A stretch of 56,340 nucleotides of DNA from assembly GCA_018648445.1 (NCBI GenBank), contig JABGRG010000011.1, forward strand, positions 1 to 56,340, given 5' to 3'. This document shows positions 1-56,340 of this stretch, piece after piece. Within the stretch, counting starts at the first letter, position 1. Each line of letters begins with the position of its first letter. Source of the DNA: Rhodospirillales bacterium (GTDB lineage Bacteria > Pseudomonadota > Alphaproteobacteria > Rhodospirillales_A > JACZKS01). The translations under genes were made by a program, and so were the position numbers. The notes below the pieces were generated by a model that saw only the letters and a list, made by a program, of their open reading frames with translations, was not told the origin of the DNA and searched no databases.

Positions 1-1
1 T

Positions 2-328
2 TCATTGCTGGCTCCGGCGGCGGACGTCATGCGTGACGCTCTGGCCGCGGTGCAAATGAATGCCCCGGTGGTGCCGGTGGTGGCCAACGTAACGGCTGAA
101 CCGGCCCAGGACCCCGAGGCAATTCGCGACCTTCTGGTGCGTCAGGTGACGGCCACCGTGCGCTGGCGCGAATGCGTTCTGGCCATGAAGGAACGCGGCG
201 TCGATACGCTGGTTGAAGTCGGCGCGGGCAAGGTGTTGACGGGATTGGCCCGGCGCATTGATCGCGAACTCACCGGCATCGCCGTTGGAACGCCGGAAGG
301 CATCGAAGAACTTGTGAAGACCCTTTGA
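2..328 (+). CDS. fabD: Malonyl-CoA:ACP transacylase, C-terminal part (5' end outside window)
   Basis: Only the last 108 codons are present; the frame is open to the window edge. The first visible residues (SLLAPAAD) match the FabD segment that follows the catalytic-region histidine (HSxLMxPAA), and the end (VEVGAGKVLTGLARRI) matches the usual FabD C terminus. FabD loads malonate from CoA onto acyl carrier protein to start chain elongation in type II fatty-acid synthesis in the cytoplasm. fabG follows after 14 bases, so the two are almost certainly cotranscribed. The active-site GHSLGE region lies outside the window. Confidence 0.93.
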   Translation, partial: SLLAPAADVMRDALAAVQMNAPVVPVVANVTAEPAQDPEAIRDLLVRQVTATVRWRECVLAMKERGVDTLVEVGAGKVLTGLARRIDRELTGIAVGTPEGIEELVKTL

Positions 329-342
329 AGGGAAAATAGCAA

Positions 343-1080
343 ATGATGGATTTTACGGGTAAATGCGCGTTGATCACCGGGGCCGCCGGCGGCATTGGCG
401 GGGCCATTGCGCGCCTGCTGCACAGCCAGGGCGCGGTCGTTGCGTTGACCGATATGAACCGCGAAGGCATGGACAAGCTGGCTGCCGAACTGGGCGAGCG
501 CGTTCATGTATTGGAGGCCAACCTGAGCGATCCGGAGGCTCCGGCCGAACTGGTGAAAAAGGCCGTGGAGGCCATGGAGCGCATCGACATTCTGGTCAAC
601 AATGCCGGACTGACGCGCGATAACCTGGCCATGCGCATGAAGGACGAGGACTGGCAACTGGTCATTGACGTCAACCTGACGGCGGCGTTCCGGCTGGCGC
701 GGGCCTGCATGCGCCCGATGATGAAGCAGCGTTTCGGGCGCGTTGTCGGCATCGCTTCCATCGTCGGCGTCACCGGCAATGCCGGACAGGTCAATTACGC
801 GGCTTCCAAGGGCGGCATGATCGCCATGTCCAAATCGCTGGCCCAGGAAGTGGCCGCGCGGGGCATCACCGTCAATTGCGTGGCGCCGGGCTTTATTGCC
901 ACGCCCATGACCGACGCCCTTTCGGACGAACAAAAAGACCGCCTGATCGCCGGAATTCCCGGCGGGCGTTTGGGAACGTCCGACGACGTGGCTGCATCGG
1001 TGGCGTTCCTGGCCAGTGACGAAGCCGCTTATGTCACCGGGCAGACCATCCACGTGAATGGTGGAATGGCGATGATCTAA
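343..1080 (+). CDS. fabG: 3-oxoacyl-[ACP] reductase FabG
   Basis: A 245-residue short-chain dehydrogenase that reduces 3-oxoacyl-ACP with NADPH in fatty-acid elongation. The Rossmann motif TGAAGGIG is at residues 12-19, NNAG near 86-89, and the catalytic Ser139, Tyr152 and Lys156 (YAASK) are all in place. The C terminus (YVTGQTIHVNGGMAM) is typical of FabG. Two ATGs lie in tandem at 343 and 346; either could be used. It sits between fabD and acpP, which separates it from the many generic SDR enzymes and supports the FabG call. Confidence 0.96.
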   Translation: MMDFTGKCALITGAAGGIGGAIARLLHSQGAVVALTDMNREGMDKLAAELGERVHVLEANLSDPEAPAELVKKAVEAMERIDILVNNAGLTRDNLAMRMKDEDWQLVIDVNLTAAFRLARACMRPMMKQRFGRVVGIASIVGVTGNAGQVNYAASKGGMIAMSKSLAQEVAARGITVNCVAPGFIATPMTDALSDEQKDRLIAGIPGGRLGTSDDVAASVAFLASDEAAYVTGQTIHVNGGMAMI

Positions 1081-1240
1081 GGCTTTTTGGGCGCTGGCCA
1101 AGGCCCGAAAAGTGTGTTACCAGAGGGCGAAATCGGTGCCCGTTTGGCCGATACGGAGTGTGTGTGAAATTTGTGTTGAATCTGGCGGAAAGCGTCCGGT
1201 TCATTTGTTTTGAGCCTAGAAAGAATTAAGGAAATTAACG

Positions 1241-1477
1241 ATGAGTGAAGTTGCTGATCGCGTAAAAAAAATCGTCGTGGAGCATCTCGGCGTGGATGAG
1301 TCCAAAGTGTCGGACAATGCCAGCTTCATTGATGATCTCGGCGCCGACAGCCTGGATACCGTTGAGCTTGTGATGGCGTTCGAAGAGGAATTCAACTGCG
1401 AAATTCCTGACGACGCGGCTGAGAAAATTCTCACCGTCAAGGACGCTATCGATTTTATCGGGTCCCAGGATTCTTAA
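1241..1477 (+). CDS. acpP: Acyl carrier protein
   Basis: A 78-residue acidic protein with the phosphopantetheine attachment motif [11 protein letters not shown]; the modified serine is Ser37. It carries growing acyl chains as thioesters for fatty-acid synthesis and donates them to phospholipid and lipid A synthesis. A ribosome-binding site (AAGGAAA) lies 7-13 bases before the ATG. The 160-base gap to fabG suggests acpP has its own promoter, as is usual for this highly expressed gene. fabF follows after 82 bases. Confidence 0.98.
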
Positions 1478-1559
1478 ATTTCGTTTTGGTCGGAAAGGGG
1501 ACCCGCCCTCGTAGCTCGAGTGCCGCGGTGATCCCCGTCGCAACGGATCATCAGCCATC

Positions 1560-2822
1560 ATGAAACGTGTCGTTGTCACTGGTATGGGGCTCCTGACATC
1601 CTTGGGATGCGGAGTCAAACCCTGTTGGGAACGCCTGATTGCGGGCGGGTCCGGCATTCGGACGATCGAAAGCTTCGATGTCTCGGATATTACCGCGAAA
1701 ATTGGCGGTCAGGTGCCGGAGGGCGATACCGCCGACGGCTTGTTTCATGCCGATGACTGGCTGGCGCCCAAGGATGCCAGACGGGTCGATACGTTCATCC
1801 TGTACGGGATGACGGCGGCGACCCAGGCGGTTGAAGATTCCGGCTGGCAGCCGGAGACGGACGAACAAAAGTGCCGTACCGGCGTGATGATCGGTTCGGG
1901 CATCGGCGGCCTTGCCGAAATTGCCAAGGGCGCGGTGACGGTGGATACAAACATTCGCCGCCTCAGCCCGTTTTTCATTCCGGCCAGCCTGATTAATCTT
2001 GTTTCGGGCCACGTTTCCATCAAGTACGGCTTCAAGGGACCGAACCACGCGGTGGTGACCGCGTGCTCAACCGGCGCACACGCCATCGGTGACGCCGCCC
2101 GTCTGATTATGTGGGACGATGCCGATGTGATGATTGCCGGTGGCGCGGAAGCGGCGATTTGCCGGCTCGGCATGGCCGGGTTCGCCCGCGCCAACGCCCT
2201 TTCAACCGGATACAACGATGAACCGGCGCGGGCTTCGCGCCCGTGGGACCGTGACCGTGACGGTTTCGTTATGGGCGACGGCTCAGGCATCGTCGTTCTG
2301 GAAGAGCTGGAGCACGCCAAGAAGCGTGGCGCCAAAATTTACGGCGAGATTGTCGGCTACGGCATGTCCGGCGACGCCAACCATATTACGGCCCCTGCCG
2401 AAGACGGAAACGGCGCGTTCCGCTCCATGACCGCAGCGGTAAACCGGGCCGGTCTCAACCCCGAAGATATCGATTACGTCAACGCGCACGGCACTTCGAC
2501 GCCGCTGGGTGACGAAATCGAGTTCGGCGCCGTCAAGCGGCTGTTTGGCGATGCGGCGGGCAAGCTGTCCATGTCATCGACCAAATCTGCCGTCGGCCAT
2601 TGCCTGGGCGCCGCCGGTGCGGTCGAGGCCATTTTCTCGATCATGGCAATGAACGAAGGCATCGCGCCGCCGACGCTGAACCTCGACAATCCTTCGGACA
2701 GTTGCGTTGGCATCGATCTGGTGCCGCACAAGGCCAGGGAGCGGGAAATTCGAGCCATCCTGTCCAACTCGTTCGGGTTTGGTGGCACCAACGCGTCGCT
2801 CGTGTTCAAAGCTTTTTCGTAA
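1560..2822 (+). CDS. fabF: 3-oxoacyl-[ACP] synthase II FabF
   Basis: A 420-residue condensing enzyme of full family length that elongates acyl-ACP with malonyl-ACP. The Cys-His-His active site is visible: Cys169 in VVTACSTGAH, His310 in NAHGTSTPLGD and His347 in SAVGHCLGAAG. The C terminus (NSFGFGGTNASLVF) is the standard glycine-rich ending. Cys-His-His rather than Cys-His-Asn, together with linkage to acpP, fits FabF. No strong Shine-Dalgarno precedes the ATG; an upstream region with CGGAAAGGGGA is about 60 bases away. Confidence 0.97.
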   Translation: MKRVVVTGMGLLTSLGCGVKPCWERLIAGGSGIRTIESFDVSDITAKIGGQVPEGDTADGLFHADDWLAPKDARRVDTFILYGMTAATQAVEDSGWQPETDEQKCRTGVMIGSGIGGLAEIAKGAVTVDTNIRRLSPFFIPASLINLVSGHVSIKYGFKGPNHAVVTACSTGAHAIGDAARLIMWDDADVMIAGGAEAAICRLGMAGFARANALSTGYNDEPARASRPWDRDRDGFVMGDGSGIVVLEELEHAKKRGAKIYGEIVGYGMSGDANHITAPAEDGNGAFRSMTAAVNRAGLNPEDIDYVNAHGTSTPLGDEIEFGAVKRLFGDAAGKLSMSSTKSAVGHCLGAAGAVEAIFSIMAMNEGIAPPTLNLDNPSDSCVGIDLVPHKAREREIRAILSNSFGFGGTNASLVFKAFS

Positions 2823-2828
2823 GGCGCG

Positions 2829-3812
2829 ATGCGCCGGGTCTTCCTTAGTCTCGTTGCGCTACTCGTCCTTTCAGCTATCGCGGCGGGTGGCGTCTACGTT
2901 TGGGGTCATGCCCAGTTCACGCGGCCCGGCCCGCTGGCGGCCCCGGTCACAATCGTCATTCCAAAGGGTAAAGGGCTGGCAGCCATTGCCGGGCGTTTAA
3001 CCGAGGCCGGCGTTGTCGCCAATCCCATCATATTTCGCCTGGGCGCACGCTTGATCAAAGCTGACAAGGGCTTGCAGGCCGGCGAGTACGCGTTCCCGGT
3101 GGCGATCAGCATGCGCGAGGTTTTGGAACTCCTGAACAGCGGGAAAACCGTTGTCCGGCGTTTTACCGTCGTCGAGGGAATGACGGCTGCCAAGATCGTA
3201 AAACTTCTGACGGCGCTGGACGGATTGAGCGGGGATATCGCGCAGCCTCCGGGCGAGGGGGAACTGCTTCCGGAGACGTATCATTTTTCCTATGGTGATA
3301 CCCGTAACGATGTCGTCGATAGAATGGCCGGAGCCATGACCCGCACGCTGCGCGAACTTTGGCCCGCCCGCGCACCCGGCCTTCCTTTGAAGAATGAACT
3401 CGAGGCGGTGGTTCTGGCTTCAATGATCGAGAAGGAAACGGGGCTGGCGGACGAGCGCGCCCGCGTCGCCGCCGTTTTCGTCAATCGATTGGCCCGGGGC
3501 ATGCGCCTGCAGTCGGACCCGACGGTCGTTTACGCGTTGACCGAAGGTAAGGGCGATCTGGGCCGAACGCTGACGCGGGCCGATCTGAAAACTCCATCCC
3601 CCTACAACACTTACGTGAACAAGGGGCTGCCACCCGCGCCGATCTGCAATCCCGGCCGGGAATCACTGGTCGCGGCGTTGCATCCGGCGAAAACGAAAGA
3701 GCTTTACTTCGTTGCCGACGGATCGGGCGGTCACCTTTTCGCCAGCAACCTGGCGCAGCACAACCGCAACGTCGCGCGCTGGCGCAAAATCCGGAAGCAG
3801 CAAAAAAAATAG
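2829..3812 (+). CDS. mltG: Endolytic murein transglycosylase MltG (YceG family)
   Basis: A 327-residue inner-membrane protein, six bases after fabF and probably cotranscribed. Residues 4-25 form one membrane anchor; the rest is periplasmic. A LysM-like segment (IVIPKGKGLAAIAGRL) is followed by the YceG catalytic domain, with the catalytic glutamate (Glu201) in SMIEKETG and the conserved LQSDPTVVYAL and SPYNTY blocks. MltG cuts nascent glycan strands and is thought to set their length as a terminator of polymerisation. The fabF-mltG pairing is common in proteobacteria. It ends one base before the convergent SDR gene. Confidence 0.95.
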   Translation: MRRVFLSLVALLVLSAIAAGGVYVWGHAQFTRPGPLAAPVTIVIPKGKGLAAIAGRLTEAGVVANPIIFRLGARLIKADKGLQAGEYAFPVAISMREVLELLNSGKTVVRRFTVVEGMTAAKIVKLLTALDGLSGDIAQPPGEGELLPETYHFSYGDTRNDVVDRMAGAMTRTLRELWPARAPGLPLKNELEAVVLASMIEKETGLADERARVAAVFVNRLARGMRLQSDPTVVYALTEGKGDLGRTLTRADLKTPSPYNTYVNKGLPPAPICNPGRESLVAALHPAKTKELYFVADGSGGHLFASNLAQHNRNVARWRKIRKQQKK

Positions 3813-3813
3813 A

Positions 3814-4575
3814 TTAGTCGGGATTCTTGGGCAGCTTGCGAAACAGCGGGTCTGTCCACGAAATTGGCAGCACCTGCATCAGCCAAACGAGAAAATGCAT
3901 GGGCCAGGGAAAGGCAATGCGCGATTTGTTGCGCTCCAGGCCTCGCCTGATAATCCGCGCCGCCTTATCGGCAGGCATAATAAGGGGCATGGGATATTGG
4001 TTGGTGTCGGTCATGGCGCTGACCACGTAGCCCGGACAAATCACGCTAACCCGAATTCCGTTGGCCCACAATTGCCCGCGAAGGCCCTCACCCCAGCTTT
4101 TGACGGCGGCCTTGCCGGCGGCGTAGGCGGACGTTCCGGGCAATCCGCGAAAACCGGCGACGGAACTCATGATCGCGATCTGCCCGGCGCGGCGAGCCTG
4201 CATGCGCGGGATCGCCGGAAGGACGGTATTGAGAACGCCATCCACATTGACCGCAAAAATTTCACGAACCTTGTCGAACTTCTCGTCCGCCCTTGCCGTT
4301 CCCGACGAAATTCCCGCGTTGGCCACCAAAAGATCGATGGGATGGGCGTCGTCGATTTCGCCGATCCAGCTTTCGACGGTTTCGCGCTCGCATATGTCCA
4401 GGGTCTTGAGTGTGACCTGCGCGCCCAGGCTCTCGCATTCGCGCCCCACCGCCTGCAATCGTTCCGCATTTCGCCCGGTAAGGGCCAAGAAAACGCCCGG
4501 TTGCGCGTACTCTTTGGCCAGCGCCGCCCCGATGCCACTGGACGCCCCGGTGATCAATATGGATTGGTTGGTCAT
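3814..4575 (-). CDS. Short-chain dehydrogenase/reductase of unknown substrate
   Basis: A 253-residue classical SDR. The cofactor motif TGASSGIG is at residues 9-16, NAG at 86-88, the catalytic serine at 137-138 (MSSVAG) and the YxxxK pair at Tyr151 and Lys155. Asn110 (FAVNVDG) completes the catalytic tetrad. The C-terminal segment (WPMHFLVWLMQVLPISW) is hydrophobic and may bind a membrane or lipid substrate, as in DltE/YbbO-like SDRs. It converges on mltG with one base between the stops, so it is a separate transcription unit. The substrate cannot be told from the sequence. Confidence 0.9.
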   Translation of the reverse strand: MTNQSILITGASSGIGAALAKEYAQPGVFLALTGRNAERLQAVGRECESLGAQVTLKTLDICERETVESWIGEIDDAHPIDLLVANAGISSGTARADEKFDKVREIFAVNVDGVLNTVLPAIPRMQARRAGQIAIMSSVAGFRGLPGTSAYAAGKAAVKSWGEGLRGQLWANGIRVSVICPGYVVSAMTDTNQYPMPLIMPADKAARIIRRGLERNKSRIAFPWPMHFLVWLMQVLPISWTDPLFRKLPKNPD

Positions 4576-4669
4576 TTTTGCGCACCCGCCGCGTTGCTTT
4601 TCCGACTTGCCGTCAAATTGACAGCTTCTCGTCTGCGTAACAAGATGTAGTAGGGGGCGGTGGGCGGAC

Positions 4670-4684
4670 TAGGGAATTTCCCTA
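4670..4684. promoter_or_regulatory. Palindromic operator-like site between divergent genes
   Basis: A perfect inverted repeat, TAGGGAA-T-TTCCCTA, with seven-base arms around one central base. It lies in the 210-base intergenic region between the minus-strand SDR (start at 4575) and the plus-strand one-TM protein (start at 4786). Placement and symmetry suggest a dimeric regulator site controlling one or both genes. The regulator is unknown. A second, unsymmetrical GGGGGAAAT tract follows at 4692-4700. Confidence 0.45.
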
Positions 4685-4785
4685 CGAAAGTGGGGGAAAT
4701 CCGCACTTACGACACAAACAACGCCCTGCCTACAATTCCTCAGCGTTTGCTCTGTGTGCCACATTGAAGGTTGGTTTTTCAATCC

Positions 4786-5577
4786 ATGAACGATGAACCG
4801 AAAGTAGACGATCTACAGGAAGATGCGGATCCCGGTGCCGAGGACGGTTTTACGGCGTCCAAAAAGCCGGGCAAGCTGGCCCGCAATCTCGTAATTTCCT
4901 GCGTCGGCACACTGGTCGCGGCGTTGTCCGTATGGCTGGTTATTGCCGCTCCGGAACTGATGAAGCGCTTCGGCCCACCGCCTCCGCCTCCGTTGACGGC
5001 CGAGCAACAAATCGAACTAAAGGCCAAGGAAGCCGAGAGAACGGCGAGTTGGCAGAATTATCACTGCAACCTGTTTCATCACTATTATGACGGTACGGAA
5101 TCCGAAGCGCCGATGAGTGAAATTCTCGGTCTTGGCGTCGGGGCCGATCAAAAAGCAATCGGGGAACGGTGCAAGGAACTCCTGCCCGTTGTTCGTTCGC
5201 TTGGCGGCTGGCCGACTGGTCGTCCGCAGCAAGACAACATTGTCGTTTGCGAAGGTTTCAGGTTCCTCCTCAAGGGCGGTCTTCCCTTGGAGATCAGGCC
5301 GAGGCGCGAAGGTCTGGCACACAGCGTGGTGCATTTCCGCCTTGGTGGAGACAGATACGAAACTCAGAAAGTCCAGGTCGGACAACCGACCACCGTCGGA
5401 CCGTTTACGCCTCTCGTTGTTCAGGCCGATGAGCAATGCGTCGTCGTTGCCGTATCGCGTGTGGGCCGGAAGGCCGCTGTGGCGGGGCGTGTCGTCCGCG
5501 TCAAAGAAACAACGCCTGAGACGGCGCATTACAACACTGTTCAGTGGTACGGGGGCCGACCCGCCGTGCCGAATTGA
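4786..5577 (+). CDS. Hypothetical single-span membrane protein with proline tract
   Basis: A 263-residue protein I do not recognise. An acidic, cytoplasm-like N tail (residues 1-25) is followed by a basic patch (KKPGKLAR), one membrane helix (about 35-55), a run of six prolines (64-69) and a charged helix-like stretch. The remaining ~170 residues would be outside the inner membrane and contain four cysteines (Cys94, near 134, 157 and 217) that could form two disulfides. The start at 4786 was chosen over a TTG at 4771 because the acidic N terminus then begins with Met-Asn-Asp-Glu. It is divergent from the SDR and followed by yicC after 139 bases. Confidence 0.75.
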   Translation: MNDEPKVDDLQEDADPGAEDGFTASKKPGKLARNLVISCVGTLVAALSVWLVIAAPELMKRFGPPPPPPLTAEQQIELKAKEAERTASWQNYHCNLFHHYYDGTESEAPMSEILGLGVGADQKAIGERCKELLPVVRSLGGWPTGRPQQDNIVVCEGFRFLLKGGLPLEIRPRREGLAHSVVHFRLGGDRYETQKVQVGQPTTVGPFTPLVVQADEQCVVVAVSRVGRKAAVAGRVVRVKETTPETAHYNTVQWYGGRPAVPN

Positions 5578-5716
5578 AGCGCCACCCCGTCGTACGGTTG
5601 CATCAAATTTCTGAAATCATTCATGCCGCAAATAGGTCAAACGCATACGTCGCGGGTTGTTGAACCGCGAGTGCGAGGATATAACGGGGCCTTCCCAATT
5701 AAGTGTAGGAGGTCCC

Positions 5717-6607
5717 TTGGCCGTTTCCTCAATGACCGGGTTTTCACGTGCCCAGGGCCGCAACGACGTAAGCTCGTGGGTCTGGGAGGTAAAAAGCGTC
5801 AACGGACGTGGGTTGGATATCCGCTGCCGCATGCCCGGTGGATTGGATCACCTTGATCAGCCCGTTCGGCGGCGCGCGCAGGCGATTTTCAAACGCGGCA
5901 GCATTACCTTAAATCTGAATATCGAGAGAACCGGAAAGGAAGTGGCTTACCGGGTCAATCAGGCCGTTTTGGACGAAGTCATCGGCCTGCTGCCGGAAAT
6001 CCAGGCGCGGATTCCCGGGGCCAGCGCGCCCAGTCTGGATGGTATTTTCGCCCTTCGCGGGGTTATCGAAACGGCGGACGATTCCATCGACGAGGACGAT
6101 CAGGCGGCTTTCGATGTCGAGATACTGGAAAGTCTGGACGCGGCCTTGCAATCTCTATTGGCGGCTCGCCAATCGGAAGGCGAGCGTCTGGCCGGAATCC
6201 TTTCATCGCAGTTGGACGAGGTCGCCGAGCTTTGTGTCGAGGCCGAAGCCCTGACCGCGATGCAGCCCCAAACCATCCGCGAACGCCTGAACCGGCAAAT
6301 CTCGGCGCTGATCGAGGATACCCCGACTGTTTCCGAGGAGCGGTTGGCGCAGGAGGCGGCGGTGCTGATGACCAAGGCCGATCCGCGCGAGGAACTGGAT
6401 CGATTGAAAGCCCATCTTGAAGCGGCGCGCGGACTTATGGGCGAAGACAAACCCATAGGCCGACGTTTCGATTTCTTGTGTCAGGAGTTTAACCGCGAAG
6501 CCAACACGCTGTGTTCGAAAGCGGCGGACCTGGAATTGAGCCGACGGGGGCTGGCCCTGAAGGCGGTGATCGACCAATTGCGCGAGCAGGTGCAGAACGT
6601 TGAATAG
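5717..6607 (+). CDS. yicC: YicC family endoribonuclease
   Basis: A YicC protein of about 296 residues. The N terminus reads SSMTGFSRAQG, the signature of the family, and the C terminus (QEFNREANTLCSKA, followed by LKAVIDQLREQVQNVE) matches the DUF1732 C-terminal domain. YicC members are RNA endonucleases; E. coli YicC affects decay of the small RNA RyhB. The TTG at 5717 is chosen because an exact AGGAGG lies at 5707-5712; the alternative is ATG 5732. The gene overlaps or abuts gmk, an arrangement usual for yicC-gmk. Confidence 0.92.
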   Translation: MAVSSMTGFSRAQGRNDVSSWVWEVKSVNGRGLDIRCRMPGGLDHLDQPVRRRAQAIFKRGSITLNLNIERTGKEVAYRVNQAVLDEVIGLLPEIQARIPGASAPSLDGIFALRGVIETADDSIDEDDQAAFDVEILESLDAALQSLLAARQSEGERLAGILSSQLDEVAELCVEAEALTAMQPQTIRERLNRQISALIEDTPTVSEERLAQEAAVLMTKADPREELDRLKAHLEAARGLMGEDKPIGRRFDFLCQEFNREANTLCSKAADLELSRRGLALKAVIDQLREQVQNVE

Positions 6608-6638
6608 CAAAGTAAATGAGGCTGAAAACCTTCCGGTT

Positions 6639-7262
6639 ATGTCCCGGCGCGGACTGATGCTCGTTCTTTCCTCGCCCTCGGGCGCGGGCAAGACGACGAT
6701 TTCGCGATCACTGCTGGAGCGGGACGAAAATTTGTCGCTTTCCATTTCGGCAACGACGCGCTCGCCGCGGCCGGGCGAGGAAAACGGCAAGGACTATCTG
6801 TTCGTTTCCGAGGCGAAATTCCGGCAAATGGTGGATGGCGAAGCGTTTCTGGAACACGCTCACGTTTTTGACCATAGCTACGGCACGCCGAAAGGGGCCG
6901 TGGAAGCCGCCTTGAGCGAGGGACGTGACGTTCTGTTCGATGTTGATTGGCAGGGTGCGCAACAGCTAGCCCATAACGCAGGCGACGATCTGGTCAGCGT
7001 CTTCATATTGCCACCGTCGCATGACGAACTGGAACGCAGGCTTCATAAACGAGCCCAGGATCCCGACGATGTGGTGCGCCGCCGCATGGACAAGGCCGCT
7101 TCCGAAATGAGCCATTGGGAAGCCTACGACTACATCATCGTAAACTCGGATGTGGACGAGAGCGTGGCCAGCGTGCAGGCTATCCTGGCCGCCGAACGCC
7201 TGCGCCGGAAACGCCGGCTTGACCTTCCGGCCTTTGTGGCGCGCCTGTGCGATGGGAATTAA
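6639..7262 (+). CDS. gmk: Guanylate kinase
   Basis: Phosphorylates GMP to GDP with ATP. From ATG 6639 the protein is 207 residues, the normal length, and begins MSRRGLMLVLSSPSGAGKTT with the P-loop at about residues 11-20. The GMP-binding motifs TTRSPRPGE and DWQGAQQL, and the lid arginines (RRRMDKAASE), are present. A TTG at 6600 would add 13 residues and overlap the end of yicC; homology favours 6639. A hairpin follows the stop codon at 7275-7297. Confidence 0.95.
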   Translation: MSRRGLMLVLSSPSGAGKTTISRSLLERDENLSLSISATTRSPRPGEENGKDYLFVSEAKFRQMVDGEAFLEHAHVFDHSYGTPKGAVEAALSEGRDVLFDVDWQGAQQLAHNAGDDLVSVFILPPSHDELERRLHKRAQDPDDVVRRRMDKAASEMSHWEAYDYIIVNSDVDESVASVQAILAAERLRRKRRLDLPAFVARLCDGN

Positions 7263-7274
7263 CTGAAAAAAAAG

Positions 7275-7297
7275 ACCGGGCCAAAAAAGGGCCCGGT
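7275..7297. terminator. Hairpin after gmk, terminator-like but with its T tract on the minus strand
   Basis: ACCGGGCC and GGCCCGGT form a perfect eight-base-pair stem around a seven-base loop. On the plus strand it is preceded by eight A residues and followed only by GAGTTTAAC, so it lacks a proper U tract. Read on the minus strand it is followed by CTTTTTTTT, a textbook intrinsic terminator, although no minus-strand gene ends here. It may act weakly in both directions, ending the gmk message and blocking antisense transcription. Confidence 0.6.
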
Positions 7298-7459
7298 GAG
7301 TTTAACAGGGAGGCAAATGAACTCTAGGAGAGTAGGGAACGACCTTCAATTCATGATGTAATAATGCCCAAAAGATTTCGTGCAGTCAGTGACTTGGATC
7401 ACATTTAAATAAAAAGTTATTCAAAGAAAAAAAGATGCTCGGCGGCTGGAGAGTAGTTG

Positions 7460-8479
7460 ATGGATAGCCTTTTCGTAATTGATCCCGGACCGTTTGCGAC
7501 CATTCAGGATCTCGGGCGCTTCGGTTATCAGTGCTTCGGTGTTTCGGTATCCGGTGCGATGGACGAAAACGCCCTTCGTGTTGCCAATATTCTGGTCGGA
7601 AATGGCGAAGGCGAAGCGGCAATCGAGTTTACCCTCGCAGGGGGAAGCTATCGTGTCGAAGCCGACGTTTGCCGGGTGGCCGTGGCAGGCGGCGACTTTC
7701 CCGTATCCATCAACGATATTCCGGCCAGCAGTCATGCCTGCCACACATTGGGCCGCGGCGATCGTATCGCTATCGGACATGCCACAACGGGTGCCCGCGG
7801 GTATCTGGCGGTCGCCGGGGGCTTCGATCTTCCCGAAGACCTAGGCAGCCGTTCAACCCATATCCGATCCGCTCTGGGCGGACTGAACGGCGAAGGGCTT
7901 TCCGCTGGCGCTCGTATTTCATTGCGTGCGCCCGGCGCGCTCGACGGTCCCGACCTGTCGCTTCCTTTCGCCCTTTGGCCTCACGGCGAGGGCTCCATTC
8001 GCGTGGTCCTGGGGCCGCAGGATTATTTGTTCACGCAGGCCGGAATCGAGACCCTGCTATCCTCCGAATATAAGGTGTCGCCCAAGTCCGATCGCATGGG
8101 ATGCCGGTTGGACGGACCGGTCGTAGAACATGCCGGGGACTTCAACATTGTTTCCGACGGTATTGCGCGGGGCAGCATCCAGATCGTCGGAGACGGCCAA
8201 CCCATCGTCTTGCTCGCCGACCGCCAGACCACCGGCGGCTACGCCAAAATCGCGACCATCATTTCTGCCGATCTACCATTATTCGCGCAACGCAGACCGG
8301 GCCAATCGGTACGCTTCGAGGCCATATCCATCACCGAGGCCGAAAATTTGCGTGAAACCATGTTGGACGGCCTGGAACACCTGAGGGAATCAATGGTCGC
8401 CACGGGCTCCGCAAACCGCGAAACCGAACACCTCCTGCGCACCAACCTGATCGACGGCGTCGTCGGCGGGGTTTACTGA
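7460..8479 (+). CDS. Biotin-dependent carboxyltransferase family protein, PxpC/KipA-like (orphan)
   Basis: A 339-residue protein with the complete AHS2/CT_A_B domain: PGPFATIQDLGRFGYQ near the N terminus, AVAGGFD, and the closing GGY-type segment (DRQTTGGYAKIATI). In well-studied bacteria PxpC works with PxpA and PxpB (KipI-like) as an ATP-dependent 5-oxoprolinase that opens pyroglutamate to glutamate. Neither partner is in this window, which is odd because the B and C genes are normally adjacent. GGAGAG lies six bases before the ATG at 7460. Its stop overlaps that of the convergent rsmA by seven bases. The exact substrate is uncertain. Confidence 0.85.
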   Translation: MDSLFVIDPGPFATIQDLGRFGYQCFGVSVSGAMDENALRVANILVGNGEGEAAIEFTLAGGSYRVEADVCRVAVAGGDFPVSINDIPASSHACHTLGRGDRIAIGHATTGARGYLAVAGGFDLPEDLGSRSTHIRSALGGLNGEGLSAGARISLRAPGALDGPDLSLPFALWPHGEGSIRVVLGPQDYLFTQAGIETLLSSEYKVSPKSDRMGCRLDGPVVEHAGDFNIVSDGIARGSIQIVGDGQPIVLLADRQTTGGYAKIATIISADLPLFAQRRPGQSVRFEAISITEAENLRETMLDGLEHLRESMVATGSANRETEHLLRTNLIDGVVGGVY

Positions 8480-9306
8480 TTTTCCGCGTTGGTCTTCTCA
8501 GTCCAAGCTCGGGCGAGGGTGCAGAAGGCGGGGACGTCCAGTTCTTCGGCTCTTGCGGTGGCGGGTATTCCCACTGACGCTGGATCCAGACCGAGGGATT
8601 TCAGGCTGCTTCTCAGCATTTTCCGGCGTTGGCCGAAGGCGGCGGCGGTTACCGTTTCCATGGCTTCGAACCTGGCGTGGGCCAGGGGGGCCGGGCGGGG
8701 AGTCAGGACAACCACGGCGCTGGTGACCTTGGGCGCGGGCGTGAAAGCCCGGCGGTCGATATTGAAGACGAAGCGGACATCGCACAGCCACTGGGTGATG
8801 ATCGACAACCGGCCGTAGGCTTTGGTTCGTGGCTTGGCGGTCAGGCGATCGGCCACCTCTTTTTGAAACATCAAAGTCAGGCTGTCGTAGGCTTCGACGC
8901 GTTTCAGCCAATTGATCAGCAACGGTGTGGCGACGTTGTAGGGAAGGTTGGCGATGATCCGTCTGGGGGCAGGCGTCAACTGCGTTTCATCTATCGCAAG
9001 CGCGTCTCCTTCAACAATATCAAGCCGCCCCGGAAAATGTTCAGCCAGTTCGTTCAGTGCTGCAATGCAGCGCCGATCCTTTTCAATGGCCGTTACGTTT
9101 TTGGCGTCCGATTGCAGGATCGCGCGGGTCAATCCGCCGGGGCCGGGGCCGATCTCAATGACGTTGCAATTGGTTAGGTCTCCACCGACCAGGGCGATGC
9201 GGCGGCACAAGTTTGAATCGAGAAGGAAATGCTGGCCCAGCGAATGACGGGCGCCGAGTCCGTAACGGGCGATGACTTCGCGAAGCGGCGGCAGATCGGA
9301 GGGCAT
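8473..9306 (-). CDS. rsmA: 16S rRNA (adenine1518-N6/adenine1519-N6)-dimethyltransferase
   Basis: A 277-residue KsgA/RsmA enzyme that dimethylates two adjacent adenines in the 3' hairpin of 16S rRNA during late 30S assembly. The S-adenosylmethionine motif EIGPGPGGLT is at residues 51-60, and the catalytic NLPY motif at 120-123. The N-terminal HSLGQHFL block is typical. It is the last gene of the minus-strand lpt operon: its ATG directly abuts the stop codon of pdxA, so translation is probably coupled. It overlaps the convergent PxpC-like gene by seven bases. Confidence 0.97.
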   Translation of the reverse strand: MPSDLPPLREVIARYGLGARHSLGQHFLLDSNLCRRIALVGGDLTNCNVIEIGPGPGGLTRAILQSDAKNVTAIEKDRRCIAALNELAEHFPGRLDIVEGDALAIDETQLTPAPRRIIANLPYNVATPLLINWLKRVEAYDSLTLMFQKEVADRLTAKPRTKAYGRLSIITQWLCDVRFVFNIDRRAFTPAPKVTSAVVVLTPRPAPLAHARFEAMETVTAAAFGQRRKMLRSSLKSLGLDPASVGIPATARAEELDVPAFCTLARAWTEKTNAENQ

Positions 9307-10341
9307 CTAGATATTTGAGGCCCGGCGGCGAGCCATGGCGTACGCGGTTTTTAGGGCCGCGATCAGGCTTCCGGGATTTGCCACTCCATGACCCGCGATA
9401 TCCAACGCGGTCCCGTGGTCGGGCGACGTTCTGACAAACGGGAGGCCCAGTGTAACGTTCACCCCGCCGTCGAAATCAAGCGCCTTGATCGGTATCAAAG
9501 CCTGATCGTGATACATGCAGATGGCGGCGTCGTATGTGGTACGGGCGCGTGGTGTAAACATGGTGTCAGGAGGCAGAGGGCCGAATGCCGTGATGCCATT
9601 GGCGCGCATTCTTTCAATTGCCGGGGCGATGATGTCGATTTCCTCGCGGCCCATGGAACCGTCTTCGCCCGCGTGGGGGTTAAGCCCGGCAATTGCCAGT
9701 CGCGGGTTGTTGATCGCGAAGTCGCTTTTCAACGCTCTGGCGGTAATTTCCGTGGTGGTTTCGATCATCTCGGCGCTAAGCGTCCTCAAGGCCTCTTCGA
9801 GGCTGACGTGAATCGTAACCGGCACGACCCGTAGCCGCGGGCAAAGAAGCATCATGACCGGGGGTGTATCAATTTTCGCCAGCGCGGCCAGATATTCGGT
9901 ATGTCCGGGATGCTCAAATCCGGCGTCATACAGGCAGGCTTTTTGAATGGGGTTGGTCACGACGGCCGAGGCCTTTCCGTCGTTCACGAACCCGACCGCC
10001 CGTTCAATTGACGCGCAAACGCTGGACGCATTGGCGGGGTTCGGCGACCCCGGCGAAACCGGCGCGGCGAGCGGCTGTTCTAGAATCGGCAAGGCGTAGT
10101 CAAACTGCCCGGCTGCTTCCTCTGGTGACGATATCGGCGCGATGGGAACACCCAGACCCGTCTCCTCAGAGAGCGCGCGCAGGCGTTCCGGGCTGTCGAT
10201 GGAAAAAAAGCAAGGAACGCCGGTATCGCGGCGCTTCCAAGCCATCAACGCAGTCTCGCCACCGACCCCCGCGGGCTCGCCCATGGTTAGCGCGAGTGGC
10301 GCCATAGCATCGGTTGGGGGGGTATCGAGTTGATCGGTCAT
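9307..10341 (-). CDS. pdxA: 4-hydroxythreonine-4-phosphate dehydrogenase
   Basis: A 344-residue PdxA that oxidises 4-phosphohydroxy-L-threonine in the DXP-dependent pyridoxal phosphate pathway. The N-terminal LALTMGEPAGVGGE, the metal-binding histidine region (LNPHAGEDGSMGREE), the block MYHDQALIPIK and the ending VRTSPDHGTALDIAG are all family hallmarks. It overlaps the end of surA by four bases and abuts rsmA. The surA-pdxA-rsmA order is conserved across proteobacteria. Confidence 0.97.
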   Translation of the reverse strand: MTDQLDTPPTDAMAPLALTMGEPAGVGGETALMAWKRRDTGVPCFFSIDSPERLRALSEETGLGVPIAPISSPEEAAGQFDYALPILEQPLAAPVSPGSPNPANASSVCASIERAVGFVNDGKASAVVTNPIQKACLYDAGFEHPGHTEYLAALAKIDTPPVMMLLCPRLRVVPVTIHVSLEEALRTLSAEMIETTTEITARALKSDFAINNPRLAIAGLNPHAGEDGSMGREEIDIIAPAIERMRANGITAFGPLPPDTMFTPRARTTYDAAICMYHDQALIPIKALDFDGGVNVTLGLPFVRTSPDHGTALDIAGHGVANPGSLIAALKTAYAMARRRASNI

Positions 10342-11609
10342 AGTCTGATATCTATGAAGGCGGCGCGGCGAAGGTCGCGCATATAGCGTCGTGCCGCCGC
10401 GTCGACGCGTTGGGCCGTCAGCATTTTCTCAAGGCGTTCACGCTCGGTCCCGCCAGCCCCACCGTCCGTTCGGCTACATACCATAAGAACGATAATGCCG
10501 GTTTCGGTGCGAACAGGTTTGCTGGGTCGGCCCGGTTCCAGTGTTTCAACCGCCAATTTTAGTGGGGCGGGAAGATCAGCGAGTTCGACCGTTCCCAGGC
10601 TGCCCGACATTTCGGTGCCCAATTCAGCCCCCAGCTTTTCCATGCCGTCACAATTTTCTGCTCGCGCTGCAAACGAATTTGCGCGGACCATCTCCGCGTC
10701 GGTTTTATCGGTTTGCGCGCCTAGCGCAATTGGAAAGAACAGTTGTTGAAGTTCGAGGGTTGCATTCGGGGCCTCAAGACCTTTGGCGATCCTTCTGTCT
10801 CGGAGCAAGAGAATGTGGTAGCCGCTCAGGGTGCGGATCGGGCCGAAAAATTGCCCGGTTTTCAACTTTGCTGCAGGCTCCGCCAACTCGCTTTCCAATT
10901 CGCCTTGTCGCACCCACCCTAAATCGCCGCCCCTTCGAGCCGACGCGCTTTGCGAAAAATTTCTCGCCAACGCCGAAAATCCGGCTCCCGCCTTCAGCTG
11001 TTGCACAATTCGGCTTGCTATCTGCCGGACTTCCTTTTCGTTTTCGGGGGTGTCCACACGCAGAAATATTTCGTAAAGAAAAAGCTCAGGGGCGCCCGCC
11101 GCTGCCTCGATGCGGGTCATCGCCTCATCCACATCTTCGGCGCTGACTTGAACCTGTGGTCGAATGCGCCGACCGACCACCTTGACCCAAGCTATTTCGG
11201 GTTCAATCTTGGCGATCAGCGCCATCTTGTCGATCCCTTGCGCGGCAAGGTAGGAATCAAGCATTCCCTTTTTCAATTTATTTTGCCGTTCGATGCCGAC
11301 AAATGCTTGCTCGAGGTCGGCGTCGGTCACACGAACGCCAAGCCGTTTGGCCTCTTGCAGTTGGAGTGTCTCATCAATCAATTGCCGCAAGATTTGCGGC
11401 GCAAGTCGACGTAAGGTTTCCGGCTGTTTTCGTGCTTTCGTTCCGGCCGTAACGAATGAAAGTCGGGAATTGAGGTCGTATACCGATATCACTTCGTCAT
11501 TGACGACCGCCGCAATTTTATCGAATTGCTGCGCGAAAGCCGCGCCAGCAGACAGGGCTAGGCCCAACGACATGGCAAAAACCAGAGTTCTTCTCATAAA
11601 ATACCGCAT
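10338..11609 (-). CDS. surA: Periplasmic chaperone/peptidyl-prolyl isomerase SurA
   Basis: About 423 residues. The start at 11609 gives a clear Sec signal peptide (MRRT...LGLALSAGAAFAQQ), with a purine-rich GGGAGAGAG upstream; a further in-frame ATG is at 11597. The mature N terminus FDKIAAVVNDEVISVYDLNSRL is the SurA chaperone domain, followed by one recognisable parvulin domain (YEIFLRV...GGDLGWVRQGELESELAEP...GYHILLLRDRR) and a weaker second one. SurA escorts unfolded outer-membrane proteins, including LptD, to the BAM complex. It directly follows lptD, whose end it overlaps only if translation began upstream of 11609. Confidence 0.93.
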   Translation of the reverse strand: MRYFMRRTLVFAMSLGLALSAGAAFAQQFDKIAAVVNDEVISVYDLNSRLSFVTAGTKARKQPETLRRLAPQILRQLIDETLQLQEAKRLGVRVTDADLEQAFVGIERQNKLKKGMLDSYLAAQGIDKMALIAKIEPEIAWVKVVGRRIRPQVQVSAEDVDEAMTRIEAAAGAPELFLYEIFLRVDTPENEKEVRQIASRIVQQLKAGAGFSALARNFSQSASARRGGDLGWVRQGELESELAEPAAKLKTGQFFGPIRTLSGYHILLLRDRRIAKGLEAPNATLELQQLFFPIALGAQTDKTDAEMVRANSFAARAENCDGMEKLGAELGTEMSGSLGTVELADLPAPLKLAVETLEPGRPSKPVRTETGIIVLMVCSRTDGGAGGTERERLEKMLTAQRVDAAARRYMRDLRRAAFIDIRL

Positions 11610-11643
11610 ATACAAAATAGACTCTCTCCCGACCGTGGGTCGA

Positions 11644-13782
11644 TTACAGGGCCTGCGTCGAAACCTCGCCAAGCGTTTTGAGATTTAGTCGGAAAAATAT
11701 GGTGTCGGTGGGTTCGATGTCGCGGTCACTGAAAAAAGACCGTCCCCATGTCGTGTTAAACACCAGACATTCGTCCTCATAGGTGAAATTGAGACCATAG
11801 GATCGAACTTCGCTTTCTGCGACGTCGTAGACGAAGGACCCGCCGGACCGCCAAAATCGACTTAGTTTCGCCGCAACGGAAGAGCGAAACTCCTCGCGCG
11901 ATGTCGAAAATTCACTATCGGGTTGGCGATCAAAGAAGACGTAGTTGGTGCTCAAGCGCAGAGCATCAGGACCCGCCCCCATCGAAACTTCGTTTCTTCT
12001 TGGCGCGAAATCTTCTTTGTCGAGGCGGGTCCTGTATGTCAAATCAAGATGGCGGCCCGGCGATATCTTTGCCCGCGCCACGATATCGGAGAAACGATCC
12101 TCCAAACCGGAATTCTCGGCAAATGTGTCATCATCCCTGGCGCGAACACTTTGACCGATGAGGAAAGACGTATGTCCGCCACCCAGGCCGAATACCCCCC
12201 ATCTCAAGCCGTAATTCAAACGCGGCCCGCCTTCCACACGATCCAGGCCGGGATACCGGTTGGCGCTGAACAGGTTGGTGTCGTCGAACTCGAAATCCTG
12301 ACTGTCTTCGTTGGGGATGGTATCTGGGTTGCCACCGTAGGGGCTTATGATCGCCGAGGCCATCGGTTCAATGATCTGAACGGCACGGCCCTGCGAACGG
12401 ACAAACGGATAACGCCAATGGAGCGCAACCTCGTAAAGCAGACGTTCCGAAAACCCATCGAATTTACTTTTGTCGGCGCCACGATCAAGATCCGACACGT
12501 GATAGCCGTCTCCCCGCACGGAAGCGGAAAGAAGATAAATGTCGCCCATCGGACCCACATAGGGCAGATCCCATCCGGCGTTGACGGAAATTCTCTGCGT
12601 ATCGGTTCCGTCGTTCCGCGTAAGGGCCAGAACATTGGCATCCAGACGTGTTCGCCCACCGAGAGAATCGGGTTCGCCGACGTGATGATAATTGACCATC
12701 GGCAGGACCAGTGGCGTTTGCCCCGGATCGTCCGTTTCCTGTAGTCCCTGGAATGGGTAGGCGTCTGCGGATAAATAATTGCGTTTCCGGAACCCTTCTG
12801 CAAACAGGTGGCTGGTCAGGGTGCTGGTGGACGGGAAACCGTAGCGGCGCAAATAGGTGTCGTCGGTCGTGCGGTTCGCTTCAAACCCCCAACGCCACGT
12901 GTTGTCAATATCGAAAATGCCGCTGGCATCTATGTGGCCGCGGATATCGTCTTCCGAATCATTGGTGAGACTGCCGGCGACTTCCAGTTCTCCGGTCGCA
13001 AGACGGTGGCGGTATTCACCGGCCAGCACCGCGCCTTCGTTCGACGTGTACATCGGATTGAGCGTAATGTCCTGCCACGGATTGATATCAATGAAGTACG
13101 GGACCTTTACGACAACGCCCAAATCTGACGATGTACCCATACTTGGTACCAACAACCCGGTTCGCCGTTTGACGGTGGGGTCCGGGTGGGACATGAACGG
13201 TGTATAAGCGACGGGAAGGCCTTTTATCTCAAGCCACGCGTCCTCGTAGGAAATGTTCCGCGAACGCTTGTCATGAGTGACCTTTATCGCCTTGATTTGC
13301 CATAATGGGGCCTCGGACGGGTTTTCCGAGCATAGATTGCACGGCGAATATACGGCCTTGCTCATTTCATGCACGATCCCGCCGGTTCGCCGCGCACCGT
13401 TTGCCGCGAGGCGGGCGCCGTCACTCAGGATCATGCGGATGTCGTTGACTAACCCGTCTTTAAAATCGCCGGTCAGCTCGACATATTCCGAGAAGACAAC
13501 CTCTCCAGACGGTTCAAGCAGCGATACATTCCCCTTGGCCGTAAGGATGTCGTCCTTTTGGTTGTAGGTGACCGAATCGGCCAGCAGAACCCGATCGTCC
13601 CGCGAGACCTCGACATTTCCACGGGCATTGACGATACCCAATTCGCGATCATGGCTAAGTTCGTCGGCGCGCAAAAGAACAGGTATGTTTTCATCCGGCG
13701 GATCAGCCGCCATCGCCGTTTGTCCGCACACCCAGGTGGTGGCGACGATTGCGGACACGAGCATGAACATCAATCTCAGCAT
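11644..13782 (-). CDS. lptD: LPS-assembly protein LptD
   Basis: A 712-residue outer-membrane protein that inserts lipopolysaccharide into the outer leaflet with LptE. A signal peptide ends near AMA at residue 25. Residues about 35-130 form the OstA/LptA-like periplasmic domain (RADELSHDRELGIVNARGNVEVS), and the rest is the beta-barrel with repeated aromatic strands. Cys148 and Cys151 (SPCNLC) and Cys672 (EDECLVF) are candidates for the inter-domain disulfide known in E. coli LptD, though the spacing differs. It lies between lptG and surA in one operon. Confidence 0.96.
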   Translation of the reverse strand: MLRLMFMLVSAIVATTWVCGQTAMAADPPDENIPVLLRADELSHDRELGIVNARGNVEVSRDDRVLLADSVTYNQKDDILTAKGNVSLLEPSGEVVFSEYVELTGDFKDGLVNDIRMILSDGARLAANGARRTGGIVHEMSKAVYSPCNLCSENPSEAPLWQIKAIKVTHDKRSRNISYEDAWLEIKGLPVAYTPFMSHPDPTVKRRTGLLVPSMGTSSDLGVVVKVPYFIDINPWQDITLNPMYTSNEGAVLAGEYRHRLATGELEVAGSLTNDSEDDIRGHIDASGIFDIDNTWRWGFEANRTTDDTYLRRYGFPSTSTLTSHLFAEGFRKRNYLSADAYPFQGLQETDDPGQTPLVLPMVNYHHVGEPDSLGGRTRLDANVLALTRNDGTDTQRISVNAGWDLPYVGPMGDIYLLSASVRGDGYHVSDLDRGADKSKFDGFSERLLYEVALHWRYPFVRSQGRAVQIIEPMASAIISPYGGNPDTIPNEDSQDFEFDDTNLFSANRYPGLDRVEGGPRLNYGLRWGVFGLGGGHTSFLIGQSVRARDDDTFAENSGLEDRFSDIVARAKISPGRHLDLTYRTRLDKEDFAPRRNEVSMGAGPDALRLSTNYVFFDRQPDSEFSTSREEFRSSVAAKLSRFWRSGGSFVYDVAESEVRSYGLNFTYEDECLVFNTTWGRSFFSDRDIEPTDTIFFRLNLKTLGEVSTQAL

Positions 13783-13788
13783 TTCAAC

Positions 13789-14889
13789 CTAACCATCTTC
13801 GAGATGGAGCAACATGGCAACCCCCAGAAGTGTCGCGACGCTGGGCGGGGTCCACGCCGCTAGTGTTACGGGTAGACTGTTGGACAAACCCAACGCGAAA
13901 ACGATGTCCTGGAAAAAATATAGGACGAATCCGGTTAGAGCACCGCTGCCGATCACCCATGTCGCGGCGCCACGTCGGCCATGCCGCAACGTGAACGTTG
14001 CGGCAATCAGAATCATCGCGCAAATCATCAGCGGCGCCGACAACAACGAATGCCAATGCAAGCGGTGCCGCACCGCTGAAAATCCTGCTTTTTCAAGGGT
14101 CGCGATGAAACTCGGCAAATCCCAGAATGACATGGTTTCGGGGGTTGCGAAGCTTTCCTGAATCTTGCCCAACGTCAAATCAGTGGACAGCCAATACTCC
14201 TTTTCAACGGTGGCGAGTTGTTCTGGCGCTGAAACCGTCGCATTGGTCATATGCCAAAAACCGTCCTCCAGGCGTGCCGTTTCCGCGTCAATTCGTCCGG
14301 CGAATTTGTAATCCTTGTTATAGATGAAGACGATAACGTTCTTGAGTTCGACGTCCCGGCCTTGGTGAAGCACATGGGGTGCGAATATGACCGATTGGCC
14401 GGTATCGTTCGCCTGGCGCAGCCAGATTCCCCCCTTTGACAGGGCCAACAGGCTGACTTCTCCTTGAAACTGGACCGATTCTAGGTGTTCGTAGCGGGTT
14501 AAGAGCGTTGCTGCCAGCGGGTTTAGAACCGCGATTTTCACGATCCCGAGCAAAAATCCGGTGGTCAGGACAGGAAATAAAAATTGCCAGGCCGACACTC
14601 CTGCTGATCGTGTAACCACCAGTTCATGGTGGCGCGTCAGTCGCCAAAACACAGCCATGGCCGAAAAAAGGGCGGCGAACGGAAATGCTTTTTGACCCAT
14701 GTGCGGCAATTTGAACAACGCCATTTCGATCACGATGGCAAAGGAAATGTGCGGTTTGGATGCGGATCGCCGCATCAACTCTATGCTGTCAAACAACAGG
14801 ATGATCAGCATGAATATGCCGAACAACGTCAGGAAGCTCACAAGAAAGTTTCTGCCGATATAGAACGAAAGTGTTGATGAAAGGCGCAC
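13789..14889 (-). CDS. lptG: LPS export ABC transporter permease LptG
   Basis: A 366-residue YjgP/YjgQ-family permease with three N-terminal helices, a periplasmic jellyroll-like domain (about 130-260) and three C-terminal helices. With LptF and the LptB ATPase it extracts LPS from the inner membrane and passes it to LptC. The segment LTRHHELVVTRSAGVSAW is the cytoplasmic coupling region. It is called LptG because it is the second of the two permease genes, as in the usual lptF-lptG order; only six bases separate it from lptD. Confidence 0.93.
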   Translation of the reverse strand: MRLSSTLSFYIGRNFLVSFLTLFGIFMLIILLFDSIELMRRSASKPHISFAIVIEMALFKLPHMGQKAFPFAALFSAMAVFWRLTRHHELVVTRSAGVSAWQFLFPVLTTGFLLGIVKIAVLNPLAATLLTRYEHLESVQFQGEVSLLALSKGGIWLRQANDTGQSVIFAPHVLHQGRDVELKNVIVFIYNKDYKFAGRIDAETARLEDGFWHMTNATVSAPEQLATVEKEYWLSTDLTLGKIQESFATPETMSFWDLPSFIATLEKAGFSAVRHRLHWHSLLSAPLMICAMILIAATFTLRHGRRGAATWVIGSGALTGFVLYFFQDIVFALGLSNSLPVTLAAWTPPSVATLLGVAMLLHLEDG

Positions 14890-14901
14890 GCTCTCGCTCT
14901 C

Positions 14902-16026
14902 CTAAGATGCCGCTATGGCGGGTTGGCGATGACGCCGCCGCCAATCCGTCGCCCGCAAAAGCACCAGATAACCAATAACAACCGGTAAGGCCGCATTAAC
15001 GTACAGCAGTGGAATTAATTCGAGATTACGGGCACAGTAATAATGTAATCCTAGGGTCGTGCCCTGCAAAAACACCAATAACATGATGGAAAGAACGACC
15101 CTGCGTGTTTGCGAGCGCCGTGTGAATGCCCCGGAAAGCAGGCAAGCCAATCCGGTGATTGTGAATCCAAGCGATTGTAGCGGCGATGAAAGCCGTTTGT
15201 GCGCCTCAACGGTGAACTTCCCGATGTCGCTTTCGCTAATATCCGCTTCATCAAGATGGTTCAGAAGATCATCCAGGGTTCGTTCACGCGCTTCGCGATG
15301 ACGCCTTGCCGGCGGTTTAATGAATTCCCCAAGATCCGGGGTTGCGCGATCAAAATAGAGCGTTGAAAGCCGCCCCGTCTTGCGATCCATCTCCTGACGA
15401 TTGCCGTCGAACAAGACAAGCCGCGGCGTTTCTTCCGTTGATACCAAGGCCCCTTTTTCCGCCATATAGGTGGTCGGCTTTTCCGGATCTCGATTGTCGT
15501 GAACCAAGACCCCGTCAAGCTGGCCTTCGCTGCCGCGCTCGCGGACGAACACGGTGATGTCCCGATTTAGCGTATTGAAGGCGCCTTCTTTCAGGACGAT
15601 ATGGGCGAAACTGTAACGAAAATTCCACTGCATCTCGCGGAACTTTCGCCAAGATTCCGGCATGACGTAAAGGTTAAGAATATAAGTGAACAGCACCGTT
15701 ATAAGGGCGAGCAAAATCGCCGGTCCAGCCAGCGCAGATTGGCTAAAACCAGCGCTTCGCATGACCACGAGTTCACGATCGGACACCAATTTGCTGTAGA
15801 TAAAAATGACGACCGTAAACAGGGCAATGGGCAGGACGATCGGGAAAAAACTCGGCAGCATCAGGATCGTCATGTAAACGAATGTCCCGGCGCTAAGTCC
15901 GCGGTTTACGATCATTTCGACGAACCGGAGCGACTGCATTAGCCATACGACACAGGTCAGCCCCGCCGTCACGAGAATCATTCCCATGACCAACTGCCCG
16001 AAAACGTATCGCGTAATCCTACCCAT
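14902..16026 (-). CDS. lptF: LPS export ABC transporter permease LptF
   Basis: A 374-residue YjgP/YjgQ-family permease, first gene of the minus-strand operon. The N terminus ITRYVFGQLVMGMILV and the coupling motif SDRELVVMRSAGFSQ are typical. Topology is three helices, a periplasmic domain (about 125-265), then three helices (TITGLACLLSG; LVFLQGTTLGLHYY; ALPVVIGYLVLL). It is the partner of LptG in the LptB2FG extractor. Upstream is a 427-base intergenic region that must hold its promoter, where an inverted repeat lies at 16101-16119. Confidence 0.94.
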   Translation of the reverse strand: MGRITRYVFGQLVMGMILVTAGLTCVVWLMQSLRFVEMIVNRGLSAGTFVYMTILMLPSFFPIVLPIALFTVVIFIYSKLVSDRELVVMRSAGFSQSALAGPAILLALITVLFTYILNLYVMPESWRKFREMQWNFRYSFAHIVLKEGAFNTLNRDITVFVRERGSEGQLDGVLVHDNRDPEKPTTYMAEKGALVSTEETPRLVLFDGNRQEMDRKTGRLSTLYFDRATPDLGEFIKPPARRHREARERTLDDLLNHLDEADISESDIGKFTVEAHKRLSSPLQSLGFTITGLACLLSGAFTRRSQTRRVVLSIMLLVFLQGTTLGLHYYCARNLELIPLLYVNAALPVVIGYLVLLRATDWRRRHRQPAIAAS

Positions 16027-16100
16027 TCTTCATTTCAATCGCCTGAATCCCGCGCCAAACTGTGCGAAAAGCTCCCAAGAATCAAGGAATAACCACAATG

Positions 16101-16119
16101 TTACACATCTCTGGTGTAA
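16101..16119. promoter_or_regulatory. Inverted repeat upstream of the lpt operon
   Basis: TTACAC and GTGTAA form six-base inverted arms around seven bases, 75 bases upstream of the lptF start codon. The position fits an operator for the lpt operon promoter. No convincing -35/-10 pair could be assigned around it, and the regulator is unknown. The surrounding 16120-16230 region is A+T-rich and has no gene. Confidence 0.35.
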
Positions 16120-16231
16120 GAGAAATTAACGCGGGCAAACTGCAACGGATCATTTCTTGGGTGTTACAAAATGAAACAAAAAAACTGGTAAATGACATAA
16201 TCCCGAAACGCGTATTCCCTATTATCCTAGG

Positions 16232-16424
16232 CGTGGTTCGTTGCACGGGTGTTGATTTCTCGTTTACTCAAGGAAACGGCGATCAACATCACATACTACG
16301 GTGGCTGTCCGCCCCTTCCAGTCTCCCCCTCCCCCTCCCCCTCCTGGCTGGGCAGCCACCGACCCTCTCAGACGATGAAGCCTCCCTGTTGACTCGCCGG
16401 GTCTCTTTGGACCCGGCTTTTTTT
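16232..16424 (+). ncRNA. Candidate small regulatory RNA with C-rich loop and intrinsic terminator
   Basis: In the 427-base gap between lptF and the FAD oxidase, three hairpins follow one another on the plus strand. Hairpin 1: GTTGAT (16251-16256) with ATCAAC (16282-16287), enclosing CGTTT/AAACG. Hairpin 2: a 12-pair stem, 16300-16311 with 16349-16360, capped by CCAG/CTGG (16318-16321 with 16344-16347), leaving a 22-base loop of tandem CTCCCC units. Hairpin 3 is a terminator. Another CCTCCC lies unpaired at 16381-16386. Such C-rich single-stranded loops are known in small RNAs that pair with G-rich ribosome-binding sites. A possible -10 (TATTAT) lies at 16220-16225, with no good -35. Start of the RNA is a guess; it matches no named family I can identify. 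Confidence 0.6.
16396..16424 (+). terminator. Rho-independent terminator of the small-RNA candidate
   Basis: GCCGGGTC (16396-16403) and GACCCGGC (16410-16417) form an eight-pair stem with a six-base loop, followed by seven T residues (16418-16424). It is oriented on the plus strand, whereas both flanking genes are on the minus strand, so it implies a plus-strand transcript originating in the gap. Confidence 0.85.
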
Positions 16425-16453
16425 GGCACAACCGCCGGAAATTTGTTTTTGGG

Positions 16454-17866
16454 TCAGTTTTTGAGGAGTTTTCCGGGATTCATAATGTTGTCCGGATCGA
16501 GTGCACATTTAATCCGCCGCATAATATCCATCTCAACCTCCGATCGGAATTCGGCCAGTTGATCCGTTTTCAGGCGGCCAATACCGTGTTCGGCGCTTAT
16601 AGATCCGCCAAGATCCGCCAGTATGGCATTGACCTGCCGGTTGATCGGTTGCCATTTGGCCACGAATTCGTCGCGATCAGAACCGGTCGGTTGGCTCAGA
16701 TTGAAATGAATATTGCCGTCGCCTACGTGTCCAAACGCGCAAAGCCGAACCCCCGGAATTTCACCTTCAACCAATTTTCTGGCCCGCGTCATGAATTCGG
16801 CAATCCGCGAAATGGGAACCGAGATGTCGTTCTTGATGCTGGCCCCTTCATGCTTCTGCGCTTCGGGAATGCTCTCGCGAATGCGCCACAGTTGATCGCT
16901 TTGCGATCCGCTGGTTGCGACCACGGCATCGTTGACATGGCCGTCTTCCAACGCTTCGGCGAGGACGTTTTCCAAGGTGGCGCGCAAGGGGTCGTCGGGG
17001 CGCGGACTGGTCAACTCAATCAAGGCGTAATGAGCATGAGGTTCGGCGAAGGGGTCGATCACGCCCGGCATATGCTTCAACGCGAATTCGACTCCGATGC
17101 GCGGCATCATCTCGAACCCCGTCAAGGTGTCGCCCGCGCGGCCGCGAACCCGTTTGAAGAGCTCCAGGATGCTATCAAGATCCGGCGCCGCGGCCAGCGC
17201 GGTTTCGGTCGCCCGGGGCAAGGGAAATAACTTCACGACGGCGGCGGTAATGATCCCCAGTGTTCCTTCTGCGCCGACGAACAAGTGCTTCAGATCGTAA
17301 CCCGTATTGTCCTTTCGCAAACCCCTGAGGCCGTCCCATATCCGGCCGTCGGGCAGGACGACTTCAACGCCCATGACCAGTTCGCGGGTGTTCCCGTATC
17401 GCAATACGGCGATGCCGCCGGCGTTGCTTGAAAGATTGCCGCCGATCTGACAGCTGCCTTCCGATGCCATGCTCAGCGGGAAAAGGCAGTCCGCCTCGGC
17501 TGCCGCCTCTTGCAGGTTGGCCAGAATGCACCCGGCTTCGACCGTCATCGTATGATTTAGCGCATCGATGTCCCGGATTCGGTTCATCCGTCCGGTACAA
17601 AGAATGATGCCGCCGCTGGGAACGCCGCCGCCCACATGGCCGGTATTGCCGCCTTGCGGGGTGATTGGAATTCCCGCCTGCCCGCACAGGCGAACGACTT
17701 CTGCTGTCTCTGCTGTCGACGCGGGCCGAACCACCGCCGTGCAGTCCCCGCGGAAAAGGCCTCGGCTCTCCTTCAGGTAGGGCTCTTTGCCGTCGTCGTC
17801 ATCGATCCAACCTGCCGGGCCGACCAACTCTCGAATTGCTTTGATGGCGGTGTCTTGCGTGTTCAT
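16454..17866 (-). CDS. FAD-linked 2-hydroxyacid oxidase/dehydrogenase (GlcD/D2HGDH family)
   Basis: A 470-residue flavoprotein of the VAO/PCMH fold. The FAD-binding domain contains VVRPASTAETAEVVRLC, PITPQGGNTGHVGGG and the block SEGSCQIGGNLSSNAGG; the C-terminal cap domain ends with SAEHGIGRLKTDQL, where the histidine belongs to the conserved active-site EHGIG motif, then ALDPDNIMNPGKLL. Members oxidise D-2-hydroxyglutarate, D-lactate or glycolate; the exact substrate cannot be assigned. Its ATG overlaps the TGA of tsaC (ATGA), so the two are translationally coupled. Confidence 0.9.
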   Translation of the reverse strand: MNTQDTAIKAIRELVGPAGWIDDDDGKEPYLKESRGLFRGDCTAVVRPASTAETAEVVRLCGQAGIPITPQGGNTGHVGGGVPSGGIILCTGRMNRIRDIDALNHTMTVEAGCILANLQEAAAEADCLFPLSMASEGSCQIGGNLSSNAGGIAVLRYGNTRELVMGVEVVLPDGRIWDGLRGLRKDNTGYDLKHLFVGAEGTLGIITAAVVKLFPLPRATETALAAAPDLDSILELFKRVRGRAGDTLTGFEMMPRIGVEFALKHMPGVIDPFAEPHAHYALIELTSPRPDDPLRATLENVLAEALEDGHVNDAVVATSGSQSDQLWRIRESIPEAQKHEGASIKNDISVPISRIAEFMTRARKLVEGEIPGVRLCAFGHVGDGNIHFNLSQPTGSDRDEFVAKWQPINRQVNAILADLGGSISAEHGIGRLKTDQLAEFRSEVEMDIMRRIKCALDPDNIMNPGKLLKN

Positions 17867-18810
17867 GAGTTTGATGCTCGGCGTAGCCGATCGTTGATGG
17901 CCACGCCCAGTCCTTTTTCGGGGACGGGGGCGACGGCGATGCCGTCGAATTCATCGCGATCCAGGATTCGCATCATGGCAAATAAATTGGCCGCGGCCTC
18001 GCTTATGTCGCCGGATTCGCTAAGGTTCATTGTTGCGTTATCTGCGTTCGGGCCGAAGGCCAGAAACGCTTCGCCTTCCCGTGGGACCGCCACATTCAGG
18101 CGGACCGGCCGGTTTGGCGCATAGTGGCGGCTGAGCATTCCTGGAGACTTCGGCGCGCCTTCGCCCGCTGCTGCCAAGGGGCCAGTAACCGCTTCGATGT
18201 CCTCGGTCGGAATTCCGCCGGGCCGCAGAAGCGTGGGCAGCGGGGTGCTCAGATCGATAACTGTTGATTCCAGGCCGACCGGGCAGGGGCCTCCATCCAA
18301 AATCAGGTCGATCCGACCCGACAGGTCATCGACAACATGTGTGGCTGTCGTCGGGCTGACCGAGAAGGATCGGTTGGCGCTGGGCGCGGCGACGGGGCGC
18401 GCGGTTGCTTTGAAAAGTGCCTGCGCGATCGGTTGGCTCGGCACACGCACGGCCAGGGTGTTCAGGCCCGCGCTGGCCAGAAGCGAGATATTGCAATCGT
18501 CCCGACGCGGCAACACCAGGGTCAACGCTCCCGGCCAGAAGGCTTGGGCGACGCGCTTAGCCCGGTCGTCAAAAATGACCGCGTCGGCGGCGGCGCCCAT
18601 ATCTGTGAAATGAACAATCAGCGGATTGAAATCCGGCCTGTTCTTGGCGGCGTAGATAGATGCGACAGCAGCGTCATTGGTGGCGTCCGCGCCCAGCCCG
18701 TAGACGGTCTCGGTTGGAAAAGCAACCAGACCGCCTTTCCTCAAAAGGGTTGCCGCCCTCTGGATCGCGTTCGGATCGACCGTCGCGATTATCGTTTTTC
18801 CCTCAGTCAA
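17863..18810 (-). CDS. L-threonylcarbamoyladenylate synthase (Sua5/TsaC, long form)
   Basis: Makes threonylcarbamoyl-AMP from threonine, bicarbonate and ATP for the t6A37 modification of ANN-decoding tRNAs. The N-terminal YrdC domain shows KGGLVAFPTETVYGLGADATN and the SANRSFSVSPTTATHV block. The ~130-residue C-terminal extension (SPGMLSRHYAPNRP onward) is the Sua5 domain, so this is the long Sua5 type rather than short TsaC. No ATG exists near the start: TTG 18810 (MTEGKTII) is preferred, TTG 18837 is the upstream alternative. It is followed with a four-base overlap by the FAD oxidase gene. Confidence 0.92.
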   Translation of the reverse strand: MTEGKTIIATVDPNAIQRAATLLRKGGLVAFPTETVYGLGADATNDAAVASIYAAKNRPDFNPLIVHFTDMGAAADAVIFDDRAKRVAQAFWPGALTLVLPRRDDCNISLLASAGLNTLAVRVPSQPIAQALFKATARPVAAPSANRSFSVSPTTATHVVDDLSGRIDLILDGGPCPVGLESTVIDLSTPLPTLLRPGGIPTEDIEAVTGPLAAAGEGAPKSPGMLSRHYAPNRPVRLNVAVPREGEAFLAFGPNADNATMNLSESGDISEAAANLFAMMRILDRDEFDGIAVAPVPEKGLGVAINDRLRRASNS

Positions 18811-18837
18811 AATGGCATAACCCAAATTGTAAAACAA

Positions 18838-19079
18838 ATTTACATAGCAAAGAGCCGCCGGTATGGCCGACGGCTCTTTTTATCGTTTTTTCTGCGGTCA
18901 GGCTAGACCATCCGCGGTAATGATCCGGCTCGGCAGTCACCGCATGGAATGCGGCGGCTAAAGCGGTGTTTGCTCTAAAACACCATGATTATTATGCCTC
19001 TTTTTTTCGCGATTCGTCAAGCAAACTCGCGGCAATTTAGTGTCGTTTTCAGGCACCGTGAATGATCATTGGCCTGACG
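18838..19079. other. Intergenic region between cysQ and tsaC
   Basis: These 242 bases hold the terminator-like hairpin at 18851-18883 and a second perfect hairpin, GGTGTTT (18965-18971) with AAACACC (18978-18984), with a six-base loop. The second hairpin is about 95 bases beyond the cysQ stop and may form the 3' end of that message, although its downstream sequence on the minus strand is only moderately T-rich. No open reading frame with a convincing start or homology was seen. Confidence 0.5.
18851..18883 (+). terminator. Strong plus-strand terminator with no plus-strand gene upstream
   Basis: AGAGCCG (18851-18857) pairs with CGGCTCT (18871-18877), with an extra three inner pairs after one mismatch and a five-base loop, followed by TTTTTATCGTTTTTT. 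It sits about 40 bases upstream of the minus-strand tsaC start, in antisense orientation. On the minus strand the stem has no U tract. It could stop antisense transcription leaving tsaC, or act as a leader hairpin for tsaC. Confidence 0.65.
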
Positions 19080-19859
19080 TTACAGCGGGTCCGCGCCGCT
19101 GGCCACAAAATGGGGATTTTCGAAGTCCGCCTTGCCGTAGAAAAGGTTCTGATCTTCCAGTGTCTTGACCTTTCCTCCAGCATATTTCAGCACCGCATGA
19201 CCGGCAGCAGTGTCCCACTCCATGGTCCTTCCCATGCGTGGATAGATATCAGCGTTGCCCGTGGCCACCCGACAGAATTTTAGCGAACTTCCGGCGCTGA
19301 TCTCCTTACTCACGGTGAACTGTTTCAGGTATTCGTCCACCTCGGGCGTTCTATGCGAACGGCTGACGATGGCGACAACGCCGTTGTCGGGTTGCGGGCG
19401 ACAGAAAATCTGGCGCTCGGCGCTTCTCCCTGTTGTGGCAAACGACCCCATTCGGCTGCCCCAATAGGTATCTCCGGTCGCCGGAACATGAACGACGCCC
19501 AGCACGGGAATGCCAATTTCGATCAACGCGATGTTGACGGTGAAATCCTTGCCCCGCTTGATGAATTCCTTGGTTCCGTCAAGCGGATCGAGAAGCCAGA
19601 AGGGTTGCCCGGCGACGTTGGGGATGATCCCTTCCGAAACGGCTTCTTCGCCGACAATCGGAAAGGCATCGGTGATGTCCTTTCGGATCGCTTGCGTTAT
19701 CAGCATTTCGGCTTGCCGGTCGGCCTCGGTGACGGGCGAAGCGTCGTCCTTGGTGTCGACGGTGAAATCGCTGTTGTAAATTTCCATGATATCCCGGCCC
19801 GCCAGGACCGCGAGTTCCCGCACCTGCTTGATTAGCCCCATTCCGATATTCAGGGTCAC
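19080..19859 (-). CDS. cysQ: 3'(2'),5'-bisphosphate nucleotidase CysQ
   Basis: A 259-residue inositol-monophosphatase-fold enzyme. The metal-binding motifs are intact: GEEAVSEG (EE pair), WLLDPLDGTKEFI (DPLDGT) and the C-terminal MEWDTAAGHAVLKYAGG. The DGTKEF variant and the WDTAAGHAV block point to CysQ rather than SuhB. The enzyme recycles 3'-phosphoadenosine 5'-phosphate, the by-product of sulfate assimilation. It starts 12 bases after the AmrB-AmrA fusion gene, so the two probably share a message; no functional link is known. Confidence 0.93.
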   Translation of the reverse strand: MTLNIGMGLIKQVRELAVLAGRDIMEIYNSDFTVDTKDDASPVTEADRQAEMLITQAIRKDITDAFPIVGEEAVSEGIIPNVAGQPFWLLDPLDGTKEFIKRGKDFTVNIALIEIGIPVLGVVHVPATGDTYWGSRMGSFATTGRSAERQIFCRPQPDNGVVAIVSRSHRTPEVDEYLKQFTVSKEISAGSSLKFCRVATGNADIYPRMGRTMEWDTAAGHAVLKYAGGKVKTLEDQNLFYGKADFENPHFVASGADPL

Positions 19860-19871
19860 GCGTTTTCTCCG

Positions 19872-21308
19872 TTATGTATCGTTGGATTGCTTCCAGATTG
19901 AGCCCGGATCGGCGAGTTGATTAGAAGAGGCCTCCTCGGCGATAAAGCGCCATGCCTTTAACCCATCCGACCAATGACCCGCCGACAGCCCGGCTTTTTG
20001 TTTCAAATGGCTGAGAAAGACTTGCGGCTGGGGAAGCTGTTCCCAAACGGACGGAAGGAATAGCGCGCGACGACCGCCATCGGCAATAATCAATCCGTCG
20101 ACGTGCGGTTTTAATGCGGTTAGGAGGTCGTTTTCGTCGGAAAAGGTCATAGGCGAGGGTGCGCTTAGAACGGACACGGAAAGGGAAAGTCCATCGCGTT
20201 CCGACGCCTGCAACGGCGGGAATCGCGGGTCCTGAAAAGCTGCGGCATAGGCATGTTCTGATACGTCCCGGACTAGGGGTTTGCTGGCTGCGGAAGAGCC
20301 GATGCAGCCGCGCAATTTGCCATCGCGTTTCAAGGTTACGAAGGAGGCCCCGTTTTCGCGCAAAATGGGAGCCGATTGGTTCAAATCGACAATCGGTGGC
20401 CTGCCGCGTTCAAGTCCGTAGTCAATGGAGGCCGCCGCCAAATGCACAAGCGTATTTCCGTGATCGGCCAGAAGGGCACGTGTCTTGGCGGCAAAATCAT
20501 CCCCACCGGTTTTCTCGCGCTCGACGAAAACCCAGCTGCCGTAGCCGACCACGCGATCCTTGGTTCCCGCTGTGTCGCCTGAATTGCGAAGATCGACGGT
20601 AGAAACTTCCAGGCCACGCCGCCGCGCCATGGCCAGAATGCCGCCAACCGGGTTTCGCCCGCAGGCGTGATGTCTGCCGATCCCGGCCGGGTCCAGGTTT
20701 TCGATGGCTCGACACGTAGTCTTGTCCATCCCGCGTGCCGTTTCATAATCCTCGAAGTGGCTTAGGTCGGAACTGATGACGATCAGGGTTTCCGGCCCGC
20801 CCCATACGGCTTCCAACACATCGGCAACGTCGTCCGGGCTGGCTTCGCCGACGACGATGGGAACCAGCGAAAAATCTCCCAGAATGACCTGTAAAAAAGG
20901 CAGGTGAACCTCAAGGCTGTGCTCCTGCGCGTGCGTCTCGTCGAACAGTTGGACCTGTGGCAATTCAAGCAGGCGTTTTTGGGTGTGGCCATCTATCGCG
21001 ATGTTGCCCAGCGGCGTTGCGAAGGCATCAGCACTGCTTAATGCCATTCCGCGAACCGCCACACGGTGGCACGGACCCAACAGGATGACCCGCGTGATTT
21101 GGCGGGCGGCGGGGGCAATGCGGGCATAGGCGCTTGCCGCGACCGCGCCGGAGTAAACGAAACCGGCGTGCGGCGCGATGATCGCTTTGGGAACCGGCCC
21201 CGAAGCTCTGGACGCGACGGCAAGGTAGCGTTTTACCGTCGTGCTCAATTCGGCGGCGTTATCCGGATAAAACTGGCCGGCGACGGCGGCTTGCCTGACA
21301 GATACCAT
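19872..21308 (-). CDS. AmmeMemoRadiSam system protein B-A fusion (MEMO1-like + AMMECR1)
   Basis: A 478-residue two-domain protein. Residues 1-270 are a MEMO1/AmrB domain, related in fold to LigB dioxygenases: His47 in APHAGFVYSG, His81 in GPCHR, EHSLEVHLPFLQ (130-140), SSDLSHFEDY and Cys216 in ACGRNPVGG, the last three metal-type positions aligning with the His, His and Cys of human MEMO1. Residues about 295-470 are an AMMECR1 domain (GCIGSSAASKPLVRDV). Elsewhere these are often separate genes. The start MVSVRQAAVAGQFYP at 21308 matches AmrB N termini; longer upstream reading has no family support. It is divergent from the radical SAM partner gene 53 bases away. Confidence 0.93.
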   Translation of the reverse strand: MVSVRQAAVAGQFYPDNAAELSTTVKRYLAVASRASGPVPKAIIAPHAGFVYSGAVAASAYARIAPAARQITRVILLGPCHRVAVRGMALSSADAFATPLGNIAIDGHTQKRLLELPQVQLFDETHAQEHSLEVHLPFLQVILGDFSLVPIVVGEASPDDVADVLEAVWGGPETLIVISSDLSHFEDYETARGMDKTTCRAIENLDPAGIGRHHACGRNPVGGILAMARRRGLEVSTVDLRNSGDTAGTKDRVVGYGSWVFVEREKTGGDDFAAKTRALLADHGNTLVHLAAASIDYGLERGRPPIVDLNQSAPILRENGASFVTLKRDGKLRGCIGSSAASKPLVRDVSEHAYAAAFQDPRFPPLQASERDGLSLSVSVLSAPSPMTFSDENDLLTALKPHVDGLIIADGGRRALFLPSVWEQLPQPQVFLSHLKQKAGLSAGHWSDGLKAWRFIAEEASSNQLADPGSIWKQSNDT

Positions 21309-21361
21309 GGCGCTTTTCCTCGGCTTTGGGTTTAATATAGCACGCCTTACCAAAGCGGACG

Positions 21362-22447
21362 ATGGCGATGGATTCGGATGTTCACACGGGCCGCTACTGG
21401 CATACGCTTGATGATGGCCGGGTCCAGTGCGACCTGTGCCCCAGACTGTGCAAGCTGCGCGACGGTCAGCGCGGACTGTGCTTTGTGCGCGCAAATCATG
21501 AAGGCGCCATGGTGCTGACCACCTATGGCCGGTCCAGCGGGTTTTGCATCGATCCCATCGAGAAAAAACCGCTCAATCATTTTCTTCCCGGCACCCCGAT
21601 CCTGTCCTTCGGCACCGCCGGGTGCAATCTGACGTGCAAGTTCTGCCAGAACTGGGATATCAGCAAGTCGCGCGAATTCGACCGCTTGAGCGATAAGGCG
21701 TCTCCGCGCACCATTGCCGAGGCGGCGTCCAAATCCGGTTGCCGCAGCGTCGCCTTTACCTACAACGATCCGGTCATTTTTCTGGAATATGCCGTCGATG
21801 TGGCGCAAGCCTGTCATGAACTGGGCATCAAAACGGTTGCCGTGACGGCGGGCTATATTTGCGAGGAACCGAGGGTCGAATTTTTCCAACACATGGATGC
21901 CGCCAACGTCGATCTGAAAGCCTTCACGGAAGGCTTCTACGCGGGCCTTTGCTCGGGCCATCTGGAACCGGTTTTGGAGACGCTGAAATATCTGAAACAC
22001 GAAACCGACGTCTGGTTTGAAACGACGACGCTGGTCATTCCCGGTGAAAACGATACTGACGCCGAGTTCGAGGAAATGACGGCCTGGGTGGTCGAAAACC
22101 TGGGGCCGGACGTCCCCATGCATTTTTCGGCCTTCCACCCGGACTGGAAGATGCGCGACAAGCCGAACACACCTGCCGCCGTTCTTTCCCGCGCGCGCGC
22201 CATTGCCATAAAAAACGGTGTGCGCCACGCCTATGTTGGAAATATCCACGATTTTGAGGCCCACAGCACCTATTGCCACCAATGCCGCGAACCTTTGATC
22301 GGTCGCGACTGGTACGAACTATCCCAGTGGAACCTGACCGACGACGGCCATTGCCGTTTTTGCGGCGCGACATGCGCCGGTGTTATTGACGGCCCACCCG
22401 GAACCTGGGGGCGAAAACGCGCAAGGGTTCGGCTTCCCGCCGACTGA
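21362..22447 (+). CDS. amrS: AmmeMemoRadiSam system radical SAM protein
   Basis: A 361-residue radical SAM enzyme with the cluster-binding CxxxCxxC at Cys88, Cys92 and Cys95 (AGCNLTCKFC). It also has N-terminal cysteines (23, 26, 30, 40) and a C-terminal cysteine-rich tail (YCHQC, CRFCGATC) that may hold further metal. The sequence resembles pyruvate formate-lyase activases and the AmrS family, which co-occurs with AmrA and AmrB. The biochemical role of the triad is not settled. ATG 21362 or 21368 may be the start. It shares a short divergent promoter region with the B-A fusion; TTTAATATAG there resembles a -10 element. Confidence 0.92.
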   Translation: MAMDSDVHTGRYWHTLDDGRVQCDLCPRLCKLRDGQRGLCFVRANHEGAMVLTTYGRSSGFCIDPIEKKPLNHFLPGTPILSFGTAGCNLTCKFCQNWDISKSREFDRLSDKASPRTIAEAASKSGCRSVAFTYNDPVIFLEYAVDVAQACHELGIKTVAVTAGYICEEPRVEFFQHMDAANVDLKAFTEGFYAGLCSGHLEPVLETLKYLKHETDVWFETTTLVIPGENDTDAEFEEMTAWVVENLGPDVPMHFSAFHPDWKMRDKPNTPAAVLSRARAIAIKNGVRHAYVGNIHDFEAHSTYCHQCREPLIGRDWYELSQWNLTDDGHCRFCGATCAGVIDGPPGTWGRKRARVRLPAD

Positions 22448-22523
22448 TGGCGGTTTCTTGTGGACTACCCGGCGTTTCGTGCTAAACAGCGCAGCGTTTA
22501 GGATTTGATGGAATGCCTCGCTG

Positions 22524-23510
22524 ATGCTGAAGAAGTGGTTTCTGATTTCGCTGAAAATTCTGTTTTCGGTGGCCTTGATTGGCTGGGCGGTTTCGGGTGT
22601 CGATCCGGTGGCGGCGAAAGAGCGCATTCTTCAGATGGCGCCGGAAATGATACTCCCGGTCGCGCTCGTTTTTGCCCTTCAGTTTGTAATTGGCACTTTT
22701 CGCTGGCGCACGGTTTTGGGTTCGCTCGGGGCACCGCTGGCTTTCAAGCCGGGGCTCAGGCTTTTTTATATCGGAGCGTTTTTTAATCAGACCCTTCCGG
22801 CATCGGTCGGTGGCGATGCGGTTCGCACGTATCTCGCTTATCGGCATGGTGTCAAGTTGCGTGGCGCGATAAACGGGGTCATGTTGGAACGTGTGGCGAC
22901 GGTGGCTGGGCTGGTGTTGCTGGTCGCCGCCGTATTGCCGGCATTTTTGCAACGTGTCGGTGCCGACGTGGGCGGTTGGATGGCTCCGAGCGTGATGATA
23001 ATATTGGCGGTTCTCGTTGCTGGAACCGTATTTGTCGCTTTTCTTGATCGCCTGCCTCAGTCCTATCACCGCTGGCGCATCGTGCGCGGCCTGTCCTATC
23101 TGGCGGATGATACCCGGAAAGTGTTTTTCGCGCCGTGGCCGCTGTTCAAGGCCCTCGGATGGGGGATGCTGGGGCATGCCAATCTGGTGATGGTCATCTA
23201 TCTTCTGACCCTTGCGCTCGATTTGAACGTGAGCCTTCTCGATTGTTTTGCTCTTTTTCTTCCGGTCCTGTTGGTGATCTCGTTGCCCATATCCATTGCC
23301 GGTTGGGGGGTACGCGAACAAGGCATGATCTTTATGTTCGGCATGGTCGGCGTTCCCAGCGATGGCGCGCTGGTTCTGTCCATTCTTTTCGGTCTTTTCG
23401 CCCTCGTTGTGTCGCTGCCGGGCGGACTTGTCTGGCTTGCCAGTGGCGTGCGTGGGGGCGATGTAAAAGAAGGTCTTTCCGCCGGGCCATTAGAACGCGA
23501 AAGCTCATAA
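22524..23510 (+). CDS. Lysylphosphatidylglycerol synthase TM region/UPF0104 family membrane protein
   Basis: A 328-residue integral membrane protein with about eight helices. The motif NQTLPASVGGDAVRTYLAYRHG, an early RWRTVLGSLG loop and the late GWGVREQGMIF block are hallmarks of the AglD/MprF flippase-like family (DUF2156-free form). Members are thought to move or modify lipids or lipid-linked sugars. No catalytic aminoacyl transferase domain is present, so it is not a full MprF. It lies alone between amrS and pepA on the plus strand; specificity is unknown. Confidence 0.85.
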   Translation: MLKKWFLISLKILFSVALIGWAVSGVDPVAAKERILQMAPEMILPVALVFALQFVIGTFRWRTVLGSLGAPLAFKPGLRLFYIGAFFNQTLPASVGGDAVRTYLAYRHGVKLRGAINGVMLERVATVAGLVLLVAAVLPAFLQRVGADVGGWMAPSVMIILAVLVAGTVFVAFLDRLPQSYHRWRIVRGLSYLADDTRKVFFAPWPLFKALGWGMLGHANLVMVIYLLTLALDLNVSLLDCFALFLPVLLVISLPISIAGWGVREQGMIFMFGMVGVPSDGALVLSILFGLFALVVSLPGGLVWLASGVRGGDVKEGLSAGPLERESS

Positions 23511-23582
23511 CTAACCCTTTCCTTTGGCGGGATCGTTGCTACATTCATAACGCGTGAAATGAACCGTTCGCACGGAGGGGAT

Positions 23583-25109
23583 ATGAAAGTCTCGTTTGCC
23601 AAACCGCTGTTGCCCGAAACGGGCGTCGTTGTCGTCATGGCCTTGGCCGAGTGCGCGCTGGCGCCCGCCGCGCGCCAGCTTGACAAGAAGCTCAAGGGGG
23701 CCATTACCCGTGCGATGAAGGCGGCGAGCCGATTCAAAGGCAAAAAGGATCAAAGCCTGACCCTTCTGGCGCCTGCCGGATCGAAGCTGGATCGCGTCTA
23801 CGTTCTGGGTGTCGGCAACGCCGGTGAAATAGATCCCCTCAAGCTGCAGGGCATGGGCGCGCAGATTTATGCGGCGCTGGCCACGCGCGGCCACGCGACG
23901 GTTCAGGTGATGATCGACGCGCTGGACGGATGCGCGCTCGATCCCACCGACCTGGCTGCCGAAATCGCCTTTGGTGCGCGCCTGCGGTCGTACCGGTTCG
24001 ACAAATACCGGACCAAGGAAAAGCGGGAAGACAAACCCAGCCTCAAGACCCTGAAAATTCTGTGCGACGGCGCTTCGTCCGCGCGCAAGAAATTCAACGG
24101 TTTCGACCGCGTCGCGGACGGGGTTTTCCTGACCCGCGATCTGGTCAGCGAACCGGCCAACGTGTTGTATCCCGAAACCCTGGCCGAACACGCAAAGTCG
24201 CTGACTGAACTGGGCGTCGATGTGGAAGTCATGGGCCGCTCCCAGATGGAAAAGATCGGCATGGGCGCGCTGCTCGGTGTCGGACAGGGCAGCGAGCGCG
24301 AACCGAAGCTGGTGGTCATGCAATGGCAGGGCCTTCCCAACGGTTCAGGCAAGGGCCGTAAAGGCAAAAAAGACGCCGCCAGCCCCATCGCCTTTGTCGG
24401 CAAGGGCGTGACATTCGATACCGGCGGCATTTCGATAAAGCCGTCTGCCGGTATGGAAGACATGAAATGGGATATGGGCGGGGCGGGTGTGGTCATCGGG
24501 TTGATGAAGGCGCTGGCCGGTCGCGCGGCCAAAGTCAACGTCGTCGGCATCGTCGGACTGGTTGAAAACATGCCTTCGGGCAGCGCCCAGCGACCGGGCG
24601 ATATCGTCACCTCCATGTCCGGGCAAACCATTGAGGTTCTCAACACCGACGCCGAGGGCCGCCTCGTGCTGGCCGACGCTCTTTGGTACTGCAAGGATCG
24701 CTTCAAGCCACGCTGGATGGTCGATCTGGCGACCCTGACCGGGGCCATGGTCGTATCGCTCGGCCAAGAAAAGGCGGGCGTTTTCTCCAACAACGATGAA
24801 CTTGCCGAACGCATTTATGCGGCCGGTGAAGCCGTTGACGAACATGTCTGGCGTATGCCGCTTGGCGACGAATATGACAAGCTCATAAAATCCGATGTTG
24901 CCGATATGAAAAACATAGGAAGCCGCTGGGGCGGCAGCATCACGGCGGCCCAGTTCCTGCAACGCTTTGTCGACAAGACCCCGTGGGTCCATATCGACAT
25001 CGCCGGCGTAACCTGGTCGAGCAAGGACAAAACGACCGTGCCCAAGGGCGGAACGGCCTTCGGCGTGCGCCTTCTCGATCGCCTGGTGGCCGATCATTAC
25101 GAGAGTTGA
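23583..25109 (+). CDS. pepA: Leucyl aminopeptidase PepA
   Basis: A 508-residue M17 cytosol aminopeptidase. The active-site signature NTDAEGRLVLADAL, the metal-binding lysine/aspartate segment GKGVTFDTGGISIKPSAGM, and WDMGGAGVV are intact. ATG 23583 is chosen over 23559 because GGAGGGG lies just upstream at proper spacing. It removes N-terminal residues from peptides; some PepA proteins also bind DNA. It is two bases from holC, the arrangement typical of proteobacteria. In many alphaproteobacteria pepA-holC sits beside lptF; here about 7 kb of other genes intervene. Confidence 0.95.
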   Translation: MKVSFAKPLLPETGVVVVMALAECALAPAARQLDKKLKGAITRAMKAASRFKGKKDQSLTLLAPAGSKLDRVYVLGVGNAGEIDPLKLQGMGAQIYAALATRGHATVQVMIDALDGCALDPTDLAAEIAFGARLRSYRFDKYRTKEKREDKPSLKTLKILCDGASSARKKFNGFDRVADGVFLTRDLVSEPANVLYPETLAEHAKSLTELGVDVEVMGRSQMEKIGMGALLGVGQGSEREPKLVVMQWQGLPNGSGKGRKGKKDAASPIAFVGKGVTFDTGGISIKPSAGMEDMKWDMGGAGVVIGLMKALAGRAAKVNVVGIVGLVENMPSGSAQRPGDIVTSMSGQTIEVLNTDAEGRLVLADALWYCKDRFKPRWMVDLATLTGAMVVSLGQEKAGVFSNNDELAERIYAAGEAVDEHVWRMPLGDEYDKLIKSDVADMKNIGSRWGGSITAAQFLQRFVDKTPWVHIDIAGVTWSSKDKTTVPKGGTAFGVRLLDRLVADHYES

Positions 25110-25111
25110 GC

Positions 25112-25558
25112 GTGACCGATATTGCGTTTTATCATCTGCAAAAGCTGCCGCTCGAACGCGCCTTGCCCAAACTTCTGGAGAAGACGCTTCAGGCGGGCAA
25201 GCGCGCGCTGATCATCGCCGGATCAAGCGCGCGCGTTGAGGCATTAAACGCGGCACTCTGGACATACGACCAAAACTCGTGGCTGCCCCACGGCTGCGCG
25301 CGGGACGGCCACGCCGAAGATCAACCCATCTGGATCACCGACGGCGAGGACAACCCAAACGGTGCAACATTCCTCTTTCTGACAGACGGATGCTCCGGCC
25401 CCGCAACCGATTTCGAGCGTTGCTTCGACATGTTCGACGGCAATGACCCGTCTTCCGTCGCCGCCGCCCGCGAACGCTGGAAAGCCAACAAAGCCGACGG
25501 CCACAATCTGGCCTACTGGCAACAAACCGAAGCGGGTGGCTGGGCGCAGAAAGCTTAG
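25112..25558 (+). CDS. holC: DNA polymerase III chi subunit
   Basis: A 148-residue protein starting with GTG 25112, two bases after the pepA stop. It matches HolC: FYHLQKLPLERALPKLLEKTL, then the SSARVEALNAALWTYDQNSWLPHG block and the DERCFDMFDGN-like end. Chi links the clamp loader (through psi, or alone where psi is absent, as in most alphaproteobacteria) to single-stranded DNA-binding protein. It ends one base before the convergent MFS gene. Confidence 0.93.
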   Translation: MTDIAFYHLQKLPLERALPKLLEKTLQAGKRALIIAGSSARVEALNAALWTYDQNSWLPHGCARDGHAEDQPIWITDGEDNPNGATFLFLTDGCSGPATDFERCFDMFDGNDPSSVAAARERWKANKADGHNLAYWQQTEAGGWAQKA

Positions 25559-25559
25559 C

Positions 25560-26735
25560 TTATTCCGGTGCTCGCGAAACCCGCAGCAGCGCAAACGCCA
25601 CGACCGTTCCCACGCCAGCGACGACGGCCATGACCAGAAACGCTTGGCTGCCGAGGTGGCCGTACAGGGGACCTGCGACCAGTATTGATAGGCCCATGGC
25701 CAGACCCATGGCGAAGGATGAATAGAGGCTCATGGCGGTGGCCGAGACCTGGGTGGGGACGTTCAGCATGATGAAGTTCATAGCTCCCAGATGAACCGCG
25801 CCGAAGGTGCAGGCGTGCAGGGCCTGAACGATCAATAGAACCGGGAAGGCGTCGGACAGGCCGGTCAGGGTCCAGCGGATGATCCCTGCTACGCCGCCGA
25901 TGATAATCAGGTGTGCCGGGTCCAGACGTTTGGCGACGGCGGCACCGATTGCGAACAGAATGACCTCGGCGATGACCCCTTCGGCCCAGAACCATCCGAT
26001 GACGTCCTCGGAATATCCGACCGACCTCCAGTGCAGGGTACCGAATGCGTAAAGAACGCCGTGGCTGCTTTGAATCAACCCGGCGGATAAAAGGAACAGC
26101 ACGAATTTCTTGTCTTGCAGGAATTGCCGAAATTGCGGACGGGCCTTTGTTTTCGATTCGAACCGCGCGTCGGGCAATGTGAAACAGGAAAGTGCCGTAA
26201 GTCCCAATGTTCCGGCCAGAAGCCAGAAAACCACATCGGCCGATTGTCCGACCAGCAGGCGGCCCGCCAGCACCGCCGCAATGATGAAGCTGATGCTGCC
26301 CCAAAGGCGCACCCGGCCATATTGAAGATCGTGCTCGCGTGTTGTTTGCAGAACCAGGGTTTCGCCCACCGGCATGATCGGAGCCCACAGGAAGATAAAG
26401 CCGATTGTCACCACCAGCACGGACCAGAAACCGCCAGTCAGCGCGAACAGGCCAAACACCGCCAAGCTGCCCACGCAAAGCATGATCATCGGTCGGCGGC
26501 GTTCGCCCAGCCGGTCGGTCAGATTGGCGATCAACGGTGAAACGACGATCCTGCCGGCGGTTCCCACGGCCAGAAGGATGCCGATTTCAGTCGCCCCGAA
26601 CCCTCGCGACTCCAGCCACACCGGCCAGAAGGGCATCTGAATTCCGACCACGGCAAAGAAGGCCACATAGAAAAAGGACAGGCGCGAGGCCGTCCAAAAT
26701 CTTGTTGGCGTAAGAGCGCTGGCGTTGTTTTGCAT
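25560..26735 (-). CDS. MFS transporter (3-phenylpropionate permease/nucleoside symporter-like)
   Basis: A 391-residue major facilitator with about 12 helices. The N-terminal SFFYVAFFAVVGIQMPFWPVWL and GFGATEIGIL blocks and the loop NLTDRLGERRRPMI place it in the MFS_1-like group that includes HcaT and nucleoside:proton symporters. ATG 26735 starts the protein just before the first helix; an upstream in-frame extension has no support. It is divergent from the PfkB kinase gene and next to pyrimidine salvage genes, which makes a nucleoside or sugar substrate plausible, but this is inference. Confidence 0.85.
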   Translation of the reverse strand: MQNNASALTPTRFWTASRLSFFYVAFFAVVGIQMPFWPVWLESRGFGATEIGILLAVGTAGRIVVSPLIANLTDRLGERRRPMIMLCVGSLAVFGLFALTGGFWSVLVVTIGFIFLWAPIMPVGETLVLQTTREHDLQYGRVRLWGSISFIIAAVLAGRLLVGQSADVVFWLLAGTLGLTALSCFTLPDARFESKTKARPQFRQFLQDKKFVLFLLSAGLIQSSHGVLYAFGTLHWRSVGYSEDVIGWFWAEGVIAEVILFAIGAAVAKRLDPAHLIIIGGVAGIIRWTLTGLSDAFPVLLIVQALHACTFGAVHLGAMNFIMLNVPTQVSATAMSLYSSFAMGLAMGLSILVAGPLYGHLGSQAFLVMAVVAGVGTVVAFALLRVSRAPE

Positions 26736-26869
26736 TTCTGCCGTGATGTTATGAAACGTGCGGTAGGTCCGGCAAGTATTCATCGTCGTGTGCGTGGTTT
26801 CGCGCTATCTTTCGGGTCAGGATTTTTGTATCCGTTGGGTGAAATACAAGTGGCGACGCAGGATACCGA

Positions 26870-27715
26870 ATGGCCAAGATAATTATCGTCGGCTCCATCG
26901 CGCAGGATGATGTGGTCCATTTGCGCGAGCCGATGCGCGAAGGGGCGCACATCGAGGGGGTCGGCCGGGGAATGCGATTGGGCGGGGGCGCGCCCAACAC
27001 GGCCATGCCTCTGGCCCGCGCGCATCATAGGGTTTTCGTCGTTGCGGCCATCGGACGGGATGACGCGGGGCGGCGGCTGACAACCGATCTGGAGGATGCC
27101 GGGGTCGATATTTCATTGGTGCGTACGCTGGATGGCGCGGCGACGACACGCTCCATTATCATGGTTGACGAAACCGGCGAACGAACCATCGTCAATCTGG
27201 CGCGCACGGCGGAACAAGAACCGCCGGTTAGAATTCTGAAGACGCCCGCCGACTGGCTTTACGTTCGCAGCCGGGCCACCGACCTGGCCCCTATCCTTGA
27301 GCGCAAGGCCGCCGATTGCAAGATTATGGCCCACATTCCGCCGTGCGGAGATGATGCGCGCCCGGCCCATGTTTTGATCGGTTCGCAGTCGGACTTGCCG
27401 CCCGATATTTTGGACAATCCGCTGGGTGCCGGGCGCAAGATCGGCGGCGATCTTGTGGAATGGGTGGTGATCACGCGCGGGCCCAAGGGTGCCCGCGCCT
27501 ACGGCGACGACGGTGAAATCAATGTGCGTGCGACGAAGGTCGCGCCGGTTGATTCTACCGGCGCAGGCGATTCCTTTGCTGCCGGATTGCTCCATGGGTT
27601 GGCATCCGAAAAACCCATGAACGAAGCCATGAAAATTGCCGCCGCGTGGGGGGCTGAATCTGTCAAATGGGCGTGCTCCGGGCTGCCCGCCGAAGCAATG
27701 AAAAAACTTCTCTAA
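26870..27715 (+). CDS. PfkB family sugar/nucleoside kinase
   Basis: A 281-residue ribokinase-fold protein. [13 protein letters not shown] matches the substrate-binding region and [17 protein letters not shown] the ATP/anion-hole signature with the catalytic aspartate. It is shorter than ribokinase, missing part of the middle. The substrate could be ribose, a nucleoside or another sugar. It is divergent from the MFS transporter and 16 bases upstream of upp, so a shared message with uracil phosphoribosyltransferase is likely, and a role in nucleoside salvage is inferred. Confidence 0.88.
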
Positions 27716-27731
27716 CCAGAGGGACGAAAGA

Positions 27732-28385
27732 ATGCAAAAACACCCCGATTTTCCCAATCTCTTTATCTGCGATCATCCGCTGATCCTTCATAAATTGAGC
27801 CATATGCGCAAGACCAAGACGCCGACGCGCGGTTTTCGCGAACTGCTCAAGGAAATCTCGTTGCTGATGGGCTACGAGATCACACGCGACCTGCCGATGA
27901 CGACGGAGCCGATCGAAACGCCGGTCACGAGCATGCCGGATGCGCCGGTCATCAGGGGCAAGAAAGTCGCCGTCGTTCCCATCCTTCGGGCCGGAACGGG
28001 CATGGCCGACGGGCTGCTGGAACTGATGCCGTCGGCCCGCGTCGGTCATATCGGCCTGTACCGCGATCCCGAGACCAAGCGGCCGGTGGAATATCTGGTC
28101 AAGTTGCCGGTGGCCAGGGGCCGTCTTTTCATCGTTACCGATCCCATGGTGGCCACGGGCTATTCGTCGGCCTACGCGCTGGACGTTCTGAACAAGCACG
28201 GGGTGAAGGACGCCAACCTGCGGTTGATGGCGCTGGTCGCCGCGCCGGAGGGCATACAGGTGTTGCAGGACAAGCACCCCGAGGTGCCGGTCTATGTGGC
28301 GTCGCTTGACGCCAAACTGAACAAGAAGGCCTACATCGTTCCCGGCCTGGGGGACGCGGGCGATCGTTTGTTCGGCACCAAGTAG
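27732..28385 (+). CDS. upp: Uracil phosphoribosyltransferase
   Basis: A 217-residue UPRT that converts uracil and PRPP to UMP. The PRPP-binding motif [16 protein letters not shown] is clear, as are [13 protein letters not shown] near the N terminus, [18 protein letters not shown], and the uracil-binding [12 protein letters not shown] at the C terminus. It follows the PfkB kinase closely and converges on the uracil permease gene; a shared bidirectional terminator separates them. Together they form a uracil uptake and salvage pair. Confidence 0.96.
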
Positions 28386-28393
28386 GCAAAGAA

Positions 28394-28423
28394 AAGCCCG
28401 CCAGGATTTCTCCCGGCGGGCTT
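28394..28423. terminator. Bidirectional terminator between upp and uraA
   Basis: AAGCCCGCC (28394-28402) and GGCGGGCTT (28415-28423) form a nine-pair stem with a 12-base loop. The minus strand continues TTCTTTG, the plus strand TTGTTGG, so it can end both convergent messages, more strongly that of uraA. Confidence 0.8.
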
Positions 28424-28439
28424 GTTGGTTATTCTCTAA

Positions 28440-29750
28440 TTATTCTGCGGCTTCGGCAGCATCGTTGGCTGAGAAGACGGCAGCGTCTTCGTCGTCGTCA
28501 CGTCCGGGCATCACCCAGTTCAGGACAATGCCGATGACGGCGGCCAGCGCCATGCTGGAAACCTGAACCGTCTCGGAAATGTGGATAACGGCTCCGCCGA
28601 TGCCGATGACCAAAATCACCGAGCAGATGATCAGGTTGCGCTTCTTGGCGAAATCAACCTTGCGGTCGATCATCAGGCGAAGGCCCGAGGCCGCGATAAT
28701 ACCGAACAGCAAGATCGAAACGCCGCCCATCACCGCCGTCGGAATGCTCTGGATAAAGGCGGCGATGACGCCGACAAACCCGAAGATGATGGCCAACACG
28801 GCCGCACCGCCAACGACGAATACGCTGAATACACGGGTAATCGCGATGACACCGATGTTTTCGCCGTATGTGGTGTTCGGCGGGCCGCCGATCAGAGCGG
28901 CAAAGACAGTGGCCAGACCATCGCCCAGCAACGAACGGTGCAGGCCGGGATCTTCAAGGAAGTTGCGTCCCGTGACTTTGCTGATAACGGTCTGATCGCC
29001 GATGTGTTCGGCAATGGTCACCAATGCCACAGGGGCGACCATGGCGATGATCGCCAGTGAAATCACGGGCGAGGCGGTCACGCCGGGAATGATGAAGTCA
29101 GGAACCGCGAAAAGCGGGGCGCTGGTCACGTTCGCCAGATTGACCAGACCGAACGGAATGGCGACGAGGTAGCCGCCGATGATGCCGAACAGGATCGGAA
29201 CCAGGCCGAAAATTCCGCGCATGAAGGCGGCGAAAATAATGGCGATGGTCAGGGCTGACAACGCGACGATGAATTCATTCAAGCTGTAGGGGCCGCCCGC
29301 CGCTTGTCCGGTGGCCATTTTCACGGCAATTCCAGCCAGTCCCAGACCAATGACGACGATGACCGGGCCGATCACCACCGGCGGAAGCAGCCGGAACAGC
29401 CAGCGCACTCCGTATTTGGCGATGAGGCCGGAAACCAGCACGTAAACAAGGCCCGCCGTGGCGCAGCCGATCAGCGCGCCCTCGACGCCGCCGATGGTTT
29501 TGGCGGCAATGATCGGGCCTATAAAGGCGAAAGAAGACCCCAGATAGACGGGGATTTTTCCCTTAGTACATAAGATGTAAATCAGCGTGCCGACGCCGCT
29601 GGACACCAGCGCTACCGCCGGGTTCAGGCCGGTAAGGAACGGCACTAAAACGGTTGCGCCGAACATTGCGAACAGATGCTGGGTGCTCAGCGCCAGCCAC
29701 AGACCGGGCGACGGCCGGTCATGAATATCGAGTACACACTTCTCTGGCAT
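28440..29750 (-). CDS. uraA: Uracil:cation symporter, NCS2 family
   Basis: A 436-residue nucleobase transporter with about 14 helices. QHLFAMFGATVLVPFLTGL, GKIPVYLGSSFAFIGP and the conserved GGPPNTTYGENIGVIAITRV (substrate-site region between helices 10 and 11) identify the UraA/RutG group. ATG 29750 follows GGGGGAAATCC. The C-terminal tail is acidic. Next to upp, the likely substrate is uracil. A well-placed promoter with an internal palindrome lies at 29843-29871. Confidence 0.93.
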   Translation of the reverse strand: MPEKCVLDIHDRPSPGLWLALSTQHLFAMFGATVLVPFLTGLNPAVALVSSGVGTLIYILCTKGKIPVYLGSSFAFIGPIIAAKTIGGVEGALIGCATAGLVYVLVSGLIAKYGVRWLFRLLPPVVIGPVIVVIGLGLAGIAVKMATGQAAGGPYSLNEFIVALSALTIAIIFAAFMRGIFGLVPILFGIIGGYLVAIPFGLVNLANVTSAPLFAVPDFIIPGVTASPVISLAIIAMVAPVALVTIAEHIGDQTVISKVTGRNFLEDPGLHRSLLGDGLATVFAALIGGPPNTTYGENIGVIAITRVFSVFVVGGAAVLAIIFGFVGVIAAFIQSIPTAVMGGVSILLFGIIAASGLRLMIDRKVDFAKKRNLIICSVILVIGIGGAVIHISETVQVSSMALAAVIGIVLNWVMPGRDDDEDAAVFSANDAAEAAE

Positions 29751-29842
29751 GTTGGATTTCCCCCAAAAAAAATGGCCCAACCGTACTTCGGCTGCGCCAC
29801 CTTAGCCCAATCCCGAAAGCCCGGTCTTGGAACCAGTCGTTT

Positions 29843-29871
29843 GTCATATCGGAGGGTTCCGATAAAGACAA
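29843..29871 (-). promoter_or_regulatory. uraA promoter with an operator palindrome in the spacer
   Basis: On the minus strand, TTGTCT (-35) and TATGAC (-10) are 17 bases apart, about 93 bases upstream of the uraA ATG. The spacer contains a perfect inverted repeat, TATCGGA-GGGT-TCCGATA, spanning 29847-29864. A regulator bound there would block RNA polymerase, so uraA is likely repressed. The identity of the regulator and signal is unknown. Confidence 0.55.
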
Positions 29872-29909
29872 AAATTTCCTTACTTTTCCACAGGCTGGGG
29901 CGAAAAGGT

Positions 29910-31781
29910 TTACTTGGCCTTTTCCAGCGCGGACTGGGCGGTCAACCACGCGTCTTCGGTTTCCGAGATGGTTCTGTCCGTTTGAGCAAGTTTAAGCTGC
30001 ATGGACGAAACTTTAGACGAAGGAAGATTGTAGGTTTCCTGCAAGGCGAGTTCCGATTCGATCCGCAATTTCGTTTTGTTCAGCGAAGCCAGACGTTTTT
30101 CCGCGTCACGCACGGCTTTTCTAAGCGGGGCGGCCTTGGCGCGGGCATCGGCGCGCGCCTTACGGGCCTCGCGGCGACCGTTCTCGGTCTTGGGCGAACC
30201 GGCGCGCCGGGCGGCTCTGCGCCGTTCCTGAAGCATTTTGGCGTAGTCGTCGAGATCGCCTTCGAAGGGCGTGCAGGTTCCATCCGCCACCAGCCACAAA
30301 CGATCACAGACCAGATCGATCAAGTGGGCATCGTGACTGACCAGAATGACCGCGCCTTCAAACTCGTTGAGCGCTTCGATCAGGGCTTCGCGCGAATCGA
30401 CGTCCAGATGGTTGGTCGGTTCGTCCAGAAACAGGATATGCGGCGCATCCAGACACATCATGGCCAGCAACAGCCGCGCCTTCTCGCCGCCTGACAGAGA
30501 CGATACCCGTACTTCGGCCTTATCCTGGGCAAATCCAAATCGACCCAGGTGGCTGCGAACCTTCGACGGAATCACGTCCGGCATAAGCCGCGCCAGATGG
30601 GTATACGGCGTGCCCGCCATATCCAGTTCGTCGGTCTGGTGCTGGGCGAAATAACCGATGCGCAGGCGCGCGGGTTTGCGCATGCGCCCTTCCATGGCGG
30701 CGAGCTTTCCGGAAAACAGCTTTACCAGTGTTGATTTGCCGTTGCCGTTGGCGCCGATCAAGGCGATCCGGTCTTCCATGTCGATGCGCAAATCGAGGTT
30801 TGAAAGCACGGGCTTTTCGGGTTCGTACCCCACCGCCACCCGGTCCAGCGAAATAATCGGCGGCGGCAGCTGATTGGGCGAGGGAAATGAGAACGCCGTC
30901 GTGTGTTCTTCCATAACGGACGCGATGGGCTCCATGCGCGCCAGCATCTTAACGCGGCTTTGCGCCTGACGGGCCTTGTTGGCCTGCACCCGGAAGCGGT
31001 CGATGAAAGCCTGAATGCGTTTTTGTTCGCTGACCTGGCGCTCGCGCATCTTGGTTTCGCGAACCAGCCGTTCGCGCCGGGTGCGCTCATAGCGGTCGTA
31101 GTTGCCCACGTAGCGGGTCAGTTTGTGTTCGTGAAGATGGACGATCTCGCCGACGACCCGGTTCAACAGCCGCCGTTCGTGGCTGATGACGAACAGCGTT
31201 CCGCGCCAGCCTGCCAGGTAGTTTTCCAGCCAGATGGTGGCTTCCAGATCCAGATGGTTGGTCGGTTCGTCCAGCAGCAGCAAATCGGGTCTGGCGAACA
31301 GAGCGCCGGCCAGGGCCACGCGCATGCGCCAGCCGCCCGAAAATTCATTGCATGGCCGCGCCTGAGCGGCCTCGTCAAATCCCAGACCGGCCAGAATTTG
31401 AGCGGCGCGCGCCGGGGCCGCGTGGGCTTCGATATCGACCAGCCGCGCATGCACGTCGGCGATGCGCGCGGGATCGGTTACGGTTTCGGCCTCGATCAAA
31501 AGGCTCGCGCGTTCTTCATCGGCGGCGAGTACGGTTTCCAGCAGGCTTTGCGGTCCGTCGGGTGCTTCCTGGGCAACCCGCCCGATCCGCGGCCGCCTGC
31601 CCAGATTGATATCGCCGCCGTCGGCCTGAAGCTCGCCCGCGATGACGCGGAACAAGGTGGTTTTGCCACTGCCGTTGCGGCCGACCAGTCCGGTACGGTG
31701 GCCGGTCGGCACGGACAGGCTGGCGTTTTCGAATATAACGCGCCCGCCGAGGCGCACAGTCAGGTTGGTGATGGACAGCAT
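29910..31781 (-). CDS. ABC-F family ATPase (YheS/Uup-like)
   Basis: A 623-residue soluble protein with two ABC domains and no membrane segments. Domain 1: GRNGSGKTT, FSGGWRMR, LLLLDEPTNHLD. Then the ABC-F linker (RRERLVRETKMRERQ, about 240-300) and domain 2: GANGNGKST, LSGGEKARLLLA, LFLDEPTNHLD. A lysine/arginine-rich, coiled-coil C terminus (about 530-620) follows. ABC-F proteins act on the ribosome E site to relieve stalls; YheS is the closest E. coli type by layout. It is divergent from the glycosyltransferase-methyltransferase gene. Confidence 0.92.
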   Translation of the reverse strand: MLSITNLTVRLGGRVIFENASLSVPTGHRTGLVGRNGSGKTTLFRVIAGELQADGGDINLGRRPRIGRVAQEAPDGPQSLLETVLAADEERASLLIEAETVTDPARIADVHARLVDIEAHAAPARAAQILAGLGFDEAAQARPCNEFSGGWRMRVALAGALFARPDLLLLDEPTNHLDLEATIWLENYLAGWRGTLFVISHERRLLNRVVGEIVHLHEHKLTRYVGNYDRYERTRRERLVRETKMRERQVSEQKRIQAFIDRFRVQANKARQAQSRVKMLARMEPIASVMEEHTTAFSFPSPNQLPPPIISLDRVAVGYEPEKPVLSNLDLRIDMEDRIALIGANGNGKSTLVKLFSGKLAAMEGRMRKPARLRIGYFAQHQTDELDMAGTPYTHLARLMPDVIPSKVRSHLGRFGFAQDKAEVRVSSLSGGEKARLLLAMMCLDAPHILFLDEPTNHLDVDSREALIEALNEFEGAVILVSHDAHLIDLVCDRLWLVADGTCTPFEGDLDDYAKMLQERRRAARRAGSPKTENGRREARKARADARAKAAPLRKAVRDAEKRLASLNKTKLRIESELALQETYNLPSSKVSSMQLKLAQTDRTISETEDAWLTAQSALEKAK

Positions 31782-31879
31782 GAGCGGCGTCTTAACACGC
31801 CGACGCCCGCGAGAAAACTATATCGATGGAATATTGTTTCATATGTTAAATATTGCTGACCACACCGGGGAACCCGACC

Positions 31880-33289
31880 ATGAACGATGCGCAGCAACCT
31901 TTCGACGTGGCGGTCATCGTGCCGACGATGCTGCGGCCCAGTCTCGACGTCGCAGTTCGGTCGATTTTCGCCCAGGATATTGAGGGCCGGGTCCAGATCA
32001 TGATCGGTATCGACAAGGCGCAGGGAAGCCGCGAGCTTCTTGACGCTCTGATCGCCGATTGCCCCGACAACATGTGTATTTCCGTCGTCGACCCCGGTTA
32101 TTCGACCTCGGCCCCCAACGGCGGCCTGTACAATGTGCTTGCGGGCGGCAGCCTGCGCACGGCCCTGTGCTATCTGGCCAACAGCACCCACATCGCTTTT
32201 TTGGACGACGACAACTGGTGGGCTCCCAACCATCTGTGGTCGCTGCTCGCCGCCATCCAAGGGTTTGACTGGGCTTTTTCTTTGCGCTGGTACGTGGACC
32301 CCGACACACATGAACCGCTGTGTGTGGACGAATGGGAATCGGTTGGTCCGGGCAAGGGGATTTATGCCGAGAAATTTGGCGGATTCGTCGACACCAACAC
32401 CCTGATGATCAATAAAATGGCCTGCCACTGGGTGCTTCCGGCGTGGTGCCAGGCGCTCACCAATGTGGGACGGGGCGAGGACCGCACGATGTTCGACCGC
32501 TTGCGGCGTCATCATTCGGCGGCCTGGAGCGGTGAGGCCACCTCCTACTATGTTTATCGCCGCGCCGACTACCCGTTAATCGACAAGCTTTTGGCCGAAC
32601 GGGGGAAGGAAGCCCTCCAAAGCGCACCACCGCCTGCGCCGCGCCCCAAAGGAAAGGGCGGAATTGTCGATCATCGAATTGCCGAGTATCTAAACTCGGC
32701 CAAGTCGCCGCGCCTGCATCTCGGCGCCGGGGCCGTTTTTCTCGAAGGATGGCTGAATACGGATGTTAACCCGCATGGCGCCGATGTCGTGCGGCTGGAT
32801 GCGACCCGGCCCTTACCCTTCCAGAGCGGCAGCTTCGAGTCCATTCTTGCCGAACGCCTGATCGAGCATCTGGAATACAGGCAGACCTGTTTCATGCTGT
32901 CGGAATGTTTCAGGGTGCTGAAACCGGGAGGGCGGGTGCGCATCGCGACACCCGATCTGCAACGATTTTTCGCGCTGTATTCGCGCAGTCCCACCAAGGC
33001 GCAAAACGCTTATATGGCCTGGACGACGCACCATTTTATTTCAGACGCGCCGGAAGTCCATCCGACCATGGTGCTGAACAATTTGTTCAGGAATTTTGAA
33101 CACCGGTTCATTTTTGACGCGGACACGCTAACCAAGGCGTTGCGGGCGGCAGGATTTCGCGACCTGAAACCTTTTTCCATGGGGCAAAGCGACGATCCCG
33201 GTCTTTGCGGCGTCACGGGGCGGAACGAGGCCGCCACACACGAGATGCTGGAATTCGAAACCATGGTGTGGGAGGGGCGAAAGCCCTGA
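31880..33289 (+). CDS. Glycosyltransferase (GT2-like)-methyltransferase fusion
   Basis: A 469-residue protein of two halves. Residues 1-240 resemble a GT-A glycosyltransferase: [21 protein letters not shown], and a metal/nucleotide-binding DDDN at 109-112 ([10 protein letters not shown]). A proline/lysine linker (about 248-262) leads to a class I methyltransferase domain (278-450): [18 protein letters not shown] (SAM loop), [25 protein letters not shown] and [20 protein letters not shown] 31880 follows CGGGGAA. It stands alone between the ABC-F gene and ndk. A role in modifying a surface glycan is inferred; acceptor and sugar are unknown. Confidence 0.85.
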
Positions 33290-33302
33290 TTCTCGGTATA
33301 GC

Positions 33303-33331
33303 TTGCGTCCACGGGATGGAACGTTTATAAC
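33303..33331 (+). promoter_or_regulatory. Sigma-70-type promoter of ndk
   Basis: TTGCGT (33303-33308) and TATAAC (33326-33331) are separated by exactly 17 bases, about 100 bases upstream of the ndk start codon. It is among the best matches to the housekeeping consensus in the window. The transcript would have a roughly 95-base leader. Confidence 0.6.
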
Positions 33332-33431
33332 GCGCCGGTTTTCGCGAGTTGCCGCCACGCACATCGGCGCCGACGTCCCGCGAATTCACGAGGGAACGTA
33401 CCAAAAAAAACAACTGGAAGGATTTTCGGAC

Positions 33432-33854
33432 ATGGCTGTCGAGCGGACACTGTCCATCATCAAGCCCGATGCGACGAAGCGGAACATTACCGGGCAAATC
33501 GTTGCCCGGTTCGAAGAAGCCGGTCTTCGCGTTGTGGCGCAGAAACGAATTCACCTTAATCGCAAGCAGGCCGAAGGGTTTTACGCCGTTCATGCCGAGC
33601 GCGCGTTCTTCGACGAATTGTGCGACTACATGTGCTCAGGCCCGATTGTGGTTCAGATTCTCGAGGGCGAAAACGCCATCGCGCGCAACCGCGAGGTTAT
33701 GGGCGCGACCAACCCGGCCAACGCCGACGAAGGCACCATCCGCAAGGATCTGGGCCTCAACGTGCAGGAAAATTCCGTGCACGGTTCCGACGCGCCGGAA
33801 ACGGCCGCCGTGGAAATCGCCTACTACTTCGCGGCCACCGAAATCGTCGGTTAA
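33432..33854 (+). CDS. ndk: Nucleoside diphosphate kinase
   Basis: A 140-residue Ndk that equalises NTP pools by transferring the gamma-phosphate through a phosphohistidine. The catalytic His117 lies in [27 protein letters not shown] and [20 protein letters not shown] are the other family blocks. ATG 33432 is the correct start. AAGGA lies about 12 bases upstream. It has its own promoter and a strong terminator. Confidence 0.98.
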
Positions 33855-33887
33855 TACGCCCGCGATCAAGTTTCGATTTTAAGAAGA

Positions 33888-33921
33888 AACCCGCCTCGGA
33901 TAATAGAGGCGGGTTTTTTTT
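33888..33921. terminator. Bidirectional terminator between ndk and purN
   Basis: AACCCGCCTC (33888-33897) and GAGGCGGGTT (33906-33915) form a ten-pair stem with an eight-base loop, followed on the plus strand by eight T residues. On the minus strand TTTCTTCTT follows, so it also serves the convergent purN. Confidence 0.92.
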
Positions 33922-33925
33922 GCGC

Positions 33926-34579
33926 CTACGGTCCCGCCGGATTAAGGATTGCGCCTTCGGGCAGTTCGGCGTCGGTGATCGTTACTTTTTCGTGGGCGAC
34001 ACGGACCCGGCCTTCCGCGATGAGGCGGACGGCGAGGGGATAGATTTTGTGTTCCTGTTCCAGCACGCGGGCCGCCAGGGTATCGGCGTCGTCGTTGGGA
34101 CGCACGGGGACCGCGGCCTGGATAATGATCGGGCCGTCATCCATGGCCGGGCGCACGAAGTGGATGGTGCAGCCGGCAAAGCGGACCCCCGCTTCCAATG
34201 CGCGCTCATGGGTATGCAGCCCCTTGAACGAGGGCAGTAGGGACGGATGGATGTTGATCAGCCGGTTATGCCAGCGGGTAACGAAGCCGTCGGTCAGGAT
34301 GCGCATGAAACCGGCCAGACAGACATAATCGGGCTTACTGGCCGAAATGGCCTCGTGCAGCGCGTCCTCGAAACTCTCGCGGCCGTCGAAATCCCGATGA
34401 TCGATGACCAGGGTGGGAACCCCGGCTTCCTCGGCCCGTTTCAGGCCGAAGACGTCGGGCTTATTTGAAATAACCAGCGCAATCTGCGCCGGATAATCGG
34501 GGTCTTTGCAGGCGTCGATCAGGGATTGAAGGTTACTGCCACGACCCGAGATCAGAACCGCCAATTTCCTGCGTGCCAT
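33926..34579 (-). CDS. purN: Phosphoribosylglycinamide formyltransferase
   Basis: A 217-residue enzyme that transfers a formyl group from 10-formyltetrahydrofolate to GAR in purine synthesis. [15 protein letters not shown] at the N terminus binds the phosphate; the catalytic residues Asn109 and His111 (INIHPSLLP) and the Asp in AMDDGPIII are present. Its start overlaps the end of purM by 28 bases, so the two are translationally coupled. Confidence 0.97.
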
Positions 34580-35643
34580 GTTTCCTCCACGTTTTCGAGG
34601 ATCGTATGCGGCGCTTGGCCGTCGGCCTCGATGATTTCACCCAATCTGAATACTTTTTCGCCGCCCTGCTCGAAAACTCGCGTCAGTTCGTCGGCCTTGT
34701 CGGCGGCGACCAGCGCGACCATTCCGATGCCGCAATTAAAGGTGCGCGCCATTTCTTCCGGGGTCAGCCCTCCGGCCTTGGCCAGCCACGCAAACACGCT
34801 TGGCAACGGCCACACCGAAACGTCGATGCGCGCCGCCGTGCCATCGGGCAGCACGCGCGGGATGTTTTCAGAAAATCCGCCGCCGGTGATATGAGCCAGC
34901 GCCTTAAGCCCGCCGGCGTTCAGCGCGGCCAGACAGCTTTTTACGTAAATCCGGGTGGGCGCGAGCAGTGCTTCGCCGAGCGTAATTTGCGGATCGAAGG
35001 GGGCAGGGGCCGCATAATCCAGCCCCTCCCTCTCGACGATTCGCCGAACCAGCGAAAACCCGTTGGAATGCAGGCCGCTGGACGCCAGTCCCAGAACCAC
35101 GTCGCCGGGCGCGACGCCCGAGCCGTTCAGCAGGGCGTCGCGTTCCACCGCGCCAACCGCGAATCCGGCCAGATCGTAGTCATTCTTGGCGTACATACCG
35201 GGCATTTCCGCCGTTTCACCGCCAATCAGGGCGCATCCGGACTGCCGGCAGCCTTCGGCTATACCGGCGATGACCTGTTTGCCTTCGACGACGTCGAGCT
35301 TTCCGACAGCCATGTAATCCAGGAAGAAAAGGGGTTCCGCGCCTTGCACGACCAGATCGTTAACGCTCATGGCGACAAGGTCGATGCCGACCGTATCGTG
35401 CTTCCCGGCCGCGATGGCGATCATTAGTTTGGTGCCGACGCCGTCGGTGGCCGAGACCAGCACGGGGTCCGAATATCCGGTCGCGCCAAGGTCGAAAACA
35501 GCACCGAAACCGCCGAGATCGGAGGCCACGCCGGTACGCGCGGTAGAGGCCGCCAACGGCTTGATCGCGTCCACCAAATCGGCTCCGGCATCGATATCGA
35601 CACCCGCATCCTTATAACTTAGGCCGCTAATGCCTTCCTCCAT
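34552..35643 (-). CDS. purM: Phosphoribosylformylglycinamidine cyclo-ligase
   Basis: A 363-residue AIR synthase, step five of purine synthesis. [21 protein letters not shown], the ATP-loop [15 protein letters not shown], the [19 protein letters not shown] motif, [16 protein letters not shown] and [16 protein letters not shown] are all intact. It is the first gene of purM-purN and is divergent from the DUF2066 protein gene, with 68 bases between the two starts. Confidence 0.97.
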
Positions 35644-35711
35644 CGTTTTTACGTGTTAAATTGGGTCGCTGTTCAGATGGGGGAAAGATACTGAATCGGG
35701 GAAGCATTGCA

Positions 35712-36839
35712 ATGATCCATCATCGTGGGATCGCAACCGTGTGGATTTATTTCGTTTTGGCGTTATGCGTTTTCGTCGCGCCGGTGGGGCTCGGGCGTGC
35801 CGATGCCGCCACGCCGGATGTTTACGAAGTTTCGGGAATAAGCGTGGACAATACGGCGGAAACCGCGTCCGACGCCAAAAAGAAGGCGCTATCGCAAGCA
35901 CATGAACTGGCTTTTCGGCGACTTCTTGAACGGTTGACGCAGCGCGTCCATCACGAAGTGCTGCCCGTTTTGAGCGCCAAGGAAATAGAAGCCTATGTGT
36001 CGGACTTCTCCATCGCCCAGGAAAAATCATCGACGACGCGCTATCTGGCGACGCTGAATTTTCGCTTCAAGCGCGAGGAAATCAGAAATCTTCTGACAGA
36101 TCATGGGGTCCGATTCGCCGAAACGCCCAGCAAGCCGGTATTGGTCCTTGCCGTTTATGAGGAAGCGGGTGCTTTGTATTTGTGGGATACGCCCAACCCC
36201 TGGAGGGAAGCGTGGGAGGCCAATCCGCCCGCCGGTGGTCTGGTGCCGATGGTCCTGCCGCTTGGCGATCTGACAGACATCGCCGCCATCGGCGCGGAAC
36301 AGGCGGCGCGCGGCAATATGCAACGGCTCATGGCCATCGGCGGGCGCTACGATACAGATGACGTTCTGGTCGCCCAAGGGGTTCGCGGCATTGATGCGCG
36401 CGGCACGCCGATGCTGGAAGTGACCATATCGCGTTTCGGCTCTCCCGGCGGCGAGCAAACCCTGGTTCGCACGTTCGCAAGCGAAGGCGAAGAGCCACCG
36501 GAAGTTCTGTTGGCCCGCGCGGTCGCCGAGATCGCTAACGAGATTGAAGATGGATGGAAGCGCGACAACCAGCTTCAATTTGAGAAACCCGCCATTCTCG
36601 CGGTGAGAATTCCGATTTCCGGATTGAAAGAATGGATCGCGGTACGCGAACGGCTATCCGGTGTTGCGTTGATTCGCTATACGGATATTGTTTTAATTTC
36701 CAGGTCCGAGGTTCGAGCGAACCTTCATTTTATCGGCAACGAAGATCAGTTGACCGTGGCCTTGGCACAGGCGGATTTGACATTAAACCAGGACGAAAGC
36801 GAAGACTGGATGCTGCGTTCGCAACGCAAGGCACAATGA
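35712..36839 (+). CDS. DUF2066 domain-containing secreted protein
   Basis: A 375-residue protein with a Sec signal peptide (hydrophobic residues 9-27, cleavage near ADAA at 30-33). After it, YEVSGISVDNTAETASDAKKKAL and AFRRLLERLTQ match the DUF2066 family, found next to purM and the perM/hda genes in many proteobacteria. The function is unknown. ATG 35712 is the start; further upstream in-frame sequence is not signal-like. It is the first gene of a plus-strand run with the CDP-alcohol transferase, PerM and HdaA. Confidence 0.85.
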   Translation: MIHHRGIATVWIYFVLALCVFVAPVGLGRADAATPDVYEVSGISVDNTAETASDAKKKALSQAHELAFRRLLERLTQRVHHEVLPVLSAKEIEAYVSDFSIAQEKSSTTRYLATLNFRFKREEIRNLLTDHGVRFAETPSKPVLVLAVYEEAGALYLWDTPNPWREAWEANPPAGGLVPMVLPLGDLTDIAAIGAEQAARGNMQRLMAIGGRYDTDDVLVAQGVRGIDARGTPMLEVTISRFGSPGGEQTLVRTFASEGEEPPEVLLARAVAEIANEIEDGWKRDNQLQFEKPAILAVRIPISGLKEWIAVRERLSGVALIRYTDIVLISRSEVRANLHFIGNEDQLTVALAQADLTLNQDESEDWMLRSQRKAQ

Positions 36840-36858
36840 CGATGGGGGGATGCGTGGC

Positions 36859-37404
36859 GTGAGCATTCCGAATTTTATTTCCTTGGGCCGCCTGTTGGCG
36901 GTGCCGATTGCGGTCTGGTTAATACTGGACGGCAACCTTGGCATTGCGTTTTGGGTGTTCGTGGCGGCTGGTGTCAGCGATGCGGTCGATGGATTCCTGG
37001 CCAAGCGCTTCGATATGCAGACTGAACTGGGAAAAGTGCTGGACCCGCTGGCCGACAAGGCGCTTCTCGTTAGCGTTTACATATCGCTGGGGCATGTGGG
37101 GTACATTCCGGTGTGGCTGGTGATTTTGGTGGTTTTCCGCGATTTCGTAATCGTCGGAGGCATTATTCTGGCCCACACCATTAGCCTGACAATGCGCATG
37201 AAGCCGTTTATTGTCAGCAAGATCAATACGCTAGCGCAAATTTTGCTGGCAGGTATCGTTCTGGCCAGCGCCGGCAAAATTCTGGATCTCGAGATGGTGA
37301 TCATGCCCATGGTTTATCTGGTTGGCGTAACGACGTTTATCTCGGGCGCGGCTTATCTGATTTTCTGGGGCCGGTTCGTGGCCGTGTCGGGGGATGGTGA
37401 GTAA
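36859..37404 (+). CDS. CDP-alcohol phosphatidyltransferase (PgsA-like)
   Basis: A 181-residue membrane protein with about five helices. The catalytic motif is DAVDGFLAKRFDMQTELGKVLD, then PLADK: all four aspartates of the CDP-alcohol signature are present, with AKR where many members have AR. It would transfer a phosphatidyl group from CDP-diacylglycerol to an alcohol such as glycerol 3-phosphate or another small alcohol; a second pgsA elsewhere in the genome cannot be excluded. GTG 36859 (MSIPNF) fits the GGGGGG tract nine bases upstream better than ATG 36850. The stop overlaps the next ATG (TAATG). Confidence 0.88.
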   Translation: MSIPNFISLGRLLAVPIAVWLILDGNLGIAFWVFVAAGVSDAVDGFLAKRFDMQTELGKVLDPLADKALLVSVYISLGHVGYIPVWLVILVVFRDFVIVGGIILAHTISLTMRMKPFIVSKINTLAQILLAGIVLASAGKILDLEMVIMPMVYLVGVTTFISGAAYLIFWGRFVAVSGDGE

Positions 37405-38480
37405 TGCGAATCGGGAAGGTCTGGGCGTGGCTGGCCGGGTTAGCGGTCTTTTGTCTGCTGCTGTATTTGTTACGCAGTGTCCTGGTCCCCTTCGTCGCGG
37501 GCATGGGGGTCGCCTATCTTCTTGATCCCGTCGCTGACAAACTGGAAGAAAAGGGATGTTCGCGGACCCTTGCCGTCGTCATCATCAACGTCGTTTTCTT
37601 TTTCGTTCTTTGTGTTCTGATGGTGCTTCTGATCCCGCTCTTGCAGGCGCAGGTCGTTGGTTTCGTGAGCCGGGTTCCCGGCTATTTCGAGGTTCTTCGC
37701 GGCATCATCGAGCCAATTCTGGAACGGCTGGCCGCCGTTATCCCGGAAGAGCAGCTTGACCAGCTACGGGCGTCCGTCGGGTCGTTTGTCGGCAATATGC
37801 TTCAATGGGCGGGCGAAGTGTTCAAGGGGATCTGGCGCGGCGGCATGGCGGTCGTGAACCTGCTGTCGTTGGTCGTCATCATGCCTTTGGTCGCCTTTTA
37901 TCTTTTGCGTGATTGGGACCGCATCGTTGATCATATCGACGGTATGTTGCCGCGAACCGTTGCTCCCGTGGTACGCGGGCTTGCGACCGAGATCGATAGC
38001 ACCCTTTCCAACTTCGTGCGCGGACAGGCTCTCGTCTGCCTGCTGCTGGGCGGGTTCTACGCCATTGGACTGACCCTGGTTGGTCTCGACTTCGGCCTGG
38101 TCGTTGGTCTGGGAACGGGGATTATCTCGTTTATTCCCTATTTCGGCATGGCCATCGGCATGGCGGTCGGTCTGGGTATCGCGCTTGCCCAGTTTTCCGA
38201 TTGGGTTCCGATTGCGTTGGTCGCCGCTGTATTTGGCGTCGGCCAGATTTTGGAAGGAAATTTCCTGACCCCGCGTATGGTCGGTGACAAGGTCGGACTG
38301 CATCCGGTTTGGGTGATCTTTGCGGTAATGGCGGGCAGCGCGCTGTTTGGTTTTACCGGAATGCTACTGTCCATACCGGCGGCGGCCTCCATCGGCGTTC
38401 TCGTGCGCTACGCCGTGTCGCGCTACCGCGATAGCGAAGCGTATGGGAGCGAGGAAGGCGGCGAGGGCGAACCGTCTTGA
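37404..38480 (+). CDS. AI-2E family transporter/PerM permease
   Basis: A 358-residue membrane protein of the UPF0118/TqsA-PerM family with about eight helices. LLRSVLVPFVAGMGVAYLLDPVADKLE, the long amphipathic middle, and the closing blocks FIPYFGMAIGMAVGL and GQILEGNFLTPRMVGDKVGLHPVWVIFAVMAGSALFGFTGMLLSIP-type end identify it. Members export autoinducer-2 or act as sodium/proton antiporters; the substrate is unknown. The gene begins within the stop codon of the preceding one and overlaps hdaA by four bases. Confidence 0.9.
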   Translation: MRIGKVWAWLAGLAVFCLLLYLLRSVLVPFVAGMGVAYLLDPVADKLEEKGCSRTLAVVIINVVFFFVLCVLMVLLIPLLQAQVVGFVSRVPGYFEVLRGIIEPILERLAAVIPEEQLDQLRASVGSFVGNMLQWAGEVFKGIWRGGMAVVNLLSLVVIMPLVAFYLLRDWDRIVDHIDGMLPRTVAPVVRGLATEIDSTLSNFVRGQALVCLLLGGFYAIGLTLVGLDFGLVVGLGTGIISFIPYFGMAIGMAVGLGIALAQFSDWVPIALVAAVFGVGQILEGNFLTPRMVGDKVGLHPVWVIFAVMAGSALFGFTGMLLSIPAAASIGVLVRYAVSRYRDSEAYGSEEGGEGEPS

Positions 38481-39163
38481 CGCCTTCTGATCAACTGCGT
38501 CTGGATTTCGATCTTCGTCCGGCCCTGGGTGGCGAGGATTTCCTGGTCGCCCCCAATAATTCCGACGCCGTGGCGTGGCTGGACCGATGGCCCGACTGGC
38601 CATCTCCGGTGCTGACCATCTACGGCCCGCCCGGTTGCGGAAAGTCCCACCTGACGCAGGTCTTTCTTGCAGCAGGCGGCGTGGCGAAGGTTGGTGCGAA
38701 AGAATTGGGAAATACGGAGCCGCACGAAATTCTGGGCGATGCGCAAGCCTGCGCCATTGATCACGTCGAAGCGGTACTATCGGCCGGGCTGGAGCGCCAA
38801 TTGCTTCACCTGTATAACGTTGCCGCCGAAACCGGTCGAAAACTGTTACTGACCGCGCACTCGGCCCCCGCCTTCTGGCCGCTGTCGATTGCCGATCTGC
38901 GTTCGCGAATGGGTGCGGGTGTCGCGGTCGAAATTGGCGCACCCGATGATCCGTTGATTGCGGCGGTACTGGTCAAGCTGTTTGCTGATCGTCAGCTTCG
39001 GGTCGACGGCGGCGTGGTGACATTTCTTCTTTCGCGCATGGAGCGTTCGTTCGATGCGGCGCGGCGCGTTGTGGCCGCTATCGACGAAGCGGCTCTGGCA
39101 GAACACCGCAACATCACGGTGCCGCTGGTCAGGAAGGTGCTGGCGACCCTTCAATCGACTTGA
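38477..39163 (+). CDS. hdaA: DnaA-related regulatory inactivator HdaA
   Basis: A 228-residue AAA+ protein. The N-terminal QLRLDFDL (residues 6-13) is the beta-clamp binding motif of Hda proteins, and YGPPGCGKSHL (49-59) is the Walker A. The C-terminal domain resembles the DnaA AAA+ lid; no DNA-binding domain IV is present. With the clamp it stimulates ATP hydrolysis by DnaA to stop re-initiation. TTG 38477 overlaps the preceding TGA. Its last 35 bases overlap the 3' end of the convergent adenylate cyclase gene. Confidence 0.92.
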   Translation: MTPSDQLRLDFDLRPALGGEDFLVAPNNSDAVAWLDRWPDWPSPVLTIYGPPGCGKSHLTQVFLAAGGVAKVGAKELGNTEPHEILGDAQACAIDHVEAVLSAGLERQLLHLYNVAAETGRKLLLTAHSAPAFWPLSIADLRSRMGAGVAVEIGAPDDPLIAAVLVKLFADRQLRVDGGVVTFLLSRMERSFDAARRVVAAIDEAALAEHRNITVPLVRKVLATLQST

Positions 39164-40808
39164 TTGCCTCAAGATCGGAAATCGCGAAGACGTCGATGGG
39201 CGCCTCGCGGCCCTTTACGGTTACTTTATGCTTGGCGAAGGATGAGGTGTCGATGCCGACACGGGCTAACAGGTCGGCTGAAACGACCAGCGGGCAATCG
39301 AATTCCTTGGTCTGACTTTCCAGCCTTGCCGCGATGTTGATGTTGTCGCCGATGGCCGACAGCAGAGGCGCTTTCGGAGGCCCCATGACCCCGACAATGG
39401 CCTCGCCGACATGAATTCCAATACCCATACGCAACGGTTCCGCCAACTCGTTTTTTAGGCGTCGGTTCAGTGTGTCCAGGCGCGCGAACATTTGGGCGGC
39501 CCCGGCCAAAGCCTGACGGCTTCCTGCGGTTACTCCGTCTTCCAGACCGTATAGCGCCATTAGTCCGTCGCCCGCGAACTGGGCGTAGTGTCCGTCGGTA
39601 TCGCTGAGCGCGGCCGTCATCTCGGCGAAAAAGAGGTTGAGAATGAATAGAACGTCATAAGGAAGCCGGCGCTCGCCGAGGCGCGTCGAACCGCGCAGAT
39701 CAATGAACATGGTGACGATCTGTTGCTCGCGCCCGTGGACGCCACCGGGAAGCCGACCGTGGGCGGCGGTGGCGGTCGGCGGAAGCAGGGGGGTTGCGTG
39801 CAAATCACGGCGCGGTCTCACCTGACAGGCCAATCTGATAGAGGGGGCGGCGTCAATTTTGGCCAGCGCGCGCGCCTCCATCGGTTCGGGTTTCGGCAAA
39901 TGCGAAATGGCATCGCCAACGCTGACCCGGCAGGTCGTGCACCGTCCCCGACCGCCGCAGACAGCGGCGTGCTCAATTCCCGCACCCTGGATTGCCTCAA
40001 GCACGCTGTTGCCGACCGGCGTTCTTACGGAGCGTCCGTCGGGAAGCTGGATTTGGAAAGTTCCATGGCGATTGCGGTACGCCCGTCGCGCCAGTCGCGC
40101 CAACAGCGTCAACGCAACGAGACCGGCCAGCACGGCCAGTAAGATGACTTCCAGACTTCCATGTATCTCCCTAAGAGAAGATGGCGAAGCCAGGTACTCG
40201 GCGAAAACACCTTCCTGCCACAAGGGATCGACGGCGCGCTGTTCGGCTTCAAACCCGGCTCGCAGAAAGCCGACAACGGCCAGAACCGGCAGGATCATAA
40301 CTGCGGGGTAAAGGATGGGAACAACTGCCCCATACCAGGGCTTGAGCCGCAGCCAGAAATGAAGGCCGACGCAAAGGTGCCCCCAGACCACCAGCAGAAG
40401 GACCGATTGCTTCAGAATAATCCAAGCGCCGCCCGACCAGATGGAGGCGATGATGAAGGGGTAGGTCGGATCGATCCCTAGAATTTCGTAGCTGCCCCGT
40501 GTGCCGATTGCATGGGCCATTAACAATGGCCAGACCAAAAGCCCGAGGATCAGTTGCGCCGCTTCCCACCTTGCCATGCGTAAGTGAGGCCGTCGGTACA
40601 GGGCGATCAGGGCCAGCAGAAAATGAACAAGGAAAGCGCCGAATAGAAAGGGGCCGCCCAGCGGGCTTCGCCACGGCACGTTGAGGATGCGGCGAACCGC
40701 CTCAAGCGCGTCCAGTGAAAAGATGCCGAAAGAATGATTGAAAAGATGCGGGATAACGAAGGCCGCAACGATCAGGCCGGACCAGAGGCGCAGGTGTTTT
40801 TCAAGCAT
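39129..40808 (-). CDS. Membrane adenylate cyclase with haem-b-like anchor and [2Fe-2S] domain
   Basis: A 559-residue three-part protein. Residues 1-245 hold about six helices with histidines at 21, 25, 62, 99, 144 and 150, resembling the succinate-dehydrogenase-like dihaem cytochrome b anchor. Residues 250-335 are a ferredoxin-type domain with Cys284, Cys290, Cys293 (CGGRGRCTTC) and Cys328. Residues 362-545 are a class III cyclase domain: Asp370 (MFIDLRGST), Asp414 (FAGDGLMALYG) and Asn491/Arg495 (NINIAARLE). Redox-sensing cyclases of this type (CyaC of Sinorhizobium) are known. It follows the SixA gene by 44 bases on the same strand. Substrate ATP versus GTP is not proven by sequence. Confidence 0.9.
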   Translation of the reverse strand: MLEKHLRLWSGLIVAAFVIPHLFNHSFGIFSLDALEAVRRILNVPWRSPLGGPFLFGAFLVHFLLALIALYRRPHLRMARWEAAQLILGLLVWPLLMAHAIGTRGSYEILGIDPTYPFIIASIWSGGAWIILKQSVLLLVVWGHLCVGLHFWLRLKPWYGAVVPILYPAVMILPVLAVVGFLRAGFEAEQRAVDPLWQEGVFAEYLASPSSLREIHGSLEVILLAVLAGLVALTLLARLARRAYRNRHGTFQIQLPDGRSVRTPVGNSVLEAIQGAGIEHAAVCGGRGRCTTCRVSVGDAISHLPKPEPMEARALAKIDAAPSIRLACQVRPRRDLHATPLLPPTATAAHGRLPGGVHGREQQIVTMFIDLRGSTRLGERRLPYDVLFILNLFFAEMTAALSDTDGHYAQFAGDGLMALYGLEDGVTAGSRQALAGAAQMFARLDTLNRRLKNELAEPLRMGIGIHVGEAIVGVMGPPKAPLLSAIGDNINIAARLESQTKEFDCPLVVSADLLARVGIDTSSFAKHKVTVKGREAPIDVFAISDLEAIKSIEGSPAPS

Positions 40809-40852
40809 GACTGGAATGTAGGAGTGCCCCCTGCGTTATTCCAGTCTGGGCG

Positions 40853-41368
40853 TTATTCCAAATCGTGCGGGCTGACAAACGCAATCAACTGCGCGCCGTC
40901 TCGTTCGATATCGCGCCAATGAGCGATGTCGGTTTGCAGGACCGCCAGGGCGGCGGTCGGGAATTTCACGGCCATGCGGCTATAGGCCTCCTCGTCGCCG
41001 CTTCCGGCCAAAAAGTGCGCCAGCTCCTCCATGCCGGGGTTGTGCCCGACGATCATCACTGCCCCGACCGCATCGTCCAGCGCCCGTAAACGGCGCACCC
41101 ATACGCTGGCGTCGGCATGATAGAGCGCGTCGTCAATAACGGCGGGAAGATCGCCGTCGAACTGGGCCTGAACCTTTTCCAGGGTGGAAACCGTGCGCTT
41201 GGCGGCGGAACACAAAACAAGTTCGGGTCGGGGATTGTGCCCACCCAGATATACGGCCATGTTTTTTGCCGCGCGCTTGCCGCGCTTGTTCAGCGGCCGG
41301 TCGAAGTCGGCCAGCGTCGGGTCTTTCCAACTAGATTTCGCATGGCGCAACAGATAGATCGTTTTCAT
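40853..41368 (-). CDS. SixA-like histidine phosphatase
   Basis: A 171-residue histidine-phosphatase-fold protein. The phosphohistidine motif LRHAKSSW puts the nucleophile at His9, and the second active-site histidine is in MIVGHNPGMEEL (about 112). SRTV-like arginines (AAKRTVSTLE) complete the pocket. SixA acts on phosphohistidines of phosphotransfer proteins; other members hydrolyse small phosphates. It lies 32 bases after ppk1 and is likely in the same operon, which makes polyphosphate metabolism or its control a plausible setting. Confidence 0.9.
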   Translation of the reverse strand: MKTIYLLRHAKSSWKDPTLADFDRPLNKRGKRAAKNMAVYLGGHNPRPELVLCSAAKRTVSTLEKVQAQFDGDLPAVIDDALYHADASVWVRRLRALDDAVGAVMIVGHNPGMEELAHFLAGSGDEEAYSRMAVKFPTAALAVLQTDIAHWRDIERDGAQLIAFVSPHDLE

Positions 41369-41400
41369 CCCGGCCCTTTTTTTGGCGCCAACCGAAGGTG

Positions 41401-43677
41401 CTATTGCGTGGCGCGGCGCGCAATTCCTTTAAGCCTGCGTTTGCGCAACTTGTTGGCTTCGGCGTGGCGTTTTTCGGCTGCCGCGATCATAACTTGCTGG
41501 CAGCCCATATTGCGTTGCCGCGCATCCGGTTGACGTTGCACGTAGCTGCCGTCCGATTGCATGTCCCAGACGCTGCGCGGATCGATTAGCTGGGCCTCGA
41601 ACACAGCGTCGAGTTCGCGCTGCAGTGCAGGGTCTTCGACCGGCGTGATAATCTCGACCCGGCTTTTCAGGTTGCGCTTCATCAGGTCTGCCGAACCGAT
41701 GAAGTACTCGTCCTCACCACCGTTGGCAAAATGGTAAATGCGCGCGTGTTCAAGGAACCGTCCGACGACGGAAACAATGGTGATGTTCTCGGATAATCCC
41801 TTGATGCCCGGCAGCAGGCGGCAGGTGTCGCGGATGACCAATTCCACCTTTACCCCGGCCTGTGACGCCCGATAAAGCGCCTCGACGATCTGGGTGTCTT
41901 CCAGCGCATTGGATTTAAGCCGGATCAGGCCCGGCTGATCAGCCGAGTGGATTTGGATTTCGCGGTCGACCTTGTCCAGCAGCGCCTTTTTCATCGCTTT
42001 CGGCGCGGTCAGGATTTTCCGGTAGTTGCGCGACGGCTTGCACCCGGTGGTCAGGTAATTGAACAATTCGGTCAAATCGTGGCCCACGTCTTCGTCACAC
42101 GTTAGAAGGCCCAGATCGCAATACATTCGCGCATTGCCCGCGTGATAATTACCGGTCCCCAGATGGGCGTAGCGCCGCAGACCGCTATAATCGCGGCGCA
42201 CGACCAGGATCGCCTTGGCGTGCGTTTTCAGGCCGACGACCCCGTAGGTTACGTGAACGCCCACATCCTCCAGCCGGCTTGCCCAGCCGATGTTGGCGGC
42301 CTCGTCGAAACGGGCCTTTAGCTCGACCACCACGGCGACCTGTTTGCCGTTGCGTGCGGCATCCATCAGATAATCGATAATGGCGGTTCCGGCGCTGGTT
42401 CGATACAGCGTCATCTTGATCGCCATAACCTTCGGGTCCTGGCTTGCTTCGCGGACGAAACGTTCGACCGAGGTCGAAAACGATTCATAAGGATGGTGCA
42501 GAAGGATTGATCCGTAATCGCGGATAATGTGGAAAATGCTGCGCGGGTCACGCAACGAAGTATTGTCGATGGGACGATGCATCGGATCGTGCAGGTCCGG
42601 CATGTCGAGCGAAGCCAGTTCAATCAGATCCTTCATGCCGATCATGACGTCGGTTTCGCTGACATCCTTGGCTTCGTCCAGACCCAGTTCAGCGGCCAGC
42701 ATACCGCGATGCACCGGATCAATGCCTTTTTGCGTTTGCAGACGCACGATCGGTGCGAACTTGCGGTCGCGCAATTCGGTTTCGATCATTTCCAGAAGGT
42801 CGTCGGCGTGTTCCTCGTCTTTCTCGGTATTGGCGTTGCGCGTTACGCGGAATACTTCACACGACTCAATGGTGCGATCCGGAAACAGAAGGTCCAGATT
42901 GTTGGCCATGACCTCTTCCAGAGGGACGAAGCGGTTTTTCTCTCCAACCCGCAGGAAGCGCGGCACGCCCGAGCCGACAGGCACTTTCACCCGCGCCATG
43001 ATCGAATCCTGTTCGTCTTGCTGATGCAACGCGGCCAGCAAATTGAGCGACAGGTTCGATAGGTGGGGGAACGGATGGGCCGGATCCATGGCCAGCGGGG
43101 TAACCAGCGGAAAGATGTTTTTCAGATAATATTCGCGGATTTTCGTGCGCTCGGCAGGGGTCAGGTCGCCGTACGTGAGCACATGGATTCTGTGCCGGGC
43201 CAGCTCCGCCAGGGTTTCCCGATAGACGTCGCGCTTGATTTTCTCGATCTCGGCGATCTCGGCCAGGCATTCGTCAATCTGCTGTTGGGGGGTTCTACCA
43301 TCCACCGTCTGTCGATGGACACCGGCGCCGACCTGCTGTTTCAGGCCGCCGACGCGCTTCATGATGAACTCGTCCAGGGTCATATCGCATATGGCCAGGA
43401 ACTTGACCCGCTCCAGCAGCGGCGTTCTCGGATCACACGCTTCGTTCAGGACGCGGCGGTTAAAGGTCAGCCATGTCAGCTCGCGATTGAGGAACAGCTT
43501 GGGCGTGCGCAGGTTCTTCGGCACGGTGAAAGGCGACGAAGTGGGCTTCATGCTGCAACCGGGCACCCGTACTTCAGGCGCAGGCGGTTCGACCGCAGTT
43601 GCCGTTTTTTCCGCGACGGATTTAACCGGAGCGGCTTCATCCACCAAAGTTGCCGCTTGTTTCGCCGTAGGGGTCAT
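41401..43677 (-). CDS. ppk1: Polyphosphate kinase 1
   Basis: A 758-residue PPK1, reversibly making polyphosphate from ATP. After a ~45-residue unstructured N tail rich in Ala, Val and Pro, the core begins with LFLNRELTWLTFNRRVLNEA. The autophosphorylated histidine lies in GLKTHAKAIL, and HARIYHFANGGEDEYFIGSADLMKRNL is the second phospholipase-D-like motif. The C-terminal tail (about 715-758) is very basic. It follows the PPK2-type gene by 18 bases and precedes the SixA gene. Confidence 0.97.
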   Translation of the reverse strand: MTPTAKQAATLVDEAAPVKSVAEKTATAVEPPAPEVRVPGCSMKPTSSPFTVPKNLRTPKLFLNRELTWLTFNRRVLNEACDPRTPLLERVKFLAICDMTLDEFIMKRVGGLKQQVGAGVHRQTVDGRTPQQQIDECLAEIAEIEKIKRDVYRETLAELARHRIHVLTYGDLTPAERTKIREYYLKNIFPLVTPLAMDPAHPFPHLSNLSLNLLAALHQQDEQDSIMARVKVPVGSGVPRFLRVGEKNRFVPLEEVMANNLDLLFPDRTIESCEVFRVTRNANTEKDEEHADDLLEMIETELRDRKFAPIVRLQTQKGIDPVHRGMLAAELGLDEAKDVSETDVMIGMKDLIELASLDMPDLHDPMHRPIDNTSLRDPRSIFHIIRDYGSILLHHPYESFSTSVERFVREASQDPKVMAIKMTLYRTSAGTAIIDYLMDAARNGKQVAVVVELKARFDEAANIGWASRLEDVGVHVTYGVVGLKTHAKAILVVRRDYSGLRRYAHLGTGNYHAGNARMYCDLGLLTCDEDVGHDLTELFNYLTTGCKPSRNYRKILTAPKAMKKALLDKVDREIQIHSADQPGLIRLKSNALEDTQIVEALYRASQAGVKVELVIRDTCRLLPGIKGLSENITIVSVVGRFLEHARIYHFANGGEDEYFIGSADLMKRNLKSRVEIITPVEDPALQRELDAVFEAQLIDPRSVWDMQSDGSYVQRQPDARQRNMGCQQVMIAAAEKRHAEANKLRKRRLKGIARRATQ

Positions 43678-43695
43678 TGGGTCCTCTTTCTCAGG

Positions 43696-45276
43696 CTATG
43701 CCTTTTTGGTTTTGGTCTTTCGGCGTTTGGCCGCCAGGGCAATTTCCAACTTATCGCAAAAAGTGGCGATGGTTTTTATTCTCGAATAGCGTTTGTTGTT
43801 TCCTTCGACCAGGGTCCATGGCGCGATCGACGTGCTTGTGCGCGCGATCATATCGTTCACCGCGAGTTCGTAGTCGTCCCACCGTTCGCGATTTCGCCAA
43901 TCCTCGTCAGTTAACTTCCAACGTTTATACGAGATTTTCTTGCGTTCCTTAAATCGTCTTAACTGCTCTTCCTTGCTGATATGTACCCAGTATTTGAGCA
44001 GGACGATCCCGTGATCAACGAGTTGTTCCTCGAAATCGTTCAGTTCAGAATAGCCGCGCATCCATTCCGCTTCGGTGGCGAAACCTTCGATGCGTTCGAC
44101 AAGGACGCGACCGTACCAGCTGCGATCGAAAATAGTAACCCGACCGGCTCGGGAAAGATGCCGCCAGAACCGCCACAGGTGGTGGTGCGCCTTTTCCTCG
44201 TCGGTGGGCGCGGCAATGGGGATAACCTGATAGCTGCGCGAATCCAGCGCCGCCGTGGTGCGCCGGATGGCGCCGCCCTTGCCCGCCGCGTCCCACCCTT
44301 CGAAAACAAGGATTGACGACAGGCCGCGCTCGTGGGCTTCGCGCGAAAGCCGATGCAGCCGCCCTTGATAGGTTTCCAGCTTCTTTTGGTATTCGCTGCG
44401 GGTCAGCGCAAGGTCGTCGTCCAGCTTGCTCAAAATCGAAACCCCGGGTGCGGGCATGGCGAATTCCGTTGTGCCGCTCGGTTTGCCGGTTCCCTTCTTT
44501 TTGGTCTTTTTTTGTATCTTATTTTGTGTGGCTCGTAACTCGGCGGCCACTCGTTCGGCGGTTTCAAATTCGGCCAGGTGACGTTCGATGGCGTCACGAA
44601 TGGTGGTGGCGACGGTCAGGCTGCGATAGGGGGCGTCGGCGCCCTCGACAATCCGCCACGGTACCCGGCCAACGCTGCTGCGCATGATCGTGCGTTCGGC
44701 GGTGGCGATGAATTTATCGTACATGCGCCAGTGCGCCCAGTCGGTCTTGGTCACGCGCCATGACGTGAGGGGATCGGCCTCAAGGGCTTCAAAGCGTTCC
44801 TTTTGAGCTTCCTTGCCGAGGTGCATCCAGAATTTGAGAATCAATGCCCCGTCGTTGGCAAGGCCGCGTTCGAAGGCGATAATGCGATCCAGCGCGTCGT
44901 CGAGTTCCGCGTCGGTTCGCTTTTCATAGACATGATCAAGGACTGGGCGCGAGTACCAGGAACTCAGGAAACAGCCGATCACGCCCTTGGGTGGCAAAGC
45001 CCGCCAGTAACGCCAGAATTCCGGCCTTTCGTGCTCCTCGTCGGATGGCTCGTCGAAGGCCCGCGTGATGGTCCAACGTGGATCCATCCATTCGTTCAGA
45101 AGATCGGCGGTTTCGCTCTTGCCCGCGCCGTCGACGCCCGCAAAAACAATGATCACCGGGAATTTGGCGCGCCGAAGCATTTGCTGGACTTCCAGCAACT
45201 GGGTTCTGAGCGCCGGCACTTGCTGATTGAAAACCGATTTTTCGATGCGATTTCCAAGTTCCGCAGCTTCGAACAT
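43696..45276 (-). CDS. pap: Two-domain PPK2-family polyphosphate:AMP phosphotransferase
   Basis: A 526-residue protein with two PPK2 domains. Domain 1 has FAGVDGAGKSET (45-56) and a lid arginine region (RPEFWRYWRALP); domain 2 has FEGWDAAGKGGAIRR (about 325-339) and HHLWRFWRHLSRAG. A lysine-rich linker (252-265) joins them. Two-domain PPK2 proteins use polyphosphate to phosphorylate AMP to ADP. ATG 45276 follows GGGGAGAGC. It lies between parA and ppk1 in the same run. Only domain 2 has the fuller GKGG form; domain 1 has GKSE, so the first may be inactive. Confidence 0.92.
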   Translation of the reverse strand: MFEAAELGNRIEKSVFNQQVPALRTQLLEVQQMLRRAKFPVIIVFAGVDGAGKSETADLLNEWMDPRWTITRAFDEPSDEEHERPEFWRYWRALPPKGVIGCFLSSWYSRPVLDHVYEKRTDAELDDALDRIIAFERGLANDGALILKFWMHLGKEAQKERFEALEADPLTSWRVTKTDWAHWRMYDKFIATAERTIMRSSVGRVPWRIVEGADAPYRSLTVATTIRDAIERHLAEFETAERVAAELRATQNKIQKKTKKKGTGKPSGTTEFAMPAPGVSILSKLDDDLALTRSEYQKKLETYQGRLHRLSREAHERGLSSILVFEGWDAAGKGGAIRRTTAALDSRSYQVIPIAAPTDEEKAHHHLWRFWRHLSRAGRVTIFDRSWYGRVLVERIEGFATEAEWMRGYSELNDFEEQLVDHGIVLLKYWVHISKEEQLRRFKERKKISYKRWKLTDEDWRNRERWDDYELAVNDMIARTSTSIAPWTLVEGNNKRYSRIKTIATFCDKLEIALAAKRRKTKTKKA

Positions 45277-45305
45277 AGCTTTGCTCTCCCCGGACTGTTG
45301 GGCCG

Positions 45306-45947
45306 TTACCGGTCTTTCTGGAAGGCGACGTTGCTTATAAACCGCAACAAGGGCCGCCATTCCTCGGTGTAACGCTCGGCGCGGCTGGGCGCCATGTCGA
45401 AAATGCTCAGGCCGCCCGCCGACGCGGTCGGATAAAGCTGGGTGTCGCGAATCAACGAAACAACGTCCTGATTCAACCCCGCCAGGAAATCCTCCAGATG
45501 GCGCGACGCGGTCGTTCGCACCCGTATCCGATTTCCGACCAGCGCGACCGCCCTTTTATTGTTGCGGATCGGCTTCAATTTGTCGAGAACCCGCAAGAAT
45601 CTGCGTGTCGTCGCCTCGTCGAAAAGCGACGGCAATACCGGGATGAGGATCACGTCGGCGGTTTGCACCAGTTCGCGCACCGCGCCGCGGCGAACGGCAG
45701 CCGGGGCGTCGACGACCAGACGCCGGGTTCCGCCAGGTACCTTCCCAATCTTCTTTGTCCAGTCCAGTCCGGTAATCGGCGGATATTTTTCGGGGCGTTG
45801 CTTGATCCAGGTAAGGGAAGATTTCTGACGGTCGCAATCGGCCAGTACCGTTTCGAAACCCGATAGCGCGAATGCCCCAGCAAGGTTGGTGGCCAGCGTC
45901 GACTTGCCGCAACCACCCTTGGGATTTGTGACCAGTATCGTAAGCAT
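45306..45947 (-). CDS. ParA-family ATPase
   Basis: A 213-residue ParA/MinD-type ATPase with the deviant Walker A KGGCGKST at residues 10-17, a Walker A' with Asp37 and Asp39 (ADCDRQKSS), and a Walker B Asp80 (LVVDAPAA). It lacks the N-terminal DNA-binding domain of plasmid ParA, so it is the small type used for chromosomal cargo positioning. No ParB or CTP-switch gene is nearby; the neighbours are a CHAD protein upstream (17 bases) and PPK2 downstream (29 bases). ATG 45947 is preferred over upstream residues. A role in placing polyphosphate granules is inference. Confidence 0.9.
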   Translation of the reverse strand: MLTILVTNPKGGCGKSTLATNLAGAFALSGFETVLADCDRQKSSLTWIKQRPEKYPPITGLDWTKKIGKVPGGTRRLVVDAPAAVRRGAVRELVQTADVILIPVLPSLFDEATTRRFLRVLDKLKPIRNNKRAVALVGNRIRVRTTASRHLEDFLAGLNQDVVSLIRDTQLYPTASAGGLSIFDMAPSRAERYTEEWRPLLRFISNVAFQKDR

Positions 45948-45964
45948 TACTTCTCGGCCTTGCT

Positions 45965-47506
45965 TCAGGTGGACCAAAAACGTTTGCAGGCGAGCAGACG
46001 GGCGACGTCGTCTGCCAGAGTTTTGGTGGCTTGCTCCGCGCCAAAGGAATGCCAGCCCAGAACCAGCGCGCCCGCGCGAGCGATGGGTCCGGCGGTGTTC
46101 CGCGAGGACGTCTTCACCAGATGCGCGACAAGATCGCGGGCCACGGCGACATCGTTCATGTAGCCCAGACCGTCCTGCAATTTTTGCATTTCGGTCGTGA
46201 AACCGCGCACCCGTTCGCGTCCGTAGAGCGAGCTGAAAAAATCAGTCGCGTATCGAAGTTTTTTGACATCAATACGCAATTGGTGCTTTTCTTCCGCACT
46301 CAGGGTGTCGAAAACGCGACCCTGTTTGCGCACCTTCTTGAAGCGCTTGGACAAGAGACTGTCCGACAACTCAATGATCGGCCGCTGCAAAAGAGCCGTC
46401 GCTCCTGCGTCGCGCCGGTTGCGCCATTTGCGTCCTTCGATCCAGCCCAGTGTTTCCAGAAGGAATGTGGTGAAACGCGGATCGGCGATTTCCTCGCGGG
46501 CTTCGGTCCGGGCGTTTGCGCGGTCTTCCGACAGGCGTTTCATCAGCACGGCAAAGGCGGGCTCGCCTTCCATGGCGGCGGCGACGGGCCCGACGATTTC
46601 ATCCATGAACACGTCGAGATCACGGGTGTCGGCCAAACTTTTGGTCTGCCATTTCACTTCGTCGGTGATGCGCTCGTACTGTTCACGCGGCATGACGTCG
46701 CGGAAAATGCGCAAGGCCGAACGCATGCGGCGCATAGCGACCCGCATTTGATGCACGCCTTCGGGATGGTCGCTCAACCTCGTGATCTGTTCGTTGTCCA
46801 TCAAGTGGTCGAGGCAATGGTGCAGGATGTGAACGAGGGTATCTTCCACGTTGGCCGATTGCGGAAGATCCAGCGGAACAGCCTTGCGCCACCCCGGCCC
46901 AGCGCCCAGCGCCTGCAGAGCCGCGATTTCACGGCTGGTCGTGGCGACGCGCAATGGAACCTTGGCGTGAATATCGAGAGCTACGTCAAAGGGCGCCGCG
47001 CCGTCGGCAGATTTTGTATCGAGAACGATCTCGCTGAATTTTTGATTGTCGTCACCGGCGGCGAATTCGCCGTTTTCCAGGGCGAAGTTCACGGCCCTGC
47101 GTTTCGGTGTCACCAGATGACGTATCGTACGATGAATTCGGCATTGAAGAACCGGTTCCAGCAGGCTTCCGGGAGATGGTGTCGCCAGGGCGCGCAAATC
47201 AGCATTGCCGACGGCTCCGGGATCGGGTTCCGGCGTCGGCAGGGGGTTCTCCCAATGAAGGCGACGGACCCGCACACCGTGCAGCGAGATTCCGGTGGCG
47301 CACACCGACTGAATGTATCGGTTGTCAACCTTGCGAACTTCGATGACCACGTTGCGTGAGGCCAACTGCTGGTCGGCGGTATCGAAACAGGTTGCTCCCA
47401 CCGTTCCGGTGGTGGCGCGTTGCGATGACATCTCGCGCAATTGCCGAAGGTTGCGAATTCGGTTCAGGTCTTTTCCGTCGATTGTCAGCCGCAAATTCTT
47501 TTTCAT
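45965..47506 (-). CDS. CHAD domain protein with degenerate CYTH domain
   Basis: A 513-residue protein. Residues 1-205 show a weakened CYTH fold: FDTADQQLASRNVVIEVRKVDNRY and SEIVLDTKSADGAAPFDVALD align with CYTH strands, but the expected N-terminal ExExK is NLRLT and EIELELK has become EIVLDTK. Residues 220-505 form the CHAD helical bundle, with its two characteristic motifs HQMRVAMRRMRSALRIF (252-268) and HQLRIDVKKLRYATDFF. The many basic residues bind polyphosphate in studied homologues. ATG 47506 is preferred; GTG 47524 would add six residues. It is the first gene of the polyphosphate run. Confidence 0.92.
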   Translation of the reverse strand: MKKNLRLTIDGKDLNRIRNLRQLREMSSQRATTGTVGATCFDTADQQLASRNVVIEVRKVDNRYIQSVCATGISLHGVRVRRLHWENPLPTPEPDPGAVGNADLRALATPSPGSLLEPVLQCRIHRTIRHLVTPKRRAVNFALENGEFAAGDDNQKFSEIVLDTKSADGAAPFDVALDIHAKVPLRVATTSREIAALQALGAGPGWRKAVPLDLPQSANVEDTLVHILHHCLDHLMDNEQITRLSDHPEGVHQMRVAMRRMRSALRIFRDVMPREQYERITDEVKWQTKSLADTRDLDVFMDEIVGPVAAAMEGEPAFAVLMKRLSEDRANARTEAREEIADPRFTTFLLETLGWIEGRKWRNRRDAGATALLQRPIIELSDSLLSKRFKKVRKQGRVFDTLSAEEKHQLRIDVKKLRYATDFFSSLYGRERVRGFTTEMQKLQDGLGYMNDVAVARDLVAHLVKTSSRNTAGPIARAGALVLGWHSFGAEQATKTLADDVARLLACKRFWST

Positions 47507-47526
47507 TTCGTCCTGCTTCGACACTT

Positions 47527-47553
47527 AATACCTGTTACACCATATGAGGTATT
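47527..47553. promoter_or_regulatory. Inverted repeat in the CHAD-ppx divergent region
   Basis: AATACCT (47527-47533) and AGGTATT (47547-47553) form perfect seven-base arms around 13 bases, in the 105-base gap between the CHAD gene and ppx. On the minus strand TTGCAG and TATGGT are 17 bases apart and overlap this repeat, a possible CHAD operon promoter. It could be the shared operator of the whole polyphosphate locus. The sequence is not a recognisable Pho box. Confidence 0.45.
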
Positions 47554-47611
47554 GACCGTTTCTGCAAAGAAAGCCGTGGCTAATCCCCTGTTCATTGTGG
47601 GAAAAAGGAAT

Positions 47612-49114
47612 ATGGCAAAACCCGTAGTTGCGAAAAATCGTTCGGGGCGTATCGGTGTCATCGATATCGGCTCGAATACGGTGCGCCTCGTGATCTACGA
47701 AGCGCCGACCCGCCTGCCGTTTCCACTTTTCAACGAGAAAGCACAATGCGGGCTTGGACGGTCCATGGCCCGCACCGGACGCCTCGATACGCAAGGGGTC
47801 GAAGCCGCGCGTATCGCATTGGGCCGGTTTGTTCTTTTGGCGGAGGCGACCGGGGTCGATCATTTGGAATTGGTGGCGACGGCGGCCGTGCGCGAAGCTT
47901 CCGACGGCCCCGAATTCGTCGAAGACATCGAAAAACGCTTCGGCGTGAAGGTTGACGTTATCGACGGCGCGGAGGAAGCCCAGCTTGCCGCGCGCGGCGT
48001 TCTCAGCGGCGTTCCCAATGCCGATGGATTGCTGGGTGATCTAGGTGGAGGCAGCCTTGATCTCGTGGTTCTGGAAAAAGGCAAATTCGGACGATGCGAA
48101 ACTTTCCCGCTAGGCCACCTGCGGCTTGCGGAAGGTGGGCGGACACCGGCTGAAGCATCCGGCATGGCTGCGGAATATCTGGAAAGGGAAAAGTGGCTGG
48201 ACGAAATCAAGGGCCGAAATCTGTACGCGTTGGGCGGCTCGTGGCGCGCCGTTGCCGGCGTGCTTCTTGATCGTCTCGACTGGCCGTTGCACGTCATAGA
48301 CAATTTCTCGATTTCTCCAGATGAGGCGCTGGACCGGCTGGACTATGTGGCCCGGATTGATCCTAAATCCTGGCCAAGGGCTGGCAGAATTTCCCGCCGC
48401 CGTGTCGGGTCCTTGCCGTTTGCGGCGTCTGCCCTGGAGATGCTAATCAGGCGCACCAACCCGGCGCGTGTAATCTTCTCGGGGTTCGGTATGCGCGAAG
48501 GCCGAATGCTGAGCTGTTTGCCCGAGGAGGTGCGCCGACAGGATCCGCTGATCGCCGGATGCGCGGGCCATGCGGAACGCAGCGGGCGCTTCAGCGTGCA
48601 CGGCGAGGAAATTACAGCCTGGATGGAACCCTTGTTCACGGATACCGACGCCGACGCTTCCGGCGTCCGTTTGCGCACGGCGGCTAGCCTGTTAAGCGAC
48701 ATATCGTGGAGTGTTCACCCCGATTATCGCGGGGAAAATGCTTTCCACCGGGTCTTGCGGCTTCCGTTTGCGGGGCTTTCCCACGAGGATCGGGTCGAAT
48801 TGGCATTGGCGGTTTTCGTGCGTTACGGCGGCGATCTTTCGTCGAACATTTTGTCGCGGCCGATGTCGCTTCTGGGCGAGCGCGGGTCCATGCGCGCCGT
48901 GGCCGTCGGGCGAGCGTTGCATCTGGCCCATACGCTATCGGGGGGAGCGCCGGGACTGCTCTCGAAAACATGTCTACGGCGCAAACGCAACCGTGTGGTT
49001 CTCGATCTGGGAACAGATGGCGCCCTATTTCAGAGCGAGGCCGTCGAACGCCGCTTGGGCAGGCTGGCGAAAAGCATGGATCTGAAGCCGAGGATCGTCT
49101 CGGCGGAAGATTGA
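47612..49114 (+). CDS. ppx: Exopolyphosphatase/guanosine pentaphosphatase (Ppx/GppA)
   Basis: A 500-residue ASKHA-fold enzyme that releases phosphate from polyphosphate ends (and, in some members, from pppGpp). VIDIGSNTVRLVIYE, TAAVREASDG, and GDLGGGSLDLVVLEKG are the nucleotide/phosphate motifs, and the C-terminal HD-like helical domain (ENAFHRVLRLPFAGLSHEDR) is present. ATG 47612 follows AAAAAGGAAT. It is divergent from the CHAD-led operon and convergent with rnd four bases away. Pairing with PPK1 fits a polyphosphate cycle. Confidence 0.95.
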   Translation: MAKPVVAKNRSGRIGVIDIGSNTVRLVIYEAPTRLPFPLFNEKAQCGLGRSMARTGRLDTQGVEAARIALGRFVLLAEATGVDHLELVATAAVREASDGPEFVEDIEKRFGVKVDVIDGAEEAQLAARGVLSGVPNADGLLGDLGGGSLDLVVLEKGKFGRCETFPLGHLRLAEGGRTPAEASGMAAEYLEREKWLDEIKGRNLYALGGSWRAVAGVLLDRLDWPLHVIDNFSISPDEALDRLDYVARIDPKSWPRAGRISRRRVGSLPFAASALEMLIRRTNPARVIFSGFGMREGRMLSCLPEEVRRQDPLIAGCAGHAERSGRFSVHGEEITAWMEPLFTDTDADASGVRLRTAASLLSDISWSVHPDYRGENAFHRVLRLPFAGLSHEDRVELALAVFVRYGGDLSSNILSRPMSLLGERGSMRAVAVGRALHLAHTLSGGAPGLLSKTCLRRKRNRVVLDLGTDGALFQSEAVERRLGRLAKSMDLKPRIVSAED

Positions 49115-49118
49115 CGCG

Positions 49119-50279
49119 CTACGCGTCGCCGATGCTGACGGCTTTCAGTTTGCGCCCCTTAACCATCAGGGCGGTTTCGCCGTTGCGTAGCTGAAGGGCT
49201 TCGGCACCGAACACCTCGCGGCGCCAACCGCGAAGGGCAGGAACGTCCGCCTTTTCACCCAATGCGGCGATGAGATCGAGGTCGCTGGCCGAAGCAACCA
49301 GCTTTTGCGCCGCACCCGATTCCTCGCACTTCATTTTCAGCAAAACTTTCAAAAGATCGGTCAACGGCCCCAAGCCAGCCGGAATATCCGGCCTTTTAAT
49401 CTGTTGCGGGCAATCCTTTTCCGGGATTGCCAGTCCGCGGCCGACGGCAGCAAGCACGGCCGCGCCCGCCGGGCCTTCTGCGAAGCGCCGCCCCAATCCC
49501 CTGGTTCGCGCCAGATCGGAGGGGGTGGACGGCGTATGGTGGGCGATCTCGCACAGTGCTTCATCGCGGACCACGTGACTTCGCGGCACGTCAATGCGCC
49601 GCGCCTCAAGTTCCCGCCATGCGCCCAGCTCACGAAGTACGGCAAAAAAACGGGGCGACGAGGCCCTCGACTTAATTCTCCGGAAAACTTCCTGCGGGTC
49701 CTGGATGTAAGTGCCGGGCAGGGAAAGCGTTTCGATTTCCTCTTCGAGCCAATTGGCGCGACCGTTGTGACTTAGTTTCTTGAGAAGTTTCCCATAGACG
49801 ATGCGCAGATGGGTAACGTCGGCCAGCGCGTAGGAAATCTGTTTTTCCGAGAGCGGGCGCGCGGACCAGTCCGTAAACCGCGAGGATTTATCCAGCCGCG
49901 CCCCGGCCAGCTTCTTGACCAGCGTTTCATACCCGGCAGAGTCTCCGAACCCGCAGACCATCGCCGCGATCTGCGTATCGAAGACCGGCTCGGGTAGCCG
50001 GTCCATGATGTGAAGAAATATTTCCAGGTCCTGCCGGGCCGCGTGAAAGACCTTCAAGACCTTTTCGTTGGTCATCAGACCCCACACCGGCGAAAGGTCG
50101 ATGCCTTCGGCCAGGGCGTCCACGGCGGCGGCCTCTTCGTCACCGGCAAGTTGGATGACGCATAGCTTCGGCCAAAAGGTCCGTTCGCGCATGAATTCGG
50201 TGTCGACGGTGACAAAATCGGAATTGGCGATGCGTTCGCAGAAGGCAGCCAGGGTCCGCGTATCGGTTATTAAGCTCAT
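49119..50279 (-). CDS. rnd: Ribonuclease D
   Basis: A 386-residue 3'-5' exonuclease that trims tRNA precursors. The DEDDy catalytic set is intact: Asp26 and Glu28 (VDTEF), Asp84 (ARQDLEIF), and Tyr150-x3-Asp154 (YALAD). The HRDC domain (about residues 205-285) and a second helical domain follow. ATG 50279 is preferred over GTG 50288. It converges on ppx with four bases between the stops, and is divergent from aspS across a 217-base gap. Confidence 0.96.
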   Translation of the reverse strand: MSLITDTRTLAAFCERIANSDFVTVDTEFMRERTFWPKLCVIQLAGDEEAAAVDALAEGIDLSPVWGLMTNEKVLKVFHAARQDLEIFLHIMDRLPEPVFDTQIAAMVCGFGDSAGYETLVKKLAGARLDKSSRFTDWSARPLSEKQISYALADVTHLRIVYGKLLKKLSHNGRANWLEEEIETLSLPGTYIQDPQEVFRRIKSRASSPRFFAVLRELGAWRELEARRIDVPRSHVVRDEALCEIAHHTPSTPSDLARTRGLGRRFAEGPAGAAVLAAVGRGLAIPEKDCPQQIKRPDIPAGLGPLTDLLKVLLKMKCEESGAAQKLVASASDLDLIAALGEKADVPALRGWRREVFGAEALQLRNGETALMVKGRKLKAVSIGDA

Positions 50280-50390
50280 GGGGCGCACCTATACACGGAT
50301 ATTTTGCCTTCGGCAAAGGGTGTGATGATGGTTTTTCCCAAAGTTTTTCCTATCAACGGGGATTTCCTTGCTCAAACCTCATCTCGCGGC

Positions 50391-50419
50391 TTGACAAATG
50401 GCGCGCTAAGTTGTGCTTT
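50391..50419 (+). promoter_or_regulatory. Possible aspS promoter
   Basis: An exact TTGACA lies at 50391-50396; the best-placed -10 at 17-base spacing is TGCTTT (50414-50419), a weak match. The region is about 80 bases upstream of aspS. The perfect -35 makes a promoter plausible despite the poor -10. The rest of the 217-base gap between rnd and aspS contains a six-pair hairpin at 50303-50317 and a direct repeat GTTTTTCC at about 50331 and 50343, of unknown meaning. Confidence 0.35.
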
Positions 50420-50496
50420 GTCGCGCCGTCGCGTATCCGTGCGCGGCGTTTGATTGATTATGCCTAAACATTGAATGACGTCAGGAGCGATCCGTT

Positions 50497-52293
50497 ATGC
50501 ATCCCTACCGCACCCACACTTGTGGAGAACTGAGGCTTGAACACGCCGGAGAACCGGCCCGGCTTTCGGGATGGGTCCATCGAAAAAGGGATCACGGCAA
50601 CCTTCTGTTTGTTGATTTGCGCGACCACTACGGCCTGACTCAGTGCGTCATCGACGTCTCCAGTCCGCTGTTCAAGATCGTCGAAGAGGTTCGCTCCGAA
50701 TCTGTGGTGACCGTGACGGGCAAGGTCGTAAAACGCTCGGAGGAAACGATCAACCCGAGCCTTCCCACCGGCTCGGTGGAAATTGCGGTTGACGAATTCA
50801 AGGTCGAATCGGCGGCCGAAGTTCTGCCCATGCAGGTTTACGGCGATACCGAGTATCCCGACGACATTCGCCTGCGTTACCGGTTTTTGGATCTGCGCCG
50901 CGAGCGCATCCATGCCAACATCATCCTGCGCAACCAGATTATAGCCAGCATCCGCAGGCGCATGATCGACCAGAATTTTCTTGAATGCCAGACCCCGATC
51001 CTGACCGCCAGTTCGCCCGAGGGCGCGCGCGATTTCCTGGTGCCAAGCCGCAATCATCCGGGCCAGTTCTATGCACTGCCCCAGGCTCCACAACAATTCA
51101 AGCAGTTGATCATGGTCTCGGGCTTTGATCGCTATTTCCAGATTGCGCCGTGCTTCCGCGATGAAGACGCGCGAGCTGATCGCACGCCCGGCGAGTTTTA
51201 CCAGCTTGATTTCGAGATGGCCTACGTCACTCAGGAAGATGTTTTCGATGCCATCGAACCGGTTCTGGCCGGCGTGTTTGACGAATTCACCACAGACAAG
51301 CCTGTGACCAAGCCGCCGTTCCCCCGCATCACGTTCGCGGATGCCATGCTTAAGTACGGCTCCGACAAGCCCGATCTTCGCAACCCGCTGGAAATTGCCG
51401 ATGTGACCGAAGAATTCAGGGGCGGCAGTTTCGGGCTGTTTGCCAAAAACATAGAGAAGGGATCTATCGTTCGCGCCATACCGGCGCCGGGTGCTGCTGC
51501 TAAGCCGCGAAGTTTCTTCGATAAACTGAATGACTGGGCGCGCAAGGAAGGGCAGGGCGGTCTCGGCTATGTTGTGTATGCCGAGGAAGGCGCCAAAGGG
51601 GCTATCGCCAACAATCTTGAAGCCGACCGCATCGCTGCCATTCGCGAGAAAGCCGGTGTCGGCGAGGGTGATGCCATCTTCTTTGTTTGCAATCAGAAAA
51701 AAGATGCCGAGAAGTTCGCGGGCGTGGTTCGCGAGCGCATCTGCGACGAATTGGAGTTGCGCGCCGAGAACCGCTTCGACTTCTGTTGGGTTATCGACTA
51801 CCCGATGTACGAACGCAACGAGGATACCGGCGAAATCGAGTTCAGCCACAATCCGTTCTCGATGCCGCAGGGTGGGCTTGAAGCTTTGGAAACCAAAGAC
51901 CCGCTGGACGTTCTGGCCTATCAGTACGATATCGTTTGCAACGGTATCGAACTGTCCAGTGGCGCCATTCGGAACCATCGGCCCGACACCATGTACAAGG
52001 CGTTCGAGATTGCCGGATACGGCCCCGAGGTGGTCGAGGACAAGTTCGGCGGTATGCTTCGCGCCTTCCAGTACGGGGCTCCGCCGCATGGTGGTTCAGC
52101 GCCGGGAATTGATCGCATCGTGATGCTGCTGGCCGACGAAGCCAACCTTCGCGAGGTTATCATGTTCCCCATGAACCAACAGGCCCAGGATTTGTTGATG
52201 GGAGCGCCGGGCGAGGTTCGGCCCGAACAGCTTCGTGACCTGCACATTGCAGTCAAAATGCCTAAGGCCAAGGCGAAAAAGACGCCGGAATAG
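50497..52293 (+). CDS. aspS: Aspartyl-tRNA synthetase
   Basis: A 598-residue class II synthetase of bacterial type. The N-terminal anticodon-binding OB fold begins [25 protein letters not shown]; motif 1 ([17 protein letters not shown]), the GAD insertion domain (about 285-420) and motif 3 ([17 protein letters not shown]) are present. The GAD domain marks the bacterial form. In many alphaproteobacteria this enzyme is non-discriminating and also charges tRNA-Asn; the sequence was not analysed for that. GGAGC lies about 8 bases before the ATG. Confidence 0.97.
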
Positions 52294-52319
52294 GCCTGTG
52301 GAACAGGTCTGCAGGTAAA

Positions 52320-52808
52320 TCAGGCGATCACGTCGGTTGATTCATCGGCATAGCGGAACAGGGTGACGATTCGTCGGCTACCCTCGACGACGCGTGGCTG
52401 ATCCGCATTGTACTTTTCATCGAATTTCAGGCGTTCTTCCCAGATCGCCAGGAAATCGCGGGGCTGATCGGGCTCCGCCTTCTTGCCGGTAAGCGCGCCG
52501 ATGGTTCGGTCGTAGTCGGGGTGAAGTTCGGGTTGAAAGGCGAGCATGGCGTACTCATCCCACGGCAGAATTCCGGCAACGTATAGATCCATACTGGTTT
52601 CGGCCATCTGACGCGGGGTGGCGTTGCGAAAGTCGATATCGCCGATCAAACGGCGCAAGACAAATCGCCCCGCGAAATTTTCTTCGGGGACGTCCGATAC
52701 GACCGGCGGATCGTCGGGCGATCTACGGGGCGGCGCAAGACGGGGCGGGGGTTCACGTACCTGTGCGTGAACGATGCCGCCGTTTATGGACGTTTGATCA
52801 AGTCCCAT
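52320..52808 (-). CDS. Hypothetical protein, small soluble
   Basis: A 162-residue protein with no family I can name. The first ~45 residues are proline-rich and probably unstructured (PPPRLAPPRRSPDDPPVV). The rest looks folded and helical, with the motif TPRQMAETSMDLYVAGILPWDEYAMLAF-like core, then ELHPDYDRTIGALTGKKAEP and DFLAIWEERLKFDEKY. No signal peptide or membrane helix is seen. It begins 11 bases after the GGDEF gene on the same strand and is likely cotranscribed, so a link to c-di-GMP signalling is possible but unproven. Confidence 0.75.
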   Translation of the reverse strand: MGLDQTSINGGIVHAQVREPPPRLAPPRRSPDDPPVVSDVPEENFAGRFVLRRLIGDIDFRNATPRQMAETSMDLYVAGILPWDEYAMLAFQPELHPDYDRTIGALTGKKAEPDQPRDFLAIWEERLKFDEKYNADQPRVVEGSRRIVTLFRYADESTDVIA

Positions 52809-52819
52809 CGTTGTTTCCG

Positions 52820-53758
52820 TTAGCGCCCAGATACTGGGGGCGACCGATCCGAGCGGACCTCCTTGGCCTTGTACATGGCGTTATCGGCGAGGCTTAACAG
52901 CGTTTCGCCGTCGTCTCCGCTTCCGTAAACTTGCGTTCCGACACTGGCCCGCAGCATGATTGTCCATCCGTCGACATTGACGGCGGTGCTGTTGAGTTGT
53001 TTGTCGAGCAGGCGCGCCCGGTTCAAACCGTCTTCCCAGGGGACACGGGTCAAAAGCACGATGAATTCGTCGCCGCCGATGCGCCCGACATGATCCGTTT
53101 CGCGTACGTTTTCCACCAAAACCCGCGAAACCTGTTTCAGTACGATGTCGCCGACGATGTGGCCATAGGTGTCGTTGACCAGCTTGAATCCGTCAAGGTC
53201 GATCAGCGCCAGAACTCCCTGCTCGTCGTAACGCCGGGCCGCTGAAAGGGCCCTGGTAATGACTTTCTCGACACCGCGGCGGTTGAGAACGCCGGTTAGC
53301 GCATCAGTAAGCGCCAACCGTTCAAGATTGGCGAGCTGCCGATCGCTCTCCACTTGCTTGCGTTCCGCTTCGATGGCCGAGGCCAGGGCCAATTCGGCGA
53401 CGTTTCGTAATGTTTCGATGTCCGGAGTGTCCGGACCGATGGCGGCATGGTCGAGCAGGTCGGTCAGAAGCGAGACCGTGGCGACGAGTTCCGTCTGACG
53501 ATGCGCCGGAGCGGATTGCAGGCGTCGGATCGTTTTGTTGATAATCAAATCGGGGCCTCCCGACCGCAATGAAAACCTGTTTTCTTTCAATATCCCAGCA
53601 ACTTGCGTGCCAATTGCCGCGCTGAGGAAATTCAATGACTTGGCGTTTCCACAATCGAAATAGAGGCTGTTGATAGGCAAAACTTGCCGGGTTGCAGGCG
53701 GTGTTTTTTCCCGGTTCCCCTTTTCGCGGGCGCGATCTGGGCGTATGGTCCGAGGCAT
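52820..53758 (-). CDS. GGDEF domain diguanylate cyclase
   Basis: A 312-residue (longest reading) soluble protein. The C-terminal GGDEF domain (about 150-300) has DALTGVLNRRG, LIDLDGFKLVNDTYGHIVGD and the intact signature RIGGDEFIVLL, so it should make c-di-GMP. The N-terminal ~140 residues form helices with no clear sensor domain. The start is uncertain: ATG 53758 overlaps the opposite-strand start of the EipB gene, and TTG 53680 or TTG 53635 are plausible downstream. No RxxD inhibitory site precedes the signature. Confidence 0.9.
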   Translation of the reverse strand: MPRTIRPDRAREKGNREKTPPATRQVLPINSLYFDCGNAKSLNFLSAAIGTQVAGILKENRFSLRSGGPDLIINKTIRRLQSAPAHRQTELVATVSLLTDLLDHAAIGPDTPDIETLRNVAELALASAIEAERKQVESDRQLANLERLALTDALTGVLNRRGVEKVITRALSAARRYDEQGVLALIDLDGFKLVNDTYGHIVGDIVLKQVSRVLVENVRETDHVGRIGGDEFIVLLTRVPWEDGLNRARLLDKQLNSTAVNVDGWTIMLRASVGTQVYGSGDDGETLLSLADNAMYKAKEVRSDRSPPVSGR

Positions 53759-54575
53759 GACCGCGAGGCCGTTTTTTTCTTTGGGTGTTGTATCATCGTT
53801 ATGCTGGGCGGTGATCGTTGGTCCTGCGTCAGCCGCGCCGGGGGGGCTGGCTGGTCATCAGGCGTCCTATGGAATTACGCTTGCGTCGGCGGCAAACGGC
53901 AGCGGAGTGGCGACCGCCGAGGGCGCTGTGCTTTACCGGTTCGCAGATGCCTGCGAAGGCTGGACAACCGAAAACCGAACCCTTCTTCGTTTGACCGGGG
54001 AAGACGGAGAGGTCTCCGAGTCCGTTTGGACATACACCAGTTGGGAGACCAAGGACGGGCTTGATTTCCGGGTGCGGGTGCGCGAAATCGCCGATGGTGA
54101 GATTGCCGATGATTTTCGTGGCGAGGCCACGCTGGAACGGCCGGGAAACCCGGGAAAAGCCACGTTTAGGAAATCCATAGAAGGGGTCGTGGACTTGCCC
54201 GCGGGCACCCGGTTCCCAACCAATTATCTGCAAGAACTTCTGAGTAAGGCGCGGGCCGGGCACCGTTATGTCCCGGCAATCGTGTTCGATGGCGCGGACG
54301 CGGACAACCCCTATCGTGTTGGCGCGGTTCTGGCTGCCGCAGCCGACGGTGAAAGCGCAAAACTGGCCAAGCGTATGGGCCTGAGCGATATGCCGCTGTG
54401 GTCCGTTCAAATGGCCTTCTTCACAGTCGATCAAGCGTCGGCCGTACCTAAATTCGAAATTGCCGCGAATTATCGCGACGACGGGATTGCCGACACGTTC
54501 CTTCAGGATATGGGAGGCCTCGTCCTGCGTCTTACGCTTGAAAAGGTCGAATTGCTTCCCGATCCCGATTGTTAA
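53757..54575 (+). CDS. eipB: EipB family cell envelope protein (DUF1849)
   Basis: A 272-residue periplasmic protein with a Sec signal peptide (hydrophobic 6-22, cleavage near ASAA). The body matches EipB: YGITLASAANGSG, LYRFADACEGWTTENRTLLRL, WTYTSWETKDGLDFRVRV, FPTNYLQELLSKA. EipB of Brucella is a beta-spiral protein needed for envelope integrity, with a disulfide between a Cys in the DACEGW-like block and one at the C terminus; here these would be Cys66 and Cys272, the last residue. ATG 53757 is divergent from and overlaps the GGDEF gene start. Confidence 0.9.
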   Translation: MTARPFFSLGVVSSLCWAVIVGPASAAPGGLAGHQASYGITLASAANGSGVATAEGAVLYRFADACEGWTTENRTLLRLTGEDGEVSESVWTYTSWETKDGLDFRVRVREIADGEIADDFRGEATLERPGNPGKATFRKSIEGVVDLPAGTRFPTNYLQELLSKARAGHRYVPAIVFDGADADNPYRVGAVLAAAADGESAKLAKRMGLSDMPLWSVQMAFFTVDQASAVPKFEIAANYRDDGIADTFLQDMGGLVLRLTLEKVELLPDPDC

Positions 54576-55966
54576 CTCCCGGCGGGGATACCTTTTTCAC
54601 CTAAATCCCAGAACAGACCGGTCATGATGCGCAGGCCCTCGCGGGCGATGGGGGCCAGCATGTGTTCGTTGGGGGCGTGCTGGCTGCACGCCGAATACGA
54701 ATGCGGCACCCAAATGGTTTTTAGGCCCAGGATGTCGGAAAACAGGTGATTGGGAAGCGATCCACCCAAATTGGGCAGGATAGCCGGGGCTTGTGCAGTC
54801 GTTGTTTCGACCGATTTGGCGGCCCAGATCACCCAGGGGTCGTCGGGATTCAGACGGCTGGCCTCAAACTGATCTTCGCGCCCCTCGCTGACTTTGACCA
54901 TCGAAAAACCTTCGCGGTCCAGATGGCGGCGAAGGGCGGGAACGATATCGGCAGCGTCGGTGCCGACGACCGAGCGAAGCTGGCAAAATGCTTTGGCTTT
55001 GGGCGGGACCGCATTGACCGGTCTTTCCGGCGTTCCTGCGGTGAAAGCGAGAATTTCAAAGCTATTCCAGCCATAGACGCGCTCTGCGGGTGTCAGGCCG
55101 GGTTCGCCCCAATCTTCGTCGATGCCCGGACCATCCGCGCCTCCGTCGATGACCAAATCGGCTACCGCGTTGCGCACGGACCCAGGCAGCGGCGGGCGCC
55201 ATTCGGGCACCTGGATAGCGCCTCTGGCGTCGGTAATGGTGGCCAGGGCATGGGTCAGAATAATCGCCGGATTGGCCAGAATGCCGCCCCAGTTGCCCGA
55301 GTGATGTCCGCCCTCGCGCAAATCGAGCTCCAGATTGATCTGGTGGGAGCCGCGCGATCCCAGGAAGATCGTCGGACGCTCGGGCGAAAGGCGTGGGCCG
55401 TCGGAGGCGATCAGAATATCGGCGGCCAAATGCCCATCCTTATGGGTCTCGCAAAATTCCGGCAGTCCCGCGGAGCCCGTTTCCTCGGAAGTTTCAATCA
55501 GGATGCGCGAGTTGAAGCCCAGTTTTCCACGCTCCGCCAGCACGAACCCAAGGGCCGCAATGTTGATGCCGTGCTGGCCCTTGTTGTCGGCGATGCCCCG
55601 GCCATACATTCGCTCGCCCTCGATGACGAGTTCCCATGGCGACAGCCCGTCGCGCCACAGATCATCAAGCCCGCGAATGGTGTCGCCGTGGCCGTAAGTC
55701 AGCACCGTCACCAGGGCAGGGTCTTCCAAGCGCTCGCCGACCAGCAACGGACCCTTTCCCGCTTTCGGGTTAGGCAGGATTTGGCACGTGTATCCCATGG
55801 CTTCCAGGGCCGGGACCATCTCATCGGCCAGATAGGTGTGCACGGCGTCCTTGCCGGTATCATCCTGACTGGTGCTCGGAATGGCGATGCGGCGGGCCAT
55901 ATCGGCGGTGAACCCGCCGTCGTCGAAATAGGACTCGGCACGGCTGATGGCGTTTTCGCGGCTCAT
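54572..55966 (-). CDS. M20 family metallopeptidase
   Basis: A 464-residue zinc peptidase of the ArgE/DapE/dipeptidase group. Metal and catalytic residues are visible: His93 and Asp95 (YGHGDT), Asp127 (GIADNKGQ), the catalytic Glu161 with Glu162 (SEETGS), Asp189 region (ASDGPRL), and a late His near HAPNEH. The central dimerisation domain (about 200-350) is present. No signal peptide, so it is cytoplasmic; the substrate is unknown. It overlaps the convergent eipB stop by four bases. Downstream of the alanine-symporter gene, it may have its own promoter. Confidence 0.9.
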   Translation of the reverse strand: MSRENAISRAESYFDDGGFTADMARRIAIPSTSQDDTGKDAVHTYLADEMVPALEAMGYTCQILPNPKAGKGPLLVGERLEDPALVTVLTYGHGDTIRGLDDLWRDGLSPWELVIEGERMYGRGIADNKGQHGINIAALGFVLAERGKLGFNSRILIETSEETGSAGLPEFCETHKDGHLAADILIASDGPRLSPERPTIFLGSRGSHQINLELDLREGGHHSGNWGGILANPAIILTHALATITDARGAIQVPEWRPPLPGSVRNAVADLVIDGGADGPGIDEDWGEPGLTPAERVYGWNSFEILAFTAGTPERPVNAVPPKAKAFCQLRSVVGTDAADIVPALRRHLDREGFSMVKVSEGREDQFEASRLNPDDPWVIWAAKSVETTTAQAPAILPNLGGSLPNHLFSDILGLKTIWVPHSYSACSQHAPNEHMLAPIAREGLRIMTGLFWDLGEKGIPAGS

Positions 55967-55985
55967 GGGAAGGTTCCTCGTTGAT

Positions 55986-56024
55986 AAAAAAATCCGCCGC
56001 CGGATATAACATTCCGGCGGCGGA
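55986..56024 (-). terminator. Terminator of the AgcS-type symporter gene
   Basis: TCCGCCGCCGGA (55993-56004) and TCCGGCGGCGGA (56013-56024) form a perfect 12-pair stem with an eight-base loop. On the minus strand it is followed by seven T residues. It lies between the symporter stop and the M20 peptidase start, so the two are separate units. Confidence 0.92.
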
Positions 56025-56057
56025 ATAACGAGGTCTGATTGATCGGCTATACGATCA

Positions 56058-56340
56058 TTACTTGTCGGCGAAGTAGTCGCGGGTGATCTTGAAGATGACC
56101 GGACTCAGCAACAACAACGCGATCAGGTTGGGAATGGCCATCATTCCGTTTAGGGCGTCGGCTATGAGCCATAGCAACGCGAGTTGGTCCTTGAGCAGTG
56201 CACCGACGAAGATCATTGCGATCCATAGGTAACGATAGGGTTGGATCACTTTGACACCGAAGATGTATTCGGCACAGCGTTCGCCGTAGTAACTCCAACT
56301 CAGCAACGTCGTATAGGCGAAGATCAGAATGCCGAATACA
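56058..56340 (-). CDS. Sodium:alanine symporter family protein (AgcS), C-terminal part
   Basis: The 3' end of a gene that continues beyond the window; about 93 codons are visible. Residues FAYTTLLSWSYYGERC, then YIFGVK and LIADALNGMMAIPNLIALLLLSPVIF, match the last helices of AgcS-type sodium:alanine/glycine symporters, with SWSYYGE being highly conserved. It would import alanine or glycine with sodium across the inner membrane. Confidence 0.9.
   Translation of the reverse strand, partial: VFGILIFAYTTLLSWSYYGERCAEYIFGVKVIQPYRYLWIAMIFVGALLKDQLALLWLIADALNGMMAIPNLIALLLLSPVIFKITRDYFADK

Follow-up and report, generated by a model that had tools for sequence, protein, structure and literature searches.

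Other CHAD proteins bind polyphosphate and polyphosphate granules (PMC6537752; here and below, as given in the available portions of the papers cited). A 2025 review gives the proteins that place these granules in Caulobacter as unknown and leaves undecided whether placement uses energy (PMC13052382). ParA/MinD positioning ATPases work with partners that have a positively charged, disordered N terminus (PMC10241942). The adjacency of ppk, parA, and CHAD is already known from Acidithiobacillus, where a folD-ppk-parA-CHAD cluster is called highly conserved in the genus (PMC10892726). In the available portion of that paper, a copper study, ParA figures solely as a protein of plasmid partition and has no granule role. 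Here, we describe a Rhodospirillales locus in which a small ParA-type ATPase and a CYTH-CHAD protein adjoin each other among polyphosphate genes.

The window, meaning the whole stretch of DNA analyzed (56,340 nucleotides), carries six minus-strand genes separated by 17 to 44 nt, with ppx divergent from them, and coordinates and domain matches bear out the sequence-only reading on this arrangement. A cyclase protein with Fer2 (2Fe-2S) and class III Guanylate_cyc domains (positions 39129 to 40808) is followed, after a gap of 44 nt, by a SixA-like histidine phosphatase (40853 to 41368; PF00300, His_Phos_1, 38 bits; TIGR00249, 62.7 bits, below the cutoff of 74.5). After a further 32 nt lies the polyphosphate kinase PPK1 (41401 to 43677; TIGR03705, 755 bits), and 18 nt beyond it lies a two-domain PPK2 of the polyphosphate:AMP phosphotransferase type (43696 to 45276), which matches PF03976 in two stretches and TIGR03708 with 681 bits against a cutoff of 548. 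Its start was set at the ATG at 45276, preceded by GGGAG; the listed open reading frame opens earlier. The ATPase of 213 amino acids (45306 to 45947) follows at 29 nt, and 17 nt separate it from the CYTH-CHAD protein (45965 to 47506), whose ATG at 47506 is preceded by AGGA and has an alternative GTG at 47524. The exopolyphosphatase gene ppx (Ppx-GppA; about 47612 to 49114, plus strand) keeps its divergence from CHAD in L001, the nearest relative locus. The cyclase has no counterpart in L001. It is an operon neighbor in the window that lies outside the conserved set, and the proposal that it is part of the system was dropped. The cluster faces hdaA. Promoter and terminator searches did not rise above background; a sigma-70-like scan of positions 38900 to 49300 gave 3 sites against 3.3 expected. 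A Pho-box-like pattern was not enriched: it occurred 3 times in the window against 2.3 expected, with no occurrence in the cluster.

The linkage of CHAD to ParA was followed in relatives, in which genes were called with a custom script rather than a standard caller (ParA was left uncalled in L104, L106, L107, and L234). Of at least 536 ParA relatives, the best 80 were kept; in 53 of these loci, CHAD lay directly upstream of ParA, with gaps of -7 to 164 nt, and the other 27, from Magnetospirillum and others, had no CHAD link. Across 54 such linked loci, 17 kinds of gene precede CHAD (53 known) and 29 kinds follow ParA (54 known), indicating that the pair stays while its flanks vary. Within one order, CHAD adjoined 72 of 74 ParA genes, a count based on the stronger CHAD places among the matches listed. 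The pair occurs in the cultured genera Azospirillum, Skermanella, Inquilinus, and Nitrospirillum. In an even class sample of 190 genomes, CHAD was present in all 10 genomes with a strong ParA (E < 1e-70) versus 61 of the 180 others (Fisher p 3.5e-5, uncorrected for kinship), and it was directly adjacent to ParA in 6 of the 10. Conversely, 61 of the 71 CHAD genomes in this sample lacked a strong ParA, showing that CHAD has no need of this ATPase. The adjacency reported from the sequence alone is thus conserved across genera and is not peculiar to the window.

The pair recurs beyond these relatives. In a distant order (45 loci out of 56 places), ParA was followed by CHAD, the reverse of the gene order above, in 5 loci (L085, L162, L165, L168, and L173). 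Four of these have the order SixA-ParA-CHAD, two with a TIGR03708-type PPK2 behind, and their ParA proteins fall in the other half of the ParA tree. The other 40 loci have no CHAD link and include a dnaX/ybaB-recR-ParA group. Two further loci were left out of these counts: L086, in which CHAD lies several genes from ParA, and L161, which was dropped as a ParA-CHAD locus since the adjacent gene encodes a CYTH protein with no CHAD match. A conserved neighbor that binds the cargo, as looked for in ParA/MinD positioning systems, is therefore found in the form of CHAD at 53/80, 72/74, and 5/45 loci. A second, remotely related ParA subfamily (40 loci taken of 67 places, with ParA called in 39) abuts CHAD at L138, L202, L203, and L212, with SixA also present in L203; 36 of 39 loci of this subfamily have no CHAD link and are mostly of the RnfH-TruA kind. 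In a phylum sample (34 places, giving 30 newly taken loci, with L001 already in the set), ParA adjoined SixA in 8 of the 30 loci, and L120 has the order CHAD-ParA-SixA. Of 27 genomes that carry a ParA of the broader family, 8 gave no CHAD match, and an orphan Acinetobacter ParA, at 39 per cent identity, has neither CHAD nor a polyphosphate gene next to it. Given the conservation of the pair and its reappearance in both a distant order and a second subfamily, ParA and CHAD very probably work together. That their adjacency is inherited hitchhiking with no shared function is very improbable. In a tree that still labels L161 as CHAD, 43 of the 50 rows of CHAD-linked ParA proteins do belong to a single alphaproteobacterial clade, so that the linked loci are not independent events; against this stand the persistence of the pair under changing flanks and its recurrence in another order, with the two genes in reversed sequence, and in a second ParA subfamily.

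Genomes without this ParA show which genes are core and which are added. There, CHAD and SixA are commonly found side by side, and ppk1 or hdaA sometimes lies with them. The sequence-only reading held that this stretch consists of only hdaA-ppk-ppx-rnd in related alphaproteobacteria, which is inaccurate, and that the extra genes are an insertion. Because SixA and CHAD are frequent neighbors even without ParA, the insertion view fails for these two and holds for ParA and PPK2, which are the additions. In another reading, the link that ParA makes between the chromosome and CHAD with its polyphosphate would serve the DNA, for instance in organizing the nucleoid or controlling replication, rather than granule placement. 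Relatives of ParA that adjoin recR and ybaB, which are DNA-repair and nucleoid genes, and the position of hdaA opposite the window cluster speak for such a purpose. We nevertheless regard it as improbable, since hdaA lies near CHAD in genomes that lack ParA and since the recR-linked ParA rows stand apart from the CHAD-linked rows in the tree.

The window ParA has the sequence signature and fold of an ATPase of this family. It matches CbiA (PF01656) with 54 bits; its best NCBIfam match is NF041546, at 117 bits and thus short of the curated cutoff of 180. It carries the signature lysine of the deviant Walker A motif (KGGxGK[ST], here KGGCGKST) and the Walker B aspartate. In the ParA tree (138 of 159 called ParA proteins, with near-copies removed), K10 and K15 are kept in 137 of 138 rows, with one gap, and D39 and D80 are kept in all 138; the R140 region is invariant, and the Walker lysine, D39, D80, and R140 are retained in nearly all rows. 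The AlphaFold model (pLDDT 90.6) has 3cwq and ParF 4e07, and also 5u1g, as its nearest solved folds, with E values of about 1e-11 and a TM score of 0.78 to 0.80 for ParF; BcsQ structures are also among the matches. The net charge is +14 for the window ParA and has a median of +7 in 66 CHAD-adjacent ParA proteins. By these sequence-derived charges, ParA next to CHAD is often of the basic sort, which would suit DNA binding. The charge of the window ParA and the R140 region relate indirectly to the ATP-dependent sandwich dimer and the nucleoid or membrane binding expected of ParA/MinD positioning ATPases. No ParB, which together with parS adjoins ParA in a ParABS system, was found among the 29 window proteins scanned, in agreement with the earlier description of a ParA without ParB.

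The CYTH-CHAD protein has an intact CHAD domain on its C-terminal side (PF05235, 197 bits) and a degenerate CYTH fold in front. Pfam CYTH gave no match in this protein even at an E value of 10; its model (pLDDT 91.6) has full-length YgiF (5a60) as the best structural match. Histidine and basic residues of the kind conserved in CHAD polyphosphate-binding proteins are present: H252, R255, R260, R295, H408, R411, K415, and R418 are invariant in 20 rows and are candidate counterparts of the published binding residues. The ExExK catalytic motif of CYTH/TTM triphosphatases is absent from the window protein and from those of L001 and L002. Its loss was ruled out as a general mark of ParA linkage, since 57 of the 62 CHAD proteins encoded in ParA loci keep it. 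These 62 proteins were also compared with 40 CHAD proteins without adjacent ParA, which were the highest-scoring ones listed and include three (L158 to L160) from genomes with the same ParA elsewhere. A C-terminal FW tail, tried as a ParA-contact motif, was present in 60 of the 62 but also in 32 of the 40 without adjacent ParA of the same subfamily, and it is therefore a general CHAD feature; no ParA-specific tail was found in this comparison. Nor was a basic, disordered N-terminal partner peptide found: the first 30 residues of the 62 proteins have a median charge of -1, and those of the window protein, although charged +6, are folded in the model as a strand and a helix, beginning in the strand.

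The missing peptide has a bearing on a reading in which ParA is not a positioner and instead uses ATP to assist or switch CHAD, PPK, or SixA, in assembly or control of activity. BcsQ is a comparable ParA-type helper in cellulose synthesis. The gene linkage would serve this reading equally, with links that reach the enzymes PPK2, PPK1, and SixA, and it would account for BcsQ among the fold matches and for a CHAD protein that lacks the typical partner peptide. We consider it unlikely, since the partner that ParA keeps most constantly is CHAD, a binder and not an enzyme, the closest solved folds are partition ATPases, and the basic charge of CHAD-adjacent ParA suits DNA binding.

The linkage of ParA, CHAD, and SixA is conserved, the ATPase signature and fold are intact, and the CHAD domain is present. 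As the best explanation of these data, we infer, with somewhat better than even confidence, that polyphosphate granules are positioned or partitioned by a two-part system of ParA and the CYTH-CHAD protein. By analogy with other CHAD proteins, CHAD would coat polyphosphate, which PPK1 and PPK2 would make and use. ParA would bind ATP, dimerize, and hold the nucleoid; CHAD-coated granules meeting it, presumably in direct contact, would trigger ATP hydrolysis and release. Granules may thereby be moved so as to be spaced, tethered, or divided between daughter cells. SixA may likewise have this system as its target, with PPK1 or other phosphohistidine enzymes as possible substrates, and its recurring link points to phosphohistidine control of polyphosphate. 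The earlier proposal of CHAD as the adaptor thus keeps its center, a CHAD-ParA link that is no local accident, and loses cyclase membership and the insertion of SixA and CHAD. Since ParA and CHAD are paired again in bacteria that are only distantly related, cells may place or share out polyphosphate granules by ParA. The wider proposal, for which the odds fall a little short of even, is that CHAD-ParA is a general ATP-driven granule segregation system, assembled more than once (from one ParA subfamily in two of its lineages, and again from a second subfamily), in which SixA recurs as a third part. If true, no ATP-dependent machinery for polyphosphate granules would precede it; a storage polymer would join the cargos of ParA ATPases, and the adaptor would be a folded phosphate-polymer binder, a kind of partner that lacks the usual peptide. 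For the question of granule placement, the gene pair supplies a specific ATPase and a specific granule binder.

Each known system shares part of this arrangement. ParF/TP228 and the small plasmid partition ATPases resemble the window ParA in fold and length, and NF041546 is its best NCBIfam match; unlike them, the window ParA stays below the NF041546 cutoff, has DRQ in the switch region where ParF has DPQ, has no ParB among the 29 scanned window proteins, and lies in a chromosomal metabolic setting. In Pseudomonas aeruginosa, AlgP is likewise a nucleoid-linked factor that spaces polyphosphate granules, but it is a histone-like protein and no ATPase, and neither ParA nor MinD occurs as a whole word in the available text of that paper (PMC9239181). 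YgiF-type CYTH-CHAD proteins (phosins) have the same two-domain layout and supply the best structural match, 5a60, whereas the window protein has neither ExExK nor a Pfam CYTH score and is paired with ParA. In the Acidithiobacillus cluster, ParA, CHAD, and ppk lie side by side as they do here, although PPK2 and SixA are unnamed in the statement describing it (PMC10892726). McdA-McdB carboxysome positioning also combines a small ParA-type ATPase with a neighboring cargo binder, encoded in or near the genes of the cargo (PMC10241942, PMC13052382); here, in contrast, the charged N-terminal partner peptide was not found, the adaptor would be a folded CYTH-CHAD protein, and the cargo would be polyphosphate.

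Six genes on the minus strand of the window (39129 to 47506), encoding CHAD, ParA, PPK2, PPK1, SixA, and a cyclase in that order, are separated by gaps of 17, 29, 18, 32, and 44 nt and lie divergent from ppx (plus strand, about 47612 to 49114). This is the arrangement claimed by the sequence-only reading, and Pfam and NCBIfam agreed with it, confirming each of the six products. By the same models, PPK2 is of the two-domain polyphosphate:AMP phosphotransferase type. ParA (45306 to 45947; 213 aa) carries the motif KGGCGKST and retains the Walker residues and the partition-ATPase fold. The cyclase protein (39129 to 40808) contains a 2Fe-2S ferredoxin domain, and its N terminus is long and hydrophobic.

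From a longer list of relatives found by a ParA-alignment search, the best 80 loci were kept. CHAD lay immediately upstream of ParA on the same strand in 53 of these 80 (gaps of -7 to 164 nt); the remaining 27, Magnetospirillum and Telmatospirillum among them, have other neighbors. When the 53 loci and one plasmid-collection locus (L082) were compared, 17 kinds of gene preceded CHAD (the commonest in 15 of 53 known cases) and 29 kinds followed ParA (the commonest in 7 of 54). Such varied flanks around a constant CHAD-ParA indicate that the pair persists in changing genomic contexts. In the order holding Skermanella aerolata, CHAD occurs in 82/82 genomes and ParA of the window's subfamily (the first subfamily) in 74/82, with a CHAD domain immediately upstream in 72/74, although these genomes are close kin and the counts are not independent. 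By both counts, the adjacency that had suggested a CHAD-ParA partnership is conserved across genomes. An orphan ParA from Acinetobacter baumannii (L081, 6001 to 6645; 39 per cent identical) is flanked by an AI-2E transporter and a gene annotated as an endonuclease, and neither CHAD nor any polyphosphate gene lies within 6 kb.

Of 190 genomes drawn evenly from the class, 12 had a ParA match, which was strong (E below 1e-70) in 10. CHAD was present in 10/10 strong-ParA genomes versus 61/180 others (Fisher p 3.5e-5, uncorrected for kinship). It was directly adjacent in six and elsewhere in three; in the tenth (G155), ParA is at a contig end, so adjacency cannot be judged.

In the nearest relative locus (L001), CHAD-ParA-PPK2-PPK1-SixA, 52 to 78 per cent identical, again lies divergent from ppx, but the cyclase is missing. 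L002 shares CHAD-ParA-PPK2-PPK1, its PPK2 having a single domain. The cyclase, counted in the sequence-only reading as part of a six-gene system, is therefore not core. For comparison, 40 alphaproteobacterial loci were collected in which CHAD has no first-subfamily ParA beside it (L121 to L160). SixA was within three genes of CHAD in 18/40 (e.g., L129, 2865 to 4912), or 15/37 when genomes with ParA elsewhere were left out, and immediately adjoined CHAD on the same strand in 9/40; hdaA was nearby in seven and ppk1 in four. SixA and CHAD thus keep normal company without ParA, and the proposal that the extra genes are an insertion holds for ParA and PPK2 and fails for SixA and CHAD. These loci also tie the phosphohistidine phosphatase SixA to the polyphosphate binder CHAD. 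A cyclase relative with both 2Fe-2S ferredoxin and cyclase domains (L146, 1372 to 3093) is encoded three genes away from CHAD.

Related ParA proteins were found in 31/398 genomes of a phylum sample. Among 30 fetched loci, SixA immediately followed ParA in eight, and CHAD adjoined ParA in one (L085) and was farther off in another (L086); 8/27 of the genomes with related ParA had no CHAD match. In the order of L085, where 50/100 genomes have first-subfamily ParA, ParA was followed by Pfam-confirmed CHAD in 5/45 loci (L085, L162, L165, L168, and L173, the last two from one genome). SixA precedes ParA in four of the five, and PPK2 of the window's type stands behind ParA-CHAD in L162 and L168. The same four families therefore meet here in a different gene order. 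L161 was rejected as a ParA-CHAD locus and left out of the CHAD counts, since SixA-ParA is followed there by a CYTH protein without CHAD. The remaining loci of this order lie elsewhere, e.g., after ybaB-recR (8/40 and L091). This branch, behind recR and mostly with ybaB ahead (L091, 6634 to 7585; L163, L166, L167, L183, L185, L189, L195, and L196), has a DNA-repair and nucleoid setting. Another has a MaoC-like hydratase after ParA (L098, scanned, 6609 to 7061), with which the ParA neighbors in L099 to L103 and L108 cluster.

In a tree of 138 ParA rows, several of them long and of unsure placement, one alphaproteobacterial clade of 50 rows, including the window, was CHAD-linked in 43 (support, 99/89). 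The CHAD-linked rows of the L085 order fall across a 100/90 split from it, and the linkage label, which L161 still carries in this tree, changes at least six times on well-supported branches.

CHAD also pairs with a second ParA subfamily, which is remotely related to the first. The genome of L138 lacks first-subfamily ParA but has, at this locus, another ParA of 254 aa that scores 27 bits against the first-subfamily profile and whose start is overlapped by CHAD (pair at 3345 to 5701). CHAD directly precedes ParA in three of 39 further second-subfamily loci (L202, 3421 to 5747; L203, 3373 to 6286; L212, 3478 to 5753), and SixA comes next in L203. Since chance CHAD/ParA adjacency would be rare among some thousands of genes, this second pairing is telling. 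This subfamily has no general link to polyphosphate, because most of its other loci lie by RnfH (15/39) and TruA (16/39). In L207 to L228 (e.g., L215, 4977 to 6237), ParA is usually transcribed away from truA and a gene of the RnfH family; L211 additionally has a DUF47 gene and a phosphate transporter nearby. No Pfam CYTH match was found in the four CHAD proteins, and in L138 and L202, CHAD-ParA is followed by a solitary CYTH gene in the opposite orientation.

In the window protein, CHAD is the C-terminal part and retains the invariant His, Arg, and Lys residues. Ahead of it is a predicted CYTH-type fold (AlphaFold pLDDT, 91.6; top Foldseek match, full-length YgiF, 5a60) that gave no Pfam match even at E 10 and has lost the ExExK motif. 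A conserved FW tail (window, 45974 to 45982) ends 60/62 CHAD proteins in ParA loci and 32/40 others. Available portions of two papers describe polyphosphate and granule binding by CHAD proteins elsewhere (PMC6537752, PMC9239181). Overall, it is very likely that ParA and CHAD are functionally coupled, and polyphosphate granule positioning is favored, less firmly, as the purpose. Leaving out L161 altered neither assessment.

The accessible part of one paper reports folD-ppk-parA-CHAD as conserved in Acidithiobacillus, its ParA being called a plasmid partition protein (PMC10892726), and that of a review lists no ATPase for polyphosphate granules (PMC13052382). We found no proposal of CHAD-ParA granule positioning in the part of the open-access literature covered. 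In ParA/MinD systems, a partner, often with a charged, disordered N terminus, couples the ATPase to its cargo (PMC10241942, as far as its available text goes). In contrast, no such N terminus was found in the CHAD proteins of ParA loci, so any contact with ParA would be through another surface. The missing peptide lowers the claim that CHAD-ParA is a standard member of the ParA/MinD class, but the pair may still work like one.
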